A DNA stretch of 32,013 nucleotides from Holophagales bacterium (GTDB lineage Bacteria > Acidobacteriota > Holophagae > Holophagales > Holophagaceae), in contig JAITFL010000116.1 of NCBI GenBank assembly GCA_031281385.1, positions 1-32,013 of the forward strand, written 5' to 3'. Made by a program: the position numbers and the translations under genes. Positions within the stretch are counted from its first letter, which is position 1; each line of letters starts with the position of its first letter. Of this stretch, positions 1-32,013 are shown piece after piece. The notes under the pieces are model-generated. The model made no database searches. It saw nothing but the letters and a program-made list of their open reading frames with translations, and was not told where the DNA came from.

Positions 1-28
1 ACCCCTGCCTCCTACAACCTAATCGCTA

Positions 29-1609
29 CTAAAAACTCACCTCCGCCACAAACGCGTTATAGACATGCTTTGTCTTTTTGTCTTGGACGAAGACCACGGC
101 CTTTAGTTTTTTGCGGTCTATTTTGTTGTGCCTAGTATTAGAGAGCTGTTTGTTTCGCTCGGAAGCTGTTTTTGCCCACTCGGTAATAAAGGCATCGGCC
201 GCTTTTTCGGATTCAACGATGTTGAACGTGACTTTGGCCATGGTGGAAGGGGCCACCGACTTGAATTCGCGCACCACCATATGGTGCTGGACGATCCCGT
301 TGCTGCCCTTAAATTCTTGTTCGGTTTGGATCAGCGCGACATTGTAATCGGCTCCTTCGATCACTTTTGAAAATTCGCAGTCAACCGCAACGACATCGCC
401 GCTAATGGTGGCCTTGGCCTCAACCTTGACTTCAATCCCCGCTACCAGAGCTGCGTCTATCTCCTTTTTGGCTCTGTCGAAAGAAGTGGACGTCCCCAGC
501 CTGTCACCACCAACCGCAGGAGAAACAACGCCATCAATGATAGCCGTGGGGGTGCCAGTGATCATTCCGCGCCCATAGTAGTCCTGCCTTTTTTTGGTCG
601 CGTGATTCATCATTGGGTCATATAGCGGAATGGGAAGATGGTATTTCAACACGGCCAAATATTGGGACGGGTAGCTTTTTTCTAAGGCATCAAACGCAAA
701 AGTGGCCGCAACGCAGGGGCCGCATTCAGACCCTGTAAAAACCTCTGCCAGCACCGTCTTGCCTTGCCAATTTTCGGGGGCCTTGAACGGCGGCGGCGTG
801 AATGGACGGTGAGCTTTTCGCAAATTCAGCTCCTTGTCAAAATTTGCATCGCTGCCATTGATCTTTGCGAAAAGGGCTTTGGCATTTGTGGTCGCACCTA
901 CGCTACCCGAGATGGCAGCCTCAAAATAGGCATCAAGCGCGTCTTTGTCGCGCTTCAATGCTTGGTACGTCTCTCCAAGCGCAACATAGTAGGCAACGGT
1001 AGGTTGGGAAGATTTTCTATATCCATCCAGCACATTCAAAGCATCCTGCCCTTTTTCGTTCATCAACAGAGCCTTTGCCAATGGAATTTCAAACATGTTT
1101 TTATAAGAATTCATTGCGGTTGTGCGCATCTCGCCTTGGTATCTGGCAAAAGTTTCTGGTGCGTCCAGCAATTGTTTGCCTTCGGCCCTGTACGCCTGGA
1201 TGGTTTTTAGAGCGTCCTCCGGAAATTTTGCAGCTTCTCTATGGTTCAAGACCATGTCGGCTGCGTTGACTAACACCAAAAAGCGGCCCGCGATCTCGCT
1301 GGACGCAATAACTTCCTTTTGCACTGCCAGCATGTCGCCAAAGTTGGCCGCGTTTCTGGTTTCGGCAACGAGCAGGTTGTAATCTATGTTATAGGCGATG
1401 CTGCTGTTGGGATAGGCGGCCTTTATGCGTTTCAGCTCTTTTATTCGAGCCCGCATGTCGGTGATACGCATCGCAGCAACATACTGGGCCTGCTCGGGAG
1501 GCTGCTGTTGACTAGATTCTCTGGATTCCTGTGCGGCTAAGCCGAGGCAGAGGTAAAATCCCAAAAGAACGCTCAGAAATGCGCTGGGAGTTAAAAAGGG
1601 CATTTTCAT
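29..1609 (-). CDS. Secreted thioredoxin-fold protein with helical N-terminal region
   Basis: Exported 526-residue protein. Residues 1-26 form a signal peptide with a hydrophobic stretch ending at LAAQ. Residues about 40-260 are helix-rich and TPR-like (ALNVLDGYRK, ALDAYFEAA). From about residue 280 a thioredoxin-like domain begins, with a CGPC redox motif at Cys296-Cys299 and a GTPTAIIDG segment that fits the cis-proline loop. This suggests a periplasmic thiol-disulfide oxidoreductase of the TlpA/thioredoxin superfamily; the substrate is unknown. The start has AAGGA about 9 bases upstream; an ATG two codons later is possible. It lies downstream of the barrel/TonB cluster but beyond a probable terminator, so it may be transcribed separately. 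Redox function is inferred from the motif only. Confidence 0.75.
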   Translation of the reverse strand: MKMPFLTPSAFLSVLLGFYLCLGLAAQESRESSQQQPPEQAQYVAAMRITDMRARIKELKRIKAAYPNSSIAYNIDYNLLVAETRNAANFGDMLAVQKEVIASSEIAGRFLVLVNAADMVLNHREAAKFPEDALKTIQAYRAEGKQLLDAPETFARYQGEMRTTAMNSYKNMFEIPLAKALLMNEKGQDALNVLDGYRKSSQPTVAYYVALGETYQALKRDKDALDAYFEAAISGSVGATTNAKALFAKINGSDANFDKELNLRKAHRPFTPPPFKAPENWQGKTVLAEVFTGSECGPCVAATFAFDALEKSYPSQYLAVLKYHLPIPLYDPMMNHATKKRQDYYGRGMITGTPTAIIDGVVSPAVGGDRLGTSTSFDRAKKEIDAALVAGIEVKVEAKATISGDVVAVDCEFSKVIEGADYNVALIQTEQEFKGSNGIVQHHMVVREFKSVAPSTMAKVTFNIVESEKAADAFITEWAKTASERNKQLSNTRHNKIDRKKLKAVVFVQDKKTKHVYNAFVAEVSF

Positions 1610-1712
1610 TGTGTAATCCTTGTGTTGAGCCTTTGTGAGGCGTTTTGTTTGAAATAAATACTACGGCCAGCCTGCAATTGCCAGTCGCGAGTTTCAAAAG
1701 GCAAAATATGGT

Positions 1713-1768
1713 TGCCTGAGGCACAGGCAAGCCGACAAAAACTGAACCCTCAGCCTGCTCGCGTTCAG
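1713..1768 (-). terminator. Probable terminator after the outer-membrane cluster
   Basis: Read on the minus strand, CTGAAC (1768-1763) pairs with GTTCAG (1747-1742) and is followed directly by five T. A second hairpin, TGCCTG/CAGGCA with a 5-base loop, lies at 1729-1713. The position just past the stop at 1789 fits transcription ending after the small barrel gene. The 16-base loop makes the first stem only moderately convincing. Confidence 0.5.
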
Positions 1769-1788
1769 GACAAATAATAGCCTAGCCG

Positions 1789-2451
1789 CTAGAAGGTGTA
1801 TGTCCCCTTTAACGTAAAGTACGATGGCAGACTTGGATTGAAGCCTTCCTTGTATGGCAATCTGCTGGAGCTTCGCCACTCTGTCATGGTGTAAGTGAAA
1901 TCCACGCGAAACATGTCATCTTTGAAACCATATCCAACGCCCATGCGCCAGCCCAATTTCATTCTTTTCTCTCCCTGTTGTCTGACATCCCCGTAGCCGG
2001 GTGGCACGTTGGTCGTCTGCTCGACTGTCCAAGAGTGGAATGACGGCCCGGCCGTGACGGTCAGGGGCATTTTCTTTGACACGTTGTACACTAGGTCGAA
2101 GCCAATAAACACGCCTAGCAGGTCATAGAGGTTGGGCAACGGCTTCACGATGGCCCCCAACTCATCGCGCTCGGGTTCGCCTGGTTTGCTGAGAAGCCTA
2201 GTGTAGCCGACATTTGGGCGCATCAATAGCGTTGACCGCTTGTGATAGAACTCCATGCCGAACTCGGCGTGGTAGCAGCCAGGCCCGCCCCAGGGTACAC
2301 CTGTTAGTGAGAGCGAGTGATTTTGGGCGATGTTTTGTCCAAACGAAACGTACGCCTTCAAGGAATCGTCTTCGCTCTGCGCCATAAGTATCGCCGAAGA
2401 AGCCAGCAAAAGGACGGGCGTCAGTGCTTGCGATATTTTGTTTATTTTCAT
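1789..2451 (-). CDS. Small outer-membrane beta-barrel protein
   Basis: A 220-residue protein with a signal peptide (residues 1-24, ending ILMAQ), followed by alternating hydrophobic/aromatic strands typical of a transmembrane barrel. It ends in FTLKGTYTF, the terminal aromatic signature recognised by the Bam machinery. No family is recognised beyond an outer-membrane-protein fold. It starts 15 bases after the TonB-receptor stop with a GGAGA ribosome site, so it is very probably co-transcribed with the two genes upstream. The context suggests an accessory barrel of the same uptake system, but no ligand can be proposed. Confidence 0.7.
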   Translation of the reverse strand: MKINKISQALTPVLLLASSAILMAQSEDDSLKAYVSFGQNIAQNHSLSLTGVPWGGPGCYHAEFGMEFYHKRSTLLMRPNVGYTRLLSKPGEPERDELGAIVKPLPNLYDLLGVFIGFDLVYNVSKKMPLTVTAGPSFHSWTVEQTTNVPPGYGDVRQQGEKRMKLGWRMGVGYGFKDDMFRVDFTYTMTEWRSSSRLPYKEGFNPSLPSYFTLKGTYTF

Positions 2452-2466
2452 TGTTTGTCTCCTTCC

Positions 2467-5400
2467 CTAAAACCTTATGCCTGTTGACATACTAATACTA
2501 CGCCTCTGGGTGTTTCGCTGAATAAAGTAAGATTGCGCGTTGCCTGACCAAAGCCAGCCATCAGCGTACGGGTTGGCGGTGGCTGCCAAATACGTGGGCT
2601 CGCCTTGGGCGTTCACGCCGTTTTGGATAGGCCAGGGCCTATAGTTGGCAAGGCCCGTATTTCTGCCGCCTGGAATTTGCGGAATCTTTGGGATGTGGTT
2701 AAATATGTTGTTAACATTTATGTTCAAAAACCAAGACAACCTTTTGACCAACGGCAGTGTCAGGTTGTAGGTAAAATTGTTGTAAAACGTGTCATAAGTG
2801 GTGTACGGGTTAAAAGGGATGTCCTTGTAGTTAACCATTTGGTTGCCCCCTGTGCCTATACCACCTGGATACGCATTAATGCCAGAATAAACTGGATAGC
2901 CTACCTCGACCCTGACCACATCGTTGGTGAGGGAGGAGCCTGTGTACGTGCCACGCAGCGTGAAATTGGATCTGGCCTGGCCTTGGGTCAGGTTGACTAT
3001 TAAATAATATGACAAAGTAAATTCGTTCCCGACTTTTACTTCTGGCATCCACGCACTGCGGCCGCCCCATTCGGCAAATTTGCTGTCAAACCATTCCAGA
3101 TTTTGCAGCTCATAAAATGATGCTGCGCTTCCACTTGGCGCACTTGTGGACGAACCATATGCCGACTGGTTGTGCCAGAAGCTACTAAAGGTATAATTGC
3201 CGCCAAAAATCACCTTTCTGCTGATGGGAAAATCCCATTGCAACTCTAGACCTTTATACGTCCTACTAAATTCATTGGTATTTTTCAGAACGACTCGGAG
3301 CCTATTTGATGGAGCACCGCCCGTAGGAGGCGTGTAAGCATATACTTCGCCCGGGAAATAGTCATACAAGTCCGCATACGTGCGAAGGTCAAAGGTGACT
3401 TTGATGTATCCGCCATTATTAAAAGCCCTGCGGTACCATAAGCTGTACTCTGTTGACGTGGGCGGCTTGAATCCTTTGTCAACATTGCCGGCCTCCTTGC
3501 CGGAATTCATGAAGGCGTATTCGATCCCATAGTTGCCTGGGTTCATAACGTCCGCTAGGTCAACCAAATAATAGCCCTTTTGTTTTTTGATTGGGTCAAC
3601 CTTGTCTCCGGTCCACAGCCTGCTGGAATAATTGCCCCACTTCTTTTCTGCAAAGGGCCAGTACAAGTTCATGTTGGCCATCTGGTGAAATTGTGCGTAC
3701 GAGGCCACGAACAAGTGTTTTTGGTCGCCAAACATATCATATTTGTACTCACTCCTTGGAGTTATCTTTGTGTATTTATGCACAGTTGACATGTCATCGG
3801 AGAGATTAAACATATCCGCGCGAAGACCCAGCATAAGGACGTGGTGTTCATTGATAGACCACAAATCGTTGATGTAGAATGACGATTGAGTGGTATAAAT
3901 GTTGCCATTGCTATTCCCGTAGTATTCTTTCAGGGTCGGCAGGGCTTCAATGGGCAGCAGACCCCCGAAAATTGGATTTATGCCGCCATTAACCCAGATT
4001 GGGACACCATCGCCTGGATCTATCAGCGTGACCCCATTATAATTTGGGCGGGTGAATACATGCGGCTCTAAATCTCTGACAGTCGCAGTCCCAACGTCAA
4101 AGACGATGAACTTGCCTGCGTACCGTGAAACGGGTCCCACCGGGTGGCCGTACAAATTGCCAATTTGCGATGATGTCAGATCAAATGCTATTTGACCCAC
4201 CGGACTGTAGTACTCCTTAGCTTCGGGCGGTATCCCCTCGGCATCTGCGGCCTCCCTGTTAAATCCGATGTCAATCAAGTGTTGCCCCTTATATTCCATC
4301 ATGTGCTGGTAGTTTAGGTTCATTGAATTGACACCGCTCCCGTTAGAACCCGATGTGTTGAGTCCAAGGATGTTAAAGTAGGCAAATGGTCTTCTATTGT
4401 ATTCGCTATGTGCATTCCAATAGCTGTCAATCATGCCGTTGGCATAATACTGACTAAAGTCTATTATGTTCCCGCTGCCGGTGAGCGGCGGCTTGGGGCC
4501 ATCATAGGCCCAAAGGCTGCCGTACGTTTTTATCTGCACGCTCTCCTTGCCCGCCTTGGGCTGATCGCGGTAGTTCTGGGATCTCCCGTAGCGCGCATCC
4601 AAGATGCCACTAGCACCCAAAACGGCTTTATACGAAACATTCCAAGCATGGACGCTTGTCCCTTGCCCATATTCTGGGCTTGAGTCCCCCATGTTGAAGG
4701 CGCCATTGATGTTTTGGAATGTATAGCCTTCCAGATAGTAGTAGCTTAGTTGGTGGTTGGGGGTGATTTGCAAATAGAGGTTAAATGTATTGTTGCCAGA
4801 CTTTGTAGTGCCATACGCCATGGCGTCAGGATTGTCCAAATTGGCCAAGTTAGACCTTCTCACCACGTCGCCATAATATGGGCTGGTGGGGTCGTTGTCC
4901 AAGAAAAAGGTTCCCAGTCTTGCATATTGGTGGTAACCGCCGGCAGCATAGGTGTACAAGCTCCATTCGCCCCCGGCATTGACATTGGCGGACGATGCGT
5001 ACGGGTTGCTATTGTAGGTTGTGGGCGTAATATTGCCGCCAAATGCAAAAGTTAGGTAATTGGGAACGATTGGACCCATAACCGAAAACTGCCATGTTCT
5101 AGAAAAATTGTCATCGCCAGGGTTGGAAATATTGGCATATGCGCCCCTGTTGTCGGGGTATGGCAGATTATACGCAGTCCAGATATTGCTATTGCCGCCG
5201 CGTTGGCCGGTATATCTCAGCGAGCCGCTGAATGTGTTGCCGCCCCTTTTTGTGGTGATAGATATGAGACCGCCGTCCGTGTTGCCCAGCTTGGCGTTGA
5301 GCGGCGACTGGACGATGGCAATGGACTCGATCAAGTCTTCGATTGTGGTGCCGGCGTCGAACAAAGACCCAAGTAGAACATCGTTTACCATCTGGCCATC

Positions 5401-5979
5401 TTGCAGGACTTTGTTGCCGCGCTGCACGTTGCCACGAATACTGAAACCTGCGGAGTTGGTCAAAGTGCCATTGATGCCTGGTGTCAGGTTCTGCAACGCA
5501 GCCACGCCTCTTCCACCGCCAATCTCTTCCAGCCGATTTGTTGTGAATGCCGTCTGTACCGATGTGTCTGTCTTGTCCGGAGTAATAATGTCGGCGGCTG
5601 CCCCGGCTACAATTTCTATCGTCTCGCCCTGCACCTCCATGGGCCGCAGCTTGATGCTGCCATTTGCAACGATGCCTGCAATAAGCGTAATTTCGGATTT
5701 GCGGGAAACGTAGCCGTCCAGTGAGTATGTGATTGTGTACCTGCCTGGGGGCAATAGGTTGATGCGGAAAGTGCCATCGGCACCCGTCAGGTTGTCCCGG
5801 GGGGTCAACAAGGTTGGCGAAGTAACATAGACCCGCGCACCCCGCAGAGGCTTGTTGTTAGAACCCGTCACGGTACCAGCAAGAACGGCACTGGTTAGGT
5901 CTTGCGCCGACATAAACGCGCCAGAAGTGCCTGCCGCCAGCACTGCCACCAAGGGAGTGACCAAAATTCTTTTGTGCAT
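2467..5979 (-). CDS. TonB-dependent receptor with carboxypeptidase-regulatory-like domain
   Basis: About 1170-residue outer-membrane receptor expected to import or bind a large ligand using TonB energy. After a signal peptide there is a carboxypeptidase-regulatory-like beta-sandwich (about residues 30-115: LAGTVTGSNNKPLRGARVYV, then GRYTITYSLDGY). A plug domain follows (about 145-245, with NAKLGNTDGGLISITTKRGG), then a long barrel ending RSISMSTGIRF. This architecture resembles the Oar-like receptors that are abundant in Acidobacteriota. The ATG at 5979 is preferred over that at 5985 because AAGGAG then lies at proper spacing. It sits between two smaller barrel genes with gaps of 13-20 bases, which indicates an operon. 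The substrate cannot be read from the sequence. Confidence 0.9.
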   Translation of the reverse strand: MHKRILVTPLVAVLAAGTSGAFMSAQDLTSAVLAGTVTGSNNKPLRGARVYVTSPTLLTPRDNLTGADGTFRINLLPPGRYTITYSLDGYVSRKSEITLIAGIVANGSIKLRPMEVQGETIEIVAGAAADIITPDKTDTSVQTAFTTNRLEEIGGGRGVAALQNLTPGINGTLTNSAGFSIRGNVQRGNKVLQDGQMVNDVLLGSLFDAGTTIEDLIESIAIVQSPLNAKLGNTDGGLISITTKRGGNTFSGSLRYTGQRGGNSNIWTAYNLPYPDNRGAYANISNPGDDNFSRTWQFSVMGPIVPNYLTFAFGGNITPTTYNSNPYASSANVNAGGEWSLYTYAAGGYHQYARLGTFFLDNDPTSPYYGDVVRRSNLANLDNPDAMAYGTTKSGNNTFNLYLQITPNHQLSYYYLEGYTFQNINGAFNMGDSSPEYGQGTSVHAWNVSYKAVLGASGILDARYGRSQNYRDQPKAGKESVQIKTYGSLWAYDGPKPPLTGSGNIIDFSQYYANGMIDSYWNAHSEYNRRPFAYFNILGLNTSGSNGSGVNSMNLNYQHMMEYKGQHLIDIGFNREAADAEGIPPEAKEYYSPVGQIAFDLTSSQIGNLYGHPVGPVSRYAGKFIVFDVGTATVRDLEPHVFTRPNYNGVTLIDPGDGVPIWVNGGINPIFGGLLPIEALPTLKEYYGNSNGNIYTTQSSFYINDLWSINEHHVLMLGLRADMFNLSDDMSTVHKYTKITPRSEYKYDMFGDQKHLFVASYAQFHQMANMNLYWPFAEKKWGNYSSRLWTGDKVDPIKKQKGYYLVDLADVMNPGNYGIEYAFMNSGKEAGNVDKGFKPPTSTEYSLWYRRAFNNGGYIKVTFDLRTYADLYDYFPGEVYAYTPPTGGAPSNRLRVVLKNTNEFSRTYKGLELQWDFPISRKVIFGGNYTFSSFWHNQSAYGSSTSAPSGSAASFYELQNLEWFDSKFAEWGGRSAWMPEVKVGNEFTLSYYLIVNLTQGQARSNFTLRGTYTGSSLTNDVVRVEVGYPVYSGINAYPGGIGTGGNQMVNYKDIPFNPYTTYDTFYNNFTYNLTLPLVKRLSWFLNINVNNIFNHIPKIPQIPGGRNTGLANYRPWPIQNGVNAQGEPTYLAATANPYADGWLWSGNAQSYFIQRNTQRRSISMSTGIRF

Positions 5980-5998
5980 AATCATTTCTCCTTAAATT

Positions 5999-6841
5999 CT
6001 AAAGTTTACAAACAAGGGCGAACTCAATGCCCAAGCCGTAGCTGGTGCCAGTGCTGATTCGGTATTTTTCTTCGCCGTAGTACACCCCCGGTGTCATGTC
6101 CCAGTGCTTGGTGCCGAAATAACGCGTGCCTACCTCCAAAGCAAAGCTATCGTTAAGCGAGTACCTTATGCCAGCAAATGCACCAGGCGCCAAGCTGGCG
6201 CCCTCTTCATGAAAGGCACCGTTGCCACCCACCGTGTAACGAGGCGGAGTCCCAGAGGGGTTCACGCTAGGCGTGATTTCAGGAAAGTCGCTCTGGTTAT
6301 AAAACTGCCACCTGAATTCGCTGTAGACCTTGTAGCGATCTAAGCGAATGCCGGCGTACCACTCGGCGTTTTCTAAGACCGCATCTAGAGGCTGCCAGCC
6401 GAACCCGGTCGGCATCTTTGAGTGATACGACACCGCCAGCGAAATGCCATGCGCCGACTCTTTTCGGCCATCATAAGACCAAAAGGGGTGCAAACTCAAT
6501 TTTCTAAAAGTACCCGCAGGGACTGATGGATCGTCCATGTTGTACTGATTGTGCGTTTCAAAATCAATCAAGTTCTGCCACCGCGATGGGACATGCTCCC
6601 AAGTGATCTCGGCTGCTATGGCGCGACCAGGGCCAAACATCTCCCGCCTAGCCTGAAAGCCGAAGCCGATGATCTTGTTGTCGTACTTGGTCTGCTGCAG
6701 GTCGCCTCCGTACAAGCCGAGCCTTATCTTTAGGTCAAACTTGTACGGGCCAAACTCGGTCTGCTGCGAATGCAGACCGGGCGCAGCAACTCCGAGTAGT
6801 GACATTAGGCATGCCAGATGTGTTAGTTTTGGTGTTTTCAC
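5999..6841 (-). CDS. Outer-membrane barrel protein, first gene of the TonB cluster
   Basis: Predicted 280-residue exported barrel. The open frame extends upstream to 6892, but the GTG at 6841 is the better start: GGAGG lies just upstream, and the protein then begins with a clean signal peptide (VKTPKLTHLACLMSLLGV, cleavage near LHSQ). The mature part has repeated amphipathic strands (FDLKIRLGLYGG, YAGIRLDRYKVYSEFRWQF, LEVGTRYFGTKHW) and ends GIEFALVCKL, without a classic terminal Phe. No known family is recognised. It lies 19 bases upstream of the TonB receptor start and presumably heads its operon. Confidence 0.65.
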   Translation of the reverse strand: MKTPKLTHLACLMSLLGVAAPGLHSQQTEFGPYKFDLKIRLGLYGGDLQQTKYDNKIIGFGFQARREMFGPGRAIAAEITWEHVPSRWQNLIDFETHNQYNMDDPSVPAGTFRKLSLHPFWSYDGRKESAHGISLAVSYHSKMPTGFGWQPLDAVLENAEWYAGIRLDRYKVYSEFRWQFYNQSDFPEITPSVNPSGTPPRYTVGGNGAFHEEGASLAPGAFAGIRYSLNDSFALEVGTRYFGTKHWDMTPGVYYGEEKYRISTGTSYGLGIEFALVCKL

Positions 6842-7465
6842 AGATTCACCTCCATAAAAAGGAATTTGGCATTTTGATAGAACCCTCGTCAATAGGCACA
6901 GATGAACTGTGTCCGCACAAACGAGAGCATGTTGGAAAGCCAGTTTGGTGGCGGGGGCGGGACAAAAGAAGCGCGGATGCCTCTTGGCCAGTTAAGGCGC
7001 GGCAGTAGATGGAACAATTCTTTGCTCTACTATAGCCCTGTTGCGATGGAAACAAATTGGCAGATTTTACATTACCCATGGTTACGATATTCCTCTACAG
7101 ATTAGTCAATCATGTATTGTAAATCACTTTTCAGCATTTTTTTCATTATCCTCCAAAAACAAGTGGCCTTCCTTACATTACATATGTAGTTGATTTTTAA
7201 ACATGTTGTGAGTTGCTATCGAAAAGCCAACCAAAACCGCGCTTGAGCGGAATGAAAGGCGTAGGCGAAGCACGCCAATCTGTAACGATTCTCAAGTGCT
7301 TTATACCAAATTGCGTTCATCTGAACGCAACTTGGTATAAAATATTGTCCCCGCACGAATCGCACACCTTGGAGCCATCTCCCAAGCATCAGCTCCCATA
7401 TCGAATCACCCACGTAGCCCAAAAATAGCTAGGTTTTGCAAGTATCTGGCTATATGATTGTTCTC
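6842..7465. other. Long divergent intergenic region
   Basis: About 620 bases separate the start of the minus-strand outer-membrane cluster from the plus-strand GT9 genes, so both promoters should lie here. The middle (about 7020-7210) is AT-rich. I see no convincing promoter hexamer pair, no RNA gene and no believable ORF. Two overlapping frames on opposite strands near 7213-7428 arise across a palindrome. The region holds a strong hairpin at 7301-7340 and a GTTTTGCAAG motif at about 7433 that is shared with the dispersed repeat ends. Confidence 0.5.
7301..7340. repeat. Strong inverted repeat (19-base arms)
   Basis: The arm TTATACCAAATTGCGTTCA (7301-7319) and its complement TGAACGCAACTTGGTATAA (7322-7340) differ at one position and are separated by two bases. 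No T-run follows, so it is not a standard terminator. It could be a cruciform, an operator or the tip of a small mobile element. It does not match the other repeat family in this window. Confidence 0.75.
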
Positions 7466-8464
7466 ATGCGATTCTTGATTTGCCGCACCGATGCCATTGG
7501 AGACCTGCTGGTGACCCTTCCGGTGCAAGAGCGCATATTGGCGAGTGACCCAAGCGCCGAAGTATATTGGCTTGTGAGGGCTGAAACCGCGCCTATTTTG
7601 GATAGCCTGCCGGGTACTGCGGGCGTTCTGCTGCGACAGCCCGATGCTGACGAAATGCGACTAGCCGACCTCATCGGAAATCTTGCCCCCGACGCGCTGC
7701 TGAACATTTCCCACCGCGACAGAGCGATAATACCCGCTGCAAAGAGGGCAGGGGTGTCAATCCGCGTGGCTAGGCCAAGGGGCTTGAAACAGTTATTGTG
7801 CGCCACGCATCGGGTCTGGTCTAAGAGAAGCGGATCGGGCAGGCATGAATTCGAACACGCGATAGATTTTTTGAGGCCCTTTGGCTGGGCGGGCAACTAT
7901 TCGGAAATTCCGAATAGTTCAAAAGCTGCGCCAGAACTGCCGCGACTGACACTGACCCAAGAAGAGATAGCGAATGGCGAAAAAGAATTGAGCCACATCC
8001 CGCACCCGCGCTTGGGTACCATACTAAGAGGCAGCGGCGCGGGGGCGTCCCCTAGTTCGCAGTGGTGGGGGGGGATGCTGAGCGAATCAAAGGGCGCTGG
8101 ATGGAACCCCATTGTCCTTTCTCCCCCTGAGAGCTCCCCACTGCCGCCTGCCGACATCAGGGGTCTGATGGGCAGATTATTCGCTTGCGATGCGGTGATA
8201 GGGCCCAGCACCGGCCCAACTCACCTTGCCGCCGCGCTTGGAAAGCCGACGCTGTGCCTGATGGGGCGCAGAATATCGCATGGCCCAGACCGCTGGAAAC
8301 CGCTTGGCCAATGTGTCAAGGCCATTCAATACACGGGAGAGGAAGACGACTTGGAAGCTGGCATGGATAGACTGACATTTGATGAAGTGGTGGCTGCGCT
8401 GAATAAGTTACAGGATGGGAACAGCGGCGTTTTGCAGGTTCGCGCAGATAGGCCATCAAGATGA
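7466..8464 (+). CDS. Glycosyltransferase family 9 (heptosyltransferase-like)
   Basis: GT9 enzyme predicted to transfer a heptose or related sugar onto the lipopolysaccharide core at the inner face of the cytoplasmic membrane. The N terminus MRFLICRTDAIGDLLVTLPV is the typical GT9 nucleotide-sugar entry motif. The C-terminal half has IGPSTGPTHLAAALGKPTLCLMG, the family's donor-binding signature. The start is uncertain: the frame opens at TTG 7436, with ATG at 7454 and 7466. I chose 7466 by family alignment, as no good ribosome site is visible. The stop overlaps the next GT9 start as ATGA, implying translational coupling. The acceptor and exact sugar are not determined. Confidence 0.8.
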   Translation: MRFLICRTDAIGDLLVTLPVQERILASDPSAEVYWLVRAETAPILDSLPGTAGVLLRQPDADEMRLADLIGNLAPDALLNISHRDRAIIPAAKRAGVSIRVARPRGLKQLLCATHRVWSKRSGSGRHEFEHAIDFLRPFGWAGNYSEIPNSSKAAPELPRLTLTQEEIANGEKELSHIPHPRLGTILRGSGAGASPSSQWWGGMLSESKGAGWNPIVLSPPESSPLPPADIRGLMGRLFACDAVIGPSTGPTHLAAALGKPTLCLMGRRISHGPDRWKPLGQCVKAIQYTGEEDDLEAGMDRLTFDEVVAALNKLQDGNSGVLQVRADRPSR

Positions 8465-9435
8465 CCTGCACCGCCGATGCCCCCAAGGGCGCCACTTGGG
8501 TGCGCTTCCCTCGCTTCGTGGGAGACGCGGTGATGCAGTTGCCCATTTTGCGGCTCCTGCGCCAAATGGACGTTGGGCCTATCATCGTCTGGGGCCCTGC
8601 CCCAACCGCCAGCCTTGTTCGCGATGGTGAATTGGCCGATTTCGTTCTTCTCGAAGAAAAAAAAATGGGCATTTCTGAACTCTCGAAAACCCTAAAAGAA
8701 GCCAAGGCCGCCCGCTCAATTCATTTCCCAAAATCGTTGAGAACCCCGATAGCCGCATGGCTGGCAGGGGTGCCGGAGAGGATAGGCGTTAGCGATGGAG
8801 GGGCTGGGCTTTTCAACACCCACCACGCGCCATTCTGGAAAGCGACCGGCCCCTTCGTGCTGCGCTACCACGCCGCGCTTGTTGGGCGATGGCCCAACTT
8901 GCCGCAAATGCCATTTGCAGACTACCATTCAACGGCCAAGGCAATTGCGCCCAGCGCGAGATACATTTGCCTGATGCCCGGCTCGGCATGGCCCTCAAAG
9001 TCTTGGCCCGTGGAGCATTTTAAGGCCCTAGCCTCGATGGCTTTCCAAGAGGGGATTGAAGTTGTTGCGCTCGGAACCAAGGCAGAAAGGGCGGTGGGCG
9101 ATGCAGTGCTAAACGGCAGGGGCCACAATTACTGCGGCCAGACAGACCTGCGCGAAGCGGCGGCACTTTTGCAAGGGGCAGTGGCGGCAATAGGCAATGA
9201 TTCGGGACTAAGCCATCTGGCCGCCGCCTGCGGGACAAAGACCATTGCCCTATATGGCCCAACAGACCCCTCTGGTTCAGCCCCTTGGGGGCCAAACGTC
9301 ATCGCAATAGACCCAAGTAGCCCGAACTGCCGCCCCTGCTTCAAAAAATCCTGCCCCCTGCCTAGAAGGGGATGCATGGAAGACATAGCGCCCGATGAAG
9401 TTTGGGGGCTGCTCAAAAATGGATACAGGGGTTAG
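8461..9435 (+). CDS. Glycosyltransferase family 9, WaaF-like heptosyltransferase
   Basis: A 324-residue GT9 protein resembling ADP-heptose:LPS heptosyltransferase II. It has TWVRFPRFVGDAVMQLPILR near the N terminus, then YICLMPGSAWPSKSWPVEHF, the GxxWPxKxWP-type motif of WaaF. The donor-binding block IGNDSGLSHLAAACGTKTIALYGPTDP follows. A Cys-containing C-terminal segment (CRPCFKKSCPLPRRGCM) matches the C-rich end seen in WaaF-like proteins. It overlaps the upstream GT9 by 4 bases, so the pair probably adds successive core sugars. waaF itself is likely but not proven, because the rest of the core locus is not in view. Confidence 0.82.
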   Translation: MTCTADAPKGATWVRFPRFVGDAVMQLPILRLLRQMDVGPIIVWGPAPTASLVRDGELADFVLLEEKKMGISELSKTLKEAKAARSIHFPKSLRTPIAAWLAGVPERIGVSDGGAGLFNTHHAPFWKATGPFVLRYHAALVGRWPNLPQMPFADYHSTAKAIAPSARYICLMPGSAWPSKSWPVEHFKALASMAFQEGIEVVALGTKAERAVGDAVLNGRGHNYCGQTDLREAAALLQGAVAAIGNDSGLSHLAAACGTKTIALYGPTDPSGSAPWGPNVIAIDPSSPNCRPCFKKSCPLPRRGCMEDIAPDEVWGLLKNGYRG

Positions 9436-9551
9436 GTATTAGGGATCAGTGGCTAGGGTAAGCAAGGAAGCGGCTTTGCCGCAATGAATATCAGTTGCGG
9501 ATTGAGCATTTAGCGCTGAACGGAGCCTTCTCCCCACCTGTATCGCCTTCC

Positions 9552-9905
9552 TCGGAGCCGTACCCATGTATCCGCTCGTTCATCGAAGCCTTCTCCGAGC
9601 ATCCACCCGCCCATCAAAGTCATGTCCATGTATCTGCCCTTGCATAGGGCAGTAAGCGAGGCGAGTACCCGGGGTCTGGGGTGCAAGCGGGGCAGCGCGA
9701 GCCTGCGAGCGATGCAACCGAGCGCACCCCAGTTAGCATCCGGGCGGGCTCCATGAACCGATGCTAAACGAACAAGTTGCCGGGCCGTAAACCCGAGGAC
9801 AAAAAATAAGCACCGGGCGAATGACCTCATCGCGCACTCAATCGGCGCGATGAAATTACCATTCAGCGGCAGAAAAATTTTGAGGGTTTTGCAAATGCCT
9901 CAACC
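9552..9905 (+). repeat. Dispersed modular repeat, copy A
   Basis: The head carries three tandem 31-base units starting at 9552, 9583 and 9614. Next is the conserved block ending GTACCCGGGGTCTGGGG, then the paired block CTGGGGTGC (9676-9684) with GCACCCCAG (9724-9732). It ends with the GCGA-ATGACC element (9817-9826) and the terminal motif GTTTTGCAAATGCCTCAAC (9886-9904). Its central segment matches copy F more closely than B, D or G, so it belongs to a subfamily. It lies after the WaaF-like gene in the same orientation. Confidence 0.85.
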
Positions 9906-9965
9906 ATCAATTTGTTAATCGAAATATCAAAGGCTCAAACTGGCTAGATTTCACAATAGGCTCGG

Positions 9966-9991
9966 TATAATAAACTAACCATCGCAAGAGG
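9966..9991 (+). promoter_or_regulatory. -10 element and ribosome site of the DUF1573 gene
   Basis: A perfect TATAAT is at 9966-9971, directly downstream of repeat copy A. AAGAGG at 9986-9991 is 7 bases before the ATG at 9999. No strong -35 hexamer is visible at the expected distance. Confidence 0.5.
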
Positions 9992-9998
9992 TGCTTCC

Positions 9999-10976
9999 AT
10001 GCGCTTTTTCCCCCATATCGCTCTAGCGCCAATCATGTGTCTGGCTCAAGCCCCGGCGCCCGCCATCTCGTTTGAAAAGACCCACCACGACTTTGGCAGA
10101 ATGGAGGACGGCCAGAAGGCTTCCCATCGCTTCAAGGTGGCCAACAAAGGCACCGCCGTCTTGGAAATAACGGAGATAATACCATCGTGCGGGTGCAGCT
10201 ATTCCATCGCCGGACAGAACAGCCTAAAGCCGGGGGAAGAAACCTTCATAGAAGTCGTGTTCGACCCAGGCGGCATGACGGGCAACATCCAAAAGACAGT
10301 CGCGGTGCGCTCGAATGACCCAAAAAACGATGAAGTTATCCTAACCTTTGAGGCCACGGTGGTTCGCGAGATAATGGCCAGCTCCACCTACGCCATCTTT
10401 AGCGGCGTGACGCGCACAGGCCCTGCCATGTCAAAGACGATACGCCTCGAATCGGGAGACGGGCAGCCGATTGTGGTCACCGACACCAAGACGCCCGGTG
10501 CGCCCTACCTTTCGTGCAACCCGCAAAAACAGGGCAACGATGTGATTTTGAACATCAGCCTAGACGGCAAACTGCTGCCGCCAAAGATCAACCAAGGCAC
10601 TGACAACCTTGCCGTCCGCACCACCAGCAAAAAGGTACCCGTCCTGCACTTCCAGATCCATTGGGAAGTGCAACCTGCCATTTTGGCCGAGCCAGAGTGG
10701 ATCTCATGGCTGGGCGCGGCGGCGGGAAAAGAGCAGAGGGCTTCAATAACCCTAAAGCACCCACAAGGCAAGCCCTTTAAGATATTGGACGCAAAGTCAA
10801 GCTCTTCCATTCTGCGCGCATCTGGGATCACAAAGAATAGCGCTGCAGAACACAAGTTCGAGGTCATTCTGTCTGCCAAGGCAAAGGCCGGCGCATACCG
10901 CGAAGTGCTGACCCTCAAGCTGGACGACCCCGAACAGCAGTCGTTGGAAATCCCCATTGTGGCAGTGCTGCAATGA
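9999..10976 (+). CDS. DUF1573 domain secreted protein
   Basis: A 325-residue exported protein with a short signal peptide (MRFFPHIALAPIMCLAQA). Residues about 24-125 form a DUF1573 (Ig-like, ASH/HYDIN-related) domain: ISFEKTHHDFGRMEDGQ, then EIIPSCGCSYS and VVFDPGGMTGNIQKTVAVRSNDP. The SCGC motif is a hallmark of the family. The remainder (about 130-325) looks like one or two further beta-sandwich domains, including REVLTLKLDDPEQQSLEIPIVAVLQ at the end. The biochemical role of DUF1573 is unknown; a surface or periplasmic binding role is only a guess. It is probably a single-gene unit, since repeat A precedes it and a hairpin-rich gap follows. Confidence 0.8.
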   Translation: MRFFPHIALAPIMCLAQAPAPAISFEKTHHDFGRMEDGQKASHRFKVANKGTAVLEITEIIPSCGCSYSIAGQNSLKPGEETFIEVVFDPGGMTGNIQKTVAVRSNDPKNDEVILTFEATVVREIMASSTYAIFSGVTRTGPAMSKTIRLESGDGQPIVVTDTKTPGAPYLSCNPQKQGNDVILNISLDGKLLPPKINQGTDNLAVRTTSKKVPVLHFQIHWEVQPAILAEPEWISWLGAAAGKEQRASITLKHPQGKPFKILDAKSSSSILRASGITKNSAAEHKFEVILSAKAKAGAYREVLTLKLDDPEQQSLEIPIVAVLQ

Positions 10977-11005
10977 TAGGAAACAGGGACTAGGGGTCAG
11001 GGAAA

Positions 11006-11051
11006 AATGATGCGGGCTTCGCCCGCGTCCATTTTGCCGCGCAAAACGCGG
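11006..11051. repeat. Paired GC hairpins related to repeat-family tail module
   Basis: GCGGGC-TTC-GCCCGC is followed about 9 bases later by GCCGCG-CAAAA-CGCGGC. The same two-hairpin arrangement, with other stem bases, closes copies B, C and D (for example GCGGGC-GAA-GCCCGC in D). It lies in the 128-base gap between the DUF1573 and EamA genes. A T-run appears only about 15 bases later, so it is not a clean terminator. Confidence 0.55.
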
Positions 11052-11134
11052 CATCCTAATACCTATTTTTTCTTGCTTTTCAAGCCCATAGGTTGTAACC
11101 TAACTTGGGCGAAATTGGCCTTGATGGGGATTTT

Positions 11135-12097
11135 GTGACGAATAACAGCCGCCTTGGAAAAATATCGGGCGTTTTTGGAATGCTCTTTCTGTCCCTGATA
11201 TGGGGGGGTACCTTTGTGGTCACCAAGTTCGTGCTGCGAGAGGGCATCTCCGTTGGCGCGCTGGTGTCCCTGCGCTTTTTGCTGGGCTTCATTTTCCTAG
11301 CGGCGATGATGCTATTGCTCCGCAAGGGAATTGACAAACAGTCTGCCAAGGACGGCTTGGTGCTTGGGGCGATCTTGGTGGGGATATTTTGGCTGCAAGT
11401 GGATGGGCTTAGGTTCACAACAGCCAGCAAGAGCGGCTTTATCACGGGCCTTTCCGTCATCTTTACACCAATCGCCAGCCTATTCCTAAAAGAAAAGTTC
11501 AAGGCCGCCCAAGGCTTTTGTGCCATCCTGGCCCTAGTGGGGCTCTTCTTCTTAGTCCGCGACCCAAACGCCCCTTTCGGGGGGTGGAACAGGGGGGACA
11601 GCGAGGCGCTTGCCTGTGCCGCGCTCTGCGGCCTGCATATAACCCTAACGGCCCGCATGTCCCGCCGCTCTTCTCCCTGGACTTTGGGGCTGGGCCAAAT
11701 AACTGTTGTGGCAGTCGTCAGTTGCGCTCTGACGCTGGTTCTGCCAGCCGACATCTCCGCCGGGCAGAGCATGGGCGGGTTTGACATGCTGGGCGCAACG
11801 CTGCAAAAACCAGAGGTGTGGATTGGCCTGCTGTACCTCTCACTGCTGGCCACGTCTTTGGGATTCTACATGCAGCCCCTGCTCCAAGCAAAGATCACCG
11901 CCACCAGTGCTGCGGTTGTCTTTTGCACCGAGCCGGTTTTTGCCGTACTCATCGCCACCAGCGGCCTAGTGCCCGGCATCCACGAACACCTCACCCTAGT
12001 CCAAGCACTTGGCGGCGCACTGATAGTCGCCGCAACGCTTTTGGCGGAAATCGGCCCGTGGATGGTGGAAAAGTGGGGGCGGAAGAAACAAGCGTAA
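11135..12097 (+). CDS. EamA/DMT-family transporter
   Basis: Inner-membrane permease of the drug/metabolite transporter superfamily, about 320 residues with ten predicted membrane helices in two EamA repeats. The first begins GKISGVFGMLFLSLIWGGTFVVTK; the second begins after DSEALACAALCGLHITLTARM. The segment LYLSLLATSLGFYMQPLLQAKITATSAAVVFCTEPVFAVLIA is the typical second-repeat core. I prefer GTG 11135, which has GGGGA 5 bases upstream, to the TTG at 11105 where the frame opens. Such proteins export amino acids, metabolites or drugs, but the substrate cannot be inferred here. Confidence 0.82.
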   Translation: MTNNSRLGKISGVFGMLFLSLIWGGTFVVTKFVLREGISVGALVSLRFLLGFIFLAAMMLLLRKGIDKQSAKDGLVLGAILVGIFWLQVDGLRFTTASKSGFITGLSVIFTPIASLFLKEKFKAAQGFCAILALVGLFFLVRDPNAPFGGWNRGDSEALACAALCGLHITLTARMSRRSSPWTLGLGQITVVAVVSCALTLVLPADISAGQSMGGFDMLGATLQKPEVWIGLLYLSLLATSLGFYMQPLLQAKITATSAAVVFCTEPVFAVLIATSGLVPGIHEHLTLVQALGGALIVAATLLAEIGPWMVEKWGRKKQA

Positions 12098-12672
12098 CAT
12101 TATCAATTGAATTTATTGCCAAACTATCCGCGGACTCATCAGAGCTATCTCCATGCATCCACCCGCTCATCGAAGTCATGTCCATGTATCTACCCCTACA
12201 TAAGGCAGTGAATGAGGCGAGTACCTGGGGGTCTGGGGAGCAGCGAGGGAAGTACTCGCATGCGAGTGCGACCGAGCGAATCCCCAGTTAGCATTCGATA
12301 AGTTTTTCCAAGACCCAGCGGTGAACTAAACAAGCCGTTGGACACTTGCCCAGCAGTCAAGCAGCGCATGACCGCGCTGCGTCACGATTCGGCATAAACA
12401 TGGCGCGGCGCAGCCGCATCAATTACGGATCGCCCCCAGCTGCTCGTTGCACCAAAGAAACAACAGCCCAAATGTGGTAGAGTTTTAAAAGTGTTTCAAT
12501 TGGCAGTACAGAGTTACAAGATACAAGATAAAAAACACTGCGTAATGCGAATGTAGATTTGGCTTCATCCAAACCAACGCGAAACAGGCATCTCTGGCCC
12601 CCCCATTTACAAAAAACCCATTTGCTGTCAATAATGGGGTACAATCTCTTTTATATACATGGTGGGTGAACA
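12098..12672. other. Intergenic region holding repeat copy B and the protease leader
   Basis: Repeat copy B fills 12139-12426. The rest is AT-richer and includes GAGTTTTAAAAGTGTTTCAA (about 12479-12498), a degenerate copy of the repeat terminal motif. It also includes a run with TTGCTG and TACAAT words (12622-12645) whose spacing is too short for a standard promoter. Just before the protease ATG is GGTGGGTGA, which may serve as ribosome site. No ORF is credible. Confidence 0.5.
12139..12426 (+). repeat. Dispersed modular repeat, copy B
   Basis: Two tandem 31-base head units start at 12139 and 12170. The stem CTGGGGA (12233-12239) pairs with TCCCCAG (12281-12287) around the palindrome ACTCGCATGCGAGT (12254-12267). 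The hairpin GCAGCGC-ATGACC-GCGCTGC occupies 12361-12380. It closes with the triloop hairpin GCGGC-GCA-GCCGC followed by ATCAAT. It starts 42 bases after the EamA stop, in the same orientation as that gene. Confidence 0.88.
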
Positions 12673-15222
12673 ATGGCTATCCAAACCTTTGTCAATATGA
12701 GCCATCGAAACTGTAAGATGGCGATGAACGCGGTTTTTGCCGCCGCGCTTTGCCTTTTTTCTGCGTCCGCGCTTTTGGGGCAATCCGACCAAGGCCCTGC
12801 GCTCCTCGTCCAAGCCGCGCCGCTGAACCCTGCCTTTGTGAAGTGGCAGGAGGCCCAAAAGGAAAGGAAGGCGCGCATAGCACTGGGTCTGCCCGCTGAC
12901 CCAATGACATTCGGGCAAGCAGATCCGTACGGCTGGCGCTTTGGTTACATACCAGACCCATGCTTGCCCCCAACGCCCAAAGCTCCCTTGACCCAGTCGG
13001 AAGCTTTAGTCAAGGCTGGCTTGGCGACTTTCCAGCCAATAAACGACCCACGAACTTGGCTACCTTCTGGGCTGCCACCTGGGATCTCCCCCATACGCAA
13101 CCAAGGCAAATATGGCACATGCTGGGCATTCAGTTCCATAGCCGCATTGGAATATGCCTTGTACAAAGCTGGCACTCCAATGGAACTATCAGAGTGGCAT
13201 TTGTCGTATTTTGCGTACAATCCCATAAGTGGCTTTCCTGCCTTTACCAAAGACCCAGTCGAGTCCGGGAAGCATGAAACATTCGACCAAGGCGGCAATT
13301 TTTCGATGGCCCAGGCCATCATGTCCCGAGGGGATTTGGCCGGCGGGCCAGTCCCTCGTGCTTCCAGCACTTACGCCGGCGCACTGCCCCTAGCAAGCAC
13401 ACCTTCGGTTGCGACCATTTCAGAAGCCTTACTATTCAAAACTGCCAGCCCAGACACCATCAAGGGCCTAGTGCAGGAGTATGGCGTGGTGGCTATTTCC
13501 ATGTTTTGGCCCGATATTTATTCCCAGCAATATGACAGTTCCACATACTCGTTCCGTTACGTGCAGAGCGATGAACCAAAGACGAACCATGGCGTCAACA
13601 TTGTGGGCTGGGATGACACTTGGCCCAAGTCCAAGTTCCCGGCAGGCAATCAGCCTTCGACAGACGGCGCGTGGATTGTCCGCAACAGTTGGGGGCCACT
13701 CCCCTATCCCCCCCATGATGACGGCTACTTTTACATGTCCTACGACACCACTATTTCTTACATCGGTGTATATTCTGGGTTCACCGAAGTGGATGCAAAA
13801 ACATACCAACATGACATGCACGGAAGAGTTATAGGGTATCGCTTTGCTAGCCAGACCACATGGATGTCTAACATCTTCAAAGCCACTGCAAACCATTCAA
13901 TAAAAGCTGTGGCGTTTTACACTGTGGGAGAGGGTGCGACCTATGAGATATACGTCAAGAAAGGCGTTGGCGGCAACCCGAATACCGGTACGTTGGCACT
14001 TGGCCCACAGTCTGGCACATTGAAAAGTCCGGGCTATCATAGGGTGCCCTTAAGTAGCCCTATCAGCGTTAGCGCAGACGAAAAATTTGCCGTCATCGTA
14101 AAAGCGACCGATCTTGGTGACTGGCCATTTAGCGTTTCTGAGGCTTACGAGGGCTTTTCCGATAGTGCAACGGCCACCTTAGGAGTTGGCTGGATTTCAC
14201 TCAATGGGTCAAATTGGTATGACGCAACTGATGTCCTTGAATCAACATCCAGCATCTGCCTAAAAGCATTTGCAGATGACGGTACCGAAACACCAGACAT
14301 CAGGGTCTCCGTCACGCCCAAGACTGTTTCCTTGCAACCGGGCCAAACACAGACGTTCACGGCAACTGTCACCGGCACAACCAATCAAACCGTAGTTTGG
14401 TCAACCAATGGCGGCTCGATAACTGCGGCGGGTGTCTATACTGCCCCTGCCGTTGCAGGTACTTACACAGTCACAGCCATCAGCGTTGTTGACGCTTCCC
14501 ATCCGGGTACTGCCACGGTGACAGTGGCGGCGGCCTCTGCGATTTCGGTTTCCGTAACGCCCAAAACTATATCCTTACAGCCGGGCAAAACGCAACTTTT
14601 CACAGCAAATGTTACGGGTACTTCCAACAACGCCGTTACATGGTTTGTCTCATCTGGGCAAGGAACCATAACCCAAGCTGGCCTATACACGGCCCCGGCG
14701 ATTGCGGACACCTACACGGTCACTGCCATCAGCCAAGCGGACACGTCCAAATCTGACACAGCGACAGTGGCGGTCAGCGCGGCATCTATAGTGTTTACAA
14801 GCATCCCCAAGGCCCTCTTTGTAAATGGCACCGCCCAATTGCAGGCGGTAGCAGATGGGCTGGACAACACCGCCGTCAAATGGGATGTCCCATCTGGGCA
14901 AGGAACCATAACCCAAGCTGGTGCCTACACTGCACCCGCGACAGTTCCCTCTGGCGATGGGAGAGCAACGATAACCGCCACCAGCGATCAGGCTCCAGAC
15001 CTGAACCGCCAAGCCTGGATACTCATCAGGCCCTTGGACTTTGCCAATTTCGGCAGCGACAACAACACAAAGACAAACCCGCAACTGTTGGGCTTGGCCC
15101 ACGCCTTTGGCTCAAAAAGTGGAGACCCAGAGTACGACCAAAAATACGACATAAACGGCGATGGCTTCATTGACGATGACGATTTGGCAATGCTCTTCAA
15201 GATCATGGGGTGGTTACTTTAG
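12673..15222 (+). CDS. Secreted papain-like (C1A) protease with lectin-like, Ig-like and dockerin-like domains
   Basis: An 849-residue multidomain exported cysteine protease. The N-terminal hydrophobic signal is at residues 16-37. The C1A domain spans about 130-370, with Gln144 and Cys150 in PIRNQGKYGTCWAFSS, His306 in TNHGVNIVGWDD and Asn338 in WIVRNSWG, so the papain catalytic set is complete. Residues about 378-530 resemble the lectin-like domain that follows C1 peptidases in other secreted proteins. Three Ig-like repeats follow (about 540-785), each with a PGQTQTFTATVTG or related core. The end, with YDINGDGFIDDDDLAMLF, is a dockerin/EF-hand-like calcium loop. It probably degrades or processes extracellular protein, possibly while anchored to a partner. 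Two Ig repeats share an exact 31-base tract. Confidence 0.9.
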   Translation: MAIQTFVNMSHRNCKMAMNAVFAAALCLFSASALLGQSDQGPALLVQAAPLNPAFVKWQEAQKERKARIALGLPADPMTFGQADPYGWRFGYIPDPCLPPTPKAPLTQSEALVKAGLATFQPINDPRTWLPSGLPPGISPIRNQGKYGTCWAFSSIAALEYALYKAGTPMELSEWHLSYFAYNPISGFPAFTKDPVESGKHETFDQGGNFSMAQAIMSRGDLAGGPVPRASSTYAGALPLASTPSVATISEALLFKTASPDTIKGLVQEYGVVAISMFWPDIYSQQYDSSTYSFRYVQSDEPKTNHGVNIVGWDDTWPKSKFPAGNQPSTDGAWIVRNSWGPLPYPPHDDGYFYMSYDTTISYIGVYSGFTEVDAKTYQHDMHGRVIGYRFASQTTWMSNIFKATANHSIKAVAFYTVGEGATYEIYVKKGVGGNPNTGTLALGPQSGTLKSPGYHRVPLSSPISVSADEKFAVIVKATDLGDWPFSVSEAYEGFSDSATATLGVGWISLNGSNWYDATDVLESTSSICLKAFADDGTETPDIRVSVTPKTVSLQPGQTQTFTATVTGTTNQTVVWSTNGGSITAAGVYTAPAVAGTYTVTAISVVDASHPGTATVTVAAASAISVSVTPKTISLQPGKTQLFTANVTGTSNNAVTWFVSSGQGTITQAGLYTAPAIADTYTVTAISQADTSKSDTATVAVSAASIVFTSIPKALFVNGTAQLQAVADGLDNTAVKWDVPSGQGTITQAGAYTAPATVPSGDGRATITATSDQAPDLNRQAWILIRPLDFANFGSDNNTKTNPQLLGLAHAFGSKSGDPEYDQKYDINGDGFIDDDDLAMLFKIMGWLL
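14651..14921 (+). repeat. Exact 31-base direct repeat inside the protease gene
   Basis: The tract beginning CATCTGGGCAAGGAACCATA at 14651-14681 recurs exactly at 14891-14921. The period is 240 bases, one 80-residue Ig-like domain. Flanking codons have diverged more, so this is either a recent domain duplication or local gene conversion. Confidence 0.9.
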
Positions 15223-15283
15223 TTTTGACTTGCGCCCTAATTTTTTGCAGCACCCAGCTAATTTCGAGCTACAAGGTTTCGAT

Positions 15284-15319
15284 TAGCAAATTGACAATGG
15301 ACAATTAACAATTGACAAT
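15284..15319 (+). repeat. ATTGACA-type short repeat, copy 1
   Basis: An intergenic tract starting ATTAGCAAATTGACAATGGA and continuing with overlapping ATTGACA/ATTAACA heptamers. A near-identical tract lies at 24010-24050 downstream of lexA. It sits just before the ribosome site of the lipoprotein gene. Confidence 0.8.
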
Positions 15320-15332
15320 GAATGAGGTTCCT

Positions 15333-15905
15333 ATGAAAAAGACAATCATCTTCCTTGCACCCGCCACCTTGGCATTGGCTGGCCTGCTGGCCTGCGGTGG
15401 GGGCGGCGACAAAAAGCCTGTCCCCGCCACCAAGCTGGAGTACACCGACCCGGCTGGCACAGGCTACAGGTTCGTTAAGGATTCGGCGCGTAGCACCCCT
15501 ACCAAGCTGGTGCTGGAACTCAAAGGCCCTGCATCGGGAGTGGGACGCGGCGTTTCATTCAGCGTTACGTCCGATGCGACAAAAGTCAGCTTTGTCAAGG
15601 TTGAATCGTCCGACCCAGAATTTGTGCAAAATGAGGTTTTCGACCTAGGAACGAGCGAATACAAGCTGTTCAAGGGCGTGGTAGATGGCAACTCGCTGGG
15701 AGTGTCCGTTGCCCAAAAGGGTACCACGGCCTCGGACAAACCCCTCGATGGCACTCTTGTCCGCATCGCGCTGGAGATGAAGATAAGCGCTAACATGACT
15801 CAAAACACGGCAATTACATTCACGGCGTCAAACGCAAAGGAACTGCCGTCCAGCGGCGGCTCCCGGTCTATAACCATTGCCTGTGGCGCATTGGTGGCGA
15901 AGTAA
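15333..15905 (+). CDS. Secreted lipoprotein, cohesin-like fold possible
   Basis: About 190-residue predicted lipoprotein. The ATG at 15333 is preferred to an upstream in-frame TTG because GAGG lies 5 bases ahead and the protein then opens MKKTIIFLAPATLALAGLLAC, a lipoprotein signal with lipobox LLAC. The mature part is beta-rich (TKLVLELKGPASGVGRGVSFSVTSDATKVSFVKVE), ending GSRSITIACGALVAK. It follows the dockerin-like end of the protease by 110 bases. A beta-sandwich lipoprotein next to a dockerin-bearing enzyme invites the idea of a cohesin-like surface anchor, but no diagnostic motif proves this. Confidence 0.65.
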   Translation: MKKTIIFLAPATLALAGLLACGGGGDKKPVPATKLEYTDPAGTGYRFVKDSARSTPTKLVLELKGPASGVGRGVSFSVTSDATKVSFVKVESSDPEFVQNEVFDLGTSEYKLFKGVVDGNSLGVSVAQKGTTASDKPLDGTLVRIALEMKISANMTQNTAITFTASNAKELPSSGGSRSITIACGALVAK

Positions 15906-15926
15906 TACCAGTTACAAGTTACAAGA

Positions 15927-16383
15927 GGCCGCTGCGCGGCAGTATTGATGCGGCTACGCCGCGCCATGATTATGCCGAATGATGACGCAGCGAGGTCATT
16001 CGCTGCGTGTCCTTGTGGCGGGTACCCATCGGCCTGTTGCATGGAAAATCGAGTCGCAGCGTTCCATATCCGCTCACCGCCTGTCGGCGGCTCGCTCCAT
16101 TTCACTCGCGCCTCTTAGCCCATTCGGGCCTTCAGAGAGGTTTGGAAAAGCCTTCCGAATGCTAACTGGGGATTCGCTCGACCCCGCCGCGCGTACACAT
16201 CGAACCCTCTTTTTAAGCCGCCCAAGTGCTGCTGGCGTTTGAGGCTGCACCGCAGCCTCAAACGCTCATTACACGAGGGCGTCTTCCCCCCAGACCCCCG
16301 ATACTCGCCGCGCTAACTGCCCTATGTAGGGGCTGATACATGGGCACGGCTTCGATGAGTTGGTGTGCGATGCTGTTTTGCAA
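15927..16383 (-). repeat. Dispersed modular repeat, copy C (reverse orientation)
   Basis: Read on the minus strand this copy has one head unit (16355-16335) flanked outside by TTGCAAAA (16383-16376). It then has the CTGGGG block, an optional 71-base long-hairpin module (16285-16215), and the hairpin ACGCAGCGA-ATGACC-TCGCTGCGT (16008-15985). Two closing triloop hairpins (GCGGC-GTA-GCCGC and GCCGC-GCA-GCGGC) end it. It is the only copy in this window with its head facing the left end. Its head faces that of copy D across the orphan gene at 16436. Confidence 0.86.
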
Positions 16384-16435
16384 GTGGTTCGCTTTTGTGC
16401 CGTGTTAATGTTACAATCAATTTGAGGGGTGGGCG

Positions 16436-16804
16436 ATGGAAACACCAAAAGAGGTTCGCAGCTTGATTGACCAGCTCGGCCAGGCCTTGGTACAGGCCAT
16501 TATCTCCGACACTGCGGGCCAAGACCTCATCAAGCAGATTCAGCAGACAGGCTTTGAAGTTGGGATAATGCTGGAGGCCACGGTGGCACTGCACCAAAAA
16601 GACAAAGAAATCGAAGGGCATGAAGAAGAGTGCGATGACGAATCAATGGAGATAGCAGAAGCACTGGCTCGATATTTTTCTAGGGACTATTCCAGAGCCG
16701 CTAGGCACAAGGAATCTGAGACCTCTTGTGAAAACATCAGAAATTTCCAGTGGTCCGAGGAAGACAAAGCACTGATGTGCAACTTCCGCATCCGTCTCGA
16801 TTAG
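16436..16804 (+). CDS. Small hypothetical protein (122 aa) between inverted repeat copies
   Basis: No family recognised. The protein begins METPKEVRSLIDQLGQALVQAI and is largely helical and acidic, with HEEECDDESMEIAEALARYFS in the middle. It has no signal peptide or membrane span, so it is probably cytoplasmic. A TACAAT -10 (about 16411-16416) lies some 20 bases upstream and GAGGGG precedes the ATG, so expression is plausible. It is flanked on the left by repeat copy C and on the right by copy D, in opposite orientations with their head ends facing the gene. That bracket is unusual, but no motif suggests mobility, toxin or antitoxin function. Confidence 0.6.
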   Translation: METPKEVRSLIDQLGQALVQAIISDTAGQDLIKQIQQTGFEVGIMLEATVALHQKDKEIEGHEEECDDESMEIAEALARYFSRDYSRAARHKESETSCENIRNFQWSEEDKALMCNFRIRLD

Positions 16805-16827
16805 GTTTAGTCAGCCAATTGAGTTTC

Positions 16828-17170
16828 TTGCAAAATTCTCTTCGCCCTCATCGAAGCCATTTCCATGTATCAGCCCAAATATAGAGCAGTAAGCGAGGCG
16901 AGTACTAGGGGTCTGGGGAGTAGCGAGGGAGCCGCTCGCATGCGAGCGGGACTGAGCGAATCCCCAGTTAGTATTCGGGAAGCTTTTCCAAGCCCCGGCA
17001 CAAAACGCAACAAGCCGAAAAATGCTCGTCCCGAGGTCAAGCAGCGCATGACCGCGCTGCGGAGCCCAATCGGCATAAACATGGCGCGGGCGAAGCCCGC
17101 ATCAGATATTGCCGCGAAGCGGCCACAGCTCACTGCCCACATTGTCAGAGTTTTGCAAGAAGCTCAACGG
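16828..17170 (+). repeat. Dispersed modular repeat, copy D
   Basis: Bounded by TTGCAAAA at 16828-16835 and GTTTTGCAAGAAGCTCAAC at 17150-17168. One head unit starts at 16851. CTGGGGA (16913-16919) pairs with TCCCCAG (16961-16967) around the perfect palindrome CCGCTCGCATGCGAGCGG (16932-16949). GCAGCGC-ATGACC-GCGCTGC is at 17041-17060, and two closing hairpins follow. This is the best-bounded copy. The frame spanning 16865-17179 is repeat sequence, not a gene. Confidence 0.88.
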
Positions 17171-17181
17171 ACAATATAAAG

Positions 17182-18300
17182 ATGGCGATTATTCTATCCG
17201 ACCCAGAAGAGTACACTGATAGGCCCAAAATCGCCGCGCCTGAGCAAAAATTTATAGCCAATGCCGCAGACCTTGGGGTGGAGGGGCTTCAAGGAATATT
17301 CCATAGGCTGGCAGAACCCCCATATCGCGCAGAACAGGCGTTTGAGGGGATATACAAGCACCGCTGGACTTCATGGCAACAGTTCAGCAACCTGCCGAAG
17401 AGCCTTAGGGGCAAGCTGGAAATTGTTTGCCCGATAGAATGGCCGAAGCCCGCCCAGTCCTTGGTTTCTAGCGATGGCTCCACCAAGCACGCAATAGAAC
17501 TGGCCGATGGCCACTTGGTTGAATGTGTGTACATTCCATACGACAACCGCGCTACGATGTGCATCTCCAGCCAAGTGGGTTGCGCTATGGGCTGCGCGTT
17601 TTGCGCCACGGGGCTGATGGGGTTCAAGAGGCACCTAAAATCGGCGGAGATTCTCGGGCAGGTTATGTCCATGCTGTGTTTTCACAACCATCCCCCAAAC
17701 CTTCCATTTAACATAGTCTTCATGGGCATGGGGGAGCCGCTCAACAACTTATTCGAGGTGATGGAAGCTTTTTCAACATTGACAAACCCCTTGGGTCTGT
17801 CTATGCCGCGAAAGCGCGTAACTGTTTCGACCGCAGGGATGGTGACTGGAATAAAAGAACTGGCGATAATCAGCCCCCGCCCCCGCCTTGCCGTGAGCCT
17901 AAATGCAACGACAGACGAAAATAGATCTAAGGTCATGCCGATAAACAAATCTTGGGGCCTAGAGAAATTGGCTGACGCGCTGAAGCCCTTTCCGCTTGAA
18001 AGGGGAGAACGAATCACCTTGGAGTATGTGGCCATAAAGGGAATCTCGGACAGCATGGAGGACGCGGCTAGGCTTTCGCGCTTTGCGGGCGGATTTCCAT
18101 CTAAAATAAACCTCATTCCATTCAATCCATCGCCCGGCCTAGATTTTACGCCCCCTAGCGAAACTAGGCTGGACGAGATGGGGGCATACCTAGCAGACAA
18201 GGGGCACATCGTAGCCATACGCCGCAGCAGAGGGCTGGACGTGGGGGGCGCCTGCGGGCAACTCGCTGGCGCAGGGAAAAATCCGTTGAATGGCGACTAA
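17182..18300 (+). CDS. rlmN: 23S rRNA (adenine2503-C2)-methyltransferase / tRNA m2A37 methyltransferase RlmN
   Basis: Radical-SAM methyltransferase that methylates C2 of A2503 in 23S rRNA and A37 in some tRNAs, using a methyl-cysteine intermediate. The cluster motif C134-x3-C138-x2-C141 is in SSQVGCAMGCAFCATGLMG, and GMGEPLNN (about 182-189) is the family SAM-contact motif. The methyl-carrying Cys358 is in GGACGQLAG near the C terminus. At 372 residues it is of normal length. The start lies 12 bases after the end of repeat copy D, so its promoter must be in or beyond the repeat tail; no strong ribosome site is seen. Its stop overlaps the convergent xerC stop by 4 bases. Confidence 0.96.
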   Translation: MAIILSDPEEYTDRPKIAAPEQKFIANAADLGVEGLQGIFHRLAEPPYRAEQAFEGIYKHRWTSWQQFSNLPKSLRGKLEIVCPIEWPKPAQSLVSSDGSTKHAIELADGHLVECVYIPYDNRATMCISSQVGCAMGCAFCATGLMGFKRHLKSAEILGQVMSMLCFHNHPPNLPFNIVFMGMGEPLNNLFEVMEAFSTLTNPLGLSMPRKRVTVSTAGMVTGIKELAIISPRPRLAVSLNATTDENRSKVMPINKSWGLEKLADALKPFPLERGERITLEYVAIKGISDSMEDAARLSRFAGGFPSKINLIPFNPSPGLDFTPPSETRLDEMGAYLADKGHIVAIRRSRGLDVGGACGQLAGAGKNPLNGD

Positions 18301-19235
18301 TGCTTTCTCGCCCTTGGGTGCGCGGATTCGTATGTCTTCGCCAGTTGGTCAAAGTTGAGGTGGGTGTACCTTTGGGTGGCGCTTAGGCTGGAGTGGCCCA
18401 GCAGCTCTTGAATGGCCCTAAGGTCCATCCCCTTGTTCAGCAGGTGCGTGGCGAATGAGTGCCTTAGCGCGTGGGGGCTTATTTTGGCCCTAATGGCGGC
18501 ATCGTCTAGGGCCTGGGACAAAAATTCGCGCACGCTCGTGGTCGTCAGGCGCCCGCCCCTTTGGTTGATGAACAGGGCCGCAGTGGGCGGCAATTTTTTT
18601 GAGCTCACAAACTCGGCGCGGAATGTCTTATACGTTTCCAGCGCATCGGCTGCGGCATCATGGAAAGGCACGGCCCTCTCTTTGTTGCCCTTGCCGACCA
18701 CGCGCATCATTCGCCCCCTCATGTCTATGTCTTGAAAATCCAGCCCTGTCAATTCTGACACGCGCAGGCCGCAGGCGTACAGCATTTCGAGGATGCATCT
18801 GGTACGTGAACTCACAAAGTCAATAGGGGCGATGCTTTCCATGAGGTTCCAGCTTTCACCCTCGGTTAAGAAATTTGGCAACCTTTTGGGCAGCTTTGGA
18901 TTCCTAAGCCCAGACGCGGGGTTTCTGTCTAGGCGTCCAGTTTCGTAAAGCCATTTGAAAAAGCCACGAACCGTTGAGAGTATTCGGGCCCTAGTGGTTG
19001 GGTCTAGGTCATTTTCGCCCAGTGCAAGGGCCAGCCGCTGGACGTCCCTGGGCTTTACGTCCCATGACCCCCATTTTTCTTTTGCCGCGTGGCCCGTTAG
19101 TTTTTCTAAGTCTTGGCTCTGGGCCTTGATGGTGTTTGGCGACAGGCCCCTACCGCTCTGCTCCAGCAGAAAAGCGGCGATGTCGGCATCCATCGCGCCG
19201 CCATTCTCGGCATCGGCCTTGGCCTCTTTAGTCAT
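18297..19235 (-). CDS. xerC: Tyrosine recombinase XerC/XerD-type
   Basis: A 312-residue site-specific recombinase likely to resolve chromosome dimers. The N-terminal SAM-like core-binding domain spans about 15-105. The C-terminal catalytic domain has Arg158 (ACGLRVSELTGL), Lys182 (GKGNKERAVPF), His255 and Arg258 (HALRHSFATHLL), His281 (LGHSSLSATQRYTH) and the nucleophile Tyr290, a complete set. The frame opens at 19310, but ATG 19235 fits family length and overlaps the rsmI stop by 8 bases, indicating coupling to rsmI. Whether it is XerC, XerD or a single-recombinase XerH-type cannot be decided without the genome's other recombinases. No dif site was seen in this window. Confidence 0.9.
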   Translation of the reverse strand: MTKEAKADAENGGAMDADIAAFLLEQSGRGLSPNTIKAQSQDLEKLTGHAAKEKWGSWDVKPRDVQRLALALGENDLDPTTRARILSTVRGFFKWLYETGRLDRNPASGLRNPKLPKRLPNFLTEGESWNLMESIAPIDFVSSRTRCILEMLYACGLRVSELTGLDFQDIDMRGRMMRVVGKGNKERAVPFHDAAADALETYKTFRAEFVSSKKLPPTAALFINQRGGRLTTTSVREFLSQALDDAAIRAKISPHALRHSFATHLLNKGMDLRAIQELLGHSSLSATQRYTHLNFDQLAKTYESAHPRARKH

Positions 19236-20103
19236 TGTTCCTATCGGCGGCCAGCTTATAGACGTCCGATGGCGCCATGCCCAAGTGCCGCGCCAAAGGC
19301 TTTGCCGCATCGCGCAGCGTCATCCCGCCTTCCCTTGCCGCGTCCAAGAACCTGCCGGCCCATTCGGGGAGCTGCCCAATGGGTTCACCGTGGTCATTCA
19401 ACGCGGTTTTTTCGTTCTCGATGGTGCGCTTGGCCCCCGCGCCAGCAATTACTAGCACGATTTCGCCCTTTGGTTCGGTACCCAACTGCGCCAAGATTTG
19501 GGCGGGCGTCCCCCTGTGCCACGTCTCGTGCAGCTTGGTCAATTCGCGCCCAAGGGCTATCTCCCTATCTGGCATGGCTTCGTTGATGTCGTTCAGGGCT
19601 TCTTCTATCCTGTGGGGCGTTTCAAAAACAACAGAAGTGTCTTCCCTGCCGGCCAACTGACGCAAGAAAGAACGCCTGGCTTCCGCCCTGCTGGGCAAAA
19701 ACCCCAAAAAGCTAAAAATGTGCGAGGGCAGCCCCGAAGCGGCGACAGCCAGAATGACAACAGACGGGCCGGGAAGGGCGACAACCTCTGCGCCGGATTC
19801 CCTGGCAAGCCGCGCCAGTTCGAAGCCAGGGTCATTTATGCCTGGCGTGCCCGCGTCAGAGCAATAGCAAATGGTCTTTCCTTGGGCTAGTTCACTGGCC
19901 AGCCCACCGGCCTCACGGGCGCCGGCGTGGTCATCGAAGCGCCTCAAGGGCTTTGCAATGTCCAAGTGTTTCAGCAGATAACCCGTGCGCCTAGTGTCCT
20001 CGCAGACCACAACATCGCACGAACCCAGCGCCTCAACGGCCCTGTAAGTAATATCCCCCAAGTTGCCTATGGGAGTGGGGACGAGTATTAGCCGACCTTT
20101 CAT
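19228..20103 (-). CDS. rsmI: 16S rRNA (cytidine1402-2'-O)-methyltransferase RsmI
   Basis: A 291-residue SAM-dependent enzyme of the tetrapyrrole-methylase fold that 2'-O-methylates C1402 in the 16S decoding centre. Diagnostic motifs are LVPTPIGNLGDITYRAVEAL at the N terminus, CEDTRRTGYLL (about 34-44), CYCSDAGTPGINDPGFELA (about 80-98) and ALPGPSVVILAVAASGLP (about 108-125). The start at 20103 gives the canonical MKGRLILVPTP opening. It is the upstream partner of xerC in a two-gene minus-strand unit. The upstream gap to the divergent methyltransferase gene holds a strong hairpin at 20191-20242. Confidence 0.95.
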   Translation of the reverse strand: MKGRLILVPTPIGNLGDITYRAVEALGSCDVVVCEDTRRTGYLLKHLDIAKPLRRFDDHAGAREAGGLASELAQGKTICYCSDAGTPGINDPGFELARLARESGAEVVALPGPSVVILAVAASGLPSHIFSFLGFLPSRAEARRSFLRQLAGREDTSVVFETPHRIEEALNDINEAMPDREIALGRELTKLHETWHRGTPAQILAQLGTEPKGEIVLVIAGAGAKRTIENEKTALNDHGEPIGQLPEWAGRFLDAAREGGMTLRDAAKPLARHLGMAPSDVYKLAADRNND

Positions 20104-20190
20104 GGGTACAGTTTATCGCGTTTCCCCTATTGATTGGCACCGACTCTCATAGATTACGGCTGCGCTTTCCGTTCCGCTTTTAATGCAGCC

Positions 20191-20242
20191 TATCGCCGTA
20201 AAGTCTTTGACGCTGCCGCGCAGCGTCAAAGACAACGGCGAT
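20191..20242. repeat. Strong hairpin upstream of rsmI
   Basis: GTCTTTGACGCTGC (20203-20216) and GCAGCGTCAAAGAC (20220-20233) form a perfect 14-base-pair stem with a CGC loop. The outer arms TATCGCCGT and ACGGCGATA extend it with a small internal loop. It has no T-run and is not a terminator for any facing gene. Confidence 0.8.
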
Positions 20243-20529
20243 AAGTCTTCATTCCTTGTGAAGGTGCAGTTAACCCATCGCGGCGAACGGATTTGCGTTT
20301 CAACGACAACCCCAGCGTTCCACTAGGCGGCTCGCTTCACTCTCTCGGTATCCTGCGCTTGCGCTCCGGATACGCGAGACTTCCTCCATCGGTCTCTGCG
20401 GCACATCGGCTGCCAATGCTGCCATGTGCGTTTTCAGTTTGTTCGCCTTCATTATCGGCGCAGCCTATGCACTCCGTGCCATTCCCTACGGGAAGGGCTA
20501 TGATGTCATGCGAACCAATTGCCAGCATT

Positions 20530-20574
20530 TTGCTTTTCCCCCAATCCGCTCTATAATGGAAAATCATTCAGGAG
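20530..20574 (+). promoter_or_regulatory. Promoter and ribosome site of the methyltransferase gene
   Basis: TTGCTT (20530-20535) and a perfect TATAAT (20552-20557) are spaced 16 bases apart. AGGAG at 20570-20574 lies 8 bases before a GTG at 20583. Together these fix the GTG as the start rather than the upstream in-frame ATG at 20424, which lies ahead of the promoter. Confidence 0.7.
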
Positions 20575-20582
20575 TGCATTCC

Positions 20583-22112
20583 GTGACTACAACCACCCTT
20601 GCAGAGTACGACCAAGTTCCGTACCTCGCCAATCCGCTTCCCCAAACCCACCCATCGCGCATAGCTGCAATAGCCAGCATGTTCGGGCTTTCATTCGTAC
20701 CCCCCAAATCCGCAAGGGTGCTGGAACTTGGCTGTGCCTCTGGCGTCAATTTGCTGGGCATGGCCCATTTTATGCCAGATGCCAAATTTGTGGGCGTTGA
20801 CCTTTCCATCGTCCAAGTTCACGAGGCCCAAAGGCGGGCCAAGGCCATTGCCGCCAACAACGTGACCTATCATCACATGAGCATAGACGAAATAACCCCC
20901 GATTTCGGCGAGTTCGACTACATCATAGCCCATGGCGTCTATAGCTGGGTTCCCACAGATGTGCAGAAGGCTATCCTACGAGTGTGCAGGGAGAACCTGA
21001 GCAATGATGGAATAGCCTTTGTCAGCTATAACGTGCTGCCTGGCTGGAGGATGAAGCAGGCCGCTAGGGACGTATTCATGGCCCTCACTCCCCCCAACGT
21101 CCCCGCCGCCACGCGCTGGGAATATGGTATCAACTGGATCAGGGAGATGATGGAAACCAACAAGTCGGAGGATAAAAGGCCGCTTCTGCACCAAACGATA
21201 GCAAATGAACTAGAAAACATTTTGGTCAAAAAGGATTTGCGGTACTTGGCGCATGAGTACCTTGAAGTTCACAATGAGCCACTGTTGTTCAGGGAATTTT
21301 TGAGCCACATGAGCGATGCGGAGCTGACCTATTTGGGCGATGCAGAGCCTAGCACCATGGTTCGCCACCTGACGCATCCAGTATTGTCGGAGTTTTTCAA
21401 AAAGCACCCCCCCGGTGGCATGGCCGAGACGGAGCAGGCCATAGACATTATTACGGGGCGCACTTTCCGTCAATCATTGATGGTGAAGGGCAGCCGCAAG
21501 GCCAAGATGAACAGGGCCCTCACGCCGGATTTTTTCAAAAACCTACACATCCAAGCCCGCTTGGCAAAGACAACAGACCAAGACGGCCAGCTAAAATACG
21601 TACACCAAAGGCACGGCCCACTAAACGCCCAACCGCCGTACGGAACGGGCGCCTTGGAAGTGTTGACCGAGCATGCGGGAATGCCGGCCTCATACAAATC
21701 GCTGCTTGACAAATTTGTCCAGGCCACCCAAGGGACAGAACCCATATTCGCGGAAATCCTTTTTTCCATGCTTGGCATGAACGGCATAGAGATTTTTGCA
21801 GACCCGTATATGCCAAATCTCCCAAAGGGTGCAACGCCGCTGGCCATCCTAGACGCAGAAAGCGGCAGGAATGTGACCACCAATTCCGTTGGCGAAGCCA
21901 TTGGGCTGGATCCGCTCCAAGTGCTGATTCTTCCCATCTTGAAGGGCGACTGGGATCGCGATGAATCAATCGCCAAGCTCTTGTCCATGCACTCAAAAGG
22001 GTTGTTCAACATCAACCCCGCCCCAGCGGACGAAGATCAGATGAAACAAGTGCTGGGCGGCATACTCGACAAGGCCGAGGGCGTCTTTAAAGTCTATGGC
22101 ATTGTTGGGTAG
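20583..22112 (+). CDS. Class I methyltransferase with methyltransferase regulatory domain
   Basis: A 509-residue SAM-dependent methyltransferase of unknown substrate. Motif I is RVLELGCASGVNLLGMAHF (about residues 46-64), followed by the acidic-loop motif FVGVDLS and the motif-IV-like segment FDYIIAHGVYSWVP. C-terminal to the Rossmann domain is the methyltransferase regulatory domain (about 215-300: LRYLAHEYLEVHNEPLLFRE, the most recognisable block). A long C-terminal extension of winged-helix type follows. Related proteins are annotated as putative lysine or small-molecule methyltransferases. GTG 20583 is supported by the promoter and AGGAG. A terminator follows the stop, so it is probably monocistronic. 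Confidence 0.85.
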   Translation: MTTTTLAEYDQVPYLANPLPQTHPSRIAAIASMFGLSFVPPKSARVLELGCASGVNLLGMAHFMPDAKFVGVDLSIVQVHEAQRRAKAIAANNVTYHHMSIDEITPDFGEFDYIIAHGVYSWVPTDVQKAILRVCRENLSNDGIAFVSYNVLPGWRMKQAARDVFMALTPPNVPAATRWEYGINWIREMMETNKSEDKRPLLHQTIANELENILVKKDLRYLAHEYLEVHNEPLLFREFLSHMSDAELTYLGDAEPSTMVRHLTHPVLSEFFKKHPPGGMAETEQAIDIITGRTFRQSLMVKGSRKAKMNRALTPDFFKNLHIQARLAKTTDQDGQLKYVHQRHGPLNAQPPYGTGALEVLTEHAGMPASYKSLLDKFVQATQGTEPIFAEILFSMLGMNGIEIFADPYMPNLPKGATPLAILDAESGRNVTTNSVGEAIGLDPLQVLILPILKGDWDRDESIAKLLSMHSKGLFNINPAPADEDQMKQVLGGILDKAEGVFKVYGIVG

Positions 22113-22118
22113 GATAAT

Positions 22119-22148
22119 AACGCGCAGCCAGTGCGGGCGCGTTTTTTA
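22119..22148 (+). terminator. Rho-independent terminator of the methyltransferase gene
   Basis: AACGCGC (22119-22125) pairs with GCGCGTT (22137-22143). The run of six T covers 22142-22147. It begins 7 bases after the TAG stop and is the cleanest intrinsic terminator in the window. Confidence 0.8.
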
Positions 22149-22153
22149 TTGAT

Positions 22154-22180
22154 TGACAAAAACCACTAAGATTTATGCTC
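22154..22180 (+). promoter_or_regulatory. Possible promoter of the small membrane-protein gene
   Basis: A perfect TTGACA (22154-22159) follows the terminator. TATGCT (22175-22180) lies 15 bases further, one to two bases closer than optimal. The gene starts at 22238 with GAGG about 6 bases ahead of its ATG. Confidence 0.45.
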
Positions 22181-22237
22181 GGCCAGCCGATAAGTATCTA
22201 GCATGGGCGCTTTGCCCAAGCGAAAAAGAGGTATGGG

Positions 22238-22624
22238 ATGGCCCAAGGAAAAACAATGCTGATGGTGACGCTGTTCGCCCTGCCCGTGTTGGCGGGGGGG
22301 ACTTTTGCGGGCTACAAGTACCTGTGGGAAAAGCCCAAGCCCGACCTTGACAAAAAATACTTGGCCTGCATGGTTAGCGTGGCGGAGCAGGATGGCAAAA
22401 ATGGCCTGTTGGTCACGATAGAAAACTCTGGCCCAACGGCGTATAACGTGGAATGGGAGATAATCGAACCAGTCAACGTGGCCATCAGGCGTGGAAACAA
22501 AATAGTGAACAAAAAGAGCACGGAGACCTTTTTCCACATAGCTTTAGACCAAGAAAAGCCATCATCGGGCGAAGTGAAGCTGCTCAAGTATGAAGGCACT
22601 GCGGACAAGGCACTGGCTTTCTAA
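22238..22624 (+). CDS. Small membrane-anchored hypothetical protein (128 aa)
   Basis: No family recognised. The N terminus MAQGKTMLMVTLFALPVLAG has one hydrophobic span (about 6-26) that can act as a membrane anchor or uncleaved signal. The rest (about 33-128) is a polar, probably beta-rich extracytoplasmic domain: GLLVTIENSGPTAYNVEWEI and KSTETFFHIALDQEKPSSGEVK. The ENSG...TAYNVEW pattern is reminiscent of small Ig-like domains, but this is weak. It has its own likely promoter after an upstream terminator and is followed within 10 bases by the end of repeat copy F. Confidence 0.65.
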   Translation: MAQGKTMLMVTLFALPVLAGGTFAGYKYLWEKPKPDLDKKYLACMVSVAEQDGKNGLLVTIENSGPTAYNVEWEIIEPVNVAIRRGNKIVNKKSTETFFHIALDQEKPSSGEVKLLKYEGTADKALAF

Positions 22625-22631
22625 AAGCCTT

Positions 22632-23060
22632 TTGCAAAAATACCCGCACGCCCATCGAAGCCATGTCCATGTATCAACCCCTGCATAGGGCAGTAGGCGA
22701 GGCGAGTACCCGGGGTCTGGGGAAGACGCCCTAGTGCAATGAGCGTTTGAGGCTGCAGTGCAGCATCAAATGCCAGCAGCACTTGGGCGGCTTAAAAAGG
22801 GGCAGCGCGAGCTTGCGAGCGATGCAACAAGCGAGTTCCCCAGTTAAGCATTAGGGCGGACTCCATGAACCGGCATTGAACGAGTCAAGTCACCGGGTCA
22901 TCTTCCCGAGTACGTAAGAAATACACCGGGCAAATACCTCCGCCGGGTACCAATTTTGCCCGGTAGTACCGCAGGGCGAATGACCTCGCCGCGTGTTCAT
23001 CTGGCGCGATGGAATTGCTATTCGTCAGCAAAAAAAGATTTGGGATAGTTTTTCAAGTGT
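22632..23060 (+). repeat. Dispersed modular repeat, copy F
   Basis: The left end is TTGCAAAA (22632-22639), only 8 bases after a stop codon, and one head unit starts at 22655. CTGGGGAA (22717-22724) pairs with TTCCCCAG (22836-22843) and encloses the 71-base long-hairpin module (22723-22793). GGCGA-ATGACC-TCGCC is at 22975-22990, and the degenerate end motif GTTTTTCAAG is at 23048-23057. Its central part follows the copy A subfamily. Confidence 0.86.
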
Positions 23061-23193
23061 ATCCGTTGTCTTAACTAAATTAGGCAACTTGTTTGTTTAC
23101 ATTGTTTACGCCAGAACCCATAATCTCTAGCAGTAAATTCAAAGCAATCTATCGTGGGCATCAAAAAAAATCTCAAAAAAAACAGAAACCCCC

Positions 23194-23222
23194 TTGACAA
23201 AATTTCGTTTTTTTTTCATAAT
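23194..23222 (+). promoter_or_regulatory. lexA promoter, apparently leaderless
   Basis: TTGACA (23194-23199) and CATAAT (23217-23222) are spaced by exactly 17 bases, the best hexamer pair in this window. The LexA ATG at 23229 begins 7 bases after the -10, where transcription itself should start. No ribosome site fits in between. GTATATGAATAC (23225-23236), an imperfect palindrome over the start, may be an operator; this is speculative. Confidence 0.75.
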
Positions 23223-23228
23223 GGGTAT

Positions 23229-23948
23229 ATGAATACAGCCGACCTCACCCGCAGCCAACAGAAAGTCCTCCAATTCGTCGAGCACTTTGCCCAGACAGAA
23301 CAAAGGAGCCCAACCTTAAAAGAGATTGCCGATGGCGTCGGGAGCGCCGCCGTCAGCACTATCCACAAGCACGTGCTGCACCTGATCGAAAAAGGGTTTT
23401 TGGAAAGGAGGCACGGACGCGGCAACAACATTGTCTTACGAGCGCGCACTGAAAACGGGGCGCGCCACGGCGTCCCGCCACAGGGCGGCCCATCTACCCA
23501 TCTATCGGCGGATTCGGCTGTAGTCAGCGGGTTCGCCTCTAGCGGCACTGATGGCGTTGATGGCTCTACCAAGGTATTCCCTTTTTACGGGGACGTTGCG
23601 GCCGGTGCGCCTTTGGTGCCTGAATCGTACGCCACGCCAATAGAGCTTCCGCACCCAATCCACCGCAACAAGCAAGACTTGTTCGTTCTTAGAGTAAGGG
23701 GCGACTCCATGATGGACGACTCCATCTTAGATGGCGACCTTGTCGTGCTGCAGCGCAGGGGCGAATACCGCAACGGCGACCGCGTGGTGGCCCTAATTGA
23801 CGGCGAAGAAGCCACGCTTAAAGAGCTAAGGCGCGACGGGGAGAGCATTTGGCTCATCCCCCACAACCCCAGCTTGGCCCCGCGCCACTACGACATAGAC
23901 CGCGTGGAAGTGCAGGGCGTCCTCGTGGGCGTTATGAGAAGCTGCTGA
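23229..23948 (+). CDS. lexA: LexA repressor
   Basis: SOS-response repressor, 239 residues. The N-terminal winged helix (about 5-70) has SPTLKEIADGVGSAAVSTIHKHVLHL. The C-terminal latent protease has its cleavage site Ala125-Gly126 (GDVAAGAPL), nucleophile Ser160 (VRGDSMMDD) and Lys198 (EEATLKEL). The Gly-Ser distance equals that of E. coli LexA. The linker between the domains (about 72-115, Gly/Ser-rich) is some 35-40 residues longer than usual. The start at 23229 is set by family alignment and by the promoter just upstream. DNA damage with RecA should trigger self-cleavage. No classic LexA box was identified, so its operator in this lineage is unknown. Confidence 0.93.
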   Translation: MNTADLTRSQQKVLQFVEHFAQTEQRSPTLKEIADGVGSAAVSTIHKHVLHLIEKGFLERRHGRGNNIVLRARTENGARHGVPPQGGPSTHLSADSAVVSGFASSGTDGVDGSTKVFPFYGDVAAGAPLVPESYATPIELPHPIHRNKQDLFVLRVRGDSMMDDSILDGDLVVLQRRGEYRNGDRVVALIDGEEATLKELRRDGESIWLIPHNPSLAPRHYDIDRVEVQGVLVGVMRSC

Positions 23949-24009
23949 ATTTTAAGTTGTGGGTTGAATATTTAGCAAAACCTAGCCAATTTTGGGCTGC
24001 TAGGCTCCT

Positions 24010-24050
24010 ATTAGCAAATTGACAATGGACAGTTGACAATTGACAATTGT
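24010..24050 (+). repeat. ATTGACA-type short repeat, copy 2
   Basis: It starts ATTAGCAAATTGACAATGGA, identical over 20 bases to 15284-15303, then continues with overlapping heptamers (ATTGACA). An imperfect ACAGGC-TGC-GCCTGT hairpin follows at about 24056-24070. It lies in the 241-base lexA-lolA gap, which also ends with a GTTTTGCAAG-like motif (about 24131-24150). Confidence 0.8.
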
Positions 24051-24189
24051 GGATACAGGCTGCGCCTGTGTTGATTTTCTTAATTGGGGCGGCATTCGTT
24101 TTGTGATAGCTTTTATCATCTTGAATGAAGGATTTTTGCAAGTGTTTCAACAATCAGTGACTAGTCGCCGCTTGTATGTGGAACCATAG

Positions 24190-24762
24190 ATGATACTTAC
24201 AATAAGCACACTCATCGCTCTGGCGGCGCAGCCAGCCGCATTGCCCCCTTGGTGGGACAACTGGAAGCAGCTTAAGGCGTTCAGCAGCCCCTTTGTGCAG
24301 GAGGGCGAAAGCGCGGCTTTCGGCAAGCTGACAAAAAAAGGCTCGATAATAGCCGCAAGGGGCGGCAGGCTTCGCCTTGAATACGACAAAGGCGCACTGC
24401 TCCTTTGCGATGGCGTAACTCTGACACAGTACGACCCAAGCACCCGCACCGCCCAGAGCCACCAAATAGACAGCATCTCGGAAAAATGGCCGCTCCTTCG
24501 CCTTCTCACAGACCCTGCATCGCTGGGCCAAGTGTACAGCGTGGCCTCGCCAGATGGGGCAACGGTGGTGCTGTCCCCCAAAAGGCAGGGCTTGCCGGAA
24601 GTGTCGCTACAGGGCAAGGGCGCGTTTTTGCACAAGGCAGAATGGAAGGACGGCACTGGCGCAAAACAAGCACTGACCTTTACTGCGCCAAAGTCCCCAG
24701 CCGACCCGGGCAAGGCACCATTTGTCTTTAAGGCACCAGCGGGTATAAACTGGATTCGCTAG
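24190..24762 (+). CDS. lolA: LolA-like outer-membrane lipoprotein carrier
   Basis: A 190-residue periplasmic protein resembling LolA, which ferries lipoproteins from the LolCDE complex to the outer membrane. It has a short N-terminal hydrophobic signal (MILTISTLIALAAQPA), then WWDNWKQLKAFSSPFVQEGE, the typical opening strand/helix of LolA. KKGSIIAARGGRLRLEYDKG and LLLCDGVTLTQYDPSTRTA follow, the DGxxxxxYDP element being characteristic. The length is close to the family norm. No good ribosome site precedes the ATG, so the start is moderately certain. The divergence is enough that a LolA-fold relative with another role is possible. Confidence 0.75.
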   Translation: MILTISTLIALAAQPAALPPWWDNWKQLKAFSSPFVQEGESAAFGKLTKKGSIIAARGGRLRLEYDKGALLLCDGVTLTQYDPSTRTAQSHQIDSISEKWPLLRLLTDPASLGQVYSVASPDGATVVLSPKRQGLPEVSLQGKGAFLHKAEWKDGTGAKQALTFTAPKSPADPGKAPFVFKAPAGINWIR

Positions 24763-24781
24763 AGCGGCTGGGGATAGACCC

Positions 24782-25456
24782 CTATTTTTTAATCTCTTCC
24801 GCTTTCAATATCAACACAGGCTGGACAGGCACATCAGCGTATTCATTTATCTTTTTCGTCTGCACCTTTGATATTTTGTCAACCACGTCCATGCCGGCCA
24901 CGACTTTCCCAAAAGGGCAGTGGCCGTAGTCCATCAGGCTCTTTTCTTTGAAGTCCAAGTTTTTGTTGTGCTTCACGTTGATGAAAAACTGCGAGGATGC
25001 GCCAAATGGGTCACCCGGTACGTAGGCCATTGATATGGTTCCGCGCGTGTTCAGCAGCCCCCTAGACTTGGCCACGTCTGCCTCGTTTGCGCCGATGACC
25101 TTGGACGCTTTTTTGCCCATGTCGGGAGTGTGGCCACCGCTCTGGATCATAAAGTCGGGTATTACTCGATGGAAGATGAGTCCATCAAAAAAACCCTCCC
25201 TGACCAGTTTTTGAAAATTCGCTACAGTCTTGGGCGCGGCATCTGGCAATAGTTCTATCGTGATGTCGCCCATAGAGGTCTTGACCCTGATCATGGTGCT
25301 ATAGGGCACTTGGTCGGCTACAGCGACTTGTGCGGCCTCTGCCTGCGGGGGCTGAACGTCAACGCTGTCGGCCTTTTCGCCCTCACGCTGACAGGCGAAG
25401 AATGTGGCCGCCAATGCTATGGCTGCAATAGCGAATATGCGGTTGCGGGCTTTCAT
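24782..25456 (-). CDS. Cyclophilin-type peptidyl-prolyl isomerase lipoprotein
   Basis: A 224-residue protein with start ATG 25456, set by GGAGG 6-7 bases upstream; the frame opens further up at 25603 inside repeat copy G. The N terminus MKARNRIFAIAAIALAATFF leads into a lipobox Cys (TFFAC), so it should be a lipoprotein. The cyclophilin domain spans about 57-222, with FHRVIPDFMIQSGGHTPDMG, SMAYVPGDPFGASSQFFINV and FGKVVAGMDVVDKI. It probably catalyses prolyl cis-trans isomerisation during folding of exported proteins. TATAAT on the minus strand at 25483-25478 is a good -10. Copy G lies just upstream of this promoter. Confidence 0.9.
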   Translation of the reverse strand: MKARNRIFAIAAIALAATFFACQREGEKADSVDVQPPQAEAAQVAVADQVPYSTMIRVKTSMGDITIELLPDAAPKTVANFQKLVREGFFDGLIFHRVIPDFMIQSGGHTPDMGKKASKVIGANEADVAKSRGLLNTRGTISMAYVPGDPFGASSQFFINVKHNKNLDFKEKSLMDYGHCPFGKVVAGMDVVDKISKVQTKKINEYADVPVQPVLILKAEEIKK

Positions 25457-25507
25457 GTCAGTGCCTCCTGAATAGAAGTAATTATAGCAAATTGTTTCTC
25501 TATCAAA

Positions 25508-25720
25508 CATCCGCCCGTTCCCGAGTGCCGCAGGGGGTCTGGGTGGTAGCGAGGGGGGGCCGCTCGCATGCGAGTGGGACCCGAGCGGACCCCCAGTTAG
25601 CATTCGGAAAGTTTTTCCCTGCCACGGAGTAAAATGCGACAGGCCGAATGATCTCTGTTCCGCAGTCGAGCGGCGAATGACCTCGCCGCGTGTTCAACCG
25701 GCACAATGGAGTTGTCAGTA
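25508..25720 (+). repeat. Dispersed modular repeat, copy G (partial)
   Basis: The head is truncated and lacks the 31-base unit. It keeps the GGGGTCTGGG block, the palindrome CCGCTCGCATGCGAGTGG (25560-25577, one wobble), CCCCCAGTTAGCATTCGG, and the hairpin GCGGCGA-ATGACC-TCGCCGC (25670-25689). It is the only copy lying between two minus-strand genes, so it is antisense to their direction, and it lies upstream of the cyclophilin promoter. Confidence 0.8.
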
Positions 25721-25765
25721 CATGACAAAGCATATCAGATGAGTTCCGACCGGCGCTGCTGAACG

Positions 25766-25832
25766 AACCAAGCTTCCCATCGTACCCTTCGTACGCATGT
25801 GGGGCTATTAGCCTCGCACAATAAACTTGGTT
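25766..25832 (-). repeat. Hairpin region downstream of bshA
   Basis: AACCAAG (25766-25772) can pair with CTTGGTT (25826-25832), enclosing CGTAC-CCTTC-GTACG (25781-25795). It lies about 43 bases past the bshA stop in transcript terms. There is no T-run, so a role in termination or RNA stability is conjecture. Confidence 0.4.
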
Positions 25833-25874
25833 TGGTTGTTCAAGTACCTCCACCACACGCAAATTACATGACGC

Positions 25875-27005
25875 CTATGGTTTGCCAGATAACACTTTCC
25901 TGTATATCTCCTCATACTGCTCAACTATCGGCCCTTCGGCAAAGTCGTTGAGGGCCCTTTTTTTGGCGCTGCGGCCCATGTTTTGCCTCAGTTCTGGGTC
26001 TGCGAGCAGCCTTGACACGCTTTCGGCCATGCCTGTAATGTCGCCAACGTCAGAAAGGTAGCCGTCAACACCATCCCTGACCACCTCTGGTATGCCACCT
26101 GCGCGGCTGGCTACTATGGGCGCTCCGTGTGACATGGCCTCTAGCGCGGCTAGGCCAAAGCTCTCAGTGGAGCTGGGCAGCAAAAAAATGTCCGTGCAGG
26201 ATAGCACCGAATCAATATCCAGCAGTTTGCCTGTGAAACGCACGTCGGCTTCCATGTTCTTTTCCCTGGCGTAATTTTCGGCCTCCAGCCTGTCGGGCCC
26301 ATCGCCCACCATCACCAGCTTGCAGGGGTGGCTCTGTCGCACAGCCTCGAAAACTCTCAAAACGTCCATTACGCGCTTGACGGGGCGAAAATTTGATACA
26401 TGCGCCAAGATGGGTTCGCCATCGGGTGAAAGCCAATCTCTACAGTCCCTGCTGCATTGCGCGTTTTCGTCCACTTTGGGGGGGCAGGCAAAGTTATAGA
26501 CAACGTCTATTTGGCGCGAGACGCCAAAGGTCTTCAGTGTCTGGTCTTTCAGGTAATCAGACACAACTGTGACGGCGTCGCTCTCTTTGATGGCCAGCCT
26601 CACCATAGGCAGGTAGCTGGGGTCGCTGCCTACTGCTGTTATGTCTGTCCCATGCAGCGTGGTGACCACCTTTATTTTGCCCTCTAGGGCCATTCGCGCC
26701 AAAAGTGCTGCGCTGGCGTGGGGTATGGCGTAATGCGCGTGGATTATGTCTAGGTGGTGCCTGTCTGCGGCGTCGGCCATCTTTGACGCCAATGCTATTG
26801 AAAAGAGGTCAGTTTCAAAGAGAGGGTAGGGGCTGGCCGACACTTCATGGAATATGACATGGTCTTCAAAGCCAACCAACCTTGGCGGTATGGACGGGCT
26901 AAGGATGTGTACTTCGTGACCCTTAGATGCAAGGGCTTTGCCCACCTCGGTGGCCACCACCCCCGAACCTCCATAAGTCGAGTAGCAGGAAATCCCGATA
27001 CGCAT
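25875..27005 (-). CDS. bshA: N-acetyl-alpha-D-glucosaminyl L-malate synthase BshA
   Basis: GT4-family glycosyltransferase, 376 residues, catalysing the first step of bacillithiol synthesis: UDP-GlcNAc plus L-malate to GlcNAc-malate. Family-specific blocks are visible: GISCYSTYGGSGVVATEVGK (3-22), IIHAHYAIPHASAALLAR, VVTTLHGTDIT, VVYNFACPP and LAHVSNFRPVKRV. The donor-site ESFGLAALEAMSHGAPIVAS carries the GT4 EX7E motif. The end GIPEVVRDGVDGYL is also typical. The start has an AGGGGG ribosome site. No bshB or bshC is in the window. Its presence with LPS genes is a strong lineage clue. Assignment over other GT4 enzymes is confident because of the YSTYGGSGVVATE opening. Confidence 0.92.
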   Translation of the reverse strand: MRIGISCYSTYGGSGVVATEVGKALASKGHEVHILSPSIPPRLVGFEDHVIFHEVSASPYPLFETDLFSIALASKMADAADRHHLDIIHAHYAIPHASAALLARMALEGKIKVVTTLHGTDITAVGSDPSYLPMVRLAIKESDAVTVVSDYLKDQTLKTFGVSRQIDVVYNFACPPKVDENAQCSRDCRDWLSPDGEPILAHVSNFRPVKRVMDVLRVFEAVRQSHPCKLVMVGDGPDRLEAENYAREKNMEADVRFTGKLLDIDSVLSCTDIFLLPSSTESFGLAALEAMSHGAPIVASRAGGIPEVVRDGVDGYLSDVGDITGMAESVSRLLADPELRQNMGRSAKKRALNDFAEGPIVEQYEEIYRKVLSGKP

Positions 27006-27027
27006 CCAAAGCCCCCTAGTGATTTTA

Positions 27028-27302
27028 TTCCAATTCTAATTCAAAATTGCCTCCATGCAATTTTGAATTAGTCGGCTGCGGCGGGGCGCGGCCCGCCTCT
27101 TGGCATCCAATGTCCCATTGGATACCAAGGCCGCCCTGTTGGGCTTTGCGGAAGTGTCGGCCTCCCCCAGCTTTTCGTCCTACTGCATATTTCAGCTTCG
27201 TTCTGGCCTCACGAAATGCTACGCATTTCGGGCGCGACATCCTGTCGCGCATTCCAATTCCAAATAGAATCGTGGCTGATTCTATTTAGAATTGGAATTA
27301 GG
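27028..27302. repeat. Structured intergenic element with at least five hairpins
   Basis: The ends form stems: 27036-27050 with 27057-27071 (CTAATTCAAAATTGC arms, perfect), and 27251-27271 with 27278-27298 (21-base arms, one mismatch). Between them are TTGGCATCCAATG with its complement (27100-27112 / 27116-27128), CGAAATGC-TAC-GCATTTCG (27212-27230) and GCGCGACA-TCC-TGTCGCGC (27232-27250). Both ends of the element share CCAATTCTAATT/GAATTGGAATTA-type sequence, like imperfect terminal inverted repeats. It has no relation to the A-H family. It lies between divergent bshA and yggT. Confidence 0.8.
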
Positions 27303-27433
27303 ATAACTATTTTGGTGGAAATGGCAAAAAGGTTGCTTATCTGTACTGGCCTTTGTCACCAAAATGGCCCGCTTTGCATTCGCCAACATGCCCATGTTGG
27401 CACCACGTTTTATCGCCAAAGGATTTTTTCCAG

Positions 27434-27691
27434 ATGCCCCTGATTGTCTATTTTGCGGACTGGCTGCTGACGATCTTAATTTATTTGATTGTTTTTGGGG
27501 CCATTCTAAGTTGGTTCCCCTCATCTAGGGGGAGCGCAGTGGCGAGGCTCATCAATTCAATTACTTCTCCGCTCCTGACACCATTTCGCGCCATCATCCC
27601 CACATTGGGCGGAATGGACTTCAGCCCGCTTTTGGCCATGCTGCTGCTGTCATTTCTCCAGCGGCTTTTGCGCGTTGGCCTAGCGTCATGA
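27434..27691 (+). CDS. YggT-family membrane protein
   Basis: An 85-residue protein with two transmembrane segments (about 3-25 and 62-82) and the connecting YggT signature AVARLINSITSPLLTPFRAIIP. The frame opens at 27353, but ATG 27434 gives the standard family start MPLIVYFADWLLTILIYLIV and has AAAGGA about 9 bases upstream. YggT (YlmG in Firmicutes) proteins act near cell division and chromosome distribution, though the mechanism is unsettled. It precedes the DivIVA gene by 10 bases, an arrangement also known from ylm-divIVA clusters, which supports both calls. Confidence 0.85.
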   Translation: MPLIVYFADWLLTILIYLIVFGAILSWFPSSRGSAVARLINSITSPLLTPFRAIIPTLGGMDFSPLLAMLLLSFLQRLLRVGLAS

Positions 27692-27701
27692 AAGCCCGAA
27701 A

Positions 27702-28187
27702 ATGAAATACACGCCAAGAGACATACAGCGCCGCGAATTCGACTCCTCTTTTAGGGGGCTGAACCCCGACCAGGTGTATGAATTTCTCCGCGAGATAGCC
27801 TCAGACCTAGAAGAATTGCTGCAGGAGAACCAGCAGACAAATAATGAACTGGCCGAACACAGAAACCGCATCCTCCAATACCACGAACAGGATCGCATTT
27901 TCAAAGAGACTCTGATGCAGGCCCAGAGAACTAGGGAAGAGTGGATGGAGATTGCCGAGAGGGAAGCCGACCTGATGAAGAAAGAGGCCCGCTTCCAGTC
28001 TGATGAGCTTATCAAGGCCGCCCAGGAAGAGGTGGCGAGGATGGAAGTCCAGCTGCGCGGCATGAAGCTGGAAAGGGTGCGCTTCCTGCAGGACATGGAC
28101 GCCCTAGCCGCCCGCACCAAGCGCTTCCTCAGCCAAGAGGCCCCAGAGATGTTCCCCCCTGCAGACGTGACTAGGAAGTTGGAATAG
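27702..28187 (+). CDS. divIVA: DivIVA domain-containing coiled-coil protein
   Basis: A 161-residue cytoplasmic protein with the DivIVA N-terminal domain: YTPRDIQRREFDSSFRGLNPDQVYEFL (about 3-29), containing the conserved F..RGYD-like turn as FRGLNP. A long coiled coil follows (about 30-130). DivIVA proteins bind curved membrane and recruit polarity, septum or envelope factors. Here the tail (EAPEMFPPADVTRKLE) is short. It is probably co-transcribed with yggT. The ribosome site is weak. Repeat copy H begins 11 bases after the stop. Confidence 0.88.
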   Translation: MKYTPRDIQRREFDSSFRGLNPDQVYEFLREIASDLEELLQENQQTNNELAEHRNRILQYHEQDRIFKETLMQAQRTREEWMEIAEREADLMKKEARFQSDELIKAAQEEVARMEVQLRGMKLERVRFLQDMDALAARTKRFLSQEAPEMFPPADVTRKLE

Positions 28188-28197
28188 CTTGAATCCT

Positions 28198-28322
28198 TTG
28201 CAAAAGCCATCCCCCGAGCATCCGCCCACCCATCGGAGCCATCTCCGGGTATCTGTCCATACATAGGAGAGTGGGCGAGGCAAGTACCGGGGTCTGGGGA
28301 AGCCGCCCAAGGCTGCATCAAT
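28198..28322 (+). repeat. Dispersed modular repeat, copy H (truncated)
   Basis: The left end is TTGCAAAA (28198-28205). Two head units lie about 32 bases apart, the second at 28233, followed by the conserved GTACCGGGGTCTGGGGA block. The sequence then reads AAGCCGCCCAAGGCTGCATC and stops resembling the family. That piece is one arm of the 71-base hairpin module in the orientation opposite to copy F, so this copy is a rearranged, truncated one. The hairpin with the ATGACC loop is missing. Confidence 0.75.
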
Positions 28323-28422
28323 TTCTTAATACTTCTTTCAGTTTTTTGGGTCTATACTTGATAGAAATGGCCTGAATGATTGTCTTTTGGCTTTGTCATA
28401 GGCCCACAATTAAGGAGTTGTC

Positions 28423-29352
28423 ATGGATCGCCGAAGTTTCCTTCAAAACACAGCCGGGGCGCTCGGAAGCCTTGCAGCCGCTGACGCGCTTTCACCGCTG
28501 CTTTCTGCGTCTCAGGCCGCCAGGCCCGACCTTGCCGTTGTCAAGGGCGCGTCTGTAGAAAAGATAGTCCAAGCCGCCATAGACGCCATTGGCGGCATCA
28601 AGCGGTTCATATCAAAAGACGACATCGTGGTAATCAAACCAAACATCGGCTGGGACAGAAAGCCCGAATTCGCGGCGAACACAAACCCCGAACTGGTGGC
28701 CGCTTTGGTGAAACTATGCTTTGGAGCGGGGGCCAAAACCGTCAAGGTATTCGACCGCACATGCCACGACCAGCGCAAGTGCTATGAGAACAGCGGCATT
28801 GAATCTGCAGCCAAGGCCGCTGGCGCCCAAGTACCCTTTGTGGGCGGCAGGTCGCTCACTTCAATTGAAGAGAGGCTGTACAAGGACACAAAAATCCCAG
28901 ACGGCGTATCCATCAAATCGTGGCCTTTCCACGAGGACGTGGTAAATCCCAAAATCAAGCTGATCAATGTCCCAATTGCAAAAAACCACGGCTCAACAAA
29001 ACTTTCCATGTCCATGAAAAACTTGATGGGCATAATGGGCGACAACAGGGGCCAGGCCCACCAAAAACTGGACACCGCAATTGTTGACGTTGCCACTGTC
29101 ATAAAGCCCACCTTGATCATCATTGACGCTATCCGCGTACTGATGGCAAATGGGCCCACGGGGGGCAACGTGGATGACGTCAAGAGGCTGGACACCATAG
29201 TCGCTGGCGTTGACCCCGTTGCGACCGATGCGTACAGCACGACTTTCTTTGGCATGGAGCCAAAGGACATCGGCCACATCAAAGAAGCGGCAGAGCGCGG
29301 CCTTGGCAAGATGGATCTGTCCAAGCTGAACATTCAAAAAATCGAGGTCTAG
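28423..29352 (+). CDS. DUF362 family protein with twin-arginine signal
   Basis: A 309-residue protein opening MDRRSFLQNTAGALGSLAAA, a twin-arginine (RRSFLQ) signal that implies folded export through Tat. The DUF362 domain follows (about 35-300), with DIVVIKPNIGWDRKPEFAAN, KLINVPIAKNHGSTKLSMSMKNLMGIMG and TIVAGVDPVATDAYS, all typical of the family. No Cys cluster of its own is present. It has AGGAG 8 bases ahead of its start. The next gene, a polyferredoxin, begins 3 bases after the stop, so the two are almost certainly one operon. The biochemical role of DUF362 is not settled; a redox-linked role is inferred from the partner. Confidence 0.88.
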   Translation: MDRRSFLQNTAGALGSLAAADALSPLLSASQAARPDLAVVKGASVEKIVQAAIDAIGGIKRFISKDDIVVIKPNIGWDRKPEFAANTNPELVAALVKLCFGAGAKTVKVFDRTCHDQRKCYENSGIESAAKAAGAQVPFVGGRSLTSIEERLYKDTKIPDGVSIKSWPFHEDVVNPKIKLINVPIAKNHGSTKLSMSMKNLMGIMGDNRGQAHQKLDTAIVDVATVIKPTLIIIDAIRVLMANGPTGGNVDDVKRLDTIVAGVDPVATDAYSTTFFGMEPKDIGHIKEAAERGLGKMDLSKLNIQKIEV

Positions 29353-29355
29353 CTT

Positions 29356-30909
29356 ATGAGCCTCTGGGCGAGGAGGCTGTCCCAGTGCCTCTTCCTGCTT
29401 CTGTTCCTCTTTTTGTTCATACAGACCGAATCCAAGGGGGCGGACAAGCTGGGCTACCCGGCCAAGCTGTTCCTAGACTTTGACCCTCTGTTGGCATTGG
29501 CTACGTTCCTCTCTGGCCACGCCATATTAAAGGGGATGCTGCTCTCGCTCGTCCTTGTGGCCGTGACTATTGTCTTTGGGCGGGCCTTCTGCGGATGGGC
29601 ATGCCCCTTTGGGACTCTGCACAACATCGTGGGAGCGTTGAAGCGATGGAGTGGCCCCCAAAAAGTGCGGGGCTGGTTCAAGGCCAAGTACTTGCTGCTG
29701 GTATTCCTACTGTCCGGCAGCATCGTGGGCATTCAGCTAACTGGCATCTTTGACCCCATTTCCCTGCTGGTGCGCCATCTGACAATCGGTGTATATCCAG
29801 CGTTCAACTATGCGGCCATTGGAATAACAGAAGCCGCTTACAAAACCGATATAGGTTTTATTGCCAAATTGGGGGATGGCTTTTACTGGATTCTTAGCAA
29901 GACAGTGCTGGCGTTCAAACAACCGTACTTTTTGCAAGGAACTTTGATAACGCTATTGTTTGTGGGCATCTTGCTGCTCAACCTATCAGAAAGGCGCTTC
30001 TGGTGCCGCTACGTCTGCCCGTTGGGCGCGTTGTTGGGCATCTTGGGCCGTTGGGCGCCATTTAAGCGCAGAACCCTAGAGGCATGCAACAACTGTGGGC
30101 TTTGCGACCGAAAGTGCCAGGGCGGGACAAAAACAGACTCTTGGGCGGTTTCGGAGTGCTACTACTGCATGGCCTGCGTTGGCGAATGTCCCAAAAAGGC
30201 CATAACATTCGGCTTTTCGGCCAAGCCTGCCGAAGAGTCCATAGCCCTAGGGCGCAGAAATGTGCTACTGGCGGGCGGGGCTGGGCTGGCGTCCATTGCG
30301 GTGTCTAGGGCCACGCCCAACTTTGACCCCCAAAGGCCAAACCCTGCGCTGATCCGCCCCCCTGGCGCATTGCCCGAACCCGAATTTTTGGCTAGGTGCG
30401 TCAAGTGCGGCGAGTGCATAAGGGTCTGCACCACAAATGGGTTGCAACCAACCATGCTACAGGCAGGGCTAGAGGGCATCTGGACACCCGTCCTAGTGCC
30501 AGCCGCCAGAAGCTATTGCGAATACAATTGTACGCTGTGCGGCCAAGTCTGCCCAACCGGTGCCATCAGGAAGCTTACCCCCGAGGAAAAGAAAGAGTGG
30601 CGCATAGGCACTGCTTGGTTCGACAGGAGCCGCTGTCTGCCTCACGCGCTCAACGAATCCTGCATCGTCTGCGAAGAGCATTGCCCCACGCCCACAAAGG
30701 CCATCAAATTTAGGGTGCGCGACCGCTTTGGTGATGTAATAAAACAGCCCTACGTTGACATAAACCTGTGCGTTGGCTGCGGCAACTGCGTCTCTGCTTG
30801 CCCACTACCAGACGCGCCCGGCGTTATAATCACCAGCATCGGCGAAACAAGGTCGAAGAAAAATCAAATTTCCCTCGGCGGCGTGATGGGGGGAGAACTG
30901 CCATATTAA
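29356..30909 (+). CDS. NapH/NapG-like membrane polyferredoxin fusion
   Basis: A 517-residue iron-sulfur membrane protein. The N-terminal half (about 1-230) is NapH-like, with several membrane spans and two CxxxCP motifs (Cys79/Cys83 and Cys217/Cys221). Two [4Fe-4S] motifs follow at Cys244-254 and Cys268-278. At residues 300-316 comes RRNVLLAGGAGLASIAV, an internal twin-arginine-like segment with a hydrophobic stretch. Downstream are four more Cys clusters (348-358, 388-399, 427-443, 472-482) like the periplasmic ferredoxin NapG/MauM. It should pass electrons between a quinol or cytoplasmic donor and a periplasmic acceptor. It is probably the redox partner of the DUF362 protein. The exact acceptor is unknown. 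Confidence 0.88.
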   Translation: MSLWARRLSQCLFLLLFLFLFIQTESKGADKLGYPAKLFLDFDPLLALATFLSGHAILKGMLLSLVLVAVTIVFGRAFCGWACPFGTLHNIVGALKRWSGPQKVRGWFKAKYLLLVFLLSGSIVGIQLTGIFDPISLLVRHLTIGVYPAFNYAAIGITEAAYKTDIGFIAKLGDGFYWILSKTVLAFKQPYFLQGTLITLLFVGILLLNLSERRFWCRYVCPLGALLGILGRWAPFKRRTLEACNNCGLCDRKCQGGTKTDSWAVSECYYCMACVGECPKKAITFGFSAKPAEESIALGRRNVLLAGGAGLASIAVSRATPNFDPQRPNPALIRPPGALPEPEFLARCVKCGECIRVCTTNGLQPTMLQAGLEGIWTPVLVPAARSYCEYNCTLCGQVCPTGAIRKLTPEEKKEWRIGTAWFDRSRCLPHALNESCIVCEEHCPTPTKAIKFRVRDRFGDVIKQPYVDINLCVGCGNCVSACPLPDAPGVIITSIGETRSKKNQISLGGVMGGELPY

Positions 30910-30993
30910 CTGTACATGCGAATCTTGACACCCCAAAATGGGATGCCAAAATGCGCCAAACAACCCCACTGACCTGCGACTAAACGCAGACCA
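30910..30993. other. Short gap, no gene seen
   Basis: The 84 bases between the polyferredoxin stop and the convergent 57-residue ORF hold no clear terminator hairpin or RNA gene. Confidence 0.4.
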
Positions 30994-31167
30994 CTACTGC
31001 TGTATGGTTTCTTTTGCCTCTAGCAGATGGGCGTGGGCCCTAGCGGCGGTAGCTTGGCAATGACGAAGGTAGGACTCGTCATTCAGCTTCATCGCGCCCC
31101 TCAAGTACATGGCGATGGCTTCTTCGCTGTCTAGGCTTTTGTTGTATTCAGCGTCTTCGTTGTCCAT
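30994..31167 (-). CDS. Small acidic/helical protein (57 aa)
   Basis: An unrecognised small ORF on the minus strand. It begins MDNEDAEYNKSLDSEEAIAM, continues YLRGAMKLNDESYLRHCQAT and ends with an Ala/His-rich helix and ETIQQ. It has no signal peptide or membrane span. AGGGGGA about 9 bases ahead of the ATG, with AAGG closer in, gives it a plausible ribosome site, and the codon use fits the neighbours. It converges on the polyferredoxin gene. It may encode a small helical adaptor or simply be a chance ORF; conservation would decide. Confidence 0.55.
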   Translation of the reverse strand: MDNEDAEYNKSLDSEEAIAMYLRGAMKLNDESYLRHCQATAARAHAHLLEAKETIQQ

Positions 31168-31658
31168 GACCTTGGTTCCCCCTTGTGCGCATTTGCGCTA
31201 ATTAAGGATGCTAACAGACAAATATGTCAAATGGGGAAATTAATGGCAAAAAAAATGAGGACGATTGAAATTTTTTTGCGGTATTTGCACCCCCCCAAAA
31301 AGATGGACACAAGCGACAATCAAACAAATGGCGGGTGTGCGCTATATTTGAAGTGCATGCAAAACTCAATTTTTTGGAAACTATATGCTTGATTTCACAA
31401 ACACAACACATTAACGGAAAATATTGTGTCCGGGATGGGAAGCGTTACAGCCAAGACTAACGAGTTGTCCCGTGCCTCGTCTAGCCTTGCGCGTCCTGCA
31501 TAGACTAATATGATTGGCACACAGCATTCTTGGAACTTCGCCGTGGACGCACTCTTGGGCATTGTGGTTTGCAATTGCAATCTACTTGCCCCCTATTTTC
31601 CCTTGGGCTACAATTTTTCTTTTGCGCTTCGCAAAGCACCGAATCCAACGAGGCCCCA
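31168..31658. other. AT-rich intergenic region
   Basis: About 490 bases with markedly lower GC than the flanks over 31200-31400. A 69-codon frame at 31183-31392 lacks a ribosome site and protein-like composition, so I do not call it. TTGCCC (31586-31591) and TACAAT (31609-31614), spaced 17, form a plausible promoter for the lipoprotein at 31659. TTTGCG-CTT-CGCAAA (about 31621-31635) is a small hairpin in its leader. Confidence 0.45.
31586..31614 (+). promoter_or_regulatory. Probable promoter of the terminal lipoprotein gene
   Basis: TTGCCC (31586-31591) and TACAAT (31609-31614) have the optimal 17-base spacer. The ATG lies 45 bases further, with GAGG at 31650-31653. Confidence 0.5.
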
Positions 31659-32013
31659 ATGACAGCCAACCGCACACCCCACAATCCCCCCACAACCATC
31701 GCGCCCCGGCTACGCCGCCTGGTGTTCTCGTTCCTGCTGCCTAGCACCGCCGCGCTCGGGGTACTCGGCACCCTAGCCTGCAAGGACGCGAAGGCGCCGA
31801 TGCCGCCAAAGCCGCCTGCCGCGCCACTGGCACCGCTGCCGCCCATCCCCCCTGCTCCACCCGCCCAGCCGCGCCGCCCCAGCATAGACCTACCACCAGA
31901 GGCGTACCCTGTCATCAACGGCACCTGGGAGGGGACTGCTGGCGCGCCCTACGATTGGAAAATCAAGTTGGACGTCTTCGCCAAAAACGGCATCCAAAAG
32001 GTGCTGTTCACGT
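31659..32013 (+). CDS. Pro-rich lipoprotein, 3' end beyond the window
   Basis: The first 118 codons are visible; the gene runs off the right edge. The N terminus is MTANRTPHNPPTTIAPRLRR followed by a hydrophobic segment and a lipobox-like LGTLAC, so it should be a lipoprotein. A Pro/Ala-rich spacer follows (APMPPKPPAAPLAPLPPIPP), probably a flexible reach from the membrane. A structured domain then begins near DLPPEAYPVINGTWEGTAGA. The domain GTWEGTAGAPYDWKIKLDVF hints at a small beta fold, but no family is recognised. GAGG lies 5 bases ahead of the ATG. Confidence 0.65.
   Translation, partial: MTANRTPHNPPTTIAPRLRRLVFSFLLPSTAALGVLGTLACKDAKAPMPPKPPAAPLAPLPPIPPAPPAQPRRPSIDLPPEAYPVINGTWEGTAGAPYDWKIKLDVFAKNGIQKVLFT

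Follow-up and report, generated by a model that had tools for sequence, protein, structure and literature searches.

The ATGACC hairpin is one inner part of a 350–470 bp interspersed repeat, present in seven copies within 19 kb of the window (the whole 32,013-nt stretch analysed, contig JAITFL010000116.1), which likely represents a family of MITE-like non-autonomous transposable elements. The best reading is that the interior fold of a MITE-like element is maintained. A full copy is 350–470 bp long, contains no recognised protein gene and is bordered by imperfect inverted repeats of ~22 bp. It starts with a left block holding a variable number of 31-nt units, followed by a central CTGGGG hairpin and, towards the right, the ATGACC hairpin.

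Copies and surroundings of the repeat

Six copies have the same orientation and one is inverted, all at sites between unrelated, ordinary genes of a bacterium akin to the Acidobacteria.

Copy A, 9501..9904, plus strand: several 31-nt tandem units at the left; left end weak
Right end of copy A, 9904-9883, minus strand: GTTGAGGCATTTGCAAAACCCT
Copy B, 12106..12500, plus strand: terminal inverted repeats at both ends
Copy C, 15925..16393, minus strand: left end at 16393; right end unrecognisable, 15925 approximate
Copy D, 16818..17168, plus strand: clearest terminal inverted repeats, 19/21 identical
Copy F, 22622..23066, plus strand: insert nearly the same as in copy C
Copy G, 25491..25853, plus strand: left conserved block shorter by ~45 nt
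Copy H, 28188..28311, plus strand: left part only, without the right end and the ATGACC hairpin

The six long copies span 351–469 bp, the right border of copy C being approximate. The copies are 57–77% alike, so recent movement is not seen. Their GC content is 52–61% (52–60% for the long copies) against 53.4% for the window; they are not AT-rich. Five of the seven overlap a stop codon or start no more than 66 nt past one, the gene concerned being read in the same direction as the copy. Copies C and G are antisense to the neighbouring genes.

Several details of the surroundings were noted. Copy D occupies most of the gap between the ORF at 16436-16804 and an rlmN-like gene. The stop codon of the ORF at 22238-22624 falls inside the left end of copy F, and copy H starts directly behind the stop codon of a DivIVA-family gene. 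A phage-integrase-family protein (18297-19310), whose gene adjoins a tetrapyrrole-methylase-family gene, is the only recombinase among the 25 main ORFs of the window. No transposase family was found among the 25 ORFs scanned.

Terminal inverted repeats

The ends of the repeat, overlooked in the preliminary description, are imperfect terminal inverted repeats of ~22 bp with the consensus ATTGAGTCACTTGCAAAACTCT, clear in copy D and weaker in A, B, F and G. The match between the ends of copy D (19/21) was reached in 0 of 2000 shuffles and in 0.4% of random stretches of the window. A profile built from five right ends detects the left ends with a combined Fisher P of 3.7e-5, in a test that was not fully blind, the motif having been spotted by eye on both sides beforehand. 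Singly, four of the seven left ends have P <0.05 by this profile; those of F and G are individually not significant (P 0.08 and 0.11), and that of A is weak (P 0.87 by the profile, P 0.03–0.06 by within-copy match). Within-copy end matches are not significant for B, F and G, and the combined end profile finds no right end in C or H. Five further single sites in the window score 13.9–17.4 on the end profile, so weak single ends prove nothing. No target-site duplication was found at any of the six elements tested with their final borders; those of old copies may have been lost. Strict MITE membership is unproven because these duplications were sought and not found.

The same ends also surround a different interior.

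23963..24151, plus strand: 189-bp stretch with the same inward-facing terminal repeats

This stretch was left out when building the profile of both ends that detected it, and an inward-facing pair like it occurred in 0 of 200 simulated windows. Its better end scores 26.4, the highest value in those simulated windows being 23.2, and its left end alone is unremarkable (13.7). It sits between LexA-like and LolA-like genes, holds an array of the heptamer AATTGAC and, at 39% GC, is the sole AT-rich element.

Internal modules

The interior of the repeat is modular.

9554..9634, plus strand: 31-nt tandem units at the left side of copy A, starting at 9554, 9585 and 9616
Starts at 12141 and 12172, plus strand: 31-nt tandem units at the left side of copy B
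12232..12287, plus strand: copy B, central CTGGGG...CCCCAG hairpin; internal loops G.A-rich
16912-16967, plus strand: copy D, corresponding CTGGGG...CCCCAG hairpin
22723..22791, plus strand: palindromic insert module of copy F, 64/69 identical to the insert of copy C

Allowing up to three mismatches, the 31-nt unit motif has 15 matches against 2.86 expected, a number reached in 0 of 100 shuffles; nine matches lie in the left block of the repeat and six elsewhere. An insert is common to the distant copies C and F, being 93% identical (64/69) versus 59% (157/267) for the remainder of the two copies. Copy C carries its insert as a 72-nt palindrome, together with one further insert.

The paired variation earlier described for the CTGGGG stem was found again: CTGGGGTGC/GCACCCCAG in A, CTGGGGA/TCCCCAG in B and D, and CTGGGGAA/TTCCCCAG in F. 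Comparing B with D by eye, all three outer pairs of the palindrome differ and all are still paired, two having changed on both sides and one on one side. The central hairpin has folding z values of -5.7 (B) and -5.0 (D) on the sense strand versus -2.8 (B) and -3.2 (D) on the antisense strand. The G.A-rich internal loops presumably suit the sense strand, as we would expect of such mismatches. For whole copies neither strand is favoured, the sense strand having the lower z in three of the seven.

Pairing and paired changes in the ATGACC hairpin

All five intact ATGACC hairpins, as well as the disrupted one of copy A, lie where the preliminary description had put them; those of B, D, F and G were recovered by a hairpin scan.

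Copy A, loop 9821-9826 within 9815-9837, plus strand: right arm broken
Copy B, 12361-12380, plus strand: 7-bp stem
Copy C, 16008-15985, minus strand: 9-bp stem
Copy D, 17041-17060, plus strand: 7-bp stem
Copy F, 22975-22990, plus strand: 5-bp stem
Copy G, 25670-25689, plus strand: 7-bp stem

The right arm of copy A is indeed disturbed: GCGAATGACC is retained, and the 3′ arm pairs downstream instead, as CATCGCGC...GCGCGATG. The loop was said to be unchanged, and ATGACC is invariant in all six copies possessing it. The stem was said to switch in pairs, which holds at two positions, with the stem preserved: in the six-copy alignment the loop-closing pair is A-T in four copies and C-G in two, and at pair five, counted from the loop, three copies have A-T and three G-C. 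Covariation, whose absence had been named beforehand as the contrary outcome, was thus present in the six copies tested. Over seven pairs, 37 of 42 cells are paired. The decamer GCGNATGACC, with at most one mismatch, has 13 matches against 8.25 expected, and at least 13 occurred in 8 of 100 shuffles; its enrichment is not clear.

A neutral simulation along the tree of the copies, started from a perfect hairpin and run 15,000 times, gave a joint P of 3e-4 for pairing and covariation. Separately, P was 0.012 for paired cells, 0.021 for both-sides cells, 0.003 for at least four perfect copies and 5e-4 for six invariant loop columns; at least two both-sides pairs had P 0.32, not significant. When the six-copy alignment was shuffled, 2 of 500 shuffles equalled it in paired percentage, in both-sides cells and in covariation score, while the number of both-sides pairs was equalled in 140 of 500 and that of pair types in 464 of 500. 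An invariant run of at least six arises in 11% of column shuffles, so the loop alone is not exceptional by that measure. Three of these measures, the cruder ones of pairing and loop conservation, were without significance.

Selection for the fold is supported at the ATGACC stem by the neutral simulation and suggested at the central hairpin. The earlier claim of selection on a folded nucleic acid stands for the former and is softened for the latter. The hairpin had been treated as an element of its own, putatively read through its loop; it instead lies inside a transposon-like repeat bordered by terminal inverted repeats.

Coding potential and relatives elsewhere

No reading frame is common to all copies. 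In several copies one frame runs open through the left block (MSMYQPLHRAVGEASTRGLG in F), and a small protein encoded there was considered and rejected because the variable columns are even over codon positions and pN/pS is alike across frames. In the left block of five copies, variable columns number 5, 6 and 7 by codon position, without a coding signature, and pN/pS is 0.45 in the open frame, 0.49 in another forward frame and 0.52 in one reverse frame. Five ORFs of 101–157 codons overlapping copies have no Pfam match. Among 4227 Rfam families none matches the window at gathering score, and no Rfam match supports group I or II introns or HEARO-type RNAs there. A relaxed search gave six matches; each fell short of its cut-off and concerned a miRNA, snoRNA or lncRNA family.

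Translated relatives of the repeat occur in three other metagenome contigs. One of them lies directly behind a VapC-like N-terminus, the VapC match being weak (E 9, 42% over 26 residues); P0242 as a whole has no match in plasmids, and Pfam assigns it to no PIN family. Predicted small proteins of such contigs (P0241-P0243) can be translated repeat, and call for caution. The core GGCGAGTAY-N0-4-GGGGTCTGGGG was found in four stretches of genome contigs, alike only briefly around the pattern and about the number due to chance, as estimated from pattern length. In viral contigs five patterns gave no stretch and a short hairpin pattern gave 23, the best of which (L010; 11.6 bits over 81 profile positions) we take as chance. 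Plasmids and phages hold no related stretches, and neither do 99 genomes of Planctomycetota (the phylum of G002), which are uninformative for this lineage.

Origin of the repeats and alternative explanations

The repeats were probably once mobile. We infer that a transposase encoded elsewhere acted in trans on the terminal repeats, and that copies would thereby have spread into intergenic DNA, often near behind stop codons. The interior may have stayed foldable because transposition, or tolerance of the copies near genes, depends on folding of the transcript or of the single strand. A further reading, a structured RNA carried by the transposon, seems rather unlikely; here the copies would be transcribed, the fold would form on one strand around the G.A-rich loops, and a putative trans-acting protein or RNA would bind the ATGACC loop. 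If true, the loop binder would serve element movement or host 3′ ends, and selection would preserve the structure as sequence identity falls to 57–77%.

A functional structured RNA, that is a cis-acting 3′-region element or small RNA in many copies with the loop as a putative protein or RNA binding site, we regard as unlikely. The loop invariant in six of six copies (P 5e-4 on the tree), the stem covariation, the better folding of the central hairpin on one strand in both copies compared (B, D) and the position of five of the seven copies behind or over a same-direction stop codon agree with it. However, whole-copy folding has no strand preference, C and G run against the genes beside them, the hairpin is missing from H and broken in A, no Rfam family is reached, and terminal inverted repeats with a module common to distant copies are unexpected for an ordinary RNA gene. 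The position of those five copies would equally suit transcription terminators or 3′-end stabilisers that are alike by descent, yet a terminator scan of 9400-28400 gave 34 against 24.6 expected and included no ATGACC hairpin, and the short GC-rich palindromes that it picked up towards the right of B and D belong to the minus strand, making this highly improbable.

A composite of clustered REP/REPIN-type palindromes, mobilised by a RAYT transposase, would account for short GC-rich palindromes at intergenic sites with paired stem changes, given that excerpts of the literature describe compensatory changes in REPINs (PMC3116915) and complementary stem variants in REPs (PMC3733652). This origin is very unlikely: the GTAG/CGTC tag is inconsistent, with CGTC at the stem end only in B and C (2/6, by eye), the conserved unit is 350–470 bp with its own terminal repeats rather than 20–40 bp, and the 25 ORFs scanned include no transposase family. 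Chance, with repeats alike by descent and stems unconstrained, is also quite improbable. Only two pairs covary among six copies, the hairpin was picked after looking, and both the number of both-sides pairs (P 0.32; 140 of 500 shuffles) and the invariant run (11% of column shuffles) are readily reached; against this stand the joint neutral P, the loop P and the similar paired changes of the central hairpin.

Comparison with known systems

The Acido-1 and Acido-Lenti-1 RNA motifs are structured RNAs reported from Acidobacteria; in contrast to them, the window has no Rfam match at gathering score. Among the papers listed by the literature searches, to which this statement is limited, no title or start of an abstract names such a repeat, and a folded, modular interspersed repeat family from a Holophagae-like lineage is apparently undescribed.

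Paired stem changes have also been described in small palindromic bacterial repeats, and according to excerpts of PMC3733652 and PMC3116915 the present palindromes resemble REP/REPIN in their compensatory stem changes. They differ in size, in terminal repeats, in having no consistent GTAG/CGTC tag and in the lack of a RAYT among the ORFs scanned. BOX elements of Streptococcus pneumoniae, as described in part of PMC3049150, are likewise modular interspersed repeats with variable numbers of a tandem internal unit and a predicted RNA fold, thought to be non-autonomous and mobile; the likeness is by description only, and the repeats described here have a 31-nt unit placed at the left and a host of a different phylum.

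By the feature list in that same part of PMC3049150, the repeats differ from bacterial MITEs in having no target-site duplication at six of six elements and long copies that are not AT-rich. They resemble MITEs in being short, without a recognised protein gene, bordered by terminal inverted repeats, multi-copy, dispersed, mostly intergenic and strongly base-paired, with the same ends here around two different interiors. With its ends defined, the family can be annotated, and if the fold is under one-strand selection, it would offer a way to test why RNA-like structure persists in miniature elements.

The repeat and its setting

The hairpins with an ATGACC loop that the preliminary description had located are present at their positions, and they form part of a larger repeat, present as six long copies (A, B, C, D, F and G) and one left half (H):

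9501–9904, plus strand, copy A
12106–12500, plus strand, copy B
15925 (approximate)–16393, minus strand, copy C
16818–17168, plus strand, copy D
22622–23066, plus strand, copy F
25491–25853, plus strand, copy G
28188–28311, plus strand, copy H (left half)

A profile of the six long copies, run over the whole window, found no further long copy. Pairwise identity among the six is 57–77%, an insert in C and F being excluded, and A and B contain 31-nt tandem units at their left. Copy H starts at the base directly after the stop codon of a DivIVA-family gene, the stop codon of the preceding ORF falls inside the left end of copy F, and copy D lies 13 bases from a stop codon.

The window is an entire contig of 32,013 bp. 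Its genes are mostly of housekeeping type by Pfam, with assignments to RlmN-like, phage-integrase-family (presumably XerC), tetrapyrrole methylase, LexA, LolA, cyclophilin, glycosyltransferase, YggT and DivIVA proteins. Among the best 120 matches listed for each, the RlmN-like protein (17182–18300) and the cyclophilin (24782 onward) have their best organism-named match in Holophagaceae, at 64% and 58% identity respectively, and their closest relatives, at 84–90%, in metagenome contigs. Both are conserved proteins, and these matches indicate a Holophagae-like bacterium within the Acidobacteriota.

Other palindromes were observed. Two AT-rich ones lie at 27027–27298, between a glycosyltransferase gene and the YggT-family gene; that at 27250–27298, which resembles Rfam mir-4081 below the cut-off (41 vs 70 bits), is perhaps another inverted-repeat element. 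Short palindromes of the GCGGGC-TTC-GCCCGC type, whose T-rich tails are on the minus strand, are a separate small palindromic repeat; one stands by itself (11012–11026) and two lie on the right of copies B (12404–12418) and D (17085–17101).

Terminal inverted repeats

Before the left block, and again after the right block, the copies have an inverted motif in common. The ends of copy D match at 19/21 positions, which none of 2000 shuffles and 0.4% of random stretches of the window equalled; for copy A, P is 0.03 against shuffles and 0.06 against window stretches, and the within-copy matches of B, F and G are each not significant alone. A profile built from five right ends only was then scored on the 80 nt at the left of the seven copies, giving P values of 0.87 (A), 0.009 (B), 0.021 (C), 0.006 (D), 0.08 (F), 0.11 (G) and 0.016 (H). 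The combined P is 3.7e-5, from a test not fully blind because the motif was first seen by eye and the right ends were placed once their similarity with the left ends was known.

A combined profile of 11 ends (five right and six left, the left end of A excluded) scored high at its own members and found no right end for copies C and H. Its fourth-best site, at 24151–24130 on the minus strand (score 26.4), is absent from the training ends. It faces a weaker site at 23963 on the plus strand (score 13.7), and the 189 bp between them hold a different interior with an AATTGAC array. None of 200 simulated windows contained a site scoring at least 26.4 (maximum 23.2) or such a facing pair. The best evidence for real ends common to more than one interior comes from the 24151 site. 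Five other single sites in the window, assigned to no element, score 13.9–17.4.

An 81-nt repeat (15239–15319 and 23967–24047, 81% identical) lies upstream of two genes and ends in AATTGAC heptamer arrays containing promoter-like TTGACA-N17-GACAAT matches; its second copy falls within the 189-bp element bounded by the common terminal repeats.

The hairpins

In a 28-column alignment of six copies (A4), 37 of 42 stem cells of the ATGACC hairpin are paired. The paired stem changes of the preliminary description do occur, two pairs changing on both sides (in three copies for one pair and in two for the other), but the count of such pairs is not unusual: 140 of 500 shuffles matched it, and 464 of 500 matched the number of pair types. 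The paired percentage, both-sides cells and covariation score were matched by 2 of 500. When a perfect 7-bp hairpin was evolved neutrally 15,000 times on a tree fitted to 264 background columns, P was 0.012 for equal pairing, 0.021 for both-sides cells and 3e-4 jointly, 0.003 for at least four perfect copies, 0.32 for at least two both-sides pairs and 5e-4 for six invariant loop columns, values that need a discount, perhaps by the element's number of hairpins, since this hairpin was picked after inspection. The loop is invariant as had been claimed, but an invariant run of at least six arises in 11% of column shuffles. Runs of at least 10, as in GGGGTCTGGG and CCCCAGTTAG of the central CTGGGG/CCCCAG hairpin, arise in 0.09%, and therefore the conservation of the central hairpin is stronger than that of the ATGACC loop.

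A further hairpin, CCGGGCAAA...TTTTGCCCGG (22926–22963), stands directly before the ATGACC hairpin in copy F; here copy A has only some ten additional bases and the remaining copies have no addition.

For copies B and D, the central hairpin has the predicted fold CTGGGGA-GYA-GC-GA-GG-...-CC or CT-GA-GC-GAA-TCCCCAG, with a palindromic tip whose three outer pairs, read by eye, differ between B and D yet stay paired. Both sides of its internal loops are rich in G.A, and loops of this kind suit the strand carrying them rather than the opposite strand. Folding of the central hairpin (sense strand in four copies, antisense in B and D) gave z of -5.7 (B) and -5.0 (D) for sense and -2.8 and -3.2 for antisense. 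Whole-copy folding had no strand preference, the sense z being lower in 3 of 7 copies.

Modules, coding capacity and relatives

Copies C and F carry a palindromic insert of 69–72 nt, 93% identical between them, that sits at a common position in the central hairpin; the two copies are otherwise 59% alike and each is nearest to a different copy. P0241, one of three short predicted proteins (with P0242 and P0243) in other metagenome contigs matched by the translated left-block frame, apparently carries another insert in the same hairpin, as read by eye. Modules therefore seem to move, or be swapped, on their own.

One frame of the left block is open, and where it stops differs from copy to copy. 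The changes in the block have no codon pattern among five copies, and the five ORFs of 101–157 codons overlapping A, B, C, D and G have no Pfam match. P0243 extends across KQRMTALR, which is the ATGACC hairpin of the B/D type in translation.

The first ~26 of the 63 residues of P0242 resemble a VapC toxin start and are followed by translated repeat. The resemblance comes from a single weak match (E 9, 42% over 26 residues), which starts exactly where an annotated VapC does; it was not confirmed by Pfam, and the whole protein had no match in plasmids. If it is genuine, a repeat has inserted within, or downstream of, a disrupted gene.

Comparison with known systems

A MITE-like element is the best reading of the repeat, because of terminal repeats common to different interiors, dispersal, a module in distant copies and no coding signature. 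Unlike a MITE, the repeat is without target-site duplication (0 of 6 elements tested), and its GC content is ordinary; we therefore describe it as working like a MITE and do not call its membership proved. Paired hairpin changes have precedent in small bacterial repeats: PMC3116915 describes compensatory changes as common in REPINs, and according to PMC3733652 REP subfamilies are marked by complementary stem variants. In architecture, the nearest known analogue is the BOX element (PMC3049150).
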